From Allostella vacuolata (GTDB taxonomy: Bacteria; Pseudomonadota; Alphaproteobacteria; ATCC43930; Allostellaceae), in contig AP019702.1 of NCBI GenBank assembly GCA_006739055.1, positions 1,364,501 through 1,428,500 on the forward strand: a stretch of 64,000 nucleotides of DNA. Direction: 5' to 3'. The notes below the pieces were generated by a model. The model worked only from the letters and a program-made list of their open reading frames with translations, did no database searches and had not been told where the DNA came from. Below, piece after piece: positions 1 to 64,000 of this stretch; positions within the stretch are counted from its first letter, which is position 1; each line of letters begins with the position of its first letter. Both the position numbers and the translations under genes were made by a program.

Positions 1-252
1 GACGTTGCCGGCGAAGCCCGAATTGGCGAAGTCGCCGCCGCTGCCGCCCAGGCCGGTGAAGTCGAAGCGCAGGACGGCGAAGCCGCGCTCGGTCAGCCCG
101 GCGGCGATGCGCGCGGCGGCCAGGCTGTCCTTGGAGCAGGTGAAGCAGTGGGCGAACAGGACATGGGCCCGGGTCGGGCCGGCCGGCCGGTCGAGCCGGG
201 CCGACAGCTCGGCGCCGCCGGCGCCGGCAAAGGTGAAGCGTTCGTCCGCCAT
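1..252 (-). CDS. Alpha/beta hydrolase, N-terminal part (cut by window edge)
   Basis: The first 84 residues of a protein whose gene runs off the left edge. The start MADERFTFAG, the segment around HCFTCSKD and the stretch FDFTGLGGSGGDF resemble the N-terminus of the bacterial alpha/beta hydrolases that are often fused to a C-terminal OsmC domain. HCF is where the oxyanion-hole region is expected. The nucleophile elbow and any OsmC half lie outside the window, so the fusion cannot be confirmed. The gene follows the MFS transporter on the same strand and its start lies inside that transporter's open frame, an out-of-frame overlap of about 160 bases. Confidence 0.75.
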   Translation of the reverse strand, partial: MADERFTFAGAGGAELSARLDRPAGPTRAHVLFAHCFTCSKDSLAAARIAAGLTERGFAVLRFDFTGLGGSGGDFANSGFAGNV

Positions 253-1439
253 GTCCCATCCTCCTGCGCTGTGCCGATCGCAGTCATCTGCCCCGTCCGG
301 CCGCCCAGGGCAATGGCCGCGGCCATCGCGCTCAGGAGTGCGGCCGCGGCTGCGATGCCGGAGAACCCTATGGCCGGATGGACCCAGCCCGCGCCCGCCA
401 CCCCGAGCAGCACCGCCAGATAGGTGACCGCGCTGTTCAGCCCCAGCACGGCGCCGCGGGCCTGCGGGGCCGCCGCCGCCAGGCGCAGCACCAGGATGTT
501 GAGGCCGAAATGGTTGGCGAGGCCCCAGGCGCCGGCCAGCGCGGCCGCGGCCGGGATGCCGGCGGGGGCCGGAACCATCAGGGCGTAGATGCCGGCGGTC
601 GCCAGCAGGACGGCCGGATGCAGGCGGCGTGCGCCGAGGCGGTCGATCCAGCGGTCGCCCAGTCCGGCGGCGGCGAAGCCCAGCCCGTAGGCCGCGACCA
701 GGATGCCGGCCTCGCCGGCCGACAGGCCGAGCGCCTGGCGGACATGCGCGCCGAAGAAGGCATAGGTGCCGTAGAAGGCGCCCATGAAGGCGAGGCAGAC
801 CAGCAGCAGGCGCCCGACCGCGGGCAGGCGCAGGGGCGCCAGCAGGGGGGCGGCGGGCCGTCGCGGTTCCGCCGGCCGCACCGCCGGCAGGCGGCAGCAG
901 CCGATCAGGGCGGCCGCCATCACCCCGGCCAGCAGGACGAAGACCGACCGCCAGCCGAAGCGGTCGGCGATGGCGGCGGCGGCCGGCACGCCGGCCACCA
1001 TCGCCACCGACCAGCCGGTCAGCACCCGGCCCAGCGCTCGGGACTCCCGCCCCGGCGCCGCGGTCAGGGTGGCAAGGCCGTAGATCGCCGGCAGGGCGAT
1101 CCCGGCGCCGAGCCCGGCCACGGCCTGGCCGCCCGCCAGCGCGATCCAGCCCGGGGCGGCCGCCGACAGCGCCATGCCGTCCGCCAGCAGGACCAGCCCC
1201 GCGAGCAGCGCCCGGCGCTGGCCGAAGCGGTCGATCTGCGGGCCGGACAGGAGGGCGGACAAGGCCGTCATCCCGCCATAGGCGGCGATCGCCCGGGACA
1301 CCGCCACCGGGTCCGTCGCCAGCGAGGCCGCGACGTCGCCCAGCAGCGGGCTCAGCACCAGCGAGTTCGAACCGATGGCCGCGACGGCCGCCATCAGGAC
1401 CCAGCCGGTCCAGGCTTGGCTTGCATGCTGTTCGGTCAT
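93..1439 (-). CDS. MFS transporter
   Basis: Major facilitator superfamily protein, about 12 hydrophobic segments over roughly residues 10-385, with the cytoplasmic loop signature DRFGQRRALLAG near residue 70 and a symmetric second half. The likely role is export of a small molecule such as a drug or amino acid; the substrate cannot be read. The open frame continues about 55 residues past the last membrane segment as a Pro/Arg-rich tail that is out-of-frame sequence of the hydrolase gene. The true C-terminus may therefore be shorter in the living strain, for example through a sequencing frameshift near position 260-300. The gene is divergent from an Lrp/AsnC regulator with 49 bases between the starts, a classic regulator-exporter arrangement. 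Confidence 0.85.
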   Translation of the reverse strand: MTEQHASQAWTGWVLMAAVAAIGSNSLVLSPLLGDVAASLATDPVAVSRAIAAYGGMTALSALLSGPQIDRFGQRRALLAGLVLLADGMALSAAAPGWIALAGGQAVAGLGAGIALPAIYGLATLTAAPGRESRALGRVLTGWSVAMVAGVPAAAAIADRFGWRSVFVLLAGVMAAALIGCCRLPAVRPAEPRRPAAPLLAPLRLPAVGRLLLVCLAFMGAFYGTYAFFGAHVRQALGLSAGEAGILVAAYGLGFAAAGLGDRWIDRLGARRLHPAVLLATAGIYALMVPAPAGIPAAAALAGAWGLANHFGLNILVLRLAAAAPQARGAVLGLNSAVTYLAVLLGVAGAGWVHPAIGFSGIAAAAALLSAMAAAIALGGRTGQMTAIGTAQEDGTWRTNASPLPAPAAPSCRPGSTGRPARPGPMSCSPTASPAPRTAWPPRASPPG

Positions 1440-1450
1440 TTCGCCAATAT

Positions 1451-1469
1451 TGCCGAACGATATTCGGCA
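1451..1469. promoter_or_regulatory. Palindromic operator between MFS and Lrp/AsnC genes
   Basis: A perfect inverted repeat, TGCCGAA-CGATA-TTCGGCA (7-base arms, 5-base spacer), lies in the middle of the 49-base divergent intergenic region. It is suitably placed to be bound by the adjacent Lrp/AsnC-type regulator and to control both genes. Binding is inferred from position and symmetry. Confidence 0.55.
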
Positions 1470-1488
1470 TACAGGGAATTCACCCGCG

Positions 1489-1977
1489 ATGGATGTAGAA
1501 ACGAAGACTGTTCGGCGCCGCGCCGCGGCACCCTCGCCGGTCGATGCCGTGGACCGAAAGCTGTTAGGATTGCTGGCCGAGGACGCGACCCGCTCCTATG
1601 CCGAGCTCGGCCTGCTCCTCAACCTGTCGCCGCCGGCGGTGCACGAGCGGGCCAAGCGCCTGCGCCGCGACGGGGTGATCCGCGCCACTATCGCCGCCCT
1701 CGACGGGCCGGCGATCGGCCGCGCGCTCACCGCCTTCGTCCATGTCGACACGACCGGCTGGGGCAAGAGCGGCGCCATGCTGGCGCTGCGCGACCTGCCG
1801 GCGGTGGAGGAGATGCACTCGGTCGCGGGCGACGCCTGCATGATCCTCAAGGTCCGGGTGCCCGACACCCGGGCGCTGGAGGACCTGCTGGCCCAGGTCT
1901 ATGCGGTGCCGGGGGTGAAGGGCACGCGCAGCTACATCGCGCTCAACACCTACCTGGAGCGCGGCCCGCGGCCGTGA
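1489..1977 (+). CDS. Lrp/AsnC family transcriptional regulator
   Basis: A 162-residue protein of normal Lrp/AsnC length. An N-terminal winged helix-turn-helix covers about residues 16-62 (LGLLLNLSPPAVHERAKRL is the recognition region), followed by an RAM ligand-binding domain of alternating strands and helices to about residue 155. The ATG giving MDVETK was chosen over an upstream in-frame start because it excludes the MFS promoter and matches family length. The gene is divergent from an MFS pump, so the simplest role is ligand-responsive control of that pump, perhaps an amino-acid-like effector exporter. The effector is unknown. Confidence 0.88.
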   Translation: MDVETKTVRRRAAAPSPVDAVDRKLLGLLAEDATRSYAELGLLLNLSPPAVHERAKRLRRDGVIRATIAALDGPAIGRALTAFVHVDTTGWGKSGAMLALRDLPAVEEMHSVAGDACMILKVRVPDTRALEDLLAQVYAVPGVKGTRSYIALNTYLERGPRP

Positions 1978-2002
1978 AGGCCCCGAGAAGCCAAGGCATC
2001 CG

Positions 2003-2923
2003 CTATCGCGTCTCGACGGTGAGGTGGGCCAGCTCGTGCACCGGCGCGAGCCGCGAGCGAACCGTCTCGCCGTCCACCCCGCCGGTCACGCTGACGATCG
2101 CGGCATGGGCGCCCGGCCCGACGCGCCAGACATGCAGGTCGGTGATGCGCGCGTCGCCGCTGCCCTCGACATGCGCGCGCACCTCGGCCTCCAGATGGGC
2201 GTCGGAGGTATCGAGCAGCACGCCGGCGGTGTCCCGCAGCAGGGTCCAGGACCACACGGCGATGACGGCCGCGCCGACGATGCCCATGGCCGGGTCGAGC
2301 CAGATCCAGCCGAGATAGCTGCCGGCGAGCAGCGCCACGATCGCCAGCACCGACGTCAGCGCGTCGGCGAGGACATGGACGAAGGCCGAGCGCAGGTTGT
2401 TGTCGTGGTGGCGGGCCGCATGTCCGTGGCCATGCCCGCCGTCGCCGTGGTGGGCATGGCCCTGGCCGCCGCTCAGGAGCAGCGCGCTGGCGATGTTCAC
2501 CGCAAGCCCGACCACGGCGACGAGGGTTGCCTGCGAGAAGGCGACGGGGCTGGGCTCGAGCAGCCGTCCCGCGGATTCGGCGGCGATCCCGATGCTGACC
2601 AGCCCCAGGATCAGCGCGGAAGCGAAGCCGGCGAGATCGCCGACCTTGCCGGTGCCGAAGCTGAAGCGGCGGTTCGTGGCGTTGCGCCTGGCAAAGGCGT
2701 AGGCGCCGGCTGCGATTGCCAGCGCCCCCGCATGGGTCGCCATGTGCAGGCCGTCGGCAAGCAGCGCCATCGAATTGAACATCATGCCGGCCAGGATCTC
2801 GGCCGCCATCGTCGCCATGGTGAGACAGACCACCCACAGGGTCCGACGGGCATTCCGGACATGGCCCGGGCCGAGGAACAGGTGGTCGTGGCCCAGTGCC
2901 TCGTGATCATCCCGTGGCGCCAT
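2003..2923 (-). CDS. dmeF: CDF-family divalent metal efflux transporter (DmeF-like)
   Basis: A 306-residue cation diffusion facilitator with six predicted membrane segments. Its metal-site motifs are LLADGLHMATH in the second helix and HVLADALTSV in the fifth. Histidine-rich stretches occur at the N-terminus (HEALGHDH) and in the cytoplasmic loop (HHGDGGHGHGHAARHHD). The C-terminal region DLHVWRVGPGAHA is the CDF cytoplasmic domain. DmeF proteins export Co2+ and Ni2+ with proton exchange. The ATG giving MAPRDDHE was chosen because the longer frame runs back through the regulator gene. The gene lies 11 bases downstream of the DmeR/RcnR-type repressor, hence in one operon. Cobalt/nickel rather than zinc is inferred from that partner. 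Confidence 0.9.
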   Translation of the reverse strand: MAPRDDHEALGHDHLFLGPGHVRNARRTLWVVCLTMATMAAEILAGMMFNSMALLADGLHMATHAGALAIAAGAYAFARRNATNRRFSFGTGKVGDLAGFASALILGLVSIGIAAESAGRLLEPSPVAFSQATLVAVVGLAVNIASALLLSGGQGHAHHGDGGHGHGHAARHHDNNLRSAFVHVLADALTSVLAIVALLAGSYLGWIWLDPAMGIVGAAVIAVWSWTLLRDTAGVLLDTSDAHLEAEVRAHVEGSGDARITDLHVWRVGPGAHAAIVSVTGGVDGETVRSRLAPVHELAHLTVETR

Positions 2924-2934
2924 ATCCGGCCGTC

Positions 2935-3210
2935 CTATCTGGCGTAGCGGCGGATCACCGCGATCAGTTCCTCGGCGCCGGCCGCGCGGGCCCGATCGTC
3001 GAGATCGGGGCGCGCGACGTGCTCGCGCAGGTGATCCGCGACGATCTCGTCCATCAGACCGTTGATCGCGCCGCGGGCGGCCGCCACCTGCTGAAGCACC
3101 AGCGCGCACGCGGTCTCGGCCGCCAGAGCGCGCTCGATCGCCGCCATCTGTCCGGCAATTCGCCGGGTACGGGCGATCAGCCGGTCCCTGTTCGCTGTCA
3201 CGTGCGCCAT
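2935..3210 (-). CDS. dmeR: RcnR/DmeR-type metal-sensing repressor (CsoR family)
   Basis: A 91-residue all-helical DUF156/CsoR-family repressor. His3, Cys35, His60 and His64 are all present and match the four ligands known for the Ni/Co sensor RcnR, rather than the Cys-His-Cys set of the copper sensor CsoR. This predicts Ni(II)/Co(II) sensing and derepression of the following dmeF. The start is fixed by His3, which must lie directly after the initiator. The ribosome binding site AGGAG sits within a long palindrome that overlaps the start codon, so autoregulation is likely. Confidence 0.92.
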   Translation of the reverse strand: MAHVTANRDRLIARTRRIAGQMAAIERALAAETACALVLQQVAAARGAINGLMDEIVADHLREHVARPDLDDRARAAGAEELIAVIRRYAR

Positions 3211-3230
3211 ACTATACTCCTATATAGTAT
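3209..3230. promoter_or_regulatory. dmeR-dmeF operator overlapping ribosome binding site
   Basis: Perfect inverted repeat ATACTATA-CTCCTA-TATAGTAT (8-base arms, 6-base centre). TACT and AGTA half-sites resemble those of RcnR-type operators, but the centre here is not a G tract. On the minus strand the centre reads TAGGAG, the Shine-Dalgarno sequence of dmeR, and one arm touches the ATG, so operator, translation start and probably the -10 region coincide. Confidence 0.7.
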
Positions 3231-3356
3231 ATTGCCCGCACCGCCTAGATGTGCCGCACCGCGGCGGGCCTCCCGATTGCCTGGCCTGGCTGGATGGTCC
3301 TAGCCTGGGGACGCCGCCGCCGGCGATCGCCCCCGCCTTCAAGGACGCATGAACCC

Positions 3357-4007
3357 ATGGACCTGCTGCCCGCGCTCCTGCACCTCTCGGCCATCCATAT
3401 CCTGATGGCGATGATCCCGGGGCCGAACACGGTCGTCGTCAGCTACTGCTCGGCGGGGATCTCGCGGGCGGCGGGGCTGAAGGCGGCGCTCGGCATCGCG
3501 GCTGCGACCTTCGTCTGGGTGGCGCTCAGCCTGGCCGGGATCGGCCTGGTCCTGGCCCAGGCGGGCGAGCTCTACCATGCGCTGCGGCTGGCGGGTGCGG
3601 GCTACCTCGTCTATGTCGGCTGGCGCATGCTGCGCAGCGCGGCCCGGCCGGTCGCGGCCGGCGCCGACCCCGGGCCCGCCCTTCCGGGCGGCCGGTCGCC
3701 GTTCCTGGCGGGGCTGGTCACGACCCTGAGCAACCCCAAGTCGGCCGTGTTCTGGACCAGCGTCTTCGCCCTGGTGGTGCCGCCCGCGGCCCCGGGCTGG
3801 TTCCTGGCGGCGGCCATGGGGTTGGTGACGCTGCAGTCGCTCGGCTGGTACGCGGCCGTGGCGCTGGTGCTGTCGACCCCGTTCGCGCGCCAGTACTATC
3901 GCCGGCTGACCCGCTGGCTCGACCGGGTGGCGGGCGCGGTGATGATCCTGCTGGGGCTGCGCCTGGCCGACGAGGTGCGCGCCGAGCTGTCCGCGCGGCT
4001 GCCGTGA
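3357..4007 (+). CDS. LysE family amino-acid exporter
   Basis: A 216-residue RhtB/LysE-family membrane protein with about six hydrophobic segments. It carries the family signature MIPGPNTVVV near residue 18 and SNPKSAVFW near residue 122. Members export basic or neutral amino acids, homoserine or related compounds; the substrate is not readable. The second ATG, preceded by AAGGA, was chosen because it starts directly at the first transmembrane helix. The gene stands alone, divergent from dmeR. Confidence 0.88.
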   Translation: MDLLPALLHLSAIHILMAMIPGPNTVVVSYCSAGISRAAGLKAALGIAAATFVWVALSLAGIGLVLAQAGELYHALRLAGAGYLVYVGWRMLRSAARPVAAGADPGPALPGGRSPFLAGLVTTLSNPKSAVFWTSVFALVVPPAAPGWFLAAAMGLVTLQSLGWYAAVALVLSTPFARQYYRRLTRWLDRVAGAVMILLGLRLADEVRAELSARLP

Positions 4008-4183
4008 GCGCCCTCGGAATCCCGCCGCCGGGTCCCCACTTGTGGTCGCACCGCATGGCATGGGCGGCGCGCAACCCGCGCTGGCGCCGCCCCGCCTGGC
4101 GCTGTATGAGGAACGGTTAGACCCTGGCTGGAGAAAGGGCCGCCCCGCTCGTCCGAGAAGCGGGTGGCCTCGAGGAAACGATC

Positions 4184-5569
4184 ATGCCGCAGAAATGGAC
4201 TCCCGACAGCTGGCGGGCGAAGCCCGCGAAGCACATGCCGCAGTATCCCGACCCCGTGGCACTCGCCCGGGTCGAGGAGACGCTCCGCAGCTATCCGCCG
4301 CTGGTCTTCGCGGGCGAGGCGCGCCGGCTGAAGGCGGCGCTGGGCAAGGTGGCCGAGGGCAAGTCGTTCCTGCTGCAGGGCGGCGACTGCGCCGAGAGCT
4401 TCGCCGAGTTCCATCCCAACAACATCCGCGACACCTTCCGGGTGCTGCTGCAGATGGCGGTCGTGCTGACCTACGGCGCCGCCTGCCCGGTGGTGAAGGT
4501 CGGGCGCCTGGCCGGCCAGTTCGCCAAGCCGCGCTCCTCGCCGACCGAGGAGATCGGCGGGGTGACGCTGCCGAGCTACCTCGGCGACAACATCAACGGC
4601 ATCGAGTTCGATCCCGTCGCGCGCCAGCCCGACCCGGAGCGGATGATCCGCGCCTTCAGCCAGTCGGCCGCGACCCTCAACCTGCTGCGCGCCTTCGCCC
4701 AGGGCGGCTATGCCGACCTGCACCAGGTGCACCGCTGGAACCTCGGCTTCGTCGAGCGCAGCCCGCTCGGCGAGCGCTACCGCGAGCTGGCCGACCGGCT
4801 GACCGAGACGCTCGACTTCATGGACGCCTGCGGGCTGACCTCGGAGACGACGCCGCAGATCCGCGAGACGGACTTCTTCACCTCGCACGAGGCGCTGCTG
4901 CTGCCCTACGAGCAGGCGATGACCCGGGTCGATTCGACGACCGGCGACTGGTACGGCGTCTCCGCCCACATGCTGTGGGTCGGCGACCGCACCCGCCAGC
5001 CGGACGGCGCGCATATCGAGTTCCTGCGCGGGGTGAAGAACCCGCTCGGCATGAAGGTCGGCCCGTCGATGGACCTCGATGAGCTGATCCGCCTGTGCGA
5101 CATCCTCAACCCCGAGAACGAGCCGGGGCGCCTGACCCTGATCGTGCGCATGGGCCACGACAAGGTGGCCCAGAAGCTGCCGCCGATCCTGCGCGCCGTG
5201 AAGCGCGAGGGCCGCAAGGTGGTGTGGAGCTGCGACCCGATGCACGGGAACACTATCAAGTCCGGCTCCGGCTACAAGACGCGGCCGTTCGACCGCATCC
5301 TGAGCGAGGTGCGCACCTTCTTCGCCGTCAACCAGGCGGAGGGGACCCACCCGGGCGGCGTCCATTTCGAGATGACCGGCCAGGACGTCACGGAATGCAC
5401 CGGCGGCGCCCAGGCGATCAGCGACACCGACCTGTCCGACCGCTACCACACCCATTGCGACCCGCGCCTCAACGCCAGCCAGGCGCTGGAGCTGGCCTTC
5501 CTCCTGGCCGAGCAGCTGAAGGCGGAGCGGCACGGCCTGTCGCGCCAGCCCCAGGCGGCCAGCGCGTAA
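4184..5569 (+). CDS. Class II 3-deoxy-7-phosphoheptulonate (DAHP) synthase
   Basis: The first enzyme of the shikimate pathway, condensing phosphoenolpyruvate and erythrose-4-phosphate (EC 2.5.1.54), cytosolic. At 461 residues it has the usual length of the plant-like class II type. Recognisable blocks are [11 protein letters not shown] (metal-binding Cys), RPSS-like [47 protein letters not shown] and [14 protein letters not shown], which together hold the metal and substrate ligands. It is followed 18 bases later by a nicotinate phosphoribosyltransferase gene with no obvious pathway link. Confidence 0.97.
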
Positions 5570-5587
5570 GCCGGCCGACCTTCCATC

Positions 5588-6757
5588 ATGCCCGCCGACG
5601 GGGTCGGGGCGGCACCTTCGGGTGCCGTCCCATCGCCGGCCGCCGACCAGGTCGCGCGGCTGGCCGACAAGTATTTCCTCAAGACCAAGGAGACGGTCGG
5701 GCGCTTCGGCGACACCCGTGTCACCTATGCGATCTTCATGCGCCGGCCGGTCATCTGCACGCCGCGGCTGGCGGTCGGCTGGCTGGAGGCGATCGCGGCC
5801 GCCCGCGGCGTCGAGTTCGACATCCGGCTGACCCACCAGGAGGGGGCCTGGGTAGGTGCCGGCGAGCCGCTGATGCTGCTGTCGGGACCGCTCTACCACC
5901 TGGTCGACCTGGAGACGATCTATCTCCAGAAGCTCGGGCCCGCCTGCGTCGCCGCCTACAACGCCTACCAGATGTGCGTCGACCTGCCCAACGTCGCCTT
6001 CCTCGCCATGGATGCGCGGCACTGCGCGGGGTCGGAGATGGCCGACATGATGGCCTATGCCGCCAGCGTCGGCTCGGCAGCGGCCAAGCGCGACGTCGGC
6101 GCCCGCGGCTTCATCGGCAATGCGACGGATGCCACCGCGCACCATTTCGGCAACGAGGAGGGCATGGGGACCATGCCCCACGCGCTGATCGGCTATGCCG
6201 GATCGACCGTGCGCGCGGCCGAGATGTATCACGAGGCCTTCCCGGACGAGCCGATGACGGTGCTGGTCGACTATTTCGGGCTGGAGGTGACGGACTCGCT
6301 GGCCGTCTGCCGCCGCTTCCCGGAGATGGCTGCGGCCGGTCGCCTGGCCTTCCGGCTCGACACCCATGGCGGGCGCTATGCCGAGGGGCTCGACCTCAAC
6401 AGCTCCTACGCGATCCTCGACCGCCGCGCCCCGCGCTCGATCCGCGGCTACCGGACCGAGACCGAGCTGCGCCACCTGGTCGGCACCGGCGTCTCGGCGG
6501 CGGCCATCTGGCACCTGCGCGAGAAGCTCGACGAGGCGGGCTTCGCCGCGGCCCGGATCGTCGCCAGCTCGGGCTTCACGCCGGCCAAGTGCAAGGCGAT
6601 GGCCATCGCGGAGGTGCCGATCGACGTCATCGGCACCGGCTCCTACCTGCCGGAGACGTGGAACGACACCTATGCCACCTCCGACATCGTTTCCTACGGG
6701 GGCAAGGCCAGCGTAAAGGTCGGACGCGAATTCCTGCTGCGCTATCTCGACCGCTGA
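5588..6757 (+). CDS. pncB: Nicotinate phosphoribosyltransferase-like protein
   Basis: A 389-residue member of the nicotinate/quinolinate phosphoribosyltransferase fold, predicted to make nicotinate mononucleotide from nicotinate and PRPP for NAD salvage. The conserved region begins near residue 25 (LADKYFLKTK). Family blocks visible are DARHCAGSEMADMMAY, GFIGNATDATAHHFG, GTMPHALIGYAG, FRLDTHGGRYAEGLD and SSGFTP. It belongs to the shorter, divergent branch rather than the E. coli PncB type, so activity on another pyridine or nucleobase cannot be excluded. The glutamine-hydrolysing NAD synthase lies about 6.4 kb downstream. Confidence 0.85.
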   Translation: MPADGVGAAPSGAVPSPAADQVARLADKYFLKTKETVGRFGDTRVTYAIFMRRPVICTPRLAVGWLEAIAAARGVEFDIRLTHQEGAWVGAGEPLMLLSGPLYHLVDLETIYLQKLGPACVAAYNAYQMCVDLPNVAFLAMDARHCAGSEMADMMAYAASVGSAAAKRDVGARGFIGNATDATAHHFGNEEGMGTMPHALIGYAGSTVRAAEMYHEAFPDEPMTVLVDYFGLEVTDSLAVCRRFPEMAAAGRLAFRLDTHGGRYAEGLDLNSSYAILDRRAPRSIRGYRTETELRHLVGTGVSAAAIWHLREKLDEAGFAAARIVASSGFTPAKCKAMAIAEVPIDVIGTGSYLPETWNDTYATSDIVSYGGKASVKVGREFLLRYLDR

Positions 6758-6808
6758 TGGGATAGTTCGCCCTCGGATCGGGAGCGCGGCGACCGGGAGG
6801 GGGTGGCG

Positions 6809-7642
6809 ATGGGGGCTGCACCGAGGAACCTGCTGGCGGGCCTGCTGCTGGTGGCGACGCCGGCCGGGCCGGGCTCGGCCGGCGAGCTGCCGATCGTCGA
6901 CGCCCATATCCACTACAGCGCCGATGCCTGGGAGATGCTGCCGCCCGAGGATGCGGTGCGCCTCCTGCGCGAGGCCGGCATCCGGCGCGCCTTCGTCTCG
7001 AGCTCCAGCGACGACGGCACCCAGAAGCTGCTGGCGGCCGCGCCCGACCTGATCGTGCCGGTGCTGCGGCCCTACCGGCGCCGCGGCGAGCTGTCGACCT
7101 GGATGCACGACCCGGCCATCGTCGCCCACCTGGAGGATCGCCTCGCCCGCTTCCGCTATGCCGGGATGGGCGAGTTCCATGTCTATGGCGGCGACGCCGA
7201 CCTGCCGGTGGTGCGCCGCATGGTCGAGCTGGCGCGCGGCCATGGCCTGTTCCTGCACGCCCATTCCGACGCCGCGGCGGTGGAGCGGCTGTTCGCCCAG
7301 GACCCGGACGCGCGCATCCTGTGGGCGCATTCCGGCTTCGACGGCCCCGGCAACGTCCGCACCATGCTGGAGCGGCATCCCCGCCTGTGGTGCGACCTCG
7401 CCTTCCGCAGTGACCATGCGCCGGGCGGCCGGCTCGACCCGGAGTGGCGGGCGCTGCTGGAGGACTTCCCCGACCGCTTCATGCTGGGCACCGACACCTT
7501 CGCGCCCGAGCGCTGGCATTCGGTCGGCCGCCATGCCGCCTGGTCGCGCGGCTGGCTGGCCGAGCTGGCGCCGCCGCTCGCCGAGCGGATCGCCTGGCGC
7601 AACGCCGAGGCGCTGGCCGGCGCCGCGGGGGCGGGCCGGTGA
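6809..7642 (+). CDS. Exported amidohydrolase-family protein
   Basis: A 277-residue TIM-barrel amidohydrolase (amidohydrolase_2 type) with a hydrophobic leader of about 24 residues ending near GSAGE, so probably periplasmic. Metal-ligand motifs: DAHIHYS at the mature N-terminus, HAHSD in mid-protein, WAHSGF, and MLGTDTF near the C-terminus. The ATG was preferred to a GTG six bases upstream because GGGAGG is then properly spaced. Its stop overlaps the next start (GTGA), and a further GTGA overlap joins the third gene, so the three exported proteins are translated together. The substrate is unknown. Confidence 0.8.
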   Translation: MGAAPRNLLAGLLLVATPAGPGSAGELPIVDAHIHYSADAWEMLPPEDAVRLLREAGIRRAFVSSSSDDGTQKLLAAAPDLIVPVLRPYRRRGELSTWMHDPAIVAHLEDRLARFRYAGMGEFHVYGGDADLPVVRRMVELARGHGLFLHAHSDAAAVERLFAQDPDARILWAHSGFDGPGNVRTMLERHPRLWCDLAFRSDHAPGGRLDPEWRALLEDFPDRFMLGTDTFAPERWHSVGRHAAWSRGWLAELAPPLAERIAWRNAEALAGAAGAGR

Positions 7643-8055
7643 GCTGGCGGGCGGCGGGGGCGGCCGCACTGCTCGCGCTCTTGCCGGGGCCGGCGCTGGC
7701 GACCGGATGCGGATCGGAATTCGGCGCCGCCGACGTGCGGCGGATCGTGCGGCCGCAATACACGCTCGCCTACCGGCCGGAACCGGCCGAGCTGGAGACG
7801 GACCAGCTCTTCGCGCTGCGGGTCGTCCTGTGCGGGCGCGACGGCGGCCCGGTCCCACTCCTGGTCCGCGTCGGCGCCTGGATGCCGGACCATGGCCACG
7901 GCATGAACTACGCGACGATCCTGACCGCGGAGGGCGACGGCTACTGGCGGATCGACGGCATGATGTTCCACATGCCGGGCCGCTGGGAGCTGGTCTTCGA
8001 CGTCGGCACTCCCTTGCGCACGGACCGGCTGGTGGCGGAGGAGGAGGTCGAGTGA
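7639..8055 (+). CDS. Exported YtkA/FixH-like domain protein
   Basis: A 138-residue protein with a signal peptide (LALLPGPALA, cleavage about residue 20) and one compact beta-sandwich domain. The motif MPDHGHGMN and, later, MFHMPGRWEL are the hallmark of YtkA-like/FixH-like domains, which have been linked to copper handling and metal delivery. The His and Met residues in both motifs could bind Cu. GTG start overlaps the stop of the amidohydrolase gene. No separate function can be assigned. The coupling suggests that it serves the neighbouring di-haem enzyme or its substrate. Confidence 0.75.
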   Translation: MSWRAAGAAALLALLPGPALATGCGSEFGAADVRRIVRPQYTLAYRPEPAELETDQLFALRVVLCGRDGGPVPLLVRVGAWMPDHGHGMNYATILTAEGDGYWRIDGMMFHMPGRWELVFDVGTPLRTDRLVAEEEVE

Positions 8056-9200
8056 CCGGGCGGGCCCTGGCCCGTATCGCGGCCGCTGTCGTGGCCGTCC
8101 TCCTGTCGGCGGGTGCCGCGGCCGACGCGGGGGCCGCCGACCCGGCGGAAACCGCCCGCATCCTGCGACACGGTCCCTGGCCGATGCCCTGGCGCCCCGA
8201 TCCTGGCAATCGCCTGTCCGGGGATGCCGCGGCGGCAGCGCTCGGCCGGGCGCTCTTCGCCGACCCGCGGCTGTCGGCCGACGGCAGCGTCGCCTGCGCC
8301 ACCTGCCATCGCCCGGACCTGCACTGGACCGACGGCCGGCCGCGCAGCGCGGGGCTGGCGGCGGGCGACCGCAACGCGCCCTCGCTCGTCGACGTCCGCC
8401 GCTGGCGCTGGTTCGGCTGGGACGGGGCGTCCGACAGCCTGTGGGCCGCCAGCCTGCGGCCGGTGCTCGACCCGCGGGAGATGGGCGGATCGATCGCGGC
8501 CCTGGCGGGGCTGGTGCGCGGCGATCCGGTGCTGGCCGGCCTCTACCGACAGGCGCTGGGCCGGGCGCCGCTGGCGGACGACACCGCGCTCGCGGTCGAT
8601 GCGGCCAAGGCGCTGGCCGCGTTCCAGGAGACCCTGGCAAGCGGCCGCTCGCCCTTCGACCGCTTCCGCGACGGGCTGGCGGCGGGCGACGCCGACGCGG
8701 TCTCGGCCTATCCCGCCGACGCGCGGCGCGGCCTCGCCCTGTTCGTCGGCCGGGGCAACTGCAGCGTCTGTCATCTCGGCCCCGCCTTCACCAGCGGCGA
8801 GTTCGAGGATGTCGGCGTCGGCTACTTCCTGGAGCGGGGCCGGGTCGACCCGGGCCGCGCCGATGGGATCGCGCGGCTGAAGGCCAGCCCCTTCAACCGG
8901 CTCGGGCCCTGGGGCGACGGCGGCGGGGCCGATGCGGCGGCCACCCGCCATGTCGCCTCGCAGCCGCGCGACTTCGGGCTGTTCAAGGTGCCGTCCCTGC
9001 GCAACGTCGCCCGAACCGCGCCCTACATGCACCATGGCCGGCTGGCGACGCTGGAGGCGGTGGTCCGCCACTATTCCGAGGTCGACGAGGAGCGCCTGCA
9101 TCCGGGCCGCGCCCGCCTGGTCCGGCCGTTGCGCCTGTCGGAAGGCGAGGCGGCCGACCTGGTCGCCTTCCTGCGGTCGCTGACCTCGGACGAGCGGTAG
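8052..9200 (+). CDS. Di-haem cytochrome c peroxidase/MauG-MbnH family protein
   Basis: A 382-residue exported c-type cytochrome. It has a hydrophobic leader (about residues 1-29), a first haem site CATCH at 82-86 and a second CSVCH at 237-241. The blocks FGWDGASDSLW, PREMGG, FKVPSLRN and APYMHHG are typical of bacterial di-haem peroxidases. The family includes true H2O2 peroxidases and protein-modifying enzymes such as MauG and MbnH. The gene context lacks an MbnP or mau partner, so peroxidase or oxidation of an unknown partner are both possible. Last gene of the coupled three-gene set; GTG start overlapping the preceding stop. Confidence 0.88.
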   Translation: MTGRALARIAAAVVAVLLSAGAAADAGAADPAETARILRHGPWPMPWRPDPGNRLSGDAAAAALGRALFADPRLSADGSVACATCHRPDLHWTDGRPRSAGLAAGDRNAPSLVDVRRWRWFGWDGASDSLWAASLRPVLDPREMGGSIAALAGLVRGDPVLAGLYRQALGRAPLADDTALAVDAAKALAAFQETLASGRSPFDRFRDGLAAGDADAVSAYPADARRGLALFVGRGNCSVCHLGPAFTSGEFEDVGVGYFLERGRVDPGRADGIARLKASPFNRLGPWGDGGGADAAATRHVASQPRDFGLFKVPSLRNVARTAPYMHHGRLATLEAVVRHYSEVDEERLHPGRARLVRPLRLSEGEAADLVAFLRSLTSDER

Positions 9201-9214
9201 CGGGGCTCGGCGCC

Positions 9215-9859
9215 TCAGGCCGTGCGGCGGCTGCGCCGTCGCGGCTGGCCGCGCAGGATGCGGAAGCCGATCCAGGTGGCGATCACCGTGGCCACCACGA
9301 TGCCGAGGCCGAGCAGGATCCAGCCGGAATCATGGATGGAGTGCAGATCGCCCAGCCCCTTGGCCGCAGCGTATCCCGGCGCCAGCATCACCGGCACCCA
9401 GACGACGGCCGAGGTGACGTTGGCGAACTGGAACTTGCGGTTGCTCATCAGCATGGTGCCGGCGACCAGCGGGATGGTGGAGCGGATCGGTCCCAGGAAG
9501 CGGCCGAAGAAGATCGACGCGGTGCCGTAGCGCCGGAAGAACAGGCGGGCGCGGGCGACCGAATGGCGGTGATGGTTGAGCGGCCAGCGGCGCATGATGC
9601 TGGGGCCCATCCAGCGCCCGACATAGTAGGACAGGGCGTCGCCGATGATGGCGCCGCCGACCGACCAGGGCAGGACGAGCCAGGGATCGAGGGTGCCGGT
9701 GGCGATCAGGCCGCCGGTCACCAGCATCAGGGCGGTGGCAGGGACGAGCAACCCGACCACGGCCAGCGATTCGCCGAAGACGATCAGGCCCAGGAGCGGT
9801 CCCGCCCACAGCTGGTTGGCGGTGATGAAATCGCCCACGTCGGCGATCAGGCTTTCCAA
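9215..9859 (-). CDS. DedA family membrane protein
   Basis: A 214-residue integral membrane protein of the DedA/VTT family. Visible motifs are FGESLAVVGLLVPATALM in the N-terminal re-entrant region, GDALSYYVGRWMG, and FFGRFLGPIRSTIPLVAG (conserved Arg-Gly-Pro segment), with further membrane segments at the C-terminus. DedA proteins act as lipid scramblases or undecaprenyl-phosphate flippases and support envelope homeostasis. The C-terminus is Arg-rich (RRRSRRTA). Convergent with the cytochrome gene; no operon partner. Confidence 0.92.
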   Translation of the reverse strand: MESLIADVGDFITANQLWAGPLLGLIVFGESLAVVGLLVPATALMLVTGGLIATGTLDPWLVLPWSVGGAIIGDALSYYVGRWMGPSIMRRWPLNHHRHSVARARLFFRRYGTASIFFGRFLGPIRSTIPLVAGTMLMSNRKFQFANVTSAVVWVPVMLAPGYAAAKGLGDLHSIHDSGWILLGLGIVVATVIATWIGFRILRGQPRRRSRRTA

Positions 9860-9989
9860 GGCAGGTATCCTCGTCGGTCAGGGGGCAGCCCCCAGATGGG
9901 GACGAGCGTCCGATTCTTCATCTGGTAGCCGATCCACGGCCGGCCGGGGGCATCCTGCGACGATCTGCCCCCACGCGCCAGCCGACCCC

Positions 9990-11021
9990 TTACGCCGGGT
10001 CGGCCCCGACGCGCACCACCAGCTTGCCGAAGTTCCTGCCCTCGAGCAGGCCGGCGAACGCCTCGGGCGTCTTCTCGAAGCCGTCGACGATGTCCTCGCG
10101 ATAGCGGATCCGACCCTCCTTCAGCCAGTTCGGCATGTCGGCCTCGAATTCCGCCTCGCGCGCGGCATAGTCGGTGACCAGGAAGCCCTGGATGCGGGCG
10201 CGCTTGACCAGCAGCGTGCGCAGGTGGCGGCGGCCCATGTCCGGCTGCTCCAGCCGGTTGTAGCCCGAGATGGTGCCGCAGATGATGACCCGGCCGCCGA
10301 GGTTGAGGTTGGCCATGGCGGCGTCGTGGATCACCCCGCCGACATTGTCGAAATAGACGTCGACTCCGTCGGGACAGGTCTCGGCCACGGCCGCCACCAG
10401 CGCCGCGTCGTCCTTGTCCTTGTCCTTGTAGTCGAAGGCGGCGTCGAAGCCGATCTCGCGGCAATAGGCGACCTTGGCCGGCCCGCCGGCGATGCCGACG
10501 GCTCGCGCGCCCTTGATGCGGGCGATCTGGCCGACCAGCTGGCCGACCGCGCCCGACGCGGCGGACACCAGCACCGTCTCGCCCGGCTTCGGCTGGCCGA
10601 TGTCGAGCAGTGCGAAATAGGCGGTGCGGCCCGGCATGCCGAGCACGCCCAGGTAATAGGAGAGCGGGAACCCGGCCGGCTCGATGCGCCGCAGCTGGTC
10701 GGCCGGCAGCACCCCGTGGGTCTGCCAGCCGAGATGGCCGCGCACCAGGTCGCCCACGGCGAAGCCGGGCGCGCGCGAGGCGATCACCTCGCCGGCGGCC
10801 TCGCCGACCATGGTCTCGCCCGGCTCGACGCTGCGGGCATAGGACTTCACGGCGCTGATGCGGCCGCGCATGTAGGGGTCGAGCGACAGGAACACGGTGC
10901 GCACCAGCACCTCGCCGTCCTGCGGTTCCGGCAGCGGCGCCTCCTCGATGCGGAAGTCGCTGGCGCGCGGTGCGCGCATGACGGGGCGCTCGGCGAGCAC
11001 GAAGCGGCGTTGCACGGTCAT
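9990..11021 (-). CDS. NADP-dependent medium-chain oxidoreductase (PTGR/CurA-like)
   Basis: A 343-residue zinc-independent MDR enzyme of the leukotriene B4 dehydrogenase/curcumin reductase group, reducing the double bond of alpha,beta-unsaturated carbonyls with NADPH. Signatures: SLDPYMRGRI near residue 50, GMPGRTAYF, the Rossmann segment VSAASGAVGQLVGQIARIKG, DAAFDYKD, DVYFDNVGG, and CGTISGYN. The start ATG overlaps the stop of the upstream acetyltransferase by four bases (ATGA), so the two are co-translated. A run of KDKDKDD near residue 200 is an unusual charged insertion but leaves the fold intact. Confidence 0.92.
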   Translation of the reverse strand: MTVQRRFVLAERPVMRAPRASDFRIEEAPLPEPQDGEVLVRTVFLSLDPYMRGRISAVKSYARSVEPGETMVGEAAGEVIASRAPGFAVGDLVRGHLGWQTHGVLPADQLRRIEPAGFPLSYYLGVLGMPGRTAYFALLDIGQPKPGETVLVSAASGAVGQLVGQIARIKGARAVGIAGGPAKVAYCREIGFDAAFDYKDKDKDDAALVAAVAETCPDGVDVYFDNVGGVIHDAAMANLNLGGRVIICGTISGYNRLEQPDMGRRHLRTLLVKRARIQGFLVTDYAAREAEFEADMPNWLKEGRIRYREDIVDGFEKTPEAFAGLLEGRNFGKLVVRVGADPA

Positions 11022-11554
11022 GGGGTTCTCCCGACGGCGGCGGTGGGCGTTGTGCATTCCGGGGCGCCGCCGGCCAGGGCGGCCAGGGCGTCGCCCTCGA
11101 TCCGGCAGCGCAGGTCGCCCAGGATCCTGAAGCCGACTGCCTCGTAGAAGTGCCGGGCCGGGTTCCAGTCGCTGACATGCAGCTCCATCCGTCCGATGCC
11201 CTGGCCGGTGGCGAAGGCCGCCGCCTCGGCCATCAGGCGCCGGCCGGTGCCGGTGCCGCGGGCGGCCTCGTCGACGAACAGATTGCTGACCACCAGCGTC
11301 GGGTGCCCGAGCCAGGCGGCGTAGCCCTGGCACAGTTGGATGTAGCCGACGGGCCGGCCGGTCGCGGCCTCTTCCGCCAGCCAGAACCAGATCAGCGGCC
11401 GGTCGCCGAAGCCGTCGCGTCGGATGTCGGACGCGGTCAGGGTCGCGGCACCCGGCTTGCCGTGATAGGCGGCGAGCGCGGCGGTGAGGTCGACCAGGGC
11501 CTGGGCGTCGGCCGCGACGGCCGGCCGGATGGCGATGGCGATGGAATCGATCAT
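11018..11554 (-). CDS. GNAT family N-acetyltransferase
   Basis: A 178-residue single-domain GNAT enzyme: strand-helix start IAIRPAVAADAQALVDL, the central strand VSNLFVDEAARGTGTGRRLM containing the acetyl-CoA pyrophosphate loop (R-G-T-G-T-G-R), and HVSDWNPARHFYEAVGF towards the C-terminus. The acceptor is unknown. Domain order and the W-N-x-x-A-x-x-F-Y block resemble those of small amine/polyamine acetyltransferases. About 30 residues at the C-terminus lie beyond the fold. Coupled by ATGA to the downstream oxidoreductase. Confidence 0.88.
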   Translation of the reverse strand: MIDSIAIAIRPAVAADAQALVDLTAALAAYHGKPGAATLTASDIRRDGFGDRPLIWFWLAEEAATGRPVGYIQLCQGYAAWLGHPTLVVSNLFVDEAARGTGTGRRLMAEAAAFATGQGIGRMELHVSDWNPARHFYEAVGFRILGDLRCRIEGDALAALAGGAPECTTPTAAVGRTP

Positions 11555-11604
11555 GGCCGCCTTTGTAGCCGATGCCGCGCCCGATGGTCAGCCGCGCCCG
11601 GCGG

Positions 11605-12759
11605 TCAGCCGCCTCGGCGACGCGTGCCGGCCAGGTCGATGGCCAGCGCCAGGAGCAGGGCGCCGGCCCCCAGCGCGTAGAGCGGCCGGTGGTCGCCGGT
11701 GGCCGAATAGACATAGGACAGGCCGTAGGCCCCGGCGGCCTGGCCGATGGCGAAGGCGGTGGTGGCGACGCTCCAGGCCGCCCCCTGGGCGACCCGGTCG
11801 CCCGGCAGCAGCTCCTGGGTGCGGCCCAGCACCAGCGGCACCACGCCGGGCGTCAGCGCGCCCATGACCAGGCTGGACACGACCAGCACCGCGGGCGAGG
11901 CGGTCAGCGCCAGCACCCCCACCAGCGTTGCCTGGATGACGAAGCCGAGCCGGAGCGCGCGGCCGAAGCCGATGCGGTCGCCGACATGGCCCGCCAGGAT
12001 CGGGCCGAACAGGGCGCCGATGCCGTAGAGGATCCAGTAGCGGGCGCCGGCCTCGACCCCCTGGCCCAGGCCGCGGGCGACGAAATCGACCAGGAACACC
12101 ATGTGCGGCACCAGGCCGAAGGCGTTCAGCGCATAGGAGAGGTACAGCGGCCGCATGTCGACCGGCGCCGACACGGGCGGCGGGGGCGGCGGCACCGCGC
12201 CGTCGGCCCGCGGCCAGGCGGTCCAGGACAGCAGCGTCAGCATGGCGCTGGCGGCACCGAGCGCGGTCCAGGCGAGCGCCGGGCCGCCGTCCAGCAGCAG
12301 CGGCACCAGGGTGCCGGCGCCGACGATCCCGATGCCGACGCTGGTGAAGATGACGCCGCTCGCCAGCCCGCGCCGGGCCGGATCGACCAGCGGCAGCACG
12401 GTGGGGGCGGCCAGCGCCACCAGCCCGCCGCCGGCGAACCCCGCGAGGGCTCGCCAGGCGAAGTACCAGAGGAACGAGACCGGCACCGCGCAGGCGAAGC
12501 AGGACACCGTGCACACCGCCATCGACACCCGCAGCACCGTCACCGCCGAGGTCCGCCTGGCGATTGCCCGCGCCGCCAGCGCGCCGGCCAGGTAGCCGAT
12601 CAGGTTGGCCGCCCCGAGATAGGCCGCGGCCGAGGGCGCGAACCAGCCGGCCTCGACCAGGGCCGGCAGCAGGGGCGTATAGGCGAAGCGCGCGATGCCG
12701 ATCCCGACCAGGATCGCGCACAGCCCGGCCGCCGTGCCGCGCACGGAAGCGGATATCAT
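11605..12759 (-). CDS. YbfB/YjiJ family MFS transporter
   Basis: A protein of about 384 residues with twelve hydrophobic segments. The N-terminal block VGIGIARFAYTPLLPALV is diagnostic of the YbfB/YjiJ branch of the MFS, whose substrates are mostly unknown. A proline-rich cytoplasmic loop (PPPPPPVSAPVDM) separates the two halves. The ATG giving MISASV has GAGG eight bases upstream; an alternative ATG six codons earlier has no evident ribosome binding site. The longer open frame continues upstream through repeat DNA and is not credible as coding. Confidence 0.85.
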   Translation of the reverse strand: MISASVRGTAAGLCAILVGIGIARFAYTPLLPALVEAGWFAPSAAAYLGAANLIGYLAGALAARAIARRTSAVTVLRVSMAVCTVSCFACAVPVSFLWYFAWRALAGFAGGGLVALAAPTVLPLVDPARRGLASGVIFTSVGIGIVGAGTLVPLLLDGGPALAWTALGAASAMLTLLSWTAWPRADGAVPPPPPPVSAPVDMRPLYLSYALNAFGLVPHMVFLVDFVARGLGQGVEAGARYWILYGIGALFGPILAGHVGDRIGFGRALRLGFVIQATLVGVLALTASPAVLVVSSLVMGALTPGVVPLVLGRTQELLPGDRVAQGAAWSVATTAFAIGQAAGAYGLSYVYSATGDHRPLYALGAGALLLALAIDLAGTRRRGG

Positions 12760-12777
12760 TCGCGCAGCCTCGTCCAT

Positions 12778-13198
12778 GCTGCGCTGCGGGAGAAAGGCGT
12801 TGTCGGGATGGCAGCCATGCACGGCCGGGTTCGGAGGCGGTGAGGCGCGCTCGGGGGAGTACCCGCCGGCTGGTCCGACCCGCCGCAATACCGCCGGAGC
12901 GCCGCCGACAGGAGCGTTGGCCACGGGCCATTGCGTCCCTCGACTGCGCTCGGGATGAGGAAGTTTCTCTTGTTCCACAAGCGCTTCTGCCACCCAGGAG
13001 TTTCCTCATCCCGAGCGCAGTCGAGGGACGCTACGACCGATGAGCAATGCCTGCTTTCCATCCAGCGCTCGTGGAACAGCGGAAACGGCGCACGGCCGGC
13101 GCGCTCGAACGCACCCCGACGGAGACACCCGCCCCCCGCCTTCGATTGACAGAGGTCCGGCCCGCCTCCTAGCTTCCGCCGAACCTTCCGGAAAGCCC
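12778..13198. other. Intergenic region between MFS gene and nadE
   Basis: About 420 bases without a convincing gene, between two divergently transcribed genes, so it must hold the promoters of both. Its main content is the long inverted repeat described separately. Short open frames crossing the repeat read the typical VPRLRSG/SRAQSRDA peptides of a dispersed repeat rather than a protein. Confidence 0.7.
12934..13030. repeat. Perfect 29-bp inverted repeat with 39-base loop
   Basis: The left arm CGTCCCTCGACTGCGCTCGG... (12934-12962) and the right arm (13002-13030) are exact reverse complements over 29 bases, separated by 39 bases. From memory, the core CTCGACTGCGCTCGGGATGAG is a dispersed palindromic element met often between genes of several alphaproteobacteria. 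It carries no coding capacity. As RNA it would fold into a long hairpin, and it may act as a transcription barrier or RNA-stabilising element. Confidence 0.85.
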
Positions 13199-14854
13199 AT
13201 GTCCGACCGTCTGTCCATCGCGCTGGCCCAGATCAACCCGACCGTCGGCGACGTCGACGGCAACCTGCGCCGGATTCGCGATGCCCGCGCCACGGCGGCG
13301 GCGGGCGGTGCCGACCTCGTCGTCTGTCCGGAGCTGGCGCTCGCCGGCTACCCGCCGGAGGACCTGGTGCTGAAGCCGATGTTCCAGGACCGGATCCGGG
13401 CGGCGGCCGAGGCGCTGGCGGCGGAGACCGCGGACGGTGGCCCGGCCCTGCTGGTCGGGGCCCCGTGGCTGGTCGACGGCCGGCTCTACAACGCCGCCCT
13501 GCTGCTGGACGGCGGGCGCATCGCCGGGGTGCGGCTCAAGTACGACCTGCCGAACTACGGCGTGTTCGACGAGAAGCGGGTCTTCTCGGCGGGCGCCCTG
13601 CCGGGGCCGGTGATGTTCCGCGGCGTCCGCCTCGGGGTCATGATCTGCGAGGATATGTGGACCCCGGACGTGGCCGAGACGCTGCAGGAATCCGGGGCGG
13701 AGATCCTGGTCGTCCCGAACGGGTCCCCCTACGAGAGCGACAAGGTCGACGAGCGCATCCGGCTGGCCGTCGAGCGGGTGACCGAGACGGGCCTGCCGCT
13801 CCTCTACGTCAACCAGGTGGGCGGGCAGGACGAGCTGGTGTTCGACGGCGCCTCCTTCGTGCTCGACGCCGATCGCGCGCTGAAGGCGCAGCTTCCGGCC
13901 TTCTCCGAGCAGGTGGCGATCACGATCTGGCAGCGCGGGCCCGATGGCTGGAGCTGCACCGAGGGCCCGATGACGCCGCCGGCCGAGGGCACGGCCGCCA
14001 TCTATGGCGCGCTGGTGCTGGGCCTGCGCGACTATGTGAACAAGAATCGGTTCCCGGGCGTGGTGCTGGGCCTGTCGGGCGGGATCGACAGCGCACTGGC
14101 GGCCGCCCTTGCGGTCGACGCGCTGGGGCCGGACCGGGTGTGGGCGGTGATGATGCCGTCCCCCTATACCTCGCAGGACAGCCTCGACGACGCGGCCGAG
14201 TGCGCGGGCCTGCTCGGCATCCGCCTGTCGACCGTGTCGATCGAGCCCGCGATGGAGGCCTTCGCGGCGATGCTGGCGGGCGAGTTCGCCGGCCGCGGCG
14301 CCGACACGACGGAGGAGAACATCCAGTCGCGCGCCCGCGGCGTCGCCCTGATGGCGCTCTCCAACAAGCTCGGCCACATGGTCCTGTCGACCGGCAACAA
14401 GTCCGAGATGTCGGTCGGCTACGCCACCCTCTACGGCGACATGTGCGGCGGCTACGCGATCCTGAAGGACGTCTACAAGATGACGGTCTATGCGCTGTCC
14501 GAATGGCGCAACCAGGCCGTGCCGGCGGGCGGCCTCGGGCCTGCCGGCCGGGTCATCCCGCAGCGCATCATCACCAAGGCGCCGACCGCCGAGCTGAAGC
14601 CGGGCCAGACCGACCAGGATTCGCTGCCGCCCTATGCCGACCTCGACGCCATCCTGCAGGGGCTGGTGGAAGAGGAGCGCCGGCTCGACGACATCGTCGC
14701 CCAGGGTTACGACCCGGCCGTTGTCCGCCGCGTGTGGCAGATGCTGGACCGCGCCGAATACAAGCGCCGCCAGGCGGCGCCGGGCGTGAAGATCACCCGG
14801 CGCGCCTTCGGCCGCGACCGGCGCTACCCGATCACCAACGGCTTCCGGGGCTAG
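13199..14854 (+). CDS. nadE: Glutamine-hydrolysing NAD+ synthase
   Basis: A 551-residue enzyme making NAD+ from nicotinate adenine dinucleotide, ATP and glutamine (EC 6.3.5.1). The N-terminal nitrilase-type glutaminase covers residues 1-260 with the triad Glu45 (CPELAL), Lys114 ([13 protein letters not shown]) and Cys150 (GVMICEDMW). The C-terminal synthetase has the PP-loop SGGIDS at 293-298, followed by LSTGNKSE and [11 protein letters not shown]. Ammonia is channelled between the two sites in this class. The ATG giving MSDRLSIAL was chosen; the longer frame runs back into the inverted repeat. gltX follows after 10 bases. Confidence 0.97.
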
Positions 14855-14864
14855 AGCCCGTCCC

Positions 14865-16211
14865 TTGTCCGTCTCCGTCCGCTTCGCGCCGAGCCCGACC
14901 GGCTTCCTGCATGTCGGCAACGTCCGCGCGGCCCTGGTCAACTGGCTGTTCGCCCGCCGCCATGGCGGCCGCTTCCTGCTGCGCCTCGACGACACCGATC
15001 TCGAGCGGTCCGAGGCGCGCTATGCGGCCGGGATCGAGGAGGACCTGTCCTGGCTCGGCCTCGCCTGGGACCGCTTCGCGCGCCAGTCCGACCGGCTCGG
15101 CGCCTATCGCTCGGCCTTCGACCGGCTGGCGGCCGCGGGGCTGGTCTATGCCTGTTATGAGACCCCGGACGAGCTCGCCCTCAAGCGCAAGCTGCAGCTC
15201 GCCCGCCACCAGCCGCCGGTCTATGACCGCGGCGCACTCCGCCTGACCGCGGCCGAGCGCGCGGCGTTCGAAGCCGGGGGGCGGCGGCCGCACTGGCGCT
15301 TCCGGCTCGGCGACGGCCCGGTCGCGTGGGACGACCTCGTCCATGGCCATCTGAGTTTCGAGGCCGGCAACGTCAGCGACCCCGTCGTCCTGCGCGGCGA
15401 CGGACAGCCGATCTATACCTTCGCCTCGGTGGTCGACGACCTGGAGCTCGGCATCAGCCACGTCATCCGCGGCGCCGACCATATCTCCAACACGCCCGTG
15501 CACCTGCAGATCTACCGGGCGCTGGGCGGCGACCCGGCCGGGCTGGCGTTTGCCCACCTGCCGCTGGTATCGGGCGGCGAGGGCGAGAAGCTGTCGAAGC
15601 GCCAGGGCAGCCTGTCGCTGCGCTCGCTGCGCGCCGAGGGGGTGGAGGCGATGGCCGTCGCCAGCCTGCTCGCCCGCCTCGGCACCGCCGACCCGGTCGA
15701 GCCGGCGGCGGACCTGGCGGCGCTGGTCGCGGGCTTCGACCTGGCCCGCTTCGGCCGCTCCTCGCCGCATTTCGAGCTGGCGGAGCTGTGGCAGGTGAAC
15801 GCCAAGGTGCTGCACCTGCTGCCCTTCGACGCCGTGGCCGGGCGCCTGATGGCGCTCGGGCTGGACGGGGCCGGCGCGGATTTCTGGGAGGCGGTGCGGC
15901 CCAATCTCGGCCGGCTGGACGAGGCCCGGGACTGGTGGCAGGTCTGCCGCGGGCCGCTGGCGCCGGTCATCGACGACCCGGCCTTCGCCGCCGCCGCCGC
16001 GGCCGCCCTGCCGCCCGAACCCTGGGACGCGGAGACCTGGCGGACCTGGACCCAGGCGCTGACGGCGGCGACGGGCCGCAAGGGCAAGGCGCTGTTCCAG
16101 CCGCTGCGCCGGGCGCTGACCGCCCGCGACCATGGACCGGAGTTGCGCAATCTGCTACCGCTCATCGGCCGCGAGCGGGTGCTGAGGCGCCTCGCCGGGG
16201 AGACGGCGTAG
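14865..16211 (+). CDS. gltX: Glutamyl-tRNA synthetase
   Basis: A 448-residue class I aminoacyl-tRNA synthetase. The nucleotide-binding HIGH equivalent is in [12 protein letters not shown] at residues 8-19 and the KMSKS equivalent is KLSKRQG near residue 242. The start is a TTG, because no ATG or GTG precedes the invariant VRFAPSPTG in frame. Alphaproteobacteria commonly carry two gltX copies, one possibly charging tRNA-Gln for amidotransfer. This one has the compact C-terminus of the second type, but which specificity it has cannot be decided here. Ten bases after nadE, likely cotranscribed. Confidence 0.93.
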
Positions 16212-16261
16212 CCGCGGCACCCATCCGCGCCACCCGTTCCACCTGACAGGACACCGGTCCC

Positions 16262-17635
16262 GTGACGACCATCCGCCTCCACGACACATTGACGAGGGCA
16301 CTGGAGCCCCTCCATCCCCGCGACCCCGAACGGGTGGGGATGTATGTGTGCGGGCCGACGGTCTACGACCTGGCCCATGTCGGCAACGCCCGGCCGGTGG
16401 TCGTGTTCGACGTGCTGTTCCGCCTGCTGCGCCACGTCTATGGCGAAGGCAAGGTGGTCTATGTCCGCAACGTCACCGACGTCGACGACAAGATCAACGC
16501 CGCCGCCCGGGCCAATGGCGAGACCATCCGCGCGCTGACCGACCGTACCCTGGCCCAGTTCCATGCCGACATGGACGCGCTCGGCGCCCTGCGCCCGACC
16601 CACGAGCCGCGCGCGACCGAGCACATCGCCGGCATGGTCTCGATCATCGAGCGGCTGATCCGGGCGGGCAACGCCTATGTCGCCGAGGGCCATGTGCTGT
16701 TCGGGGTGCCGACCTTCGCCGGCCACGGCCAGCTGTCGCGCCGCAACCGCGACGACATGATCGCCGGCGCCCGGGTCGACGTCGCCCCCTACAAGCGCGA
16801 CCCGGCCGACTTCGTGCTGTGGAAGCCGTCCGCCGACGACACCCCCGGCTGGGACAGCCCGTGGGGCCGCGGCCGGCCCGGCTGGCACATCGAGTGCTCG
16901 GCCATGAGCGAGAGCACGCTCGGGCCCACCTTCGACATCCATGGCGGCGGCATCGACCTGATCTTCCCGCACCATGAGAACGAGATCGCCCAGAGCGTGT
17001 GCGCCCATGGCGGCCTGCGCACCGAGACGCACTTCGCCCGGCACTGGGTCCATAACGGCTTCGTCATGGTCAACGGCGAGAAGATGTCGAAGTCGCTCGG
17101 CAACTTCTGGACCGTGCGCCAGCTGCTGGACGACGGCATCCCGGGCGAGGCGATCCGCCTGGCGCTGCTGAAGACCCATTACCGCCAGCCGCTCGACCTG
17201 ACCGATGAGCGCATCGCCGAGGCCAAGGCCGACCTCGACCGCTTCTACGGCGCGCTGCGCCGCGCGCCGGCCGAGGGCGAGGCGACGCTCGACGCGGAGT
17301 TCGTGGCGACGCTCGCCGACGACCTCAACACCCCGGCCGCGATCGACCTGCACATGAAGCGCCAGCTCGGCCTCGTCAACGAGGGGCGGGCGGGGGCGTC
17401 GGCCGGCCTGGTGGCGATGGGCGCGCTGCTCGGCCTGCTGCAGCAGTCGCCCGAGGCGTGGCTGAAGGGCGGGGCCGACGGCGACGCGGCGATCGACGAA
17501 CTGGTGGCGGCGCGCGTCGCCGCCCGCAAGGCGCGCGACTTCGCCGAGGCCGACCGCATCCGCCGGGTGCTGGCCGACCAGGGGATCGTGCTTGAGGACA
17601 CGGCGCAGGGCACGCTCTGGCGCCGAACGGGGTGA
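16262..17635 (+). CDS. cysS: Cysteinyl-tRNA synthetase
   Basis: A 457-residue class I synthetase of normal length. [18 protein letters not shown] contains the first zinc Cys and the HIGH motif; HIECSAMS and HHENEIAQS supply further zinc ligands; EKMSKSLGN is an exact KMSKS loop near residue 272. The C-terminal DALR-like helical region carries [17 protein letters not shown] start. Its stop overlaps a GTG (GTGA) at the beginning of cimA, so the pair is probably coupled. Confidence 0.97.
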
Positions 17636-17643
17636 ACAGCAAC

Positions 17644-19245
17644 ATGGCCGACCGCGTCTATCTCTTCGACACCACGCTGCGCGACGGGGCGCAGACCCAG
17701 GGCGTGGATTTCGGCGTCGCCGACAAGGTGGCGATCGCGCGCGCGCTCGACGCCACCGGCATCGACTATGTCGAGGGCGGCTGGCCCGGCGCCAACCCGA
17801 CCGACGAGCAGTTCTTCAACGCCCCGCCGGCGCTGTCGCAGGCGAAGCTGGTCGCCTTCGGCATGACCCGGCGGCCCGGCCGCAGCGTCGACAACGACCC
17901 GGGCCTGGCCGCCGTGCTCGACGGCAAGTCGGACGCCGCCTGCCTGGTCGGCAAGTCGTGGGACTTCCAGGTGTCGGTGGCGCTCGGCATCTCGCTCGAC
18001 GAGAACCTGTCGCTGATCGCCGACAGCATCCGCCACGCCGCCGCCCGCAAGGGCGAGGCGATGTACGACGCCGAGCATTTCTTCGACGGCTACAAGGCCA
18101 ACCCCGACTACGCCCTGGCCTGCCTGGAGGCGGCGCGCAATGCCGGCGCCCGCTGGATGGTGCTGTGCGACACCAACGGCGGCACCCTGCCGGACGAGAT
18201 CGAGGCGATCGTGCGCAAGGTTGCCGCCCGCATCCCGGGCGACCGGCTTGGCATCCATTGCCACAACGACACCGAGAACGCGGTCGCCAACTCGCTGGCC
18301 GCCGTGCGCGCCGGCGCCCGCCAGGTGCAGGGCACGCTGAACGGCCTGGGCGAGCGCTGCGGCAACGCCAACCTGATCTCGCTGATCCCGTCGCTGGTCC
18401 TGAAGATGGGGCTGGAGACCGGGATCGACCGCGACGGGCTGAAGCGGCTGACCGGCCTGTCGCGCCTGCTCGACGAGCGGCTCAACCGGGCGCCCAACCG
18501 CCACGCCGCCTATGTCGGCGACGCCGCCTTCGCCCACAAGGGTGGGCTCCACGTCTCCGCGGTGGAGAAGGACCCGCGTACCTACGAGCATATCGACCCG
18601 CCGCTGGTCGGCAACCGCCGGCATATCATCGTCTCCGACCAGGCCGGGCGCTCCAACGTCCTGGCCCGCCTGCGCGATGCCGGGATCGAGGTCGGCCCGG
18701 ACGATGCCAAGATCGCGACCCTGGTCGACACGGTGAAGCGGCGGGAGTTCGACGGCTATGCCTATGACGGGGCCGAGGCAAGCTTCGAGCTGCTGGCCAG
18801 GCGGGCGCTCGGCACGGTGCCGGAGTTCTTCCGCCTCGACGGCTTCCGGGTGATCGACGAGCGGCGCTGGAACACCCGCGGCGACCTCGTCACCCTGTCC
18901 GAGGCGACCATCAAGGTGACCGTCGACGGCGAGCGCCACATGACCGTGTCGGAGGGCAACGGCCCGGTCAATGCGCTCGACAGCGCGCTGCGCAAGGTGC
19001 TGGTGCCGGCCTTCCCGGCGCTGGAGGAGATGCGGCTGGTCGACTACAAGGTCCGCATCCTGACGCCGGAGGACGCGACCAAGGCGGTCACCCGGGTGAT
19101 GATCGAGAGCGACCATCCGGCGCTGGAGCGCTGGGCCACGGTCGGCGTCTCCACCAACGTCATCGACGCCTCCTACAACGCGCTGCACGACGCCATCACC
19201 TATTGCCTTATGCGGCTGGCCGGCGGCGGGGCGGAGACGGCCTGA
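17644..19245 (+). CDS. cimA: Citramalate synthase
   Basis: A protein of about 533 residues that condenses pyruvate and acetyl-CoA to (R)-citramalate, the entry to the threonine-independent isoleucine route. The N-terminal HMGL-like TIM barrel starts with LFDTTLRDGAQTQGVDF, the signature that separates CimA from isopropylmalate synthase, and has IHCHNDTENAVANS as the metal-binding HxH motif and KGGLHVSAV. The C-terminal LeuA-type regulatory domain (from about residue 390, ending around LVDYKVRIL) suggests feedback control, probably by isoleucine. The ATG giving MADRVYLF was preferred; a GTG four codons upstream overlaps the cysS stop and is a real alternative. Confidence 0.95.
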   Translation: MADRVYLFDTTLRDGAQTQGVDFGVADKVAIARALDATGIDYVEGGWPGANPTDEQFFNAPPALSQAKLVAFGMTRRPGRSVDNDPGLAAVLDGKSDAACLVGKSWDFQVSVALGISLDENLSLIADSIRHAAARKGEAMYDAEHFFDGYKANPDYALACLEAARNAGARWMVLCDTNGGTLPDEIEAIVRKVAARIPGDRLGIHCHNDTENAVANSLAAVRAGARQVQGTLNGLGERCGNANLISLIPSLVLKMGLETGIDRDGLKRLTGLSRLLDERLNRAPNRHAAYVGDAAFAHKGGLHVSAVEKDPRTYEHIDPPLVGNRRHIIVSDQAGRSNVLARLRDAGIEVGPDDAKIATLVDTVKRREFDGYAYDGAEASFELLARRALGTVPEFFRLDGFRVIDERRWNTRGDLVTLSEATIKVTVDGERHMTVSEGNGPVNALDSALRKVLVPAFPALEEMRLVDYKVRILTPEDATKAVTRVMIESDHPALERWATVGVSTNVIDASYNALHDAITYCLMRLAGGGAETA

Positions 19246-20060
19246 TGTCGGGCACCGACCTTTCGCGGGTGGCGCCGCCCCAGGGCGACGCCGAGCCCGG
19301 CCCGGTGGTGGTGCTGGTGCATCCCCAGTTGGCCGAGAATGTCGGCAGTGCCGCCCGCGCCATGCTGAACTGCGGGCTGACGCGCCTGCGCCTGGTCGCG
19401 CCGCGCGAGAGCCGCACCTCGGAGCGGGCCTTCGCGGCCGCGTCCGGCGCCGACATGGTGCTGGAGGCAGCCCAGGTGTTCGCGACTCTGGAAGAGGCGA
19501 TCGCCGACTGCAACCGGGTCTATGCCACGTCGGCCCGCCCGCGGGAGATGGTGAAGCGGGTGGTGACGCCGCGCCGGGCGGCGGCCGAGCTGCGCCAGGC
19601 CGCGGCCGCCGGCGAGCGGGTGGCGCTGGTCTTCGGGCCGGAGCGCACCGGACTGGTCAACGACCACATCGCGCTCGCCGACACCATCCTGTCGGTGCCG
19701 CTCAACCCGGGCTTCTCGTCGCTGAACCTGGCCCAGGCGGTGCTGCTGGTCTGCCACGAATGGTTCCAGGCCGGCGACGACACGCCGGAGGTCGAGCTGC
19801 CCTACCAGGGCAACCGGCCGGCCACGCGCGAGGAGCTGATCAACTTCTTCGACCGGCTCGAGGCCGGGCTGGAGGAGGGCGGCTTCTTCCAGGCGACCGA
19901 CATGCGCCCGCACATGGTGCGCAGCATCCGCAACGCCTTCGAGCGCGCGGGCCTCAGCGAGCAGGAGATCCGCACCCTGCACGGCGTGGTCTTCGCGCTG
20001 CGCAAGGCCCCGCCGGCCCCGGGCCGGCCGCGCCGCCGCGACGGGCAGGCGGCGGGGTAG
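19245..20060 (+). CDS. trmJ: tRNA (cytidine/uridine-32-2'-O)-methyltransferase TrmJ
   Basis: A 271-residue SPOUT methyltransferase. The first strand VVVLVHPQLAENVGSAARAM is the TrmJ/TrmH signature. The SAM-binding knot is formed by ALVFGPERTGL, IPLNPGFSSLNLAQAV-like VPLNPGFSSLNLAQAV, and the C-terminal helices (LINFFDRLEAGLEEGGFF) mediate the family's dimer. TrmJ methylates the 2'-O of residue 32 in several tRNAs. The ATG overlaps the cimA stop (TGATG), so translation is coupled. The last 20 residues are an Arg/Pro/Gly-rich tail. Confidence 0.94.
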   Translation: MSGTDLSRVAPPQGDAEPGPVVVLVHPQLAENVGSAARAMLNCGLTRLRLVAPRESRTSERAFAAASGADMVLEAAQVFATLEEAIADCNRVYATSARPREMVKRVVTPRRAAAELRQAAAAGERVALVFGPERTGLVNDHIALADTILSVPLNPGFSSLNLAQAVLLVCHEWFQAGDDTPEVELPYQGNRPATREELINFFDRLEAGLEEGGFFQATDMRPHMVRSIRNAFERAGLSEQEIRTLHGVVFALRKAPPAPGRPRRRDGQAAG

Positions 20061-20142
20061 GGGCGGGCCGGGTCGATATGGCAGGTCGGAGGCTGGTCGC
20101 TGCGCGAAGTCGCCCGGCCATCACGCTGCCGAGCGGTTCTGT

Positions 20143-20165
20143 AATATTATCGCATAGATAGTATT
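20143..20165. promoter_or_regulatory. Near-palindrome upstream of the protease gene
   Basis: AATATTATC-GCATA-GATAGTATT, nine-base arms with a single mismatch and a five-base centre, in an unusually AT-rich spot 38-60 bases before the protease start. It may be an operator or part of the promoter of the two-gene module. Evidence is symmetry and base composition only. Confidence 0.4.
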
Positions 20166-20202
20166 GACGCGCTGGCATACCCCCGAAGGGGGGACGCATC
20201 AG

Positions 20203-21303
20203 ATGCCCGATGCAGAGGAAGTTGCCACGCTGCTCGCATATGAGTTTCTGAGGGACGGAAAGTACAGCGCCGCACAGGGGCCGGTGGAGATTCGCCAACT
20301 CGCGATGGCTGCAGCCATTGGCGCCGCCGACCATGTGGCGCTCGGGGAGGAGCGAGAGGGCATCGAAGCGTTCGGAAGCATCGCCGTCCAGTCCGTGGGC
20401 TTCGAGCAGGGGATCGACGACCCGAAGGTCCATGTCTATCTGACCCGCGGTTCCTCGAAGCTGATCCGATCCCTGCCGAAGACGGTCGAGGGTGTTCCGA
20501 TCGTAGCCCACCAGATGGGTACGGTCGTTGTCCGACCCGAGGCCGCCGCAAGCGCAACGAACCAGGGACATCTTTTCGAACGACAGGACCGGATCTGTTG
20601 TGGCAGCTCTTGTGCGCCGACCTCGGAGAACAGTTCCGGAACCCTGGGGGCACTGGTTCGGAGGGCGGGCTCCGAGCGGATGTATCTCCTGTCGAACAAT
20701 CATGTGCTGGCGGGGTGCAATCATGTACCCATCGATCAGCCGATCCTGTCTCCGAGCAGCGCCGACGGACGGCCGGCGATGCGTGCACCCGGCGAGATCG
20801 GACGGCATGAAATCATTCATGAACTGCGGTCCGGCAATCCGCACTTCGTCAATCCCTGCGATGCTGATTTGGCGTTGGCTCGGGCCACCGACGAAGCAGG
20901 CCTGAGTTCGTGGCAGGGGGGCGCCGACGACGGGTTCGACACGCCGGCCGCGACCGCGAGCCCGATGTCGGCCGTGCGCGTGAAGAAGTTCGGCAGGACG
21001 ACCGGCCTGACGTTCGGCGTCGTCGAAGCCAAGGTTGGCACCCCGATGCCGGTGGCCTACACGGCACGACACTTTAGGGGTACCGTGTGGTTCAAGGACG
21101 TATGGACGGTGCGAGGAATCGACGGCGCGACCTTCGCCCTTCCCGGTGATTCGGGAAGCCTGGTGGTGACGGAGGACGCGCAAACGGCGATCGGGCTGAT
21201 TTTCGCGGGGAACCGGAACGGGGAATACGCCTGGATCGTTCCAATGCCATGCGTGATTGGAGCCTTTGGCGGGCTGCGCCTGGTGGCTGGGCACGGAGTG
21301 TAA
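20203..21303 (+). CDS. Trypsin-fold serine protease, Nal1-like
   Basis: A 366-residue protein without a signal peptide. The C-terminal half has a chymotrypsin-like triad: His167 in LLSNNHVLAG, Asp222 in NPCDADLALA, and Ser317 in ALPGDSGSLVV. The arrangement and motif style resemble cytosolic NAL1-like proteases more than HtrA. The N-terminal 130 residues are of mixed alpha/beta character and unassigned; RICCGSSC at 130-137 is a compact Cys cluster. The ATG preceded by GGGGGA was chosen over an upstream TTG. Base composition and codon use are visibly less GC-biased than in all neighbours, suggesting transfer. A 78-residue gene follows after two bases. Confidence 0.78.
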   Translation: MPDAEEVATLLAYEFLRDGKYSAAQGPVEIRQLAMAAAIGAADHVALGEEREGIEAFGSIAVQSVGFEQGIDDPKVHVYLTRGSSKLIRSLPKTVEGVPIVAHQMGTVVVRPEAAASATNQGHLFERQDRICCGSSCAPTSENSSGTLGALVRRAGSERMYLLSNNHVLAGCNHVPIDQPILSPSSADGRPAMRAPGEIGRHEIIHELRSGNPHFVNPCDADLALARATDEAGLSSWQGGADDGFDTPAATASPMSAVRVKKFGRTTGLTFGVVEAKVGTPMPVAYTARHFRGTVWFKDVWTVRGIDGATFALPGDSGSLVVTEDAQTAIGLIFAGNRNGEYAWIVPMPCVIGAFGGLRLVAGHGV

Positions 21304-21305
21304 CG

Positions 21306-21542
21306 ATGACGGCGGACGAAGCAGCGCGTCGCCTGGACCAACGGCTAAGACCCTTCTCCTGGTTCGTCTCAGTGGGAGTGGGCGCCGGGGAGCAAGGCGT
21401 CGTCCTCTTCGTATATGTCCGATCGGGACGGCACCGGGAACTTACCGCGGTCCGGGAAGGGTGGATGGGGTATCCTGTCGATGTGCGAGTGGTCGGAGCC
21501 GTGCGAGCCGGAGCGCGGCAAGGCGCGCATGCCCTCACTTGA
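21306..21542 (+). CDS. Small conserved-looking partner of the protease
   Basis: A 78-residue protein starting two bases after the protease stop (taacgATG). It has an amphipathic first helix (ADEAARRLDQRL), then alternating strands FSWFVSVGVG, VVLFVYVRS and the block GWMGYPVDVRVVG, giving a small alpha+beta unit with no hydrophobic leader. I do not recognise a family with certainty. Tight spacing and shared base composition mark it as part of the same transferred module; a substrate, inhibitor or adaptor role is possible. Confidence 0.65.
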   Translation: MTADEAARRLDQRLRPFSWFVSVGVGAGEQGVVLFVYVRSGRHRELTAVREGWMGYPVDVRVVGAVRAGARQGAHALT

Positions 21543-21586
21543 AGATTCTGTCGTTCGGGCGTCCTCAGGCTGAGATCGGCTTTTCC

Positions 21587-21614
21587 TTGACGGAGCGCGG
21601 CTTATGGGTATGGT
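21587..21614 (+). promoter_or_regulatory. Candidate sigma-70 promoter of rpsD
   Basis: TTGACG, 16 bases, then TATGGT, about 100 bases before rpsD. The -35 hexamer matches five of six consensus positions and the -10 four of six. Nothing else between the protease module and rpsD looks promoter-like. Confidence 0.5.
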
Positions 21615-21716
21615 GCGCGCCTCCATTCCCGGGAACGTGGGTGTTTCACCCCGCCAGCAGCGGTCGAAGTCGGCCGTCCTGCCGGACTACCGGGACACCA
21701 TCGGAAAGGACAGCGC

Positions 21717-22331
21717 ATGACCAAGCGCGCCGAATCGAAGCATAAGATCGACCGCCGCCTCGGCATCAATCTCTGGGGCCGCCCCAAGAGCCCCGTCAAC
21801 AAGCGCGAATACGGCCCCGGCCAGCACGGCCAGCGGCGCAAGAAGCCGTCCGACTTCGGCACCCAGCTGATGGCCAAGCAGCGCCTCAAGGGCTACTACG
21901 GCAACATCGGCGAGCGCCAGTTCCGCCGCATCTACGAAGAGGCGGTCCGCCGCCGCGGCGATACGGGCGAGAACCTGATCGAGCTGCTGGAGCGCCGCCT
22001 GGACGCGGTCGTGTACCGCATGAAGTACGTCCCGACCGTCTTCGCCGCCCGCCAGTTCGTCAGCCATGGCCATGTCATGGTCAACGGCAAGCGCGTCAAC
22101 ATCCCGTCCTACATGGTCAAGGACGGCGACGTGATCGCGGTGAAGGAAAAGTCCCGCCAGCTGGTGATCGTGCTGGAAGCGGTGGCGCTGGCCGAGCGCG
22201 ACGTGCCCGACTACGTCTCGGTCGACCACGGCAAGATGACCGGCAGCTTCATCCGCGCGCCGAAGCTGGCCGACGTGCCCTACCCGGTGCAGATGGAACC
22301 GAACCAGGTCGTCGAGTTCTACTCGCGCTGA
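21717..22331 (+). CDS. rpsD: 30S ribosomal protein S4
   Basis: A 204-residue primary 16S rRNA-binding protein, full length and without the zinc-binding Cys set of some S4 paralogues. The N-terminal domain includes [17 protein letters not shown]; the S4 RNA-binding domain begins at [14 protein letters not shown] and has [17 protein letters not shown]. In this organism it is a single-gene transcription unit, as in many alphaproteobacteria, with its own promoter and a strong terminator. Codon use is strongly biased, as expected for a highly expressed gene. Confidence 0.98.
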
Positions 22332-22358
22332 CCGGCGTTTCCTGACTGGCTCCGACCA

Positions 22359-22389
22359 GGCCCACCCCGTTCCGCGGGGTGGGCCTTTT
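22359..22389 (+). terminator. Rho-independent terminator of rpsD
   Basis: Perfect 11-base stem GGCCCACCCCG / CGGGGTGGGCC with loop TTCCG, followed by TTTT. It sits 28 bases after the rpsD stop and also marks the end of the convergent response-regulator gene. Confidence 0.92.
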
Positions 22390-22404
22390 CGTATCCGCCC
22401 GGCG

Positions 22405-23091
22405 TCAGTTCACGCCCGAACAGCCGCGCGTGGTGGTGCAGCGGTTTCCCGGGCGGACGCGACCGCAGTGACGGGGATTGTGGCTGGCCTTGGGGCAGCT
22501 GCCCACCATGCGGACCAGATCCACCGGTGATTGCGCCCCCATCTTGTGGAGGAGGTTGATCCGATGGCCTTCCACCGCCTTGACGCTGAGTTTCAGCTCC
22601 CAGGCGGCGAGCTTGTTCGGCAGGCCGCGCAACATGCACTCCAGCACCGACTGTTCCCGCTCGGTCAGCACTTCCAGCTTGGAGCGGATATCGTCGCAGA
22701 TCAGCTCGCAGGAGTAGTTCTGCGCATCCCAGCGGATCCAGTGCTGGATCAGCTGCAGCAGGATCGTGTCGTTGACCGGCTTCTCCAGGAAGTCGCGGGC
22801 GCCGGCATGCAGCGCGCGGACGGCCATGACGACGTCCGCATGGCCGCTGATCATGACCACGGGCATGGTCCAGCCAATCTTGTTGACCTGCTCCAGCACG
22901 TCGAGGCCGTTGATTCCCGGCAGGCGCACATCCAGCAGCACGCAGGCCGGCCGGTTGATTTCGCGCAGGTCCAGGAAGCCCTGGGGATGCTGGAACAGCT
23001 CGGTCTTCAGTCCCACGGATCGGAAAAGGGCGGCGAGCGAGGCGTTCAGTCCAGGATCGTCGTCGACGATATAGACGACCGGTTCACGCAT
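22405..23091 (-). CDS. FixJ/NarL-type response regulator with Cys-rich tail
   Basis: A 228-residue response regulator. The receiver domain covers about residues 4-120, with acidic residues Asp10-Asp11, phospho-acceptor Asp in LLDVRLPG near residue 54 and Lys in FLEKPV. The LuxR/FixJ-type helix-turn-helix runs from LTEREQSVLECML to VDLVRMV. After it comes an unusual tail of about 35 residues with four Cys and two His (GSCPKASHNPRHCG, NRC, RGC). The gene overlaps the kinase stop by eight bases and is therefore coupled to it. It is the closest regulatory gene to the gas-vesicle cluster, transcribed away from it. Confidence 0.9.
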   Translation of the reverse strand: MREPVVYIVDDDPGLNASLAALFRSVGLKTELFQHPQGFLDLREINRPACVLLDVRLPGINGLDVLEQVNKIGWTMPVVMISGHADVVMAVRALHAGARDFLEKPVNDTILLQLIQHWIRWDAQNYSCELICDDIRSKLEVLTEREQSVLECMLRGLPNKLAAWELKLSVKAVEGHRINLLHKMGAQSPVDLVRMVGSCPKASHNPRHCGRVRPGNRCTTTRGCSGVN

Positions 23092-24292
23092 GGCGGGCAT
23101 GCTCCTCGCGGCGGCAGGGCAGGCGTATGGTGAAACGCGCACCCCGGCCGTCCACCGGCGCAGCCTCGATGCTGCCGCCGAGACGCTGCGCCAGGGTGCG
23201 GGCGATGGACAGCCCCAGCCCGGAGCCGTTTGCCTTGGTGGTGATGAAGGGCTCGAAGATCCGCTCACCGAGGTCCGGCGGCAGCCCGATGCCGGTGTCG
23301 CGGACATCGACGCGGATCACCGAATCGCCTTCGCGGGCGGTCTGGATGTCGAGGCGGCGCAAGGTGGCGGGTGGCTGCGACATGGACTGGATGGCGTTGG
23401 TGACGAGATTGAGAATGATCTGCTGCAGGATGATCTGGTCGCCCTGGACCAGCGGCAGATTGGCGGCGAGGTTCAGCTTGAAGTCGATCGCCTGCTCGCG
23501 CATGGCCGGTTCGGCGAAGCCCAGCACCACCTTCACCGCCGCGTTCACGTTGGCGTCGTTGGAGGGCTGGGGCGTTCCCCGCAGGAACGAGCGCAGGCTC
23601 TTGATGACGTCTCCCGCCCGGGCGGCCTCGGCGCCGATGTTGAGCAACACCTCTTCCAGCTCGCCGGCACGGATGGCGCGTCCGGAGAGCGTCCGGCGCG
23701 CGGCGCCGGCGTAGTTCACGATCGCACCCAACGGCTGGTTGATTTCGTGGGCGAGAGCCATCGCCATCTCGCCCAGGGCGGCCTGGCGGTCCGCGCGGAG
23801 CAGCTCCTCCACCAGCACCTCGGTCGAGCGCTGGGCCTCCCGCCATGGAGTCTCGTCGATGAAGGCCAGCGCGTGAAGGGCGCCCAGGCGCCGCGGCGGG
23901 CCGACATCGATGTAGAAGCGCCGCACCCGCAGCGTCTGCGGCGTGGCCCCGCCGCTGACGCGCACCAGTTCCATCTCGTCGCCGCGGGCGGGCACGGGAG
24001 CCAGGAGTGCACTGATGTCCGATGGGCCGAGCGCCAGCCGCTCCAGCAACTGGCGGACCGTCAGGCCGAGGATTCCCGATATCCGCAGATGGAACAGCCG
24101 GCCGAAGGCGTGGTTGGCCGAATGGACGTAGCCGCGGGCCACGGTGACCAAGCCATCCGGAAAGTTCGCGACAATCGGCCCTACGGCTTCGTACAGGGGT
24201 GGGGCCAACGGCTGGGTCATCGCGCTCTGCGCAGCGCGTCGGGAGCGAAGGCTCGTCGGCGAGGTGTTGGTGGAGGAGGTAAAGGTTTCCAT
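23084..24292 (-). CDS. Soluble PAS sensor histidine kinase, FixL-like
   Basis: A 402-residue kinase with no membrane segment. Residues 30-150 form a PAS-like sensor region, followed by a dimerisation helix with the phospho-acceptor His in MALAHEINQPLGAIVNY (about residue 187), and a HATPase domain with NLVTNAIQSM (N box), DTGIGLPP (G1), FITTKANGSGLGLSIAR (G2). The H box and the following NYAGAARRTL resemble FixL/TodS kinases. An excellent AAGGAGG precedes the ATG. Cytosolic localisation suggests an internal cue such as oxygen, redox or a metabolite. The gene is divergent from gvpA across an AT-rich region. Confidence 0.92.
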   Translation of the reverse strand: METFTSSTNTSPTSLRSRRAAQSAMTQPLAPPLYEAVGPIVANFPDGLVTVARGYVHSANHAFGRLFHLRISGILGLTVRQLLERLALGPSDISALLAPVPARGDEMELVRVSGGATPQTLRVRRFYIDVGPPRRLGALHALAFIDETPWREAQRSTEVLVEELLRADRQAALGEMAMALAHEINQPLGAIVNYAGAARRTLSGRAIRAGELEEVLLNIGAEAARAGDVIKSLRSFLRGTPQPSNDANVNAAVKVVLGFAEPAMREQAIDFKLNLAANLPLVQGDQIILQQIILNLVTNAIQSMSQPPATLRRLDIQTAREGDSVIRVDVRDTGIGLPPDLGERIFEPFITTKANGSGLGLSIARTLAQRLGGSIEAAPVDGRGARFTIRLPCRREEHARHA

Positions 24293-24339
24293 TTCGGCGC
24301 CTCCTTACGAGGCAGAGTCAATTCATCTACCCGCCGCTA

Positions 24340-24535
24340 CCGTATCATATGACCTCAAAAATATTGTATAGCATTTAAAACATCTTAGAGATTCTTATTA
24401 ATTTCAGTAGTTTTTCATGATAAAGTCCAGATCTATCGAAAAATGAACGGCTATTATTTAAGTTCAATTGATTATAAGATGTTGTTAATACTTATTTTCA
24501 GAATCTGCTAACTAATGAATTCGGAAAGCGTTGTC
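24340..24535. promoter_or_regulatory. AT-rich control region between sensor kinase and gvpA
   Basis: Roughly 195 bases that are strikingly AT-rich in an otherwise about 70% GC-looking window, including TATTGTATAGCATTTAAAAC and several A/T runs, and the 8-base palindrome TCAATTGA at 24464-24471. No open frame of note. Placed between the divergent kinase gene and gvpA, it probably contains the kinase promoter, and perhaps sites for the FixJ-like regulator or for an AT-preferring nucleoid protein such as MucR/Ros. Confidence 0.6.
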
Positions 24536-24890
24536 AATCTGCGCATCGTCCTTGGTCGACGGGGGAGGTGGCGGTGGCCCGGCACTTGCGCGCCTCATCA
24601 TCTCCAGGTTGAACATAGCGCATCCCAACTTCCCGCCGCAGATGCCGGTTGCACCCCGCCATGCCCCTAAAATCGCTGTTGTCCGTCGGGAAATTCCACT
24701 GGCGGCTGGGTATGGGCGCGGGTCGATCAGGGATTTCCCTAGGTTCACCCGGGCCTGGCCCAGTGACCGATCGGTGCCGGCCCGAGGTCGGCGCGGGATC
24801 GATCGCCTTTCGACGAGCGTGCCATTCCGCCGACATTGCCGGGGCTGGCGGCGCCGAGGCGCACCCAGCATCCGTGTTGAGGAGGATCAA
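24536..24890 (+). promoter_or_regulatory. Long gvpA leader region
   Basis: About 355 bases of GC-rich non-coding sequence before gvpA. No convincing gene was found. It contains a sequence with sigma-54-like spacing (TGGCCC-N5-TTGCG, 24575-24590) that I do not consider reliable, and ends with a strong ribosome binding site, GAGGAGG, six bases before the gvpA ATG. Confidence 0.4.
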
Positions 24891-25103
24891 ATGGCCGTAG
24901 AGAAGATCAACGCGTCCAGCAGCCTCGCCGAAGTCGTGGATCGCATCCTCGACAAGGGCGTGGTCGTCGACGCGTGGGTTCGCGTCTCCCTGGTCGGCAT
25001 CGAGCTGCTGGCCGTCGAGGCCCGCGTCGTCGTTGCCGGCGTGGACACCTACCTGAAGTATGCGGAAGCCGTCGGGCTCACCGCGGGTGCCCAGACCGCC
25101 TGA
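24891..25103 (+). CDS. gvpA: Major gas vesicle shell protein GvpA
   Basis: A 70-residue protein with the canonical GvpA sequence: [21 protein letters not shown] (first helix), [10 protein letters not shown] (first strand), then [22 protein letters not shown] (second strand and helix). GvpA polymerises as a helical rib that forms the hollow gas-permeable wall. Ideal ribosome binding site GAGGAGG. As first gene of the operon and followed by a stable hairpin, it is placed for expression well above the assembly genes. Confidence 0.98.
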
Positions 25104-25148
25104 CGTCATCGATCGGATCACCACGGTCCGACCGAAGGAGTTCGTCCA

Positions 25149-25172
25149 GGTTCACGCCTTCGGGCGTGAACC
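25149..25172 (+). terminator. UUCG-capped hairpin after gvpA
   Basis: A perfect 10-base stem GGTTCACGCC / GGCGTGAACC closed by a C-UUCG-G tetraloop, the most stable RNA tetraloop type. No T-run follows, so it is probably not a complete terminator but an attenuator or 3'-end protector that would stabilise gvpA mRNA and reduce read-through to downstream genes. Confidence 0.7.
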
Positions 25173-25219
25173 CTCCGGGTGGGCCCTGGCCCAACCGGGA
25201 ACGGCCTCCGACGCCGAAT

Positions 25220-25248
25220 CCGATCAGCTTGCAATGCAGGCTGATCGG
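25220..25248 (+). other. Second hairpin in gvpA downstream spacer
   Basis: Arms CCGATCAGC and GCTGATCGG with an 11-base centre that can extend the stem through a U-G pair. It lies 47 bases after the UUCG hairpin in the same untranslated spacer, and no T-run follows. Likely an mRNA stability or attenuation element. Confidence 0.5.
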
Positions 25249-25401
25249 TGACCGGGGGCTCGCGAGACCAACCGGACGGCACAGGCAGCCCGATTTCCGC
25301 CGGCGACCCATTGGTACGTCAAGCCTGCCGGTGGGCACCTCGTTCATGCGCATTCTCGGCCGTGAGGCGCCGAATCACTTCTGGGCAAGGAGGATCAGAG
25401 C

Positions 25402-26193
25402 ATGTCTTTGGCCGGCCAGATTTCCGATATCGTCACTGCTCTCGCCGCGACGCAGGCCGCGCGCCGCGCGGCCCTCTCGGGCATCCGCAGCGACACCGCC
25501 CGCCATCTGGACGAGGCGCGCTCCGCGCACCGCCGGATGGCTTCCGCACAACAGCACAGCCTGTCCGAGGCACTGCGCAGCACCAAGCTGGCGACCGCGA
25601 TCCTTCTCGGCGCGGCCGACGAGCAGATCGACGGCTATCGCAAGGCCCGGATCGAGCAGGCCGCCTCGCTCGACCGCGAGCTGAGCGACGGGGCCAATGC
25701 GCTGCGCTCGAACACCCGCAACTGGATCGGCACGCAGTCCGCCATGCGCCGCAAGCAGGCCGCCGACAATCTGCGCCAGCGCCGCCGGGACCGCGACGCG
25801 CTGGCCAGTGATGTCCGCGCGCTGACCGAGCAGAACCTGTCCCATCTGGCCGCGCTGACCAAGGACCGGCGGGAAGCTGCCGCCATCTGGCTCCGGCGCA
25901 ACGGCTCCGCGGTGACCGTCATCCTGGCGGCAGCCCCGGTCAAGAGCGAGGCGCCGGCCAGGATGGAAGCCAAGCCCGAGCCGGAACCGGTCAAGGCGGA
26001 AGCCGCCAAGCCGGAGCCCGTGAAGCCGGAACCCGTCAAGGCGGAGCCGGCGAAGCCGGAGCCGGCGAAGATGGAGCCGGTCAAGGCGGAGGCCGCCCGG
26101 TCGGAAGCGAAGCGGGAGCCCAAGGCCGAGACCCGGCCGGAAGGCAGGACCACCCTGAAGGCGGACAAGCCGGAGACCGACAAGTCCGTCTGA
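25402..26193 (+). CDS. Helical protein with PEPVK-rich tail, positional GvpC candidate
   Basis: A 263-residue protein not matching a family by eye. Residues 1-170 are almost entirely helical and highly charged, with loosely repeated blocks of about 40 residues (e.g. AARRAALSGIRSDTARHLDEA and RKARIEQAASLDRELSDGANAL). Residues 175-263 are a low-complexity Lys/Pro/Glu tail built on KPEPVK/KAEPAK units. There is no signal peptide or membrane segment. It lies between gvpA and gvpN, the slot occupied by gvpC in other clusters known to me, and GvpC is also a helical repeat protein that rivets the outer vesicle wall. A strong AAGGAGG ribosome binding site supports expression. Similarity to known GvpC is not demonstrable here. 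Confidence 0.6.
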   Translation: MSLAGQISDIVTALAATQAARRAALSGIRSDTARHLDEARSAHRRMASAQQHSLSEALRSTKLATAILLGAADEQIDGYRKARIEQAASLDRELSDGANALRSNTRNWIGTQSAMRRKQAADNLRQRRRDRDALASDVRALTEQNLSHLAALTKDRREAAAIWLRRNGSAVTVILAAAPVKSEAPARMEAKPEPEPVKAEAAKPEPVKPEPVKAEPAKPEPAKMEPVKAEAARSEAKREPKAETRPEGRTTLKADKPETDKSV

Positions 26194-26310
26194 CCGTTCA
26201 GGGCCCCGGAGCGCGGGTGCCTTCGGGCGCCGGCGCCCGCCGGGCGTCCCACTTCAGGATGCCGTGGCCCGGACGCACCCCCGACGCCCCGCAAGGATGA
26301 GGAATTCGGC

Positions 26311-27405
26311 ATGTCGACAGAGCCCGCGCCCGTGATGCCCCCTTCGACGGATATCGAGTTCGGCTCCCAGAGGCCGGCCCGGCCGAAGCCGGCGGAGGCG
26401 CTGGCGGTGGGATATCGGCTGTCCGCCCGGCCGGCGGCGCCCTCCACCCTCACCCTGCGGCCGCGCGCGGACTTCGTCGAGACCGACCAGGTGAAGGATC
26501 TCACCCGGCGCGGGCTCGGCTTCCTGCGGGCCGGCTATCCGCTGCATTTCCGCGGGCCCGCCGGCACCGGCAAGACCACTCTGGCGCTCCACGTCGCGGC
26601 CCAGCTCGGGCGGCCGGTGATCGTCATCACCGGCGACAACGAGCTCGGCACGGCGGACCTCGTCGGCTCCCAGCGCGGCTATCACTACCGGAAGGTCGTC
26701 GACCAGTTCATCCACAACGTGACGAAGCTGGAGGAGACCGCGAACCAGCGCTGGACCGACCATCGCCTGACCACCGCCTGCCGCGAGGGCTACACGCTCG
26801 TCTATGACGAATTCACCCGCTCGCGCCCGGAGACGCACAACGTGCTGCTCGGCGTGTTCGAGGAGAAGATCCTGTTCCTGCCCGCCGAGGCGCGGGAGGA
26901 GTGCTACATCCGCGTCCATCCGGATTTCCGGGCCATCTTCACCAGCAACCCGCAGGAGTATGCCGGCGTCCATGCCAGCCAGGACGCGCTGGCCGACCGG
27001 CTCGCCACGATCGACGTGGACTATCCGAACCGGGCCATGGAGCTTGCCGTCGCCTCGGCGCGCACCGGCCTCGCCGAGGCCGAGGCGGCGCGGATCATCG
27101 ATCTGGTCCGGGCCTTCCGTGCCTCCGGCGACTACCAGCAGACCCCCACCATGCGCGCCAGCCTGATGATCGCGCGGGTCGCGGCGCAGGAGGGGCTCCG
27201 CATCTCCGTGGACGATCCGGGCTTCGTGCAGCTGTGCATGGACGCCCTGGAGTCCCGCATATTCTCCGGGGCGCGGCAGGAGGCCGACGCGCGCGCGCGG
27301 CACCGGGTCGCCCTTCTGGGCCTCCTGGCCACCCATTGCCCCTCCGAGGCGCCGGTCGCACGCGTCGCCACCGTGGCTCGGGCCAAGCGGAAGTCCGCGT
27401 CATGA
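26311..27405 (+). CDS. gvpN: Gas vesicle AAA+ ATPase GvpN
   Basis: A 364-residue MoxR-type AAA+ ATPase required for vesicle enlargement in other systems. Walker A GPAGTGKT at 82-89; GDNELGTADLVGSQRGY, Walker B TLVYDEFTRSRPETHNVLL, sensor 1 IFTSNPQEYAGVH, and the arginine-finger region DALADRLATIDVDYP. The first 60 residues are a Pro/Ala-rich extension. Its stop overlaps the next start as ATGA. Confidence 0.96.
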   Translation: MSTEPAPVMPPSTDIEFGSQRPARPKPAEALAVGYRLSARPAAPSTLTLRPRADFVETDQVKDLTRRGLGFLRAGYPLHFRGPAGTGKTTLALHVAAQLGRPVIVITGDNELGTADLVGSQRGYHYRKVVDQFIHNVTKLEETANQRWTDHRLTTACREGYTLVYDEFTRSRPETHNVLLGVFEEKILFLPAEAREECYIRVHPDFRAIFTSNPQEYAGVHASQDALADRLATIDVDYPNRAMELAVASARTGLAEAEAARIIDLVRAFRASGDYQQTPTMRASLMIARVAAQEGLRISVDDPGFVQLCMDALESRIFSGARQEADARARHRVALLGLLATHCPSEAPVARVATVARAKRKSAS

Positions 27406-27755
27406 GCGCGGAGCGCAAGAAGGCCCCCAAGCGGGGCATGCGCGACGTCGCCACGGTGCAGACCCGCATCGGCAGCACGTCGCCTGCGAACCGTACCCAG
27501 GCGGTGGCTCGGTTCGCCCGGCTGGAGAACGAGCGGATGCGGATCCTGCGCGAACTCGATGCCTGGAACGCCCGCAAGCAGGAGGCCGAGCGCATGCTGG
27601 CCAAGGTGGAGGCGGAGCTGTCGACGCTGCAGACCCTCCTGCTCGGCGCGCCGCCCGTGCCGAGCGGCCCGTTGCGCCCGGCGCCGCGCGGGCGGCCGGC
27701 GCAGAAGGTGCAGGAGCCGCGCCCGCTCGGGGCCGGCTCCGTGATCGAATACTGA
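27402..27755 (+). CDS. Unknown coiled-coil protein of the gvp operon
   Basis: A 117-residue protein coupled to gvpN by an ATGA overlap. It begins with a basic segment (ERKKAPKRGMRD), then has a helix or coiled coil from about residue 28 to 83 (ARFARLENERMRILREL...EAELSTLQTLLL) and a proline-rich tail. It is not one of the gvp families I can name with confidence; the gene after gvpN in some enterobacterial clusters (gvpV) is a positional analogue only. Helical design suits an adaptor that binds another vesicle assembly protein. Confidence 0.6.
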   Translation: MSAERKKAPKRGMRDVATVQTRIGSTSPANRTQAVARFARLENERMRILRELDAWNARKQEAERMLAKVEAELSTLQTLLLGAPPVPSGPLRPAPRGRPAQKVQEPRPLGAGSVIEY

Positions 27756-27794
27756 GCCGTCCCACAGCCTCGAACGCGCGAACGGGAGTGTCCA

Positions 27795-28355
27795 ATGACC
27801 GGGAACGACAAGGGTAAAGGCAAGGGTAAGGGCAAGGGCAAGGACCAGGCAGCCGCGGGCGAAGGCGGTCCGGCCGAGAACCTGGCCGATCTCGGTGCCA
27901 TGTTCCGCGGCCTTGGCGGCTTCGTCGAGATGCTCGGCTCCCTCGTGGAGAAGAGCGAGCACCAGGAGCGGAGTGGCGAGTTCAAGGTGAAGGGGCTGGG
28001 CGACCAGGCACGCGGCGTCTACGGCTTCAGCGTCCGCACCGGCCTCGGCGGGATTCCCCAGGTACGCCGGTTCGGCAATCTCAACCCGTCGCCCAAGGGG
28101 CCCGTGGTCGAGGACGTGCGCGAACCCCTGGTCGACGTGTTCGACGAGGCGGATGCGGTGATGGTGACCGTCGAGATGCCCGGTGTCGCCGAGGAGGAGA
28201 TTTCGCTCTCGGTGGAGGGTCGGCACCTCGTTCTCGCCACCACCGGACTTCACCGCTACGCCAAGAACGTCGAACTGCCGGAGGGCATCGACCCTGCCTC
28301 GCTGGAGCGGAGCCACCGCAACGGCATCCTCCAGGTCAAGCTCAAGAAGGTCTGA
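27795..28355 (+). CDS. gvpH: Gas vesicle Hsp20-like protein GvpH
   Basis: A 186-residue protein. The C-terminal third (from VREPLVDVFDEADAVMVTVEMPGV) is an alpha-crystallin/Hsp20-like beta sandwich, ending in RNGILQVKLKK. The middle contains the GvpH-typical LGGFVEMLGSLVEK and GVYGFSVRTGLGG. The N-terminus is a run of KGKGKGKGK encoded by near-identical six-base units, so unit number could change without shifting the frame. GvpH is thought to chaperone GvpA-family proteins and other vesicle components. Confidence 0.92.
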   Translation: MTGNDKGKGKGKGKGKDQAAAGEGGPAENLADLGAMFRGLGGFVEMLGSLVEKSEHQERSGEFKVKGLGDQARGVYGFSVRTGLGGIPQVRRFGNLNPSPKGPVVEDVREPLVDVFDEADAVMVTVEMPGVAEEEISLSVEGRHLVLATTGLHRYAKNVELPEGIDPASLERSHRNGILQVKLKKV

Positions 28356-28359
28356 GGCC

Positions 28360-29379
28360 ATGACGGGCCGGGTCGAAGGCGTCGGGACCTTCACCGTGGG
28401 TGCGTCCACGGTGCGGATCGTGACCGATTGCGCCGGCGACATCTCCGCCCTGGTCCAGGCCGAGGAGCAGGTGGTGCGCCGGCTGGTCGAGCGCGGGGCG
28501 TGGCCGCACGAGACCGTCACCCTGTTCGCGCTCGACAGCCTGGCGCCTCTGGTCGGCCAGCTGAAAGCGATGGGCCGGCTGATGGATGACGATCTGGTCA
28601 GCCTGCCGCATCGGCCGATGGTGGTCCTCTACGATCCTCGCCACGCCACGGAATGCTTCGTGTTCGTCAATCGCCAGATCATGATTGCCGAACAGCTCTG
28701 GGGCGATCCCCTGGCTGCCGAAGGGCTGCTCGCGCACGAGCACGCCCACCCGCTGTCCGAAGCGCCCGTCACCGCGGCGGCCCGCACCTTGAAGGTCGAG
28801 GCAGCGGGCCCCGCCGCCCTGGCGCCGCTCGCGGCGCGCCTCGGCGAGACGCTGTCCAGCGGCGCCACGACCGAGCTCCTGGCGAACGCCTTCTGCCTCG
28901 CGCACGGCTTCGGCGACGCGCTGCGGCACGTCAACCGCATCACGCTGCGCCGGGCGGCGCGCAACCTCGCCCAGCGCCCCGAACTCGAACAGCGCGTCGC
29001 CGCCGCCGTCGCCGCCGGAACGCTGCCGCCCGATCAGGTGCCGGTTCTGCTGCGTCTGGCCGATGCCCAGATCGCCCTGCCGTTCGCGCTGGAGGTGGTG
29101 CCTTTCGTCCGGGCCGGGCTCGCCGCGCACGCGGCGGAACTGGAAAGCCTGCTGACGGCCGAGCTGCTGTCGCGCATGGCGCCCGAAGTGGCCGGCATCT
29201 ATCACGACCTGAAGGGTCCTTTCGCGGCGCTGCGCCCGGAGTGGGGCACCGTGCCCCTGTCGGCCTGGGTCGACGACATCCTGTCCCGTCTGTCCGCCTT
29301 TCTCTCGCAGAGCGGCGCACCGCTCACGCTCAGCCTCGTTCCCGCGGACCCGCCACACGTCGAAGGGAATCTCCCATGA
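28360..29379 (+). CDS. HExxH metalloprotease-like protein in gvp operon
   Basis: A 339-residue protein starting four bases after gvpH and coupled by ATGA to the following gvpF/L gene. It carries GLLAHEHAHPLSE, an HExxH zinc motif at residues 126-130 (His126, Glu127, His130), followed by TTELLANAFCLAHGFG with Glu172 as a plausible third ligand, a gluzincin-like layout. The N-terminal 115 residues form an alpha/beta region and the C-terminal half is helical. No signal peptide. I know of no standard gvp gene with this signature. Proteolysis of an assembly factor or a catalytically inactive chaperone role are both possible. Confidence 0.65.
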   Translation: MTGRVEGVGTFTVGASTVRIVTDCAGDISALVQAEEQVVRRLVERGAWPHETVTLFALDSLAPLVGQLKAMGRLMDDDLVSLPHRPMVVLYDPRHATECFVFVNRQIMIAEQLWGDPLAAEGLLAHEHAHPLSEAPVTAAARTLKVEAAGPAALAPLAARLGETLSSGATTELLANAFCLAHGFGDALRHVNRITLRRAARNLAQRPELEQRVAAAVAAGTLPPDQVPVLLRLADAQIALPFALEVVPFVRAGLAAHAAELESLLTAELLSRMAPEVAGIYHDLKGPFAALRPEWGTVPLSAWVDDILSRLSAFLSQSGAPLTLSLVPADPPHVEGNLP

Positions 29380-30161
29380 TGCAGACCGAAGCCCTGGCCC
29401 CCGCCGCGGTCGCAGCCGAGGGCAAGTACCTCTACTGCATCATCGATGCGCCGGCGCCGGCCACCTTCGCGTCGCCCGGCATCGGCGGACGCGGCGACGT
29501 GGTCCATACGCTGGCCGTGGGCCGGCTCGCGGCGGTGGTGAGCGATACGCCGCGCATCGAGTACGAGAACAGCCGCCGCAACATGATGGCGCACACCAAG
29601 GTCCTGGAAGAGGTGATGGCGCATCACACCCTGCTTCCGGTGTGCTTCGGCACGGTGGGCTCGGGGGACGACGTGATCGCCGAGAAGATCCTGGAGGGGC
29701 GGCGGGAGGAACTCTCCCGGCTGCTGGAGGAGATGCGCGGACGGGTGGAGCTCGGCCTCAAGGCGACCTGGCGCGAGGAGGTGATCTTCGCGGAGGTCCT
29801 CGACGAGGATCCCGCCGTCCGCAAGCTGCGCGACAGCCTGGTCGGCCGCTCGCCCGAGAAGAGCCATTTCGAGCGCATCCGCCTGGGCGAGCTGATCGGC
29901 CAGGCGCTGCTGCGCAAGCGCCGCGACGAGGAGGAGCGCATCCTCGATCGCGTCCGGCCCTTCGTCCGCAAGACCAAGCTGAACAAGCCGATCGGCGACC
30001 GCATGATCCTGAACGCCGCCTTTCTCGTCGAGACCGCGCGCGAGGCGGCGCTGGACCAGAGCGTGCGCGAGATGGATGCGGATTGGGGGGCGCGGCTGTC
30101 CTTCAAGTATGTCGGGCCGGTGCCGCCCTACAACTTCGTCACCATCACCATTCATTGGTAG
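29376..30161 (+). CDS. gvpF: Gas vesicle protein GvpF/GvpL (copy 1)
   Basis: A 261-residue GvpL/GvpF-family protein: KYLYCIIDAP at the start, LPVCFGTVGSGDD in the middle, the SHFERIRLGELIGQAL helix, NAAFLVE and the closing YVGPVPPYNFVTITI. These proteins bind GvpA-family subunits and act in nucleation. Of the four copies in this cluster it is closest to a standard GvpF/L in length and motif retention. An ATGATG start gives two alternative initiators. Confidence 0.94.
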   Translation: MMQTEALAPAAVAAEGKYLYCIIDAPAPATFASPGIGGRGDVVHTLAVGRLAAVVSDTPRIEYENSRRNMMAHTKVLEEVMAHHTLLPVCFGTVGSGDDVIAEKILEGRREELSRLLEEMRGRVELGLKATWREEVIFAEVLDEDPAVRKLRDSLVGRSPEKSHFERIRLGELIGQALLRKRRDEEERILDRVRPFVRKTKLNKPIGDRMILNAAFLVETAREAALDQSVREMDADWGARLSFKYVGPVPPYNFVTITIHW

Positions 30162-30173
30162 GAGGTACGGAAC

Positions 30174-30425
30174 ATGGGTCTGGTGACGAATGTGGCTTTC
30201 GCCCCGGTGGTCGGGCCGCTGAAGGGGGTCCTGTGGCTCGCCCGGCTGATCGCCGACCAGGCCGAGCGCACGCTCTACGACGAGGATCTGGTGCGCGCCG
30301 CGCTGCTCGACCTGGAGCAGCGGCTCGATGCCGGCCAGATCAGCGAAGCCGACTACGACGCGGAGGAGGAGATTCTCCTGGCGCGTCTGAAGATCGCCCG
30401 CGAGCGGATGCGCAGCGGGCTGTGA
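30174..30425 (+). CDS. gvpG: Gas vesicle protein GvpG
   Basis: An 83-residue protein: hydrophobic N-terminus GPLKGVLWLARLIADQAE followed by the charged helix LDLEQRLDAGQISEADYDAEEEILLARL, the typical GvpG pattern. GvpG is an essential small assembly factor that interacts with GvpF/L and GvpA in other systems. Twelve bases after gvpF copy 1 with ribosome binding site GGAGG. Confidence 0.93.
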   Translation: MGLVTNVAFAPVVGPLKGVLWLARLIADQAERTLYDEDLVRAALLDLEQRLDAGQISEADYDAEEEILLARLKIARERMRSGL

Positions 30426-30492
30426 CCATCAGGATTCGGGACAATCAGGGTCCGGCCTTTTCCGGGAGACGGGGGAGGGCGAGGAGGCAACC

Positions 30493-30756
30493 ATGGCGAC
30501 GACCATCGAACTGATCCGAAACGTGAAGGCGCAGTTGCAGGAGCTGACCGGCTTCCATGCCGACAGCGTGTCGGACTTCACGGCGACGGAGGGCGGCTGG
30601 GAGATGACGGTCAATCTGCTGGAGCTGAAGCGCATCCCGGCGTCGACCGATCTGCTCGCCGCCTACCGGATCACCCTCGACCTGACCGGCAGCGTGAAGG
30701 GCTATCACCGCACGCGCCGCTATCTGCGCGACCAGGTGATGGAGGATGCGCCGTGA
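30493..30756 (+). CDS. gvpO: Gas vesicle protein GvpO
   Basis: An 87-residue protein with the GvpO core LTGFHADSVSDFTATEGGWEM, VNLLELKRIPASTDLLAAY and a C-terminal YHRTRRYLRD. GvpO is an accessory assembly factor. It sits 67 bases after gvpG, with a GAGGAGG-like ribosome binding site (GGCGAGGAGG) upstream. Confidence 0.93.
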   Translation: MATTIELIRNVKAQLQELTGFHADSVSDFTATEGGWEMTVNLLELKRIPASTDLLAAYRITLDLTGSVKGYHRTRRYLRDQVMEDAP

Positions 30757-30951
30757 GCCGGCGCCAAGGATCCGGCCGCGCGCATCGCCGCGCGGCCATG
30801 ACGTGACGACCGATGCCGGAGCCCCGGACGGGGCGATGGCGGGGAACGCGAATGCCGGGTCGCGCGGGCGCCGCGCGGCAGTGCGGGGCGCGGGATCGTC
30901 TGGGCCGCCCTCGAGGCGCGCAGGCCGCCCGACGCCGAGGGAAAGCGGGTC
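30757..30951 (+). other. Spacer gvpO-gvpJ
   Basis: 195 bases without a recognised gene. A GTG-initiated frame of 50 codons (30803-30955) ends with an ATGA overlap on gvpJ. Its composition is low-complexity Arg/Gly/Ala and there is no ribosome binding site, so I do not call it. Confidence 0.4.
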
Positions 30952-31323
30952 ATGAGCGGACAGCGGATGGAGCACTCCGTCCAGGCAGTGGGGCTGGCGG
31001 ACATACTCGAGAGGGTGCTCGACAAGGGCATCGTGATCGCCGGCGACATCTCCATCTCGCTGGTGGAGGTGGAACTCCTGACCATTCGCCTGCGCCTCGT
31101 CGTGGCGTCGGTGGATCGAGCCATGTCGATGGGGATCAACTGGTGGCAGAGCGATCCCAACCTCAATTCCCATGCCCGGCAACTGGAAGAGGACAACCGC
31201 CTGCTGCGCGAGCGGCTCGACCGGTTGGAGGCGGCCCTGGCGCTGCCCGAGATGGCCGGTGAGCGGCTGGCGGATGCAGGGCAGGGGGGTGGCGCAGAGC
31301 AGGGGGTGACCCATGGCCGATGA
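30952..31323 (+). CDS. gvpJ: GvpA-family minor protein GvpJ
   Basis: A 123-residue protein. Residues 10-60 are a GvpA-type core (LADILERVLDKGIVIAG, SISLVEVELLTIRLRLVVAS), followed by the GvpJ-typical MSMGINWWQSDPNLN and a coiled coil (QLEEDNRLLRERLDRLEAAL). Minor GvpA homologues such as GvpJ are thought to nucleate vesicle growth. The last 11 bases overlap the CDC48-like gene. Confidence 0.9.
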   Translation: MSGQRMEHSVQAVGLADILERVLDKGIVIAGDISISLVEVELLTIRLRLVVASVDRAMSMGINWWQSDPNLNSHARQLEEDNRLLRERLDRLEAALALPEMAGERLADAGQGGGAEQGVTHGR

Positions 31324-33424
31324 ACCAGAGCCCTTTGCCTTTCGCGTATGCGAGGCGCCGACCCGGGACGTGGGCCGGGGGCTGATCCGGCTCGATCCGG
31401 AAGACATGACCCGGCTCGGGGTCGAGGTCGGCGACGTGGTCTCCATTCTCGGCCGCCGGGCGACCGTGGCGCGGGTCATGCCGGCGCACATGGACATGCG
31501 CCGGCAGAGCCTCGTCCAGATGGACGGGCTCGCGCGGGTCAATGCGGGGGCGAGCCTCGACGAGCGGGTGGTGCTGAGCCCGGCGGCGGTGACGCGGGCG
31601 CGTGCCGTGACCCTCAATCCCGTGGGGGGGCGCGTCCAGGCGCCGGAACCGCGCCTGCTCGCCCGTCTCCTCGACGGCATCCCGCTGCTCGCCGGCGACC
31701 GGGTGCGCACGGCGCTGGTGGGCGCCCAGATCCGGGAATTCACGGTGGAGAGCACCGACCCGCTCGGGCCGGTGATGATCGGGCCCGACACCCGGATCCG
31801 CTGCCTGGACGGCACCGCCGAGAGCAATGCCATCACCTACGAGGATGTGGGCGGGCTGCGCAACGAGGTGCGGCGCATCCGCGAAATGATCGAGCTGCCG
31901 CTGAAGCATCCGGAGGTCTTCCAGCATCTCGGCATCGATCCGCCCAAGGGCGTGCTGCTGTGCGGCCCGCCCGGCACCGGCAAGACGCTGATCGCCCGCG
32001 CCGTGGCGCGCGAGGCCAACGTCCATTTCATCCACCTCAACGGCCCGGAGATCATCGACAAGATGTACGGGGCGAGCGAGGCCCAGCTGCGCCGCATATT
32101 CGACGATGCGGAAAAGAACGCGCCGTCCATCATCTTCATCGACGAACTCGACGCGATCGCCCCGAAGCGCGAGGAGATGAGCGGCGATCGCCAGGTGGAG
32201 CGCCGGGTGGTGGCGCAGCTGCTCGGCCTGATGGACGGCCTGCAGGCGCGCGGCCAGGTGATCGTCATCGCCGCGACCAACATTCCCAACGCCATCGATC
32301 CCGCCCTGCGCCGGCCGGGCCGGTTCGACCGCGAGATCCTGGTGGGGGTGCCGGACGAGAACGGCCGCCGGGAGATCCTGGAGATCCATACCCGCGGCAT
32401 GCCGCTCGCGGCCGATGCCGACCTCGGGCGACTCGCCTTCCTCACCCCCGGCTTCGTCGGCGCGGATCTGGCCGCGCTGTGCCGCGAGGCGGCGATGATC
32501 GCCCTGCGGCGCCTGATCCCCGACATCAGTTTCGAGGATGGGCGGATCTCGGAGGAGAAGCTGGCCGCGCTCGTCGTGACCGCCGCCGATTTCGCCGCCG
32601 CCCAGGCCGGCACCCAGCCGAGCGCGCTGCGCGAGATCGTCACCCTGGCCTCGCACAAGCGATGGACGGACGTCGGCGGCCTCGACGACATCAAGCGGCT
32701 CCTGGTGGAGGCGGTGGAATGGCCGATGCGGCACGCCGACCTCTATGCCGAGGCCGGCATCCAGCCGCCCAAGGGGATCCTGTTCTATGGCGTGCCGGGC
32801 ACCGGCAAGACCCTGCTGGCCAAGGCGCTCGCGGGCGAGAGCGGCGCCAACTTCATCGCCGTCAAGGGACCCCAGCTCCTCTCCATGTGGGCGGGGGAGT
32901 CCGAGCGCGGGGTGCGCGAGGTGTTCCGCAAGGCGCGCCAGACCGCGCCCTGCATCGTCTTCTTCGACGAGATCGACACCCTGACCCCGAACCGCGGCGG
33001 CCTTGGCAATGGGATAACGGACCGGGTGGTCGCCCAGCTGCTGACCGAGATCGACGGCATCGAGGACCTGCGCGGCGTCACCGTGGTCGCGGCGACCAAC
33101 CGTCTCGACCAGATCGACGCCGCCTTGCTCCGGCCCGGCCGGTTCGACTTCCTGGTCGAGTTCCGGGCCCCGGACGTCGCGACCCGCCGCGCCATCCTGG
33201 ATGTGCATGCCGGCCGGATGCCGCTCGATCCCACCGTGGACCTTGCGGCCCTGGCCGAGGCGACGGCCGGCATGGTGGGGGCCGACCTCGAGGCGCTGTG
33301 CCGCCACGCCGGGATCGCCGCGATCCGCGATGTCGTGACGGAGCAGAACGCGGTCGCGCTCCGGGTGGAGCGACGGCATTTCGACGAGGCGCTGGTCGTG
33401 CTCCGGCGCGGGAGCGAGGCATGA
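31313..33424 (+). CDS. CDC48/VAT-like double AAA+ ATPase
   Basis: A 703-residue protein with full p97/VAT architecture: an N-domain (about 8-170, double-psi barrel start FAFRVCEAPTRDVGRG), D1 with Walker A GPPGTGKT at 218-225 and Walker B IIFIDELDAI, and D2 with GVPGTGKT at 493-500 and IVFFDEIDTL. The second-region-of-homology blocks RRPGRFDRE and LRPGRFDFL are both intact. This family unfolds proteins and extracts them from complexes. Its start overlaps gvpJ, and its stop overlaps the J-domain fusion gene by ATGA, so it belongs to the vesicle operon rather than general proteostasis. Confidence 0.93.
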   Translation: MADEPEPFAFRVCEAPTRDVGRGLIRLDPEDMTRLGVEVGDVVSILGRRATVARVMPAHMDMRRQSLVQMDGLARVNAGASLDERVVLSPAAVTRARAVTLNPVGGRVQAPEPRLLARLLDGIPLLAGDRVRTALVGAQIREFTVESTDPLGPVMIGPDTRIRCLDGTAESNAITYEDVGGLRNEVRRIREMIELPLKHPEVFQHLGIDPPKGVLLCGPPGTGKTLIARAVAREANVHFIHLNGPEIIDKMYGASEAQLRRIFDDAEKNAPSIIFIDELDAIAPKREEMSGDRQVERRVVAQLLGLMDGLQARGQVIVIAATNIPNAIDPALRRPGRFDREILVGVPDENGRREILEIHTRGMPLAADADLGRLAFLTPGFVGADLAALCREAAMIALRRLIPDISFEDGRISEEKLAALVVTAADFAAAQAGTQPSALREIVTLASHKRWTDVGGLDDIKRLLVEAVEWPMRHADLYAEAGIQPPKGILFYGVPGTGKTLLAKALAGESGANFIAVKGPQLLSMWAGESERGVREVFRKARQTAPCIVFFDEIDTLTPNRGGLGNGITDRVVAQLLTEIDGIEDLRGVTVVAATNRLDQIDAALLRPGRFDFLVEFRAPDVATRRAILDVHAGRMPLDPTVDLAALAEATAGMVGADLEALCRHAGIAAIRDVVTEQNAVALRVERRHFDEALVVLRRGSEA

Positions 33425-34509
33425 GCGGGCTTCTCGTCTTCGCCATCGTGCCGGCCGACGGGATCGAGCCCGGCATCCTCGCGCCGCGGGAGGAGCTGCC
33501 GGCCAACCTGCGCGCGGTTGCCGCCGACGGCTTCGCCGCCGTCGTGGGGGCGGCGCCGGAAGGAGGGCTGAAAGGGCGCGATCGCAGCGTGCTCCTGCCG
33601 CGCCTCCTGGCGAGCCAGAAGGTCATCGAACGGCTGATGGCGCGTGGCCCGGTCCTGCCGGTGACTCTCGGCACGGTGCTTGAGGACGAGGCGCGCGTCC
33701 GCCACATGCTCGCCGCAGGCGCCCCCATGCTCGAAGCCGCATTCGGGACGCTGGGCGACTGCTGGCAGATGGACCTGTCCGTGCGCTGGGACCTGAACCA
33801 GGTGGTGGCGCGCCTCATGGGCGAGGTGCCGGGCGATGTGCGCGCAGCTGCCGGGTCCGGCGACGAGGCGGCGCGCCGGGCCCTCGGCGAGGCTCTTGCC
33901 GGCCTGGCCGCCGGCGAGCGACGGCGCGTCCAGAGCCGGCTCGCCGCGGCCCTGCGCGACGTGGCGCGGGACCTCATCGTCTCGGAGCCCGTAGAGCCGG
34001 AGAGCGTCGTCGACATCGCGATCCTGGTGGAGCGGCCGGCTCTGGCCGAAGTCGAGGCCGCGCTCGACCGGCTCGACGCGGAGTTCGAGGGCCGCCTCAA
34101 GTTTCGCCTGGTCGGCCCGCTCGCGCCGCACAGTTTCGCCACGGTCCAGGTTCACCTCGCGCCCGAGGCGGCACTGGCCGGAGCGTGCGCGGAGCTCGGC
34201 GTCGAGCGCGGCGCCGGGCTGCAGGACGTGAAGGTCGCCTATCACCGCGCGCTCGTCCGGTTCCACCCCGACCTGGCTCCGCATGGGGACGATGGCGGGC
34301 CGGAAGACGAGCACGATGGCGGGGAGGGCAGGGCATCCCGCCTGCTGACGGTGACGGCAGCCTACCGCGCACTCCAGGCGGAGCATGCGCCGATCTCGCT
34401 GCGCCGGCAGGATGGCATCGCCGTGAACCAGGAACAGGACGCAAGCGCGGCGATGGGCCAGCAACGCGGCATCGTACCCGGTCGGGAATTGCAGGCTCTG
34501 CGCATGTGA
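33421..34509 (+). CDS. GvpF/GvpL (copy 2) fused to a DnaJ domain
   Basis: A 362-residue two-domain protein. Residues 1-247 are GvpF/L (GLLVFAIVPAD, LPVTLGTVLEDE, FRLVGPLAPHSFATVQV). Residues 253-320 look like a J-domain: LGVERGAGLQDVKVAYHRAL, the HPD tripeptide at 282-284 in RFHPDLAP, an acidic insert, then LLTVTAAYRALQ. HPD is the residue set through which J-proteins stimulate Hsp70 ATPase. The last 40 residues are unassigned. ATGA-coupled to the CDC48-like gene. The fusion directly ties vesicle nucleation to DnaK. Confidence 0.88.
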   Translation: MSGLLVFAIVPADGIEPGILAPREELPANLRAVAADGFAAVVGAAPEGGLKGRDRSVLLPRLLASQKVIERLMARGPVLPVTLGTVLEDEARVRHMLAAGAPMLEAAFGTLGDCWQMDLSVRWDLNQVVARLMGEVPGDVRAAAGSGDEAARRALGEALAGLAAGERRRVQSRLAAALRDVARDLIVSEPVEPESVVDIAILVERPALAEVEAALDRLDAEFEGRLKFRLVGPLAPHSFATVQVHLAPEAALAGACAELGVERGAGLQDVKVAYHRALVRFHPDLAPHGDDGGPEDEHDGGEGRASRLLTVTAAYRALQAEHAPISLRRQDGIAVNQEQDASAAMGQQRGIVPGRELQALRM

Positions 34510-34580
34510 CGCGGGTCCGGCGATTTCCGAAGACGGGCCAGGGGCGCGGCGATCCTTGGAGAACCCCGGCCGTGTCCTGA

Positions 34581-34599
34581 CGTCGACTCTCGGTCGACG
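34581..34599 (+). other. Small hairpin in intra-operon gap
   Basis: CGTCGAC-TCTCG-GTCGACG, a seven-base perfect stem, in the 132-base gap between the J-domain fusion and the third gvpF/L. No T-run. This is the widest gap in the second half of the operon, so an internal promoter or RNA-processing site is possible. Confidence 0.35.
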
Positions 34600-34641
34600 G
34601 CCCAATCAAAGGATGATCCTCGCAAGGGGGGGAGGGTGCCG

Positions 34642-35418
34642 ATGTTGTATGTGTACGCGATCGCGGCCGACCATCCCGACCCGGACAACGCCATGTTCGG
34701 CGGCGAGGGCATCGTGCCCGATGCGCCGGTCCGGCTGCTGCAGCTGGGCGATCTCGCCGTCGCGGCAAGCCTGGTTTCGGCGGCGGATTTCGCGGCCGAT
34801 GCGCTTCGCGCCCATCTGGAGGATGCCCGGTGGACCGCGCTGCGGGTGCTGGCCCACCAGCGGGTCGTGGATTCGCTCCTGCCCCATGCGACGGTGCTGC
34901 CGATGAAGTTCTGCACCCTCTTCTCGGGGGAGGCGGCGCTGAAGCAGGCGCTCGCGCACAATCGGGCCGCGCTCCAGGCAACGGTCGAGCGCCTGCGCGG
35001 GGCGCGCGAATGGGGGGTGAAGCTCTATTGGGAGGCGCCGCGCAACCCCGCCCCGCCGTCCGCCGGGCAGGGCGAGGCGGGTGCCGGGGCGGCCTTCTTC
35101 CAGCGCAAGCGCGACCAGCAGCGCCAGCGGGCAGAGGCCGAGGCGGCCGTCGCGCGCTGTGTCGCGGCGAGCCACCGCCGGCTCGCGGACGCGGCGCGCG
35201 CCGCCGTCGCCAATCCCGTCCAGCCGCCGGCCGTCCACCGGCAGCCCGGCGAGATGGCGCTCAACGGGGCCTATCTGGTCGCGCGCGCTGCCGAGCCCGC
35301 CTGGCGGGAGGTGCTCGCCGAACTGGAGCGGACCCACGCGGACGGCGGCATCCGCTACGAACTGACGGGGCCCTGGGGCCCCTATAACTTCACGGGGAGT
35401 GGCCTTGTCGGATCCTGA
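34642..35418 (+). CDS. Gas vesicle protein GvpF/GvpL (copy 3)
   Basis: A 258-residue GvpF/L-family protein: MLYVYAIAADHPD, VLPMKFCTLFSGEAALKQAL, VKLYWEAP, a Gln/Arg/Ala-rich helix (FFQRKRDQQRQRAEAEAAVAR), MALNGAYLVAR and RYELTGPWGPYNF. The ATG with GGGGGAGG upstream was chosen. It overlaps the next gene (gvpM-like) by 20 bases. Sequence differs clearly from copies 1 and 2, so the paralogues are old rather than recent duplicates. Confidence 0.92.
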   Translation: MLYVYAIAADHPDPDNAMFGGEGIVPDAPVRLLQLGDLAVAASLVSAADFAADALRAHLEDARWTALRVLAHQRVVDSLLPHATVLPMKFCTLFSGEAALKQALAHNRAALQATVERLRGAREWGVKLYWEAPRNPAPPSAGQGEAGAGAAFFQRKRDQQRQRAEAEAAVARCVAASHRRLADAARAAVANPVQPPAVHRQPGEMALNGAYLVARAAEPAWREVLAELERTHADGGIRYELTGPWGPYNFTGSGLVGS

Positions 35419-35641
35419 ACCCATCATCCCGCGCACCAGCGGCGACATCGCCCTGGCGGATCTGCTGGACCGCGCCTTGCACAAGGGGCTGGTGCTCTGG
35501 GGCGAGGCGACGATCTCGGTCGCCGGCGTGGATCTCGTCTATCTCGGACTGAAGGTGCTCGTGGCTTCCACCGAGACTGCCGATCGGATGCGCGCCGCCG
35601 CGGCGTCACAGTCCGCCGACCCCAAAGTTCGTGCAGGTTGA
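35399..35641 (+). CDS. gvpM: GvpA-family minor protein, GvpM/GvpS-like
   Basis: An 80-residue GvpA-type protein: LADLLDRALHKGLVLWGEATISVAGVDL then YLGLKVLVASTETADRM. The VDLVYLGLKVLVAS variant of the second strand is typical of the GvpM/GvpS branch rather than of shell GvpA or GvpJ. GTG start inside the preceding gene; a TTG two codons on is an alternative. Minor shell homologues are assembly nucleators. Confidence 0.8.
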   Translation: MALSDPEPIIPRTSGDIALADLLDRALHKGLVLWGEATISVAGVDLVYLGLKVLVASTETADRMRAAAASQSADPKVRAG

Positions 35642-35650
35642 GGCGGGGAC

Positions 35651-36331
35651 ATGCTCTATCTCTATGCAGTCCTGGAAGCACTTCCCGCCGCCCGCACCCT
35701 TCCGGCCGGGATAGGCGGCGGCGAGCTGCTCTTCGTCGAGGCATTCGAACTGGTCTGTGCCGCCAGCGAGACACCGGAACGCGCGATCGCCCCCGAACCC
35801 ACCCAGGTGTGGCGGCACCAGCAGGTGGTGGAGGCGCTCATCGACTGCGCTGCCGCATTGCCGTTGCGCTTCGGAACGCTGGTGGAAGACGCCGTGGCCT
35901 GCCGGCGCCTCCTGACCCGGCACCGGGAGGCGCTGTGCGCGCAGCTCGACCGGGTGCGCCATTGCGTGGAGTTCGCGCTCCGGGTTTCCGGCCTCCGCGA
36001 GGAGGTGGGGTCGGACCATGTCATCGGCGGCGGACCCGGGGTCTCCTACATGCGTGCGCTCGCCCGCCGCGAGGCGAGCTGGCCGCCCTCGACCGGCACC
36101 TTTCCCCATGACGGCCTTGCCGCCCATGCCGCCGACCGGCTGCTCTGGTCGCGGTCCGCCTCCCAGCCCGACCTGCGCGCGTCCTTCCTGGTCCTGAAGC
36201 CGAACGTCGCGGCCTTCCTGGCGGATGTCTCCGCCCTGCAGAGGATGCGCCCCGACCTCGGCATCACCTGCACCGGGCCGTGGCCGCCCTATTCCTTCTC
36301 CGACCCCGACCTGTCCGGAATGAGCCCATGA
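35651..36331 (+). CDS. Gas vesicle protein GvpF/GvpL (copy 4, short)
   Basis: A 226-residue, shortened member of the GvpF/L family: MLYLYAVLEALP, LPLRFGTLVEDAVACRRLL, VEFALRV, and the closing ITCTGPWPPYSF. The region around residues 130-160 replaces the usual long central helix by a shorter loop. ATGA overlap with gvpK. This copy may have a specialised partner in a multi-subunit assembly complex like the one described for haloarchaeal accessory Gvps. Confidence 0.88.
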   Translation: MLYLYAVLEALPAARTLPAGIGGGELLFVEAFELVCAASETPERAIAPEPTQVWRHQQVVEALIDCAAALPLRFGTLVEDAVACRRLLTRHREALCAQLDRVRHCVEFALRVSGLREEVGSDHVIGGGPGVSYMRALARREASWPPSTGTFPHDGLAAHAADRLLWSRSASQPDLRASFLVLKPNVAAFLADVSALQRMRPDLGITCTGPWPPYSFSDPDLSGMSP

Positions 36332-36645
36332 CCGGTTTCCTGAACGGGCCGGCGGACGTCGAGACGCTGGAGACGGCGCTGCGCGGGCGGGTCGACATCG
36401 ATCCGGAGCGGGTCGAGCAGGGGCTGGTGAAGCTGGTCCTGATGGTGGTCGAGACGCTGCGCCAGGTGATCGAGCGCCAGGCCATCCGCAGGGTCGAGAG
36501 CGGCTCGCTGACCGACGACGAGGTCGAGCGCCTGGGGCTCACCCTGATGCGGCTGGAAGAGAAGATGGATCAGCTGCGCCGGCAGTTCGACCTCGGCGAG
36601 GAGGACCTGTCGATGCGGCTGAGGCTGCCCCTGCAGGAGCTGTAG
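36328..36645 (+). CDS. gvpK: Gas vesicle protein GvpK
   Basis: A 105-residue protein with the GvpK core VEQGLVKLVLMVVETLRQVIERQAIRRVESGSLTDDEVERLG and LMRLEEKMDQLRRQFDL. Small helical assembly factor, required in most gas vesicle systems. It is the last gene of the operon and overlaps copy 4 of gvpF/L by four bases. A tandem repeat follows 22 bases downstream. Confidence 0.95.
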   Translation: MTGFLNGPADVETLETALRGRVDIDPERVEQGLVKLVLMVVETLRQVIERQAIRRVESGSLTDDEVERLGLTLMRLEEKMDQLRRQFDLGEEDLSMRLRLPLQEL

Positions 36646-36667
36646 GCGCCGGCCCGGCCGCCCCGGT

Positions 36668-36747
36668 CGAGCGAACCGTCGGGCGAGCGAACCGTCGGGC
36701 GAGCGAACCGTCGGGCGAGCGAACCGTCGGGCGAGCGAACCGCCGGT
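36668..36747. repeat. Five tandem 16-bp repeats
   Basis: Four exact copies of CGAGCGAACCGTCGGG followed by a fifth with three changes near its end, directly abutting. They lie between convergent gvpK and the aminotransferase gene. No spacers, so this is not a CRISPR array. Could be a protein-binding or transcription-pausing site, or a variable-number locus. Confidence 0.9.
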
Positions 36748-36791
36748 CGGGGATGCCGGAGCGCCGTCCCCGACCGCGGTCGCGCGGACCG

Positions 36792-37967
36792 TCAGTGATT
36801 GCCGCCCAGATAGTCCATCGCCGCCTGCACGCCGCCCTTGGTGTAGGGCACGCCGGCCGAGCCCAGTCCCATCTCCACCCCGGCCAGCGTCGCCACCAGC
36901 ATCAGGTCGTTGAAGTCGCCCAGGTGGCCGATGCGGAAGACCTTGCCCTTGAGGCGGCCGAGGCCGTTGCCGAGCGACAGGTTGGAGCGGGCCAGGATGG
37001 TGGCGCGCAGCTGGTCGGCATCGTGGCCGTCCGGCAGCAGGACCGCGGTCAGCACCGGCGAATATTCGGCCGGGTTGCGGCACAGCACCTCCAACCCCCA
37101 GGTGCGCACGGCGCGGCGCGCCGCCTCGGCATGGCGCTGGTGGCGGGCGAAGACGGCCGGCAGCCCCTCCTCCTCGACCAGCAGGATCAGCGCCTCCTTC
37201 AGGCCGTAGAGCAGGTTGGTGGACGGCGTGTAGGGGAAGTAGCCGGTCGGGTTGACCCCCAGCATCGCCTCCCAGTCCCAGTAGGCGCGCGGCAGCTTCG
37301 CCGTCTTCGCCGCTGCCCTGGCCTTCTCGCTGACCGCATTGAAGCCGAGGCCGGGGGGCAGCATCAGCCCCTTCTGCGACCCGGTCACGGTCACGTCCAC
37401 GCCCCACTCGTCGTGCCGGTACTCGATCGAGGCCAGCGACGAGACGGTGTCGACGAACAGCAGCGCCGGATGGCCGGCGGCGTCGATCGCCCGACGCACC
37501 GCGGCGACGTCGCTGGTGACCCCGGTCGAGGTCTCGTTGTGGACGACGGCGACCGCCTTGATCGTGTGGCCGGAATCCTCGGCCAGGCGCGCCTCGATGG
37601 CCGAGGCATCGACGCCCGAGCGCCAGTCGCCGGGGACGAACTCGGTGACGATGCCGAGCTTGCGCGCCATCTCCTGCCACAGGGTGGCGAAGTGCCCGGT
37701 CTCGAACATCAGCACCCGGTCGCCGGGCGAGAGCGTGTTGACCAGCGCCGCTTCCCACGCGCCGGTGCCCGAGCCGGGAAAGATGATGACCGGGCCCTCG
37801 GTGCCGAACACCGGCTTCAGGCGCTCCAGCACCTCGTGGCCGAGCCGGCCGAAGTCGGGGCCGCGATGGTCCATGGTCGGCCGGTCGATGGCGCGCAGCA
37901 CCCGGTCGGGCACGTTGGTCGGGCCGGGGATCTGCAGGAAGTGGCGGCCCGGCTGGTGCTTGGTCAT
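36792..37967 (-). CDS. Serine-glyoxylate / alanine-glyoxylate type aminotransferase
   Basis: A 391-residue class V PLP aminotransferase. Key blocks are IPGPTNVPDRVLRA at the N-terminus, GSGTGAWEAAL, the Asp in LLFVDTVSSLA that contacts the PLP ring nitrogen, and TGSQKGLMLPPGL with the Schiff-base Lys. The C-terminal VFRIGHLGDFND carries the substrate-carboxylate Arg. It converts glyoxylate with serine or alanine to glycine. The ATG giving MTKHQPG was chosen, which leaves a clean intergenic region. It is divergent from a glycolate-oxidase-like gene, which would make glyoxylate, a coherent C2 pathway. Confidence 0.9.
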   Translation of the reverse strand: MTKHQPGRHFLQIPGPTNVPDRVLRAIDRPTMDHRGPDFGRLGHEVLERLKPVFGTEGPVIIFPGSGTGAWEAALVNTLSPGDRVLMFETGHFATLWQEMARKLGIVTEFVPGDWRSGVDASAIEARLAEDSGHTIKAVAVVHNETSTGVTSDVAAVRRAIDAAGHPALLFVDTVSSLASIEYRHDEWGVDVTVTGSQKGLMLPPGLGFNAVSEKARAAAKTAKLPRAYWDWEAMLGVNPTGYFPYTPSTNLLYGLKEALILLVEEEGLPAVFARHQRHAEAARRAVRTWGLEVLCRNPAEYSPVLTAVLLPDGHDADQLRATILARSNLSLGNGLGRLKGKVFRIGHLGDFNDLMLVATLAGVEMGLGSAGVPYTKGGVQAAMDYLGGNH

Positions 37968-37995
37968 GGAAGGGTCCCCTTGAGCGTTCGATTGC

Positions 37996-38010
37996 ATTAT
38001 GTATACAATC
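37996..38010. promoter_or_regulatory. Candidate FCD-GntR operator
   Basis: TGTATACA, an 8-base palindrome within ATTATGTATACAATC, centred in the 68-base divergent region. The core resembles the TNGTATACNA-type half-sites of GntR/FCD regulators. The regulator encoded at the end of the adjacent operon is exactly of that family. Confidence 0.55.
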
Positions 38011-38035
38011 AAGACGCACGCAAGAGAGGACGATC

Positions 38036-40927
38036 ATGGGCCGAGTGGGCGATGCCAAGCTGGCCGAACGGCTGCGGCGGGAGACGCGGGGCGAGGTGCT
38101 GTTCGACGCCGCATCGCGCGGGCGCTACTCGACGGACGCCTCGATCTACCAGATCGAGCCCCTGGGCGTGCTGGTCGCCCGCGAGCCGGACGACATCGCG
38201 GCCGCGATCCAGATCGCCCGCGAGGAAGGGGTGCCGCTGCTGCCGCGCGGCGCCGGCACCTCGCAGTGCGGCCAGACGGTGGGCGAGGCCCTGGTCGTTG
38301 ACGTCTCCAAGCACCTGAACAAGCTGGTCTCGGTCGACACCGAGGCGCGCCGCGCCACCGTGCAGCCCGGCATCGTGCTCGACCATCTGAACAAGCTGCT
38401 GCGGCCGCACAAGCTGTTCTTCCCGGTCGACGTGTCGCCGTCCAACCGCGCCACCATCGGCGGCATGACCGGCAACAATTCCTGCGGCTCGCGCTCGATC
38501 CGCTACGGCAACATGGTCCACAACGTCCATGCCATCGACGCGATCCTGGCCGACGGCTCCGCCCATCGCTTCGGCCCGGTGCCGGGCAACCTGGCCGACA
38601 GCGCGGGCGACCGCCGCCTCATCGACCTGATCCAGCGCATGCGGGCGCTGCACGGGCGCGAGGCGGACGAGATCGACCGCCGCATCCCCAAGGTGCTGCG
38701 CAAGGTCGGCGGCTACAACATCGACATGATCGACCCGGCCGGCCACAACATGGCGAGCCTGCTGGTCGGCTCGGAGGGCACGCTCGGCTTCTCGACCCAG
38801 GTCCATCTCGACCTGCAGCCGATCCCGAGCCACCGCACGCTGGGCGTCTGCCACTTCCCGACCTTCTACGCGGCGATGGACGCGACCCAGCACATCGTGG
38901 CGCTGGGGCCGAGCGCGGTCGAGTTGGTCGACCGCACCCTGATCGACCTGTCGCGCGAGATCGCCATGTTCCGGCCGACCGTCGACCGCTTCGTCAAGGG
39001 CGAGCCGCAGGCGATCCTGCTGGTGGAGTTCGCGGGCGAGGACCGGGCCGACTGCGTGCGCCGCCTGGCCGACCTGGTGATGCTGACCGCCGACCTGGGC
39101 TTCCCGGATTCGGTGGTGGAGGCGGTCGAGCCCGCCTTCCAGGCCGCGGTGTGGGAGGTGCGCAAGGCCGGGCTCAACATCATGATGTCGATGAAGGGGG
39201 AAGGGAAGCCGGTCTCCTTCATCGAGGATTGCGCGGTGCCGCTGGCCGACCTCGCCGAATACACCCGCCGCCTCGACGAGGTGTTCGCCCGGCACGGCAC
39301 GTCGGGCACCTGGTATGCCCACGCCTCGGTCGGCACGCTCCATGTCCGCCCGATCCTCAACCTCAAGGAGGAGGCGGGGGCGAAGAAGATGCGGGCGATC
39401 GCCGAGGAGGCGTTCGCCATGGTGCGGGAGTACAAGGGCTCCCACTCCGGCGAGCATGGCGACGGGCTGGTACGCTCGGAGTTCCACCGGCCGATGTTCG
39501 GCGACCGCATCGTCCGCGCCTTCGAGGAGGTGAAGGACGCCTTCGACCCGACCGGCCTGTTCAACCCGGGCAAGATCGTCCGCCCGTCCAAGATGGACGA
39601 CCGCAGCCTGTTCCGCTGGAAGCCCGGCTACAAGGCGCTGCCGGTCGAGACCGCGCTCGACTGGTCGGACTGGGGCGGGTTCCTGGCCGCGGTCGAGATG
39701 TGCAACAACAACGGCGAATGCCGGAAGTCGGACCCGGGCGTCTTGTGCCCGTCCTACCGGGCGACGAAGGACGAGCAGCATGTGACGCGCGGCCGGGCCA
39801 ATACGCTGCGGTTGGCGGTCACCGGGCAGCTCGGCAACGGCAGCTTCGCCGATCCGGCGGTCAAGGCGGCGCTCGACCTGTGCCTGTCCTGCAAGGGCTG
39901 CAAGCGCGAATGCCCGACCGGCGTCGACATGGCGCGCATGAAGATCGAGTTCCAGCACCAGTGGAACAAGGCGCACGGCGTGCCGCTGCGCGAGCGCCTC
40001 GTCGCCCATCTGCCGCGCTATGCGCGCGTCGCCGCCACCCTGGCGCCGATCCTCAACCTGCGCGACCGCATCCCCGGCCTGGCCGCCCTGTCCGAGCGGA
40101 TGCTGGGCTTCGCCGCCGATCGGCCGCTGCCGCAGTGGCGGCGCGACCGCTTCGACGCAGCCGGCGCCGACGGCCGGGCGGAAGGGACGGGGCCGGACGT
40201 GGCGCTGTTCGTGGACAGCTTCACCGCCGCCTTCGAGCCCGACAATGCGCGGGCCGCCAAGCGCCTCCTGGTGGCGGCCGGCTATCGCGTCTCCTGCATC
40301 GCCGCCGAGGAGGGCGGCCGGGCGCTCTGCTGCGGGCGCACCTACCTCGCCGCCGGCATGGTCGAGGAGGCGAAGGCCGAGGCGGTGCGCGCCCTGAAGC
40401 CGCTCGCCGCCGCCGCCCGGCGCGGGGTGCCGATCGTCGGGCTGGAGCCGTCCTGCCTGCTGACCTTCCGCGACGAGCACCTGGCGCTCGGCCTGGGCGA
40501 CGATGCCCGCGCGGTCGCCGCCAAGGCGGTGATGATCGAGGAGTTCGTGGCGGCCGAGCGAGCCGCCGGGCGCTTCACCCCGGACCTGAAGCCCAGCACC
40601 GGGTCGGCGGTGCTGCATGGCCACTGCCATCAGCGCGCCTTCGGCACGGTGGGTGCGGTCGAGGCGATGCTGAAGCTGGTGCCGGGCCTGAAGCTGTCCA
40701 CCATCGATGCCGGCTGCTGCGGCATGGCCGGCGCCTTCGGCTACCAGAAGGAGCACGCCGCCACCTCGCGCCAGGTGGCCGAGGTCGGGCCCTTGCCGAA
40801 GGTGCGCGAGGCGCCGGCGGATGCGATCCTGGTCGCCGCCGGCACCAGCTGCCGCCACCAGTTCGCCGACCTGGCCAGCCGCACCGCCATCCACCCGGTG
40901 CGGGTGCTGGCCGACCATCTGGCATAG
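38036..40927 (+). CDS. Fused FAD-linked oxidase / Fe-S (GlcD-GlcF-like) oxidoreductase
   Basis: A 963-residue protein. Residues 30-470 are a FAD-binding VAO-type oxidase (LLPRGAGTSQCGQTVGEA, PSNRATIGGMTGNNSCGSRS) with C-terminal LKEEAGAKKMRAI and HSGEHGDGLVRSEFH. An iron-sulphur domain follows: CNNNGECRK around residue 557 and CLSCKGCKRECPTGVD around residue 620. The C-terminal half contains two CCG-type cysteine regions (RALCCGRTY, DAGCCGMAGAFGY). This layout is shared by glycolate/D-lactate and D-2-hydroxyglutarate dehydrogenases that feed electrons to the quinone pool. The divergent glyoxylate aminotransferase favours a 2-hydroxyacid yielding glyoxylate. Confidence 0.88.
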   Translation: MGRVGDAKLAERLRRETRGEVLFDAASRGRYSTDASIYQIEPLGVLVAREPDDIAAAIQIAREEGVPLLPRGAGTSQCGQTVGEALVVDVSKHLNKLVSVDTEARRATVQPGIVLDHLNKLLRPHKLFFPVDVSPSNRATIGGMTGNNSCGSRSIRYGNMVHNVHAIDAILADGSAHRFGPVPGNLADSAGDRRLIDLIQRMRALHGREADEIDRRIPKVLRKVGGYNIDMIDPAGHNMASLLVGSEGTLGFSTQVHLDLQPIPSHRTLGVCHFPTFYAAMDATQHIVALGPSAVELVDRTLIDLSREIAMFRPTVDRFVKGEPQAILLVEFAGEDRADCVRRLADLVMLTADLGFPDSVVEAVEPAFQAAVWEVRKAGLNIMMSMKGEGKPVSFIEDCAVPLADLAEYTRRLDEVFARHGTSGTWYAHASVGTLHVRPILNLKEEAGAKKMRAIAEEAFAMVREYKGSHSGEHGDGLVRSEFHRPMFGDRIVRAFEEVKDAFDPTGLFNPGKIVRPSKMDDRSLFRWKPGYKALPVETALDWSDWGGFLAAVEMCNNNGECRKSDPGVLCPSYRATKDEQHVTRGRANTLRLAVTGQLGNGSFADPAVKAALDLCLSCKGCKRECPTGVDMARMKIEFQHQWNKAHGVPLRERLVAHLPRYARVAATLAPILNLRDRIPGLAALSERMLGFAADRPLPQWRRDRFDAAGADGRAEGTGPDVALFVDSFTAAFEPDNARAAKRLLVAAGYRVSCIAAEEGGRALCCGRTYLAAGMVEEAKAEAVRALKPLAAAARRGVPIVGLEPSCLLTFRDEHLALGLGDDARAVAAKAVMIEEFVAAERAAGRFTPDLKPSTGSAVLHGHCHQRAFGTVGAVEAMLKLVPGLKLSTIDAGCCGMAGAFGYQKEHAATSRQVAEVGPLPKVREAPADAILVAAGTSCRHQFADLASRTAIHPVRVLADHLA

Positions 40928-40933
40928 GCGCCA

Positions 40934-41671
40934 ATGCCCGACCCGGCAATGAACGACCTGCCGCTGAGCGCGGGGGAGGGGCCGATCCTGCGCCGCGCCT
41001 TGCATCTCGACGCGGCCGACCGGCTGCGCCGCGCCATCGTCGCCGGCCGGCTGCCGGCGGGCGAGCGGCTGAAGGAGCTGGAGTTGTGCGCGGAGTTCGG
41101 CATTTCGCGCACGCCCCTGCGCGAGGCCCTGCGGGTCCTGGCGGCCGAGGGGCTGGTCGAGATCGTGCCCAACCGCGGCGCGACCGTGGTCGACCTGTCG
41201 GGCGAGGCGACGCAGCACGCTTTCCAGGTGATCGCCGCCCTGGAGGCGGAGGCTGCCGCGCTCGCGGCCGAGCGCGCCACGCCCGAGGAACGGCGGGAGA
41301 TCGGGCGCCTGACCGCGGCCCTGGACGAGCGCCGCCAGGCGGGCGACCTGGAAGGCTATTTCGCCCTCAACGAGGCGATCCACGCGGCGATCCTGGCCGC
41401 CGCCCGCAACCCGCTGCTGGCCGACCTGCACGACCGCATGAACGCCCGCCTGCGCCCGGCCCGCTTCCAGGCCAACCTGACGCCCGAGCGCTGGACGGCC
41501 GCGGTGGCCGAGCACGCCGCGCTGGCCGCGGCCATCGTCGCCGGGGACGCCGCGGCGGCGGCGGCCATCGCCCGCCGCCATCTCGACCATCGCACCTACG
41601 TCCTGCGCGGCCGCCGTGGCGGCCCGGACGGTCTGCCTACCGGATCGGCGTCTCCTGGTAGAGGACGCTGA
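40934..41671 (+). CDS. GntR family regulator, FCD subfamily
   Basis: A 245-residue regulator: winged HTH at about residues 22-90 (GRLPAGERLKELELCAEFGISRTPLREALRVL) and an all-helical FCD effector domain with metal-site residues in the stretch ALNEAIHAAIL and the final RHLDHR. Six bases after the oxidoreductase gene, so it is part of that operon and probably represses the divergent promoter until a hydroxyacid binds. Its 3' end overlaps the convergent lipoprotein gene by 35 bases. Confidence 0.92.
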   Translation: MPDPAMNDLPLSAGEGPILRRALHLDAADRLRRAIVAGRLPAGERLKELELCAEFGISRTPLREALRVLAAEGLVEIVPNRGATVVDLSGEATQHAFQVIAALEAEAAALAAERATPEERREIGRLTAALDERRQAGDLEGYFALNEAIHAAILAAARNPLLADLHDRMNARLRPARFQANLTPERWTAAVAEHAALAAAIVAGDAAAAAAIARRHLDHRTYVLRGRRGGPDGLPTGSASPGRGR

Positions 41672-42104
41672 GCCAGCGGCCGTTGCGCAGCACGTAGGTG
41701 CTGCTGACCTTGCTGGTCATGGTGACGGGGGCCGCCGTCTTCATCGCGCTCGTATAGGTCACCTTGTAGAGCAGCGCCGCCACGTCCAGGCTGATCGGCA
41801 GGGTCCGCGCGTCCTCGATCTTCAGGCCGGTCAGCGTCTGGTCGGCGAGCGAGGCGACATACTGCGCCTTGTCGAAGCGCGAGCCGTCGCCGAAGACCAG
41901 CAGCACGTCGTCGGCCAGGAAATCCCGCATCGCCGCCTGGTTGCGCTCCTTGACGTACTGCCAGCTCCCGGTCTCCAGCGCCAGCAGGTGGCGGTGCAGC
42001 GCCGCGCCGTCCGTCCGGCCCTCCTCCGCCATGGTCGAGCAGCCGCCCGCGGCCAGGGCCGCCGCCAGTGCCGTCGCCGCCATGAGCCCCCGTCTGCCGA
42101 GCAT
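41637..42104 (-). CDS. Lipoprotein with NTF2-like (DUF4440/SnoaL) domain
   Basis: A 155-residue protein. Signal peptide LMAATALAAALAAGGC with lipobox Cys22, so it is probably a lipid-anchored envelope protein. The rest is one alpha+beta cone: helix LHRHLLALETGSWQYVKERNQAAMRDFLADDVLLVFGDG and strands KVTYTSAMK and TYVLRNGRWLSVLYQETPI, typical of DUF4440/SnoaL-like proteins. The ATG giving MLGRRGL has a good GGGGAAGGG ribosome binding site; upstream in-frame starts are spurious. Function unknown. Confidence 0.8.
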   Translation of the reverse strand: MLGRRGLMAATALAAALAAGGCSTMAEEGRTDGAALHRHLLALETGSWQYVKERNQAAMRDFLADDVLLVFGDGSRFDKAQYVASLADQTLTGLKIEDARTLPISLDVAALLYKVTYTSAMKTAAPVTMTSKVSSTYVLRNGRWLSVLYQETPIR

Positions 42105-42295
42105 GTGCGTACCCTTCCCCTGTCGTGCCGCCGATGCCGGACCGTAGCGGCCTGCCGGACGGTTTAGAAGGCGCATCGCGGTTCGACCGGCCCGCTTGCC
42201 ACGCAAGCCGGCCCACCCCACCTTGGCAGCACGGAGCTTGCACGGGCCTGCGCTATAGTCGCGGGGGCCGCAGCCACCGGCGAGCGGGGCCAGCG

Positions 42296-43282
42296 ATGAG
42301 GATGGAGGCGCACGGGATGTCGACGGAGAGCGAGTGGAAGGTGCCGGAGCCGCTGCAGCCGCGCCCCGAGGATCACTCCTACGACCTCGACCAGGCCCTT
42401 TCCTCCGTCGTCGGGCTGAAGGCCTTCGTGCCGGCGGATGCCTTCACCGCCGGCACGCTCGGTACCGAGCGGGCCGGCAACGGGGTGATCATCCGGGCGG
42501 ACGGGCTGGTGTTGACGGTCGGCTACCTGGTGGCCGAGGCCGAGACCGTCTACCTGACGCTGTCGGACGGGCGGGGCGTGCCGGGGCACGTCGTCGCCTA
42601 CGACCATGAGACGGGCTTCGGGCTGGTGCAGGCGCTGGCGCGGATCGCGCTGCCCGCCCTGCCGATCGGCCGGTCGTCCGCGGTCCAGGTCGGCGAACGG
42701 GTCGTCGTCGGCGGCGCGGGCGGCCGTGTCCATTCGGTCGCGGCCCGGGTCGTCGCCCGGCAGGAGTTCGCCGGCTACTGGGAATATGTGCTGGACGATG
42801 CCATCTTCACCTCGCCCGCCCACCCGAACTGGGGCGGCTCGCCCCTGATCGGGGCCGCGGGCGAGCTGATCGGGATCGGCTCGCTGCAGCTGCAGCAGGG
42901 CCGTGGCAGCTTCCTCAACATGATGATCCCGATCGACGTGCTGAAGCCGGTCATGGACGACCTGCTGCTGCTCGGCCGGCCCAACCGTCCGGCGCGGCCC
43001 TGGCTCGGCCTCTATGCCGCCGAGGTCGAGGACAAGGTGGTGGTGGTCGGCCTGTCCGAGAACGGGCCCGCCGCCAAGGCCGGCATCCACACGGGCGACG
43101 TGCTGCTGGCCGTGGCCGGCGTGGAGCCGTCGGACCTGGCCGGATTCTATCGCCGGGTGTGGGAGCAGGGGCCGGCCGGATCGGATATCCCGCTCACCCT
43201 CGGCCGCAACGGCCGCACGATGGAGATCGCCGTGCCGTCCGCCGACCGTTCCCGCTTCCTGAAGAAGCCGAGCCTGCAGTGA
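42296..43282 (+). CDS. HtrA-like PDZ protein lacking the catalytic triad
   Basis: A 328-residue protein of HtrA layout: a protease-fold domain (residues 30-215) followed by a PDZ domain (about 225-315, RPWLGLYAAEVEDKVVVVGLSENGPAAKAGIHTGD contains the carboxylate-binding loop and helix). No signal peptide is visible. All three active-site positions are changed: Tyr77 in LVLTVGYLVA where HtrA has His, Gly107 in DHETGFGLVQ where it has Asp, and Trp179 in PNWGGSPL where it has Ser. Thus a pseudo-protease, possibly a scaffold or inhibitor. It overlaps the next gene by GTGA. Confidence 0.8.
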   Translation: MRMEAHGMSTESEWKVPEPLQPRPEDHSYDLDQALSSVVGLKAFVPADAFTAGTLGTERAGNGVIIRADGLVLTVGYLVAEAETVYLTLSDGRGVPGHVVAYDHETGFGLVQALARIALPALPIGRSSAVQVGERVVVGGAGGRVHSVAARVVARQEFAGYWEYVLDDAIFTSPAHPNWGGSPLIGAAGELIGIGSLQLQQGRGSFLNMMIPIDVLKPVMDDLLLLGRPNRPARPWLGLYAAEVEDKVVVVGLSENGPAAKAGIHTGDVLLAVAGVEPSDLAGFYRRVWEQGPAGSDIPLTLGRNGRTMEIAVPSADRSRFLKKPSLQ

Positions 43283-44514
43283 GGCGCGGTCCCGGCGGCA
43301 CCGTCGCCATCGTCGGCGGCGGGCCGGCGGGCCTGATGGCGGCCGAGATCGCCAGCGCCGCCGGCGCCAGGGTGACTGTGTGGGAACGCATGCCCTCGGT
43401 CGGGCGCAAGCTGCTGATGGCCGGGCGGGGCGGCCTCAACCTCACCCATTCGGAGCCGGCGGAGCCGTTCCTGGCCCGCTATGGCGCCGCCGCAGGCCGG
43501 CTGGCGCCGGCGCTCGCCGCCTTTCCGCCGGAGCGGCTGCGCGCCTGGGCGGACGGGCTGGGCCAGGCGACCTTCGTCGGGTCGAGCGGCCGCGTCTTCC
43601 CCGCGGCGATGAAGGCCTCGCCCCTGCTGCGGGCCTGGCTGGCGCGGCTGGCCGGGCAGGGGGTGCGCATTGCCACCCGCCGGCAATGGCAGGGCTGGGA
43701 CGCCTCCGGCCGCCTGGTCTTCGCCAGCCCGGACGGTTCGATCGAGCGCGTCGCCGCCGCGGCGACCATCCTGGCGCTGGGCGGCGCCAGCTGGCCCCGG
43801 CTCGGCAGCGATGGCGGCTGGGTCGCCACGCTGGCCGGGCGCGGCGTCGCGGTGACGCCGCTCGTGTCCGCCAATTGTGGCTTTCAGGTTGCCTGGAGCG
43901 AGGAGTTTCGCGACCGCTTCGCCGGCACTCCGTTGAAGCCCGCAGCCTTCGCCCATGCCGGCCGCAGCCTGCGCGGCGAGGCGATGGTCACCGCCTACGG
44001 CATCGAGGGCGGGGCGGTCTATGCCCTCTCGGCCGGGCTGCGGGACCGGATCGCGGCTGCGGGCGAGGCGGTCCTGGAGGTCGACCTGCGCCCGGACCTG
44101 GCCGTGGTGGAACTGGCAAAGCGCCTGGCCGCGGTGTCCGGTGCCCCTTCCATGGCCACCCGCCTGCGCAAGGGGGCGGGCCTGGCCCCGGTGGCGGCGG
44201 CCCTGCTGCGCGAGGCCGGAGGGGAACTGCCGCGCGACCCGGCCGCGCTCGCCGCCCGGATCAAGTCCGTGCCGCTGCGCCTCGTGGCGCCGCAGCCGCT
44301 GGCCCGGGCCATCTCCACCGCCGGCGGCATCGCGCTCGACGAGGTCGACGCGCAGTTCATGCTGCGCCGTCTGCCCGGCACCTTCGTCGCCGGAGAGATG
44401 CTCGACTGGGAGGCCCCGACCGGCGGCTACCTGCTGCAGGCGACCTTCGCCACCGCGGCGGCGGCGGCCGAAGGGGCGCTCGCGCATCTGGAAATCCGGC
44501 AGGCCCGGCCATGA
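43279..44514 (+). CDS. BaiN/HI0933-like FAD-dependent oxidoreductase
   Basis: A 411-residue flavoprotein: dinucleotide-binding start VAIVGGGPAGLMAAEIA, GRKLLMAGRGGLNLTHSE, FVGSSGRVFP, ILALGGASWPRLGSDG, and the C-terminal FVAGEMLDWEAPTGGYLLQ with the second FAD contact. These blocks identify the BaiN/YhiN/HI0933 family. Reactions are poorly known; one homologue reduces bile-acid dienes. GTG start overlapping the PDZ gene stop, so the two are co-translated, though no functional link is evident. Confidence 0.9.
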   Translation: MRRGPGGTVAIVGGGPAGLMAAEIASAAGARVTVWERMPSVGRKLLMAGRGGLNLTHSEPAEPFLARYGAAAGRLAPALAAFPPERLRAWADGLGQATFVGSSGRVFPAAMKASPLLRAWLARLAGQGVRIATRRQWQGWDASGRLVFASPDGSIERVAAAATILALGGASWPRLGSDGGWVATLAGRGVAVTPLVSANCGFQVAWSEEFRDRFAGTPLKPAAFAHAGRSLRGEAMVTAYGIEGGAVYALSAGLRDRIAAAGEAVLEVDLRPDLAVVELAKRLAAVSGAPSMATRLRKGAGLAPVAAALLREAGGELPRDPAALAARIKSVPLRLVAPQPLARAISTAGGIALDEVDAQFMLRRLPGTFVAGEMLDWEAPTGGYLLQATFATAAAAAEGALAHLEIRQARP

Positions 44515-44581
44515 GGCGGCTTGCCCTGCCGCTGCCTATCGAACATCGTTCCTGCCCAAAGAAGATGCCGAAGGGGGAAGC

Positions 44582-45640
44582 GTGGCGACGAACGTGAAGC
44601 GGCTGGCCTATTTCGAGAAATGGGTCGACCCGGTGGCGGAGGAGATTCTCGGGCAGCGCGACGACATCGAGCTGGTGCAGCGGCGCTACGACGATCCGGA
44701 CGGCGACAACGCCACCGTCATGGCGCGGGTCCATGGCTACCAGATCGCGCCGCGGACGGAGCTGCGCGGGCCCTGGTTCGGCGATGCCGACCTGATCCGC
44801 CGCTGCCCCGACCTGCTGGCGATCAGCTCGACCGGGGCCGGGTTCGACATGGTCGACGTCGCCGCCTGCACGGCTGCCGGCATCGCCGTCTGCAACCAGT
44901 CGGGTGCCAACAAGGAGGCGGTGGCCGAGCACGCGCTGGGGCTGATGCTGGCGCTGGCCAAGAATATCGGCATCACCGACCGGGCGCTGCGCCAGGAGCG
45001 CGACCTCGACCGCTTCCTCTATACGGGCCGTGAGCTGCGCGGGCGCACGGTCGGCATCGTCGGCATCGGGCAGATCGGCACCCGCACCGCCGAGCTCTGC
45101 CGCGGGCTGTTCGGGATGACGGTGCTGGCGCACGACCCCTATTTGACCGCCGACGAGGTGGCCGCGCGCGGGGCCGCCAAGGTGCCGCTCGACGAGCTGC
45201 TGGCGCGGGCCGACTTCGTCTCGGTGCATTGCCCGCGCAACGACGAGACCTTCGGCATGTTCGGCACGGCCGAGTTCGCGGCGATGCGGCCGACCGCCTA
45301 TTTCGTCAACACCGCGCGCGGCGGCATCCATGACGAGGCGGCCCTGGAGGCGGCGCTGGTCACCCGGCGGATCGCCGGGGCCGGGGTCGACGTCTTCCTG
45401 AAGGAGCCGCCCGACCCCAGCCACCCGCTGCTGCGCCTGCCGAACGTCATCGCCACCCCGCACATCGCCGGCATCACCGAGGAGGCGCTGCAGACCATGG
45501 CGGAGGCGGCGGCCTACCAGTGGATCGCGATCTTCGAGGGCCGGGTGCCGCCGCGCCTCGTCAACCCCGAGGTCTGGCCGCACTATCGCGAGCGCTTCGC
45601 CGAGCGGATCGGCTTCCGGCCGGACGCGCTGGTTGGATAG
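44582..45640 (+). CDS. D-isomer-specific 2-hydroxyacid dehydrogenase
   Basis: A 352-residue NAD-dependent dehydrogenase. The catalytic domain flanks a Rossmann domain GRTVGIVGIGQIGTRTAEL; active-site Arg in NTARGG, Glu in the ADRLEEPP-equivalent DVFLKEPPDP, and His in TPHIAGITEEA complete the triad. The substrate may be glyoxylate, hydroxypyruvate or phosphoglycerate; near the glyoxylate aminotransferase genes, a C2/C3 hydroxyacid is plausible. GTG start with AAGGGGGAAG two to eleven bases before it. Confidence 0.88.
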   Translation: MATNVKRLAYFEKWVDPVAEEILGQRDDIELVQRRYDDPDGDNATVMARVHGYQIAPRTELRGPWFGDADLIRRCPDLLAISSTGAGFDMVDVAACTAAGIAVCNQSGANKEAVAEHALGLMLALAKNIGITDRALRQERDLDRFLYTGRELRGRTVGIVGIGQIGTRTAELCRGLFGMTVLAHDPYLTADEVAARGAAKVPLDELLARADFVSVHCPRNDETFGMFGTAEFAAMRPTAYFVNTARGGIHDEAALEAALVTRRIAGAGVDVFLKEPPDPSHPLLRLPNVIATPHIAGITEEALQTMAEAAAYQWIAIFEGRVPPRLVNPEVWPHYRERFAERIGFRPDALVG

Positions 45641-45652
45641 GCGAACCTCGGG

Positions 45653-46120
45653 CTAGACGAACCCCCGGCGCTTCAGGCGGACGATCGCCTCGTCCAGCGC
45701 CGACAGGAAGGCGGAGCGGTCGCGGGCCGAGAAGGGCTTCGGCCCCGACGTCCGCTCGCCCATCGCCCGCATGTCGTCCATCAGGTTGCGCATGGCGAGC
45801 GCCATGCCGATCGAGGCCTCGGAGAAGGGGCGGCCGGTCGAGCCGATCGCCTCTGCCCCGGCCTTGATGGCGCGGGCGGCGAGCGGAACGTCGGCGGTGA
45901 TGACGATGCTGCCCGGCCGGGCGCGCTCCGCGATGCGGTCGTCGGCGGCATCGAAGCCCTCGCCCGCGATCACCCGCTCGATCATCGGGTCGATCGGGAT
46001 GTTGAGGAAGCCGCCCGACACCATCACCACCCGGACCCGGTGGCGGGCGGCGACGCGGTAGATCTCAGCCTTCACCGGGCAGGCGTCGGCATCCACCAGG
46101 ATCTCAATCGGATCGGGCAA
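45653..46120 (-). CDS. UPF0178 (YaiI/YqxD) family protein
   Basis: A 155-residue protein with the UPF0178 hallmarks [59 protein letters not shown] and the C-terminal [14 protein letters not shown]. It has a PIN-like nuclease fold with clustered Asp residues; its function is unknown. The start is a TTG giving [10 protein letters not shown], preceded by GACGAGG. The longer frame runs through an upstream terminator hairpin and is not credible. Confidence 0.88.
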
Positions 46121-46138
46121 CGTCCTCGTCTCCCACGC

Positions 46139-46168
46139 AAAAGGGGCCGCCCCCGTCGGGACGGCCCC
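46139..46168 (-). terminator. Rho-independent terminator on the minus strand
   Basis: On the minus strand a G/C-rich stem (GGGGCCG ... CGGCCCC) is followed by TTTT, placed directly before the UPF0178 start and 65 bases after the tiny reading frame upstream. The other strand has an A-run before the stem and no T-run after it, so the terminator is directional. Confidence 0.75.
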
Positions 46169-46232
46169 CCATTGTCGAACCGCGTTCCGGCCGGCCCGCG
46201 CCACAGGCGCGAGGCCTCAGCCGGAAAGGGTG

Positions 46233-46313
46233 TCAGCTATCCCCCGAAACCCCGATGGAAGCAGGGATCAGGCTCAGGGCACCCGGCGTCCGCGGGTAGA
46301 GACAATGAGACAC
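46233..46313 (-). CDS. Putative 26-residue peptide with extended Shine-Dalgarno
   Basis: A GTG-initiated frame reading MSHCLYPRTPGALSLIPASI plus six residues. Upstream on the same strand AAGGAGGTGATCC is a full-length complement of the 16S anti-Shine-Dalgarno tail, three bases before the GTG. A directional terminator follows 65 bases after the stop, so promoter, leader, peptide and terminator would form a complete small transcription unit. No family recognised. The single Cys, Leu/Pro/Ser-rich sequence has no signal peptide. Could instead be an upstream leader peptide of UPF0178. Confidence 0.45.
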   Translation of the reverse strand: MSHCLYPRTPGALSLIPASIGVSGDS

Positions 46314-46404
46314 TGGATCACCTCCTTTCGGTTGTTGACGACGATTCGCAGTGTAGGCACTGACTGATGCCTTGTAACCAGGAAAGCGTGGGGAGGAGCC
46401 GGCG

Positions 46405-47382
46405 ATGCGGGCAGCGTACTACGAGGCGAACGGGGCGGCGCGCGACGTGCTGGTCGTGGGCGACATGGACCGGCCGGAGCCCGCGGCGGGCGAGGTGCGG
46501 GTGCGGCTGGCGACCTCCGGCGTCAACCCGTCGGACGTGAAGAGCCGGGCGGGCTCCAACCGCAAGATGGCCTATCCGCGCGTGGTCCCGCACAGCGACG
46601 GGGCCGGGACGATCGAGGCGGTCGGCGCCGGGGTCGACCCGGGCCGGATCGGCGAGCGGGTGTGGATCTGGAACGGCCAGTGGCGCCGGCCGTTCGGCAC
46701 GGCGGCCGAGTTCATCGCCCTGCCGGCGATCCAGGCGGCCCACCTGCCGGACGGCACCAGCTTCGAGGCCGGCGCCTGCCTCGGCATCCCGGCCCTGACC
46801 GCGCGCCACGCCGTATCGATCGACGGCCCGGTCGCCGGCCAGTCGATCCTGGTGTCGGGCGGGGCGGGGGCGGTGTCGCACTATGCGATCCAGTTCGCCA
46901 AGGCGGGCGGCGCCACCGTTCTGACGACGGTGAGCGGCCCGGAGAAGGCGGCCCACGCGACGGCCGCAGGGGCCGACCACGTCATCAACTACCGCCAGGA
47001 GGATGTCGGCGCCCGGGTCCAGGAACTGACCGGCGGGCGCGGCGTCGACCGGGTGATCGAGCTCGACATCACCGCCAATGCCCGCCTGCTGCCGGGCGTG
47101 CTGGCGCCGCGCGGCACGGTCGTGGTCTACGGCATCGGCGGGGCGGAGGCGGCGCTGCCGGCGCCCTTCTGCCTCTTCACCAGCGCCACCGTGAAGTTCT
47201 TCCTGGTCTACGAGCTGACGGCGGCCGAGCGCGAGGCCGCGGTGGCCGGGGTCAACGGCATGCTGGCGGCCGGCCGCCTCGTCCACGCCATCGGCCGCAC
47301 CCTGCCGCTGGAGCGGATCGCCGAGGCGCACGAGCTGGTGGAGCAGGGGGCCGTCATCGGCAATGTCGTGCTGACCCTGTAG
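46405..47382 (+). CDS. Quinone oxidoreductase-like MDR protein
   Basis: A 325-residue zinc-independent medium-chain dehydrogenase/reductase of the zeta-crystallin/quinone reductase type. Signatures: TSGVNPSDVKSRAG near residue 42, VPHSDGAGTIEAVG, the Rossmann region ILVSGGAGAVSHYAIQFAK, ADHVINYRQED, GGRGVDRVIELDI, and the C-terminal IAEAHELVEQGAVIGNVVL. Predicted one-electron or hydride reduction of quinones with NADPH. Shares its upstream region with the divergent tiny gene. Confidence 0.92.
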   Translation: MRAAYYEANGAARDVLVVGDMDRPEPAAGEVRVRLATSGVNPSDVKSRAGSNRKMAYPRVVPHSDGAGTIEAVGAGVDPGRIGERVWIWNGQWRRPFGTAAEFIALPAIQAAHLPDGTSFEAGACLGIPALTARHAVSIDGPVAGQSILVSGGAGAVSHYAIQFAKAGGATVLTTVSGPEKAAHATAAGADHVINYRQEDVGARVQELTGGRGVDRVIELDITANARLLPGVLAPRGTVVVYGIGGAEAALPAPFCLFTSATVKFFLVYELTAAEREAAVAGVNGMLAAGRLVHAIGRTLPLERIAEAHELVEQGAVIGNVVLTL

Positions 47383-47450
47383 GGGCGGAACCGGTCGGGG
47401 ACGGGGGGCATTGACCCCCTGTACCCCGACCCCACCCGAAGGGAGCCTCC

Positions 47451-47597
47451 ATGCCGACCAACCCCGATCCGCCGACCCCGCCGCAGCCGGGCACGCCCGA
47501 GAAGCCGCCGATGCCGGCCCCCGAGCCGACCGCGCCGCCCACCGAGATCCCGGTCGAGAGCCCGCACATCCCGCCGCTGCCGGAGCCGCGGGCATAA
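47451..47597 (+). CDS. Proline-rich 48-residue protein
   Basis: A short frame beginning MPTNPDPPTPPQPGTPEKPP and ending PPLPEPRA, close to 40% Pro with many Glu. GGGAG precedes the ATG by seven bases. No hydrophobic leader. Similar-looking proline-rich mini-proteins are found scattered in alphaproteobacteria, but I cannot name a family. It lies between the quinone reductase gene and the convergent secreted protein gene. Confidence 0.45.
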   Translation: MPTNPDPPTPPQPGTPEKPPMPAPEPTAPPTEIPVESPHIPPLPEPRA

Positions 47598-47661
47598 GGG
47601 GCCGCGAAGCCGGGGCCCGTCGCGGCGGCAGGGGAAGCCCCCCGCCGCCGGTCCCGGGCCC

Positions 47662-50600
47662 TCAGGCGATCAGGAAATCGTCGGCCGACAGCTGGTTCCG
47701 GCCGATGCCCAGCAGGGTGACGCCGTGGGCATCGTCGGGTCCCAGCCGCAGGAACGCGCCGTCCGGTCCGTCCTCCAGCAATGCCAGGATGTCGGCAAAG
47801 CCGGAGATCGCGATGCCGTTCAGCAACCCGTCCGGGCCGACCTCCAGCCGGATGACGTCGCCGCCCATCAGGTCGTAGTCGGTGACGACGTCCCGCCCGC
47901 CCCCGTCGGCGAACACGAACTGGTCGGCGCCTTCGCCGCCCGTCAGCGTGTCGTGGCCGCGATCGCCCTGGAGCACGTCGTCGCCCTTGTCGCCGAACAG
48001 CCGGTCGTCGCCCTGTCCGCCCCATATCCGGTCGTCATCGGCGCCGCCATGGGCGGTATCGTCCCCGGCCCCGCCCAGGAGCTGGTCGCGTCCGGCGCCG
48101 CCCAGGAGCCAGTCGTCGCCCTGGTCGCCATGGAGCACGTCGTCGCCCTTGTCGCCGAACAGCAGGTCGCGGCCCTGGCCACCCCGGACCAGGTCGTTGC
48201 CCGTCCCGCCCTGGGCGGTGTCGTCGCCGGTTCCGCCCAGGATCCAGTCGTTGCCGGCCCCGCCCAGGAGCCAGTCCGCGCCGGCCCCGCCGAGGACCAC
48301 GTCCTCGTCGGCATCGCCCATCACCACGTCGTCGCCGTCGCCGCCGTCGAGCACGTCGCGGCCGCCGTCGCCGCGGATGGTGTCGTTGCCGCCCATGCCC
48401 GAGATCGTGTCCGAGCGATAGGTGCCATGGAGCGCCTCGGCGCCGAAGCCGCCGGTTACGGGCAGCACCGGCGGCAGGCCGGCCGCCTTCTCGACGGTGA
48501 TCCAGACCTCGGCCGCGTCGCGCCCCGAGCGACCGTCGGTGACGGTGTAGACGAAGCGATCGAGCCCGACATAGCTGGCGTGGGGCGTGTAGGTGAAGCT
48601 GCCGTCCGGCTGCCACTCCAGCGTTCCGTGTTCCGGCCCGCTGACGAGCCCGGCCACCTTCAGCGGGTCGCCATCCGGATCGCGGTCGTTGGCGAGCAGT
48701 CCGGGCCCGGCCACGGCCAGCGTCTTGTCCCTCTCCACCGCATAGTTGTCGTCCCCGGCCGACGGGGCGCGGTTGCCCGGCCCCGATGAGGGCGGCCGCC
48801 CCGGCCGGCGACGCGCCCGGCCGCGCCCCCGGGGCTCGCCGAATATCACGTAGGTCGACCCGACCTGGTCGCGCGCCGTCGTCGCCCCGATGATGAAGTC
48901 CGGGGCGCCATCGCCGTTCACGTCGCCGGTGCTGACATGGCTGCCGGTCCAGTCGCCGGGCGCGAACCCCTTGATGATGAAGCCGTTGGAGCCGTCCAGC
49001 GTCGCGACCTCGACCGGATCGGAGAAGCCTCCCGCCCGGCCGAACAGGACATAGCTGGCGCCCGCCGAGTCGTAGGCGTCGGGCGTGCCGACCAGCAGAT
49101 CGTCGATGCCGTCGCCATTGACGTCGCCGGCCGCGGCGATCGAATAGCCCAGCGCATCCCCGGCGCAGGCGCCCTTGATGACGAAGCCCTCGCTGGCGGG
49201 CAGCGACGCCAGGTCGATCGCATCGTCGAAACCGCCGCGCTTGCCGAAGATCACATAGGCGGCGCCGGCGCCGGCATAGGCCCCGGGGGCGCCGATGATC
49301 AGGTCGTCGATGCCGTCGCCGTTGACGTCGCCGGCCGCGCCGACCGCCCAGCCGCTGCCGTCCTTGGGCGCGGCGCCCCGGATGGCGAAGCCGTTGCCGC
49401 CATCCAGCGAACTCGGATCGATCGCGGCGGCGAACCCGCCCGACCGGCCGAACACGACATAGCTGATGCCGGCGCTGCCGTCCTCGTCCCCCAGGCCGAT
49501 GACCACGTCGGCGAAGCCGTCGCCGTTGAGGTCGCCGGCGCCGCCGACCGCATAGTCGCCGATGACGTACCATTCCCAGGGGTCGTGGTCCCGGACACCG
49601 TCGCCGGCGACGATCGCGAAGCCGTTGCCGCCGTCGATGTCGGAGAGTTCGATCGGGTTGCCGTCGGCCGGGCGGCCGAACACCACATAGTCGATGCCGT
49701 CGGGGGTGGCGATCACCAGGTCGTCGAAGCCGTCGCCGTTGACGTCGCCGGTCCCCCGGACGGCCGAGCCGCTACCGTCGTCGGTGACGGCGCCGTTGAT
49801 AACCAGCCCGTCGCTGCCCAGCGACGAGAGCTCGAGCAACGCCGGGAAGCCGTCGGAGCGCCCGAAGACGACGTAGCTGGCGCTCTCACCATAGAGAATG
49901 CCCGGGGCGCCGATGACGATGTCGTCGACGCCGTCGCCGTTGACGTCGCCCGCCGGGCCGACCGACCAACCGCTATAGGTCCCGTTGAAGGACTGCGGAT
50001 CATACTCCCCGCGGATGACGAAGCCGTTGCTGCCGTCGAGATCGGATACCTCCAGCGGCGAGACGAAGCCGTCCGCCTTGCCGAACACGACGTAGGTCTC
50101 GCCGACACCATTCGTGTCGCCCTGCGGGACCCATGGGGTGGCGACGATCACGTCGTCGAACCCGTCCCCGTTCAGGTCCCCGGCCGAGGTGGCGGACCAT
50201 GTACCCCAGTCGTACTGGTTCCACTCCTCGGTGTACTTGCGTCCCCAGATGACGAAGCAGTTCACGGGCTCGAAGGCGACCGGCTCGATCGCCGCGCCCA
50301 GCCGCATGACCGGCAGGTCGGGCAGCGGAGGAGGGGGCGGCGGCGGCGGAAGGGGCGGCGGCGCGGGCGGCGGCGGGAGCGCCGACTGCTCCGTACCGAA
50401 GATCACATGGGTCGCGCCGGCGCCGCCGTACGCACCCGGCGCGGCGATGACGAGGTCGTCGGCGCCATCGCCATCGACGTCCGCCAGGCTGAGGTAGCGG
50501 CCGCTCCCGTCGCCGGCATCGGCGCCGTTGAGGATGAAGCCGTTGCTGCCATCCAGCGCCGCCAGATCGACGACCGGATCGAAATCGTCGGCGCGGCCAT

Positions 50601-51831
50601 ACACGACATAGGTGGCGCCGGCCGAACCGTTCGCATCCGGTGCGCCGATCATGACGTCGGCCAGCCCGTCGCCGTTCAGGTCACCCGCGAAGCCGACGGC
50701 GAGGTGAAACTTGTCGATCTGCCCGGCATTCTCGAACGCAAAGCCGTTGCTGCCGTCAAGCGAGGCGACGTCGATGGCAGGATCGCTGCCGCCCTCCCGC
50801 CCGAAGATGACTACGCCGTTGGCGTAGTAGTCGCTGACGATCACATCAGCCAATCCATCGCCGTTCATGTCGCCGGCGGTGCTGACGGCGTACCCCAGAT
50901 TCAGCATCAGCCCGGTGCCGGTGATGGCGACCCCGTTTTCGCCGTCGAGCGAGCCCAGCGCGACGGTCGCGGGAACATCCCACCCCCCGAACACGATGAA
51001 GGCGCCGCCGTCGAGAACATTCGCGAAGGGCGCTCCCAGGAGGATGTCGGCGAAGCCGTCCCCGTTGAAGTCGCCGGCCGAGGCGGCGGCGAAGCCGGTC
51101 TTGGTCCCGCCGCTACCCGCGATCGCGAAGCCGTTGGAGCCGTTCAGCGCCGAGAGATCGAAGGTCGGATCGGCTCCCCGTGGCCCGCCGAACACCACAT
51201 AGGCGCCGCCGCTGGTGCCGCCGGCATAGGGCGTGGCGATGAGGATGTCGGCGAAGCCGTCGCCGTTCACGTCCCCGGCGGCGCGAACGGTGAGGCCGCT
51301 TTCGTCGCCCGGACTGGCGCGACGGATGGCGAACCCGGTCTGGCCGTCGAGGGAGGAGAGGTCGAGGGAGCCGGCGAAGTCCTCCCGGCCATAGACCACA
51401 TAGCTGGTGCCGTTGCCCGGCTCCTCGCTGCCGAGGTCCCGCTTGGCGGGGGCGCCGACGATCAGGTCGTCGATGCCGTCGCCGTCGAGGTCGCCGGCGG
51501 CACTGACCGACCAGCCGAAATGGTTGCCCTTGCCCGTGGCATCCTCGGGGTCGATGCCGCAGATGGCGAAGCCGTCGGTCGCGGCCAGCGAGGCCAGCTC
51601 GATCGGCGAGGTGAAGCCGCCCGCCTTGCCGAAGACGACGTAGGTCTGGCCCAGCGTGCCGTCGACCGTGCCGTCGGAACTGCCGGTGGCCATGCCGACG
51701 ATGACGTCGTCGAAGCCGTCCCCGTTCACGTCACCGGCCGTGCTTGCGGCCCAGATTTCCTCTTCGCCCTTGATGACGAAGCCATTCACGCCGTCCAGCG
51801 ACGCAAGCTCGAACGTGGCGCCGAACGCCAT
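47662..51831 (-). CDS. Giant secreted FG-GAP/RTX protein with two seven-repeat blocks
   Basis: A 1389-residue protein with no N-terminal signal, consistent with type I secretion. Residues 1-480 and about 505-1010 each hold seven FG-GAP/integrin-type repeats built on AGDVNGDGxxDxIIGAP, as expected for two seven-bladed beta-propellers with Ca2+-binding DxNxDG loops. A polyproline linker (about 481-503) joins them. Then comes a cadherin/tandem-95-like domain (about 1022-1117, VERDKTLAVAGPGLLANDRDPDGDP) and RTX GGxGxDxL nonapeptides (about 1137-1310), ending in a short secretion-type C-terminus. Likely a Ca2+-stabilised adhesin or surface protein; no T1SS genes are nearby. Confidence 0.92.
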   Translation of the reverse strand: MAFGATFELASLDGVNGFVIKGEEEIWAASTAGDVNGDGFDDVIVGMATGSSDGTVDGTLGQTYVVFGKAGGFTSPIELASLAATDGFAICGIDPEDATGKGNHFGWSVSAAGDLDGDGIDDLIVGAPAKRDLGSEEPGNGTSYVVYGREDFAGSLDLSSLDGQTGFAIRRASPGDESGLTVRAAGDVNGDGFADILIATPYAGGTSGGAYVVFGGPRGADPTFDLSALNGSNGFAIAGSGGTKTGFAAASAGDFNGDGFADILLGAPFANVLDGGAFIVFGGWDVPATVALGSLDGENGVAITGTGLMLNLGYAVSTAGDMNGDGLADVIVSDYYANGVVIFGREGGSDPAIDVASLDGSNGFAFENAGQIDKFHLAVGFAGDLNGDGLADVMIGAPDANGSAGATYVVYGRADDFDPVVDLAALDGSNGFILNGADAGDGSGRYLSLADVDGDGADDLVIAAPGAYGGAGATHVIFGTEQSALPPPPAPPPLPPPPPPPPLPDLPVMRLGAAIEPVAFEPVNCFVIWGRKYTEEWNQYDWGTWSATSAGDLNGDGFDDVIVATPWVPQGDTNGVGETYVVFGKADGFVSPLEVSDLDGSNGFVIRGEYDPQSFNGTYSGWSVGPAGDVNGDGVDDIVIGAPGILYGESASYVVFGRSDGFPALLELSSLGSDGLVINGAVTDDGSGSAVRGTGDVNGDGFDDLVIATPDGIDYVVFGRPADGNPIELSDIDGGNGFAIVAGDGVRDHDPWEWYVIGDYAVGGAGDLNGDGFADVVIGLGDEDGSAGISYVVFGRSGGFAAAIDPSSLDGGNGFAIRGAAPKDGSGWAVGAAGDVNGDGIDDLIIGAPGAYAGAGAAYVIFGKRGGFDDAIDLASLPASEGFVIKGACAGDALGYSIAAAGDVNGDGIDDLLVGTPDAYDSAGASYVLFGRAGGFSDPVEVATLDGSNGFIIKGFAPGDWTGSHVSTGDVNGDGAPDFIIGATTARDQVGSTYVIFGEPRGRGRARRRPGRPPSSGPGNRAPSAGDDNYAVERDKTLAVAGPGLLANDRDPDGDPLKVAGLVSGPEHGTLEWQPDGSFTYTPHASYVGLDRFVYTVTDGRSGRDAAEVWITVEKAAGLPPVLPVTGGFGAEALHGTYRSDTISGMGGNDTIRGDGGRDVLDGGDGDDVVMGDADEDVVLGGAGADWLLGGAGNDWILGGTGDDTAQGGTGNDLVRGGQGRDLLFGDKGDDVLHGDQGDDWLLGGAGRDQLLGGAGDDTAHGGADDDRIWGGQGDDRLFGDKGDDVLQGDRGHDTLTGGEGADQFVFADGGGRDVVTDYDLMGGDVIRLEVGPDGLLNGIAISGFADILALLEDGPDGAFLRLGPDDAHGVTLLGIGRNQLSADDFLIA

Positions 51832-52076
51832 GACATGGACCTCATCGGGATTGGGTGCCGTCTCGCCGAACGGGAGCGGCAGTGGGTATCTATCTCAAAT
51901 TAGATACTAATATGAGGTCTTATCCAAGAAGTTAAGTAGTCACTGCTATGACGTCCCCTGGCCTGCCCGGGCCCGGGGCGAGCAGCCGTCCGGCCTCGGC
52001 GCAGATGCGGCCGCCCAACGCTACCTCAGGATGTGCGCGAATCATGCGCAAACGCAGTCGTGACGGCAAGCCGATT
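51832..52076. other. Intergenic region between RND operon and secreted protein gene
   Basis: About 245 bases with an AT-rich centre carrying the inverted repeat. Both flanking genes are on the minus strand, so it ends one transcription unit and holds the promoter of the next. No coding sequence or clear terminator hairpin with T-run was seen. Confidence 0.5.
51886..51907. promoter_or_regulatory. Inverted repeat upstream of secreted protein gene
   Basis: GTATCTA-TCTCAAAT-TAGATAC, seven-base perfect arms with an eight-base centre in an AT-rich stretch, 55-76 bases before the ATG of the FG-GAP/RTX gene. Could be an operator or a promoter-embedded hairpin. Confidence 0.5.
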
Positions 52077-55000
52077 CTATTCCGCCGCCGCCGGGACCAG
52101 TGCTGGCGGCCGGCGGCGGAAGCGTTCCAGCATCAGGTAGATGACCGGCGTCGTGTAGAGCGTCAGGATCTGGGATACCACCAGCCCGCCGACGATGGTG
52201 ATGCCGAGCGGCCGGCGCAGCTCGGCGCCGATGCCGGTCGCGATCGCCAGCGGCACGGCCCCGAACAGGGCTGCCAGCGTCGTCATCAGGATCGGGCGGA
52301 AGCGCTCCAGGCACGCCTCGCGGATGGCCTCCCGCGGCTCCAGCCCGCGCTTGCGCTGCGCCTCCAGGGCGAAGTCCACCATCATGATCCCGTTCTTCTT
52401 GACGATGCCGACCAGCAGGATGATGCCGATCAGGGCGATGATCGACAGGTCCATGCGCGCCATCTTGAGCGACATCAGCGCCCCCAGCCCGGCGGACGGC
52501 AGGGTCGACAGGATGGTCAGCGGGTGCAGCAGGTCCTCGTAGAGGATGCCCAGCACCAGGTAGATGACCAGGATGGCGCCCAGGATCAGCACCAGCTGGC
52601 TCTGGGAGGACTGGGCGAAGGCGCCGGCATCCCCGTCGAAGCCGGCGCGGATCTGATCCGGCAGGTGCATCTCCGCCACCGCCCGGTCGACCGCGGCCAG
52701 GGTGGTGGCGAGCACCGCGCCCGGCGCCAGGTTGAAGCTGATCGTGGAGGACGGGAACTGGCCGCGATGGGCGACCGACAGGGGGGCGGTCCCGGTGGTG
52801 CGGCGGGTGACGGCGGTGAGCGGGACCTGGGTTCCGTCCTCGGCCGTGGCGTAGATCTGCGCCAGCGAGGTCGGGTCGGTGGCGAAGCGCGGCTCGACCT
52901 CGAAGATCACCCGGTACTGGTTGCGCTGGGTGTAGATGGTGGCGATCTGCCGCTGGGCGAAGGCGTTGTTGAGGGCCGCCCCCACGTCGTCGATGCCGAC
53001 GCCGAAGCGGGCGGCGGCCTCGCGGTCGATCGAGACGTTGACCTGCAGGCCGGTCTGCTCGCGGTCGGTGCTGATGTCGACCACCCCTTCGACGCTGCGC
53101 AGGCGCTCCAGTACCTGCGGCGCCCAGGTCTTGAGCGCGTTCAGGTCCTCGCTCCACAGCGTGTACTGGTTGGAGGCGTTGGCGCTGCGCCCGCCCACCC
53201 GCAGGTCCTGCTGCGGCACCATGAAGACCTGGAGGCCGGGCACCGCGGCCAGCTGCGGGCGCAGCCGGTTGACCACGTCGGTCGAGCTGACCCCGCGCTC
53301 CTCCAGCGGCTTCAGGCTGATGAACATGCGGCCGGAATTGCTCTGCGATCCGCCGCCGACGAACGAGCCGAAGCCGGCGATGGCCGGGTCGGCGGCGATG
53401 ATCTCGGCCGCGCGCTGCTGCAGCCCCAGCATCACCTGGAACGACACGTCGGGCGAGGCGCGGGTGCCGGCGAAGATCAGGCCGGTATCGTCCTGGGGAA
53501 AGAACCCCTTGGGCAGCTGGACATAGAGCCAGGCGGTGCCGGCGATGGTGGCGAAGAAGACCAGCAGCATCAGCAACCGGTGGCGCAGCGCCCAGCCCAG
53601 CGTGCGGGCATAGCCGGCGACCATGCCGTCCAGCACCGGCTCGACCAGGCGGTCGAGCCAGGTCTCGCCGCGCTGCGGCATGCGCTTCAGGAACCGGCCG
53701 CAGATCATCGGCGTCACCGTCAGCGACACCACCATGGAGACGATGATCGCGAAGGTCATCGTCATGGCGAACTCCTTGAAGAGCCGCCCGATGATGCCCG
53801 GCATGAAGATCAGCGGCACGAAGGCCGCCACCAGCGAGACGCTGATCGAGACCACGGTGAAGCCGATCTGCCGCGCGCCCTCGATGGCGGCGGCCAGCGG
53901 GCGCATGCCGTCCTCGAGGTTGCGGTAGACGTTCTCGATCATGACGATGGCGTCGTCGACGACGAAGCCGACGGCGATCACCAGCGCCATCAGGGTCAGG
54001 TTGTTGACCGTGTAGCCCGCGGCCCACATCAGCCCGAAGGTGCCCGCCAGGGACAGGGGCACGGTCAGGGCGGCCGCCACCGTCGGCGTGGTCCGGCGCA
54101 GGAACAGCAGCACGACCAGGGTGACCAGGCCGATCGACAGGGCCAGCGTGAACTGCATCTCGTGGACGCTGGCGCGGATGGTGGTGGTGCGGTCGGACAG
54201 CACGGCCAGCCGCACGCCGGCCGGCAGCATCCTCTCCAGCTCCGGCAGCTCGGCCTTGATCTGGTCGACGGTGTCGATGACGTTGGCGTTGGCCTGCCGG
54301 TTGATGACGACGAGGATGCCGCGCTGCGCCCCGACCCAGCCGGCCGAGCGGCTGTTGCGCACCCCGTCCTCGACGGTCGCGACATCGCCCAGCCGGACCA
54401 CGGTCGATCCCTCGGCGCGCACGACGACGCGCTTGAACTGCTCGGCGGTGCGCAGCTGCCCGTCGGTCAGGATCATGGTCGCCTGGCGCGGGCCCTCCAG
54501 GGCGCCGACGGGGTTGACCACGCTGGCCGAGGCGATCGCCTGGCGCACCGTGTCGAGGCCGAGGCCCATCGCCGCCAGCCGGTTGGGGTCGACGCGCACG
54601 CGGATCGCCGGCTGCTCGGCCCCGTTCACGGTCACCTCGGCCACCCCCTCCACCTGGGACAGGCGCTGGACCAGGATGCTGTCGGCCAGGTCGTAGAGGT
54701 CGGACGGGGGCAGCGTGTCGGCGGTCATCGACAGGATCAGCACCGGCGCCGCCGACGGGTTCGCCTTGCGGAAGTTGGGCCGGCTCGGCAGGTCGCTCGG
54801 CAGGTCGGCGGCGGCGGCGTTGATCGCCGCCTGGATGTCGCGCGCGGCCCCGTCGATGTCGCGGCCGAGGTCGAACTGCACGACGATGCTGGTGGACCCG
54901 ACCCCGCTCGACGAGGTGATCTCGGTCACCCCGGCGATGGCCCCCAGGCGCCGCTCCAGGGGGGCGGCCACGGTGGCGGCCATGATCTCGGGGTCGGCCC

Positions 55001-55157
55001 CCGGGCGGCTCGCCGAGACCCGGATGGTCGGGTAGTCGACCGCCGGCAGGCTCGCGACCGGCAGGAAGATGTAGGCGACCATGCCGACGAGGAAGAGGCC
55101 GATCGCCAGCAGGATGGTGGCGACCGGACGCTCGATGAAGGGGGTGGAGATGCTCAA
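52077..55157 (-). CDS. RND efflux pump permease, MdtC-like
   Basis: A 1026-residue RND transporter with 12 membrane segments, two large periplasmic loops and a MSISTPFIERPVATILLAI start. RND signatures are visible: AVGFVVDDAIVMIENVYRNLE in TM4 with the proton-relay Asp pair, and LLVGIVKKNGIMMVDFALEA in TM10. Together with its neighbour it forms a two-permease MdtBC-type pump that expels bile salts, novobiocin and other amphiphiles in enterobacteria. The sequence matches MdtC-like permeases. Last gene of the four-gene operon, 21 bases after the MdtB-like gene. Confidence 0.94.
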   Translation of the reverse strand: MSISTPFIERPVATILLAIGLFLVGMVAYIFLPVASLPAVDYPTIRVSASRPGADPEIMAATVAAPLERRLGAIAGVTEITSSSGVGSTSIVVQFDLGRDIDGAARDIQAAINAAAADLPSDLPSRPNFRKANPSAAPVLILSMTADTLPPSDLYDLADSILVQRLSQVEGVAEVTVNGAEQPAIRVRVDPNRLAAMGLGLDTVRQAIASASVVNPVGALEGPRQATMILTDGQLRTAEQFKRVVVRAEGSTVVRLGDVATVEDGVRNSRSAGWVGAQRGILVVINRQANANVIDTVDQIKAELPELERMLPAGVRLAVLSDRTTTIRASVHEMQFTLALSIGLVTLVVLLFLRRTTPTVAAALTVPLSLAGTFGLMWAAGYTVNNLTLMALVIAVGFVVDDAIVMIENVYRNLEDGMRPLAAAIEGARQIGFTVVSISVSLVAAFVPLIFMPGIIGRLFKEFAMTMTFAIIVSMVVSLTVTPMICGRFLKRMPQRGETWLDRLVEPVLDGMVAGYARTLGWALRHRLLMLLVFFATIAGTAWLYVQLPKGFFPQDDTGLIFAGTRASPDVSFQVMLGLQQRAAEIIAADPAIAGFGSFVGGGSQSNSGRMFISLKPLEERGVSSTDVVNRLRPQLAAVPGLQVFMVPQQDLRVGGRSANASNQYTLWSEDLNALKTWAPQVLERLRSVEGVVDISTDREQTGLQVNVSIDREAAARFGVGIDDVGAALNNAFAQRQIATIYTQRNQYRVIFEVEPRFATDPTSLAQIYATAEDGTQVPLTAVTRRTTGTAPLSVAHRGQFPSSTISFNLAPGAVLATTLAAVDRAVAEMHLPDQIRAGFDGDAGAFAQSSQSQLVLILGAILVIYLVLGILYEDLLHPLTILSTLPSAGLGALMSLKMARMDLSIIALIGIILLVGIVKKNGIMMVDFALEAQRKRGLEPREAIREACLERFRPILMTTLAALFGAVPLAIATGIGAELRRPLGITIVGGLVVSQILTLYTTPVIYLMLERFRRRPPALVPAAAE

Positions 55158-55178
55158 GGCTCGGGCCCGGGCGACCGG

Positions 55179-58100
55179 CTACTCGGCCGGGCTGGCGACG
55201 GGGGCGGGCTCCAGGCCGGAGCGGCCGCGCATCCGCTCCATCAGCAGATAGATGACCGGGGTGGTGTAGAGGGTCAGGAACTGGCTGAGGATCAGCCCGC
55301 CGCAGATGCTGATGCCGAGCGGGATGCGCAGCTCGGCCCCGGGACCGGTGGCCAGCGCCAGCGGCAGGGCGCCGAACAGGGCCGCCAGGGTCGTCATGAC
55401 GATCGGCCGGAAGCGCAGCACGCTCGCCTGCACGATGGCGTCGTAGGGGGTCATGCCGTGGTGGCGCTCGGCCTCCAGCGCGAAGTCGATCATCAGGATC
55501 GCGTTCTTCTTCACGATGCCCATCAGCAGGATGATGCCGATGAGGGCCACGAAGGAGAGGTCGAGGTCGAACAGCATCAGCGCCAGCAGCGCGCCGACGC
55601 CGGCCGAAGGCAACGTCGAGAGGATCGTCGCGGGGTGGATGAAGCTCTCGTAGAGCACGCCCAGCACGATGTAGATGGCGACGATCGCCGCCAGGATGAG
55701 CCAGGGCTGGCCCGCCAGCGACTTCTCGAATTCGGCCGCGTCGCCCGAATAGCTGCCGGTGATCGAGGCCGGCATGCCGAGCCGGCCCTGGGCGGCCGAG
55801 ATGACCTGCACCGCATCGCTCAGGCTCGCATGGGATGCCAGGTTGAAGCTGATGGTGACGGCCGGGAACTGCTCCTCGTGGTTGATCGAGAGCGGCGCCG
55901 AGGTGCGCTCGATGCGGGCGACCGACAGCAGCGGCACCTGGACCCCGGCGCGGCCCGGGACGTAGAGACGGGCCAGCGCGGAGGGGTCGAGCCGGTATTG
56001 CGGCTCGACCTCCAGCACCACCCGGTACTGGTTGGCCTGGCCGTAGATGGTGGAGATCTGGCGCTGGCCGAAGGCGTCGTTCAGCGCGTCCTCCACCGCC
56101 TGCATGGAGACGCCGAGGCGCCCGGCCTGCTCGCGGTCGACCCGGATCATGACCCCGAGCCCACCCTCGCGCAGGTCGCTGGCCACGTCCTGCATGGCGG
56201 GGGCCTGGCGGATCTCCTCCACCAGGCGCCGCGACCATTGCGACAGCTCCGCCGCATTGGTCCCGACCAGGGAGTACTGGTACTGCGACTGCGCCGCCCG
56301 GGTGTCGATCTGGATGTCCTGGATGGAGCGGAAATAGACCTCGACCCCGGGGATCGGCGCCACCAGCTGCTTCAGCCGCTCGATCACCGCGCCGGCCGGG
56401 GCCCGCCCGGTGTCCTGCGGCTTCAGGGTGATGCTGAGATGGCCGGCATTGGGGGTGCGGTTGATGGTGCCGACGCCGATCACCGAGACGACGTTGGCGA
56501 CGTCCGGGTCGGTCCGCACGGCGTCGGCGACCAGCTGCTGGATGCGCCGCAGTTCGGTGAAGGAGACGTCCTCGCCCGCTTCCGTCACCGCGGTGATCGA
56601 GCCGGTGTCCTGGGGCGGCAGGAACCCCTTGGGGATGACGACGTAGAGGGCGACCGTGGCGGCCAGGGTCGCGGCCGCCACCAGCATGGTGAGGGCGCGG
56701 TGGCGCAGGGTCGCCACCAGGCTGCGCCGATAGGCCTCGATCAGCCGGTCGACGGCGCGGTCGGCCGCCGCGGCGAGGCGGTTGCCGCCGGCGCCGTGGC
56801 CGGATTTCAGCAGCCGGCTGCACAGCATCGGGGTCATGGTCAGCGAGACCACGGCCGACAGCACCACGGCCAGCGTCAGGGTCAGCGCGAACTCGCGGAA
56901 CATGCGGCCGACCAGGCCGGTCATGAACAAGAGCGGGATGAACACGGCCACCAGCGAGGCGGTCAGCGAGATGATGGTGAAGCCGATCTCGCGGGCGCCC
57001 TTGTAGGCCGCCTCCATCGGGCTCTCGCCCTTCTCCATGTAGCGGACGATGTTCTCGATGATGACGATGGCGTCGTCGACGACGAAGCCGGTGCCGATGG
57101 TCAGCGCCATCAGCGACAGGTTGTCGAGGCTGAAGCCGCACAGCCACATCGCCCCGAACGTCGCGACCAGCGACAGGGGCAGGACGATCGCCGCGATCAA
57201 GGTCGCGCGCAGCGTGCGCAGGAACAGCAGCACGACCAGCACCACCAGACCGACGCACAGGACGAGGGTGAACTGCACCTCGTGGATCGAGGCGCGGATC
57301 GTCTCGGTCCGGTCGGCGACGATGGTGAGCTCGATCCCGGTCGGCATCATGGTGCGCAGGCGGGCCAGCTCGTCGCGCAGATGGGCGACGGTGTCGACGA
57401 CGTTGGCGCCCGGCTGCCGGCGCACGTCGATGACGACCGCCGGCCGGCCCTGGTACCAGGCCGCGACCTTCTCGTTCTCGAACCCGTCGATCAGGTTGGC
57501 GACGTCGCCGACCCGGACCGGGGCGCCGTTGCGGTAGGCGACGACCACTTCGCGATAGGCGGCCGCGCTCTCGATCTGGTCGTTGGCGGCGATCGTGTAG
57601 GATTGCTGGGCGCCGTCGAGCTGGCCCTTGGGGCCCGACTGGTTGGCGCCGACGATGGCGGTGCGCAGGTCGGCCAGGCTGACGCCGTAGGAGGCGAGGC
57701 GGGCGAGATCGGCCTGGACGCGCACGGCCGGGCGCACGCTGCCCTGCACGGTGACCGAGCCGACGCCGGAGACCTCCGCCAGGCGCTGGGCCATCAGCGT
57801 GTCGGCCAGGTCGCTCAGCGAACGCAGCGGCTGGGTTTCCGAGGTCAGCGCCACGGTCACGATCGGCGCGTCGGCCGGGTTCACCTTGGTGTAGGTGGGC
57901 GGATAGGGCAGGTTGCGGGGCAGGGTGGAGCCGGCGGCGTTGATCGCCGACTGCACGTCCTGCGAGGCGCCGTCGATGTCGCGGCCGAGATCGAACTGCA
58001 GGGTGATCTGGCTGATGCCGAACCCGCTGCTCGAGGTCAGGGCCTGGAGCGACGGGATCTGGCCGAGCTGGCGCTCCAGGGGCGCGGTCACGAGCGAAGC

Positions 58101-58277
58101 CATCGTCTCCGGGCTCGCCCCCGGCAGGCGGGTCGTCACCTGGACCGACGGGAAGTCGACCTGGGGCAGCGCCGACACCGGCAGCTGCCAGTATCCCAGC
58201 AGCCCCGCCAGCAGCACCGCGATGCCGAGCAGCGAGGTGGCGATCGGCCGGCCGATGAAGGGGGCGGAGACGTTCAT
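55179..58277 (-). CDS. RND efflux pump permease, MdtB-like
   Basis: A 1032-residue RND permease starting MNVSAPFIGRPIATSLLG. TM4 region TGFVVDDAIVIIENIVRYMEKGE carries the conserved Asp-Asp proton-relay, and LLMGIVKKNAILMIDFALEAER is TM10. Paired with the MdtC-like gene, heterotrimer formation is expected by analogy with MdtB2C. Its ATG overlaps the stop of the fusion-protein gene (ATGA). Confidence 0.94.
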   Translation of the reverse strand: MNVSAPFIGRPIATSLLGIAVLLAGLLGYWQLPVSALPQVDFPSVQVTTRLPGASPETMASLVTAPLERQLGQIPSLQALTSSSGFGISQITLQFDLGRDIDGASQDVQSAINAAGSTLPRNLPYPPTYTKVNPADAPIVTVALTSETQPLRSLSDLADTLMAQRLAEVSGVGSVTVQGSVRPAVRVQADLARLASYGVSLADLRTAIVGANQSGPKGQLDGAQQSYTIAANDQIESAAAYREVVVAYRNGAPVRVGDVANLIDGFENEKVAAWYQGRPAVVIDVRRQPGANVVDTVAHLRDELARLRTMMPTGIELTIVADRTETIRASIHEVQFTLVLCVGLVVLVVLLFLRTLRATLIAAIVLPLSLVATFGAMWLCGFSLDNLSLMALTIGTGFVVDDAIVIIENIVRYMEKGESPMEAAYKGAREIGFTIISLTASLVAVFIPLLFMTGLVGRMFREFALTLTLAVVLSAVVSLTMTPMLCSRLLKSGHGAGGNRLAAAADRAVDRLIEAYRRSLVATLRHRALTMLVAAATLAATVALYVVIPKGFLPPQDTGSITAVTEAGEDVSFTELRRIQQLVADAVRTDPDVANVVSVIGVGTINRTPNAGHLSITLKPQDTGRAPAGAVIERLKQLVAPIPGVEVYFRSIQDIQIDTRAAQSQYQYSLVGTNAAELSQWSRRLVEEIRQAPAMQDVASDLREGGLGVMIRVDREQAGRLGVSMQAVEDALNDAFGQRQISTIYGQANQYRVVLEVEPQYRLDPSALARLYVPGRAGVQVPLLSVARIERTSAPLSINHEEQFPAVTISFNLASHASLSDAVQVISAAQGRLGMPASITGSYSGDAAEFEKSLAGQPWLILAAIVAIYIVLGVLYESFIHPATILSTLPSAGVGALLALMLFDLDLSFVALIGIILLMGIVKKNAILMIDFALEAERHHGMTPYDAIVQASVLRFRPIVMTTLAALFGALPLALATGPGAELRIPLGISICGGLILSQFLTLYTTPVIYLLMERMRGRSGLEPAPVASPAE

Positions 58278-59581
58278 TGGGCCGGCCGGGCCGCCGGCAG
58301 CGCACCGGCCGGGCGTTCGCCGGGGCGCTGCTCGCCGTCCGGGCGGGCCCCGCCGCGACCCTCGCGGCCGGCGCTGCCCGGGCCGCGGCGGCCGCCCTCG
58401 CGCACCCCGGTCGGCGGGGTGACGACCGGCGTGGAGCCCGGGGTGGTCACCTGCACCTTGCTGCCGTTGGTCAGGCGCGAGAACCCCGACGTGACGACCC
58501 GCTCGCCGGCGGCCAGCCCTTCGCCGATCACCGCCTGGGTTTCGTCCTGCTGGGCGACCGTCACCGGCTTCAGCGCCACCGTCTCGCCCTCCTGCACCTG
58601 GTAGACCACGGTGCCGTTGGGGCCGCGCTGGACGGCGGCGGACGGGACGACGACGGCGCCCTTGCGCACGCCGACCTGCAGGCGGGCATTGATGAACTGG
58701 CCCGGCCAGAGCTGCCGGTTGGCGTTGGCGAAGACGGCCTTCATCTTGACCGTGCCGGTGGTCGGGTCGACCTGGTTGTCGACCACCTCCAGCGTGCCGC
58801 GGTCGAGCACGGTCCGGTTGTCGGACGCGATCGCATCGACCGGCACGGGCCCCGCCGCCATGGCGGCGTTCACCTGGCGCAGGAACTGCTGCGGCAGGGT
58901 GAAGATGGCGGCGATCGGCTGGACCTGGGTGATGACCACGATGCCGGCCGTGGTCGAGGCGCCGACCAGGTTGCCCTCGTCGACCAGGCGCAGGCCGGTG
59001 CGGCCGTCGATCGGCGCGGTGATCGTGGCGTAGCTGAGCTGGGTCTTGGCGTTGTCGATCGCCGCCTGGTCGGAGCGGATCAGCGCCTCCAGCTGCTGCA
59101 CCAGGGCGCGCTGGGTGTCCGCCTGCTGCTTGGTCGCATAGTCGGTGCGGGCGAGCCGGACATAGCGGTCGAGGTCGATGCGGGCGTTGGCGAGGTTGGC
59201 CTGGTCCTGGGCCTTCTTGGCCTCCGCCTGATCGAGGGCGGCCTTGTAGACGGCGGGATCGATCTGGGCCAGCAGGTCGCCCTTGCGCACGTCCTGCCCT
59301 TCGCGGAAGCCGATCCAGATGAGCTGGCCGTCGACCTGGGGCCGCACGGTGGCGGTGTTGAGCGCCTGGATGGTGCCGACCGCGTCGAGGCGGATCGGCA
59401 CGTCGGCGGTCTGCGCAGGCACCGCCAGCACCGGGGTCGGCTGGCCGCCGCCCTGGAAGGCGCCGCGCCCCATCCGCTGCGTGGAGACCGGGGCCGGCTG
59501 GCCGAGCAGGACCCAGCCGATGCCGCCGGCGATCGCGGCCACGACCAGCAGGCCGACCAGCCAGCGCAGGACCCGCCTCAC
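58274..59581 (-). CDS. RND periplasmic adaptor, MdtA-like
   Basis: A 435-residue membrane fusion protein. One N-terminal membrane helix (LRWLVGLLVVAAIAGGIGWVLLG), then a barrel-sandwich/lipoyl half (VGTIQALNTATVRPQVDGQL), an alpha-hairpin (ALDQAEAKKAQDQANLANARI ... LVQQLEALIRSDQAAIDNA), the second lipoyl half, TITAPIDGRTGLR, and a C-terminal beta domain. A Gly/Arg/Pro-rich tail closes it. GTG start overlapping the stop of the outer-membrane factor gene. It links the inner-membrane pump to the outer-membrane channel. Confidence 0.92.
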   Translation of the reverse strand: MRRVLRWLVGLLVVAAIAGGIGWVLLGQPAPVSTQRMGRGAFQGGGQPTPVLAVPAQTADVPIRLDAVGTIQALNTATVRPQVDGQLIWIGFREGQDVRKGDLLAQIDPAVYKAALDQAEAKKAQDQANLANARIDLDRYVRLARTDYATKQQADTQRALVQQLEALIRSDQAAIDNAKTQLSYATITAPIDGRTGLRLVDEGNLVGASTTAGIVVITQVQPIAAIFTLPQQFLRQVNAAMAAGPVPVDAIASDNRTVLDRGTLEVVDNQVDPTTGTVKMKAVFANANRQLWPGQFINARLQVGVRKGAVVVPSAAVQRGPNGTVVYQVQEGETVALKPVTVAQQDETQAVIGEGLAAGERVVTSGFSRLTNGSKVQVTTPGSTPVVTPPTGVREGGRRGPGSAGREGRGGARPDGEQRPGERPAGALPAARPAQ

Positions 59582-61041
59582 GGCGACACCGTGCGCGCGG
59601 GCGTGGCGGCGGGGTCCGCCGGCACCGGCACGGCCGCGGGATCGAAGCCGCCGCCCAGCGACTGGAACAGGCCGACCGCGCCCTGGAGGCGGGCGAGGCG
59701 GATCTGGGCCAGGGAATCCTGGGCCTGGAACAGGGTCTGCTGGGTGTTCAGCAGGGTCAGAAGGTCGATGGTCCCCTCCCTGAGGCGGGCCTCGGAAATC
59801 TCGAAGGCGCGCCTGGCATTGGCTACGACGGCCTGCTGCAGCCGTTCCTGTTGCGCGGTCTGGTCGATCGCGGCCAGCGCGTCCTCCACGTCGCGGAAGG
59901 CCGAAAGGATCGCCTGCTGGTAGTTGGCGACCAGTTCGCCGTGGCGGGCGCGCTGCTGGGCCAGCTGCGCCTGGAGCCGCCCGGCATCGAACACCGGCTG
60001 GGTCAGGCCGGCCGCGATCGACCAGAACACCGCGGTCGGTTCGAACAGGCTGCGCAGCGCGGTGCTCTGCAGGCCGCCGTCGGCGGTCAGCTGGATGCGC
60101 GGGTAGAGCGCGGCGCGGGCGACCACGACGTCGGCCTCGGCCGCCTCGAGCTGCGCCTCGGACTGGCGGAGGTCGGGTCGGCGGAGCAGCAGGTCGGACG
60201 GGATGCCGGGCTCGACCGCCGGGATCGTCACGCCGGACAGGCTGCCGCCCTCGATCGTCACCTGGTCGGGGGTGCGGCCGGTCAGCACGGCGAGCGCGTT
60301 GGTGTTCTGGCGGATCTGCTGGCGGAGCGGCGGCACCGAAGCGCGCTGCTGCAGGACGAGGTTCTCCTGCTGGGCGACGTCGAGCGCGGTCGCCGTGCCG
60401 ACTTCGGTGCGCGCGCGGATGGCGGCCAGGCTGCGCTCGGCGATCGCCAGGTTGCTTTCCGCCAGGCGCAGGCGGTCCTGGGCAGTGAGGATCGCGAAAT
60501 AGGTGTTGGCGATGCTGGAGGCGATGCCGAGCGCCACCGTCTGCCGGTCGAAGCGGCTCGCCGCCGCCGCCCAGGACGCCGAGCGCGTGGCCGCCCGGTT
60601 CTTGCCCCAGAAATCCACCTCGTAGCTGGCCGACAGCGACAGGCCGAACTGGTTGCTGTAGCGCTGGCCGCCGTCGCCGGCCGAGCGTCGGCGGGAGCCG
60701 CTGGAGCTGAAATCGACGCTGGGCAGCAGGTTGGCGCCGGCGACGCGGACGAGCGCGTCGGCCTGCTCGATTCGCGCCACCGCGGCGGCGAGTTCGAGAT
60801 TGTCCGCCCGGGCGGCACTCTGCAGCGCGTTCAGCTCCAGCGAATCGAACAGCCGCCACCACTCCGCGATCACCGGCAGCCGCTGGTCGCCCGCCGGCGC
60901 GCCGACCCAGGCCGCCTGCTGCGGCGTGGTGACCGGCGGCACTCCCGCCTCGAGGGCGCAGGCGGCCAGCACCGGCAGCAGCAGGAAGGGCGCCAGGATC
61001 GGCCCGGGACGGGCGAAGCGGAAGGCAGGCTTGTGGGTCAC
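59578..61041 (-). CDS. Outer-membrane efflux lipoprotein, NodT family
   Basis: A 487-residue TolC/NodT-type channel. Lipobox LPVLAAC with Cys28 marks a lipoprotein. Two OEP repeats follow: WWRLFDSLELNALQSAA and the second-half DLLLRRPDLRQSEAQLEAAEADVVVARAALYPRI. GTG start with AAAGGA upstream, giving VTHKPAF. First gene of the efflux operon, which is unusual as many operons begin with the adaptor. Coupled to the adaptor gene by GTGA. Confidence 0.92.
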   Translation of the reverse strand: MTHKPAFRFARPGPILAPFLLLPVLAACALEAGVPPVTTPQQAAWVGAPAGDQRLPVIAEWWRLFDSLELNALQSAARADNLELAAAVARIEQADALVRVAGANLLPSVDFSSSGSRRRSAGDGGQRYSNQFGLSLSASYEVDFWGKNRAATRSASWAAAASRFDRQTVALGIASSIANTYFAILTAQDRLRLAESNLAIAERSLAAIRARTEVGTATALDVAQQENLVLQQRASVPPLRQQIRQNTNALAVLTGRTPDQVTIEGGSLSGVTIPAVEPGIPSDLLLRRPDLRQSEAQLEAAEADVVVARAALYPRIQLTADGGLQSTALRSLFEPTAVFWSIAAGLTQPVFDAGRLQAQLAQQRARHGELVANYQQAILSAFRDVEDALAAIDQTAQQERLQQAVVANARRAFEISEARLREGTIDLLTLLNTQQTLFQAQDSLAQIRLARLQGAVGLFQSLGGGFDPAAVPVPADPAATPARTVSP

Positions 61042-61301
61042 CCAGGGATCCTTTGGCGGTCGGCGAGGGATCGGCAGAGCATTGTACGGGCGCCTCCGCC
61101 CATTCCTGCGCGGGCCGGCGCATCTTCTTTTCCGGGCCAGGACAGGATGCGGCCGACCGGCGCGCCGATAACCACCGGCAAGGCGATCGGTTCCGGTTGA
61201 TATCGCGTCGCGAATGCAGCCGCCAGTGACGAGGGGTTCATTCCGGCCGACGGCGTCGGCGGCAGTTGACATGGCGGCATGGCCCCGACCAAGAACGCTC
61301 C

Positions 61302-62339
61302 ATGTCGTCCCGCCTGCTGACGGTCGCGCTGGCCGCCCTGCTTCTGCTGTCCATTCCCGTGCTCCGGCCGTCCGGCGGCGCGTTGGCCCAGGAGCCACGC
61401 GTGCTGCGCCTGTCGACCTGGGTCCCGCCCGGTCACGAGCTCAACCGCTCGGTCTTTCCGGCCTGGGCGCGGTCGGTCGAGCGGGCGACCGGCGGCCGCG
61501 TCCGGATCGCCATGGAATACAATCTGGCCGCCCCCAACGCCCAGTTCGACCTGGTCCGCGACGGCCGGGCGGACATCGGCTACGTCTTCCACGGCTACCA
61601 CCCCGACCGGTTCCTGCTGCCGCGCCTGACGGAGCTGCCCGGGACCGGCGTCGACCAGGTGGCGGCGTCGGTCGCCTACTGGCGGGTGCACCAGGCCCAT
61701 CTGGCCCGGGCCGACGAGCACCGGGGCGTGGCGGTGATCGGCGTCATGCTGCACGGCCCGGGCGTGCTCCACCTGAAGCAGCCGATCACCCAGCTGCGCG
61801 ACCTGACGGGCATGCGCATCCGGGTGCCGGGTGGCGTGTCGTCGGACATCGCCGCGGTGCTCGGCATCCGCGCGGTCTCGCTCGGGCCGGCCCAGGCCTA
61901 TGCCGCCCTGCTCGACGGCCGGGCCGACGGCGCCTTCCTGCCGATGGAGAGCAAGGAGAGCTTCCGGATCCTGGAGGTCGCCCGCCATTCGGTCGAGATG
62001 CCGGGCGGCTTCTACGACGGCAGCTTCTCGATCGTCATGAACCCGGCCGCCCTCGACAGCCTCGGCCCCGACCGGGCGGCGCTCATGTCGGTATCCGGCG
62101 AGCGGCTGTCGGCGCTGGCCGGGCGCGGCTGGCGCGCCGCCGACGGCCGGGCGCGCACGGCGATCGACGCCGCCGGCAACATCGTCACCATGGCCGATGC
62201 GGCGATGCAGCTGGAGTTCGAGGCGATCTTCGGGCCGATCGAGATGGCCTGGATCATCAAGGCGTCGCAGGCGCGCGGCATCGATGCGCTGTCAGTGCTG
62301 GCGGAATACCGCTCGATTGCCCGCACCTTCAGCGAATAG
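61302..62339 (+). CDS. TRAP-type C4-dicarboxylate/solute-binding protein DctP-like
   Basis: A 345-residue exported binding protein: leader [25 protein letters not shown], then [24 protein letters not shown], the conserved [19 protein letters not shown] (substrate-carboxylate Arg), and [10 protein letters not shown] near the end. DctP proteins capture organic acids or other small ligands in the periplasm and hand them to DctQM. No dctQM genes lie nearby, so it could be an orphan or work with a permease encoded elsewhere. An upstream TTGACA at 61266-61271 could be its -35 element; a -10 is not obvious. Confidence 0.88.
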
Positions 62340-62395
62340 GGTACGACCATTGGCTTCGCGGGCCTGCAGGGCCCGCACTTCCCAGGACGAGGGCG

Positions 62396-63373
62396 ATGAT
62401 CCGCACGGAACTGATGGGACAACTGGACCGCGTCCTCGCCGACGCGACGATCCCGGAGCTCCCGAACCACTACCGCGGCAAGGTCAGGGACAATTACGAC
62501 CTGCCCGACGGCCGCCGCGTGCTCATCGCCACCGACCGGCTGAGCGCGTTCGACCGCATCCTGGCGCTGATCCCGTTCAAGGGCCAGGTGCTGACCCAGA
62601 CCGCGCGGTTCTGGTTCGAGGCGACGGCCGACCTCTGCCCGAACCATGCCCTGGACTATCCCGACCCCAATGTCGTGATCGGCCGCCGGCTCGACATCCT
62701 GCCGGTGGAGGTGGTGGTCCGCGACTATCTGGCCGGGACCACCGGCACCTCGATCCTGACCATGTACAAGGCCGGCCAGCGCGAGATGTACGGGGTCCGC
62801 CTGCCGGACGGGCTCCGCGACAACCAGCGCCTGCCGCAGCCGATCATCACCCCCACCAGCAAGGCGTTCGACGGCGGCCACGACGAGCCCCTGTCGGCCG
62901 AGGCGATCCTGGCCCAGGGGCTGGTGTCGGCCGGGCAGTGGCGGCAGCTGACGGACTATGCCTTCGCCCTCTTCGCCCGCGGGCAGGAGATGGCGGCCCG
63001 GCAGGGCCTCATCCTGGTCGACACCAAGTACGAGTTCGGCACCGACCGCGACGGGCGCATCGTGCTGGCCGACGAGATCCACACCCCCGACAGCAGCCGC
63101 TACTGGATGGCCGACAGCTATCCGGCGCGCTTCGCCGCCGGCGACCGGCCGGAGAGCTTCGACAAGGATTTCGTCCGCAGCTGGGTCGCCCATCGCTGCG
63201 ACCCCTACAAGGACCCGATCCCGGAGATCCCGGCCGACCTGATCGCCGGCACGGCCGAGGTCTATATCCGCGCCTACGAGATGATCACCGGCCAGACCTT
63301 CCGCTTCCCCCCGGCCGGCCCGATCCTGGAGCGCATCCGCGGCAACCTGCGCGGGCTGTTCCAGGCGGCGTGA
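62396..63373 (+). CDS. purC: Phosphoribosylaminoimidazole-succinocarboxamide synthase
   Basis: A 325-residue SAICAR synthetase of purine biosynthesis (EC 6.3.2.6), of the longer bacterial/eukaryote-like length. Blocks: [29 protein letters not shown] near the start, [36 protein letters not shown] and [10 protein letters not shown]. The ATG with CGAGGG upstream was chosen. Alone in its strand segment, not part of a pur operon. Confidence 0.97.
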
Positions 63374-63379
63374 GACGGC

Positions 63380-63403
63380 GGAGGCCGGACGTGCCCGGCC
63401 TCC
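63380..63403. terminator. Bidirectional hairpin between convergent genes
   Basis: Perfect nine-base stem GGAGGCCGG / CCGGCCTCC with a six-base loop, seven bases after the purC stop and 10 before the convergent gene's stop. No T-run on either strand, so termination efficiency is uncertain. Confidence 0.5.
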
Positions 63404-63412
63404 GGTTCCCGA

Positions 63413-64000
63413 TCAGCCGGCCTTCGCCTTGTGCTTCTCGATCTCCGCGTTGACCGCGTTGGCCGACTGCTGCTTGTAGCCGTCGCTGTGGCTGGTGGCG
63501 ATGTCGTAGCTGAGCTGGCGCAGCGCGTTGGAGTTGCGCTGGAAATGCGGGTGGACGAAGCGCGCCATCAACTCGTAGCTGCGCTGCGTCGCCGCCCAGT
63601 CGGCCCAGTTGTGGGCCAGCAGCAGCGCCGCCCCGAAGCCACCCTCGGACCCCTGCCACAGCCGCTCGAAATGCCGGATGCAGTCGTCGGGCGTGCCGAT
63701 GCAGGCGATGCCCTCGGTCGTCAGGTACTCCAGCGGGTCGGTGATGCCGGGCGGGATGATGGGGAAGGTCGCGACGTCGGTGAAGTACTGGCAATATTTC
63801 TGCAGGCCGAACTCGACGTCCTTGCGCGCCTGCTCGCGGGTCTCGGCGACATGGGCGAAGGTGACGATGCGCCACTTGCGGCGGTCGGCGACCTTGCCGT
63901 TCTGCTCGGCGTTCTGGGTGTAGATGTTCCAGTTGTTGGCATGCGCCTTCAAGGCGTCGTCCGAGGTGCCGCCGATCGACAGCATGCCGATGCCGTGCCG
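63413..64000 (-). CDS. LLM-class flavin monooxygenase, C-terminal part (cut by window edge)
   Basis: The C-terminal 195 residues of a luciferase-like monooxygenase; the open frame continues off the right edge. RHGIGMLSIGGTSDDAL (TIM-barrel strand and flavin-phosphate region), RKWRIVTFAHVAETREQARKDV, ECVIGTP-equivalent IGTPDDCIRHFERLW, and the C-terminal RSYELMARFVHPHFQ identify the family. Such enzymes oxidise small organics with reduced flavin. The N-terminal catalytic region is missing from the window. Confidence 0.85.
   Translation of the reverse strand, partial: RHGIGMLSIGGTSDDALKAHANNWNIYTQNAEQNGKVADRRKWRIVTFAHVAETREQARKDVEFGLQKYCQYFTDVATFPIIPPGITDPLEYLTTEGIACIGTPDDCIRHFERLWQGSEGGFGAALLLAHNWADWAATQRSYELMARFVHPHFQRNSNALRQLSYDIATSHSDGYKQQSANAVNAEIEKHKAKAG

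Follow-up and report, generated by a model that had tools for sequence, protein, structure and literature searches.

A gas-vesicle cluster in the window (the whole 64,000-nucleotide stretch of Allostella vacuolata DNA analyzed here) encodes a GvpF–J fusion protein and a CDC48/VAT-type ATPase among its gvp products (Table 1). GvpF takes part in building the gas-filled vesicles on which bacteria float, and a J domain is ordinarily the module that recruits Hsp70 chaperones. The fusion gene runs from ATG to TGA without internal stops, and its start codon lies in an ATGA that also contains the TGA stop of the ATPase gene, giving a 4-base overlap. The ATPase scored 846.5 bits against TIGR01243 (cut-off 802.65), exceeded the cut-offs for PF02359 and PF02933, contained CDC48_N, CDC48_2, and two AAA modules with Walker A and Walker B motifs in each, and matched the VCP-like ATPase 5g4f_A with an E-value of 3e-203. 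An earlier note on this DNA had claimed an overlapping p97/VAT-like ATPase gene and an Hsp20-like GvpH in the same operon, and both were borne out, the former as a full-length CDC48/VAT type and the latter by its PF00011 match. A promoter and terminator scan of the cluster returned zero of either; shuffled sequences gave 0.7 and 4.4.

Table 1. Features of the gas-vesicle cluster, numbered from the first nucleotide of the window.
Feature	Position	Strand	Basis or remark
GvpA	24891..25103	+	start inferred
Unnamed protein, gvpA-gvpN slot	25402..26193	+	P/K/E/A-rich tail; no Pfam match
GvpN	26311..27405	+	phmmer similarity to annotated gvpN, Octadecabacter plasmid
Small coiled-coil-like protein	27378..27755	+	start inferred; no Pfam match over cut-off
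GvpH, Hsp20-like	27795..28355	+	PF00011, 29.5 bits
Unnamed protein with HExxH motif (HEHAH)	28360..29379	+	no Pfam match
GvpF, ordinary paralogue without J domain	29376..30161	+	start inferred
GvpG	30174..30425	+	
GvpO	30493..30756	+	
GvpA/GvpJ-family protein	30952..31323	+	
CDC48/VAT-type double AAA ATPase	31313..33424	+	703 aa; TIGR01243
GvpF-J fusion gene	33421..34509	+	362 aa; Pfam, predicted fold
GvpL/GvpF domain, residues 4-240	33430..34140	+	PF06386; Foldseek to 6l5d, 4qsg
J domain, model helices 249-259, 267-281, 300-322	34165..34386	+	Pfam, predicted fold, profile search
HPD motif, residues 282-284	34264..34272	+	sequence; invariant in 15/15 aligned members
C-terminal motif ISLRR, residues 325-329	34393..34407	+	325-328 = predicted strand
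GvpL-like paralogue	34636..35418	+	
GvpA-family protein (GvpS-like)	35399..35641	+	
Third GvpL/GvpF-family paralogue	35651..36331	+	
GvpK	36280..36645	+	

Sequence and structural prediction together define the fusion protein as a GvpF domain, a predicted three-helix J domain bearing the HPD motif, and a short predicted C-terminal strand motif. PF06386 matched at 151.7 bits (E 4.5e-44; curated cut-off 23.6) over positions 2–244 of the 245-position profile, and Foldseek aligned the model with 6l5d_B (E 2.6e-12, TM-score 0.77 by target) as well as with 4qsg. Both model and sequence placed the HPD between helices II and III; pLDDT, averaged over ten-residue blocks, was 88–94 in helices I–II, 73 in the block with the HPD (residues 281–290), 52 in the loop between helices II and III, and 83–93 in helix III. 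The tail-motif pattern, which was picked after the sequences had been inspected, occurred in 13 of 15 tails, compared with a mean of 0.6 and a maximum of 5 in 2000 shuffles.

The Pfam DnaJ model (PF00226) matched residues 259–287 of the window protein at 19.6 bits (E 0.00097), below the gathering score of 27.8 bits, as would be expected had a fusion been misread from separate, unrelated frames or from an HPD arising by chance. We give this explanation practically no credence. First, the orthologue in the same slot of the Octadecabacter arcticus plasmid (L011) scored 28.0 bits, barely above the cut-off; it alone passed among six whole fusion proteins scanned with Pfam, the others scoring 26.6 (L097), 25.8 (L099), 24.4 (L098), and 22.0 bits (L040). 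Second, a profile built from 15 orthologous J regions matched solved J domains in the PDB with E-values as low as 1.9e-13, a result that by itself refutes the chance reading. At E ≤ 0.1 this profile recovered 76 distinct sequences from the PDB, and among the 60 matches listed the majority carry DnaJ or Hsp40 names; we take the remainder, for example CbpA and Sec63, to be J-domain proteins too. Third, Foldseek assigned the modelled J part a probability of 1.00 to several J domains, with E-values of 0.017 to 0.11 that make this fold match supportive and not significant by itself. Finally, the HPD was present in all 15 aligned fusion members, with identity to the window protein in the J region as low as 16%, and in 24 of 26 further Chloroflexota fusion loci. 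The earlier note had proposed an intact HPD-bearing J domain C-terminal to GvpF/L, and reading frame, profile homology, and model all support it.

Judged by sequence, the fusion belongs to a conserved GvpF paralogue separate from the ordinary GvpF that its operon also encodes; it is conserved in Alphaproteobacteria and Chloroflexota, and hence in two bacterial phyla. A relatives search with a single protein as query gave no confirmed relative and one with an alignment gave seven loci; a search of a phage collection gave no match. In a 42-row tree calculated without the J part, the fusions formed their own clade (99/99), and in an 86-row tree of the same kind the ordinary GvpF rows fell to one side of a 99/98 branch. 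In the larger tree, rows L139–L141 and L144 were over-long and columns were filtered, L157 (cut by a contig end) was excluded, and odd composition was flagged in rows that include the window and G511 fusions. This tree was rooted at its midpoint; a single origin of the fusion would require a root on the ordinary GvpF/GvpL side, a placement that is probable. Two orphan GvpF proteins in the fusion clade (L034 and L035, from G260 and G348) have no J domain. Apparent duplicate records (G798/G805, L033/L040, L032/L042, and L029/L037) were each counted once. Locus L031 of genome G383 has the gene order of the window, with several genes, including the fusion, broken across more than one frame; it was excluded from HPD counts and trees.

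Could the J domain be a structural or docking module that no longer works with DnaK? Classical DnaJ has a basic residue after the HPD, and the corresponding residue was non-basic in 14 of 15 fusion members and basic in just one. The weak DnaJ match points the same way, as do natural losses of the HPD in proteins that retain a similar C-terminal end: L146, inside the fusion clade, and L154 and L155, which are near by profile and outside the tree. A further protein of the latter kind, L156, ends ahead of the HPD site. Of six pairs compared, three had a J part less conserved than their GvpF part, among them window and G511 (J part, 44% identical, dN 0.595, dS 1.024; GvpF part, 61% identical, dN 0.320, dS 0.715). 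Nevertheless, we consider loss of DnaK function improbable given retention of the HPD across such divergent J regions, and in the closest orphan pair (G347/G806) the J part was the more constrained (dN 0.012, dS 0.658) and the GvpF part the less (dN 0.041, dS 0.916); at the codon level, this pair shows strong purifying selection. Arg22, Lys26, and Arg27 are important residues of DnaJ: of the 15 members, 14 had K, R, or H at the position equivalent to Arg22, 14 at that of Lys26, and 10 at that of Arg27.

The fusion was linked to CDC48 yet separable from it in both directions. We compared 55 Chloroflexota loci taken from listed rows (28 reaching toward the J part and 27 for comparison), a table that measures association and not prevalence, with at most five candidates scored per genome so that counts are lower bounds: 26 had the fusion and 25 had CDC48 (both, 18; fusion only, 8; CDC48 only, 7; neither, 22). 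Among the 39 loci judged uncut, CDC48 accompanied 14 of 17 with the fusion and 5 of 22 without it (p 0.00033), and GvpH accompanied 13 of 17 and 6 of 22 (p 0.0036), p-values that are uncorrected for kinship and refer to hand-chosen loci. Of the 18 loci having both, 15 had CDC48 immediately upstream of the fusion and in the same orientation. Conversely, full CDC48 was missing at 8 of 26 fusion loci (a fragment of CDC48 reaches the edge of L147 and L149, and contig ends truncate others), and CDC48 occurred without the fusion at 7 of 29 other loci; L178 begins beside the expected fusion position. Genome G009 had CDC48 and a gvp cluster, and no fusion was found there, and the gvp clusters of G302, G611, and G627 had neither gene in the stretch retrieved and no CDC48 match over cut-off genome-wide. 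When 20 genomes were tested for CDC48, all eight over the cut-off possessed gvp genes; CDC48 also exceeded the cut-off in 4 of 14 control genomes, and thus the family is not special to gas vesicles. A defence role was dropped, as PADLOC gave only AAA-type matches for CDC48 and left the fusion unmatched.

Each component resembles a known family. The fusion shares with GvpF/GvpL proteins (PF06386; Microcystis and Anabaena GvpF, 4qsg, 6l5d) the full-length domain, fold, and location in gvp clusters, but adds a C-terminal J domain and tail motif and belongs to a separate paralogous clade. With Hsp40 proteins lacking G/F or zinc regions (class C), it shares the HPD, three predicted helices, and a basic helix II, but its client part has the GvpF fold, its post-HPD residue is usually non-basic, and it has a C-terminal strand motif. 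The ATPase has the N domain, CDC48_2, and two AAA modules of CDC48/p97/VAT enzymes (TIGR01243; 5g4f), but is bacterial, encoded in a gvp operon, and overlapped by the fusion gene. Gene order around the fusion in the Octadecabacter arcticus plasmid gvp cluster (NC_020910.1) matches that of the window; this cluster has the fusion, annotated merely as GvpL/GvpF family, and an Hsp20 gene but, unlike the window, no CDC48. The portion of the paper describing this plasmid that was available (PMC3646047) mentions neither a J domain nor CDC48.

What is new here is that fusions also exist as orphans: in seven genomes of the window's class the fusion was present and no gas-vesicle structural gene was found. 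Full-length CDC48 was absent from all five orphan-bearing genomes tested. In such genomes, the two-domain adaptor would have to serve a different client.

We favor, with a probability of about 0.58, a role for GvpF–J as a J-domain co-chaperone whose GvpF fold binds clients and delivers GvpA-type subunits to DnaK, with CDC48 as a frequent but non-obligatory partner. By analogy with ordinary GvpF in other organisms, the GvpF part would bind aggregation-prone GvpA/J/S-type subunits; the J domain, through a predicted DnaK contact, would make DnaK close on the GvpF-bound client; and the DnaK-bound client would be held or passed on up to its incorporation in the shell of the vesicle. CDC48 from the overlapping gene may extract or recycle misassembled subunits. 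Published work describes GvpF as the primary partner of GvpA2, with a proposed chaperone role (PMC11445434, PMC9501494); the authors of one study state that they did not investigate whether native E. coli proteins might be required (PMC11445434). The earlier note had envisaged a relay from GvpH through DnaK to the ATPase. A genuine J domain, its conserved HPD, and statistical linkage with CDC48 and GvpH in gvp clusters support part of this scheme, but not an obligatory set: its members do not always co-occur, as the Octadecabacter cluster, the unpaired Chloroflexota loci, G009, and the orphan fusions reveal.

The same linkage could instead reflect quality control or turnover, with the fusion marking misassembled subunits or spent vesicles and dismantling them with CDC48. 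CDC48/p97 proteins generally unfold and extract, and CDC48 was also missing at 22 of 29 Chloroflexota loci without the fusion (17 of 22 uncut ones), so neither gene looks like a member of a minimal assembly set. However, the evidence here fits assembly and disassembly alike, and the fusion also occurs without CDC48; we regard turnover as a less probable role, although a better candidate than a docking module.

Read as a co-chaperone, GvpF–J bears on how gas-vesicle shell proteins stay soluble and become inserted. A natural GvpF–J fusion provides evolutionary evidence for placing GvpF in an Hsp70 pathway in some bacteria, the HPD offers a three-residue handle for testing that connection, and there is a practical hint for expressing gas vesicles as acoustic reporters. 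More tentatively, at somewhat under even odds, GvpF–J may be the first Hsp70 adaptor seen that is dedicated to gas-vesicle building, one branch of which left the operon and was kept in whole alphaproteobacterial groups without structural genes, serving there as a J-protein of general function whose client pocket has the GvpF fold. Clients of the GvpF fold would then extend beyond gas-vesicle proteins, and the orphan branch would open the function of this fold to study outside gas vesicles.

The gvp cluster of the window lies on the + strand at ~24.9 to 36.6 kb, in the order GvpA, an unnamed protein, GvpN, a small coiled-coil protein, GvpH, an unnamed HExxH protein, GvpF, GvpG, GvpO, a GvpA/J-type protein, a CDC48-type ATPase, the fusion (GvpF-J), GvpL, a GvpA-type protein, a third GvpF/L protein, and GvpK. 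In GvpF-J, Pfam assigned residues 4-240 to a full GvpL/GvpF domain (E 4.5e-44) and matched residues 259-287 to DnaJ at 19.6 bits, below the 27.8-bit cut-off. The HPD motif occupies residues 282-284, where the earlier note had placed it, and the overlap that it described with a p97/VAT-like ATPase gene is an ATGA junction, also present in the alphaproteobacterial genome G511. The ATPase scored 846.5 bits (cut-off 802.65), has an N domain, with Walker A and B motifs in both modules, and had the VCP-like ATPase 5g4f as its top match among solved structures (E 3e-203). The HExxH protein (motif HEHAH) is zinc-metallopeptidase-like, gave no match in a Pfam scan, and is conserved in G511 and in G383, a genome with a broken fusion. 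The protein between gvpA and gvpN, also without a match in the Pfam scan, carries an extended tail in which P, K, E and A are abundant and occupies the slot held by gvpC in other clusters (gvpACN order, in an excerpt of PMC9501494). A lower-GC stretch (0.64-0.67, 20 to 26 kb) extends into the beginning of the gvp region.

Features of the window and fusion-clade genes outside gvp clusters
Feature	Source	Position	Strand	Remark
GvpF-J fusion gene	window	33421-34509	+	ORF, 362 aa
CDC48-type ATPase gene	window	31313-33424	+	
ORF in the lower-GC stretch	window	20164-21303		Nal1_C match; sub-threshold trypsin-like match
Protein between gvpA and gvpN	window	25402-26193		
HExxH protein	window	28360-29379		
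Orphan GvpF-J	L032 (G157)	5374-6435		
Orphan GvpF-J	L099 (G799)	137-1258		
Orphan GvpF-J	L033, L095-L098			family f161
Fusion-clade GvpF protein	L156 (G1191)	9631-10650		J part stops before HPD

The observation is right and larger than first reported, and multiple results show that the J domain is real. First, an orthologue in the same slot on an Octadecabacter arcticus plasmid (NC_020910.1) reached 28.0 bits for DnaJ, above the Pfam cut-off; four further whole fusion proteins reached only 22.0-26.6 bits, and Pfam alone would therefore miss most of the family. Second, a profile built from 15 J regions alone found solved J domains with E-values down to 1.9e-13 and the DnaJ of DnaK complex 5nro at E 1.9e-11. 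Third, an AlphaFold2 model of the window fusion (mean pLDDT 82.7) contains helices at 249-259, 267-281, and 300-322, with pLDDT in blocks of ten of 88-94 for helices I-II, 73 for the HPD block, 52 for the loop, and 83-93 for helix III. In Foldseek searches with this model, GvpF crystal structures ranked first (6l5d_B, E 2.6e-12) and J domains next, at probability 1.00 and E-values of 0.017 to 0.11, so the fold search supports a J domain without proving it. Finally, the HPD is invariant across the alignment (15/15 members, whose J regions are 16-47% identical to that of the window).

Conservation of the J part as a whole is mixed. Of the six pairs compared, three have lower identity in the J part than in the GvpF part (window/G511, 44% vs 61%; G157/G799, 49% vs 52%; L036/L038, 49% vs 59%) and three have higher identity there (G287/G434, G804/G803, and G347/G806), which argues that selection is firm on the HPD and core and looser elsewhere. 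This mixture speaks for an alternative, in our view an improbable one, in which the J domain is a structural or docking module that no longer works with DnaK. With that pattern weighed in, the best explanation is that GvpF-J is a J-domain co-chaperone with a GvpF-fold client-binding part (probability about 0.58). After the J domain, 13/15 members have a hydrophobic strand that closes with two basic residues or with QR/KR (in the window, ISLRR), against a mean of 0.6 and a maximum of 5 in 2000 trials with shuffled tails, and a looser pattern fits 16/26 Chloroflexota tails (excluding L156, which matches outside such a tail), both patterns having been chosen after the sequences had been inspected. 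In seven other Chloroflexota tails (L147-L153), VYQW or VYRW stands at the end. The motif is predicted as a strand in models of the window fusion and, weakly, of an orphan, and our guess is that it lets the J domain dock against the body of GvpF.

In the window's class, the GvpF/L search matched 8 of 385 genomes, and in a phylum draw 5 of 398, the draws overlapping and both including the window's genome. Fusions lie inside gvp clusters in the window, G511, G287, G434, two MAG contigs (L036, L038), Octadecabacter, and, as a broken copy, G383. The fusion also occurs in L039 (genome G795), from a record titled Chloroflexi MAG, and at least 27 of 400 genomes drawn from the phylum of G795 hold it (L039 and 26 fetched loci). 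HPD is present in 24/26 fetched Chloroflexota fusions, the exceptions being L146, where it is lost, and L156; no gvp gene was found in the 20 kb fetched around L156, a possible Chloroflexota orphan. L154 and L155 fail the J profile and lack HPD; together with L146, they are natural losses of the motif in which a J-like end persists along with a comparable tail strand, possibly J-like scaffold proteins. Five loci (L133, L138-L141) share the window's order of labelled genes, HExxH gene included.

In a tree of 42 rows with the J part removed, the GvpF parts of fusions and orphans formed one clade (99/99). In a tree of 86 rows, ordinary GvpF proteins, which have no J domain, all fell on one side of a 99/98 branch, alphaproteobacterial fusions and orphans grouped together (98/92) beside one Chloroflexota group, and the orphans formed a clade (98/93) adjoining the window and G511 (96/89). 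These sequence relationships fit a single ancient fusion, more diverse in Chloroflexota, that may have been transferred to Alphaproteobacteria; with the tree rooted at its midpoint, we can only infer the single origin and the direction. Within the window's genus, three genomes (G001-G003) had no gas-vesicle structural match, making the cluster patchy within the genus, and this absence fits mobility or loss.

Linkage was scored in 55 fetched Chloroflexota loci, 28 chosen because their matches extended in the direction of the J part and 27 as a comparison set. Fusion and CDC48 were both present in 18, fusion only in 8, CDC48 only in 7, and neither in 22 (Fisher p 0.0011); for the 39 loci judged uncut the counts were 14, 3, 5, and 17 (p 0.00033), both values uncorrected for shared ancestry. 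CDC48 was directly upstream of the fusion on the same strand in 15 of the 18, and two of the eight fusion-only loci had a piece of CDC48 at the stretch edge. In the uncut loci, again uncorrected for shared ancestry, GvpH (13, 4, 6, 16; p 0.0036) and the HExxH protein (7, 10, 0, 22; p 0.0013) were also linked to the fusion, and GvpO (p 0.057) and GvpN (p 0.21) showed no clear linkage. Across all fetched Chloroflexota loci, the HExxH protein occurred in 8/26 with the fusion vs 0/29 others. In the window's class, CDC48 accompanies seven of eight fusion clusters (window, G511, G383 in pieces, G287, G434, L036, L038) and is absent from that of Octadecabacter; L039 has it, gvp clusters without the fusion in G302, G611, and G627 lack it, and G009 has CDC48 without the fusion. 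The co-occurrence in other clusters that the earlier note proposed to check is thus common but incomplete. Its relay, in which GvpH holds, the J domain recruits DnaK, and the ATPase remodels nucleation complexes, is a reasonable idea that linkage to CDC48 and GvpH supports by correlation, but with clear exceptions (Octadecabacter, G009, and the fusion-only and CDC48-only loci).

The most interesting part of the finding is the orphan branch. Fusions with HPD lie away from gvp genes in G157, G799, G347, G803, G804, G805, and G806, and a GvpF part without J is likewise orphan in G260 and G348; Gas_vesicle (PF00741) had no match in any of these nine genomes (estimated completeness 80-100%), and CDC48 had none over the cut-off in the five orphan-bearing genomes examined (G157, G347, G260, G348, and G798, apparently the same record as G805). 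The gene is present in 4/4 genomes sampled from the order of G157 (two without J) and in 5/33 from that of G347, namely all five of family f161 and 0/28 others, and so looks inherited rather than stray. For G347/G806, dN and dS were 0.041 and 0.916 in the GvpF part and 0.012 and 0.658 in the J part. The G347 orphan directly follows a hybrid histidine kinase gene, and that of G799 lies beside two TadE-like genes.

Among the open-access PMC papers listed for gas vesicles with J-domain, DnaJ, DnaK, or CDC48/p97/AAA, no title or abstract opening describes the fusion; domain databases may already list the architecture. Excerpts of published work identify the shell protein's primary partner as ordinary GvpF, for which a chaperone role is proposed (PMC11445434; PMC9501494), and report a GvpF-GvpM interaction (PMC6107691). 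Beside the observed domains, conservation, and linkage, we infer a client, a role for DnaK, and an order of action: GvpF carrying a J domain would hand shell-type subunits to DnaK, and the neighbouring CDC48 could extract wrongly placed subunits. Five further J-domain matches in the window's genome exceed the Pfam cut-off, so GvpF-J would be a specialist.
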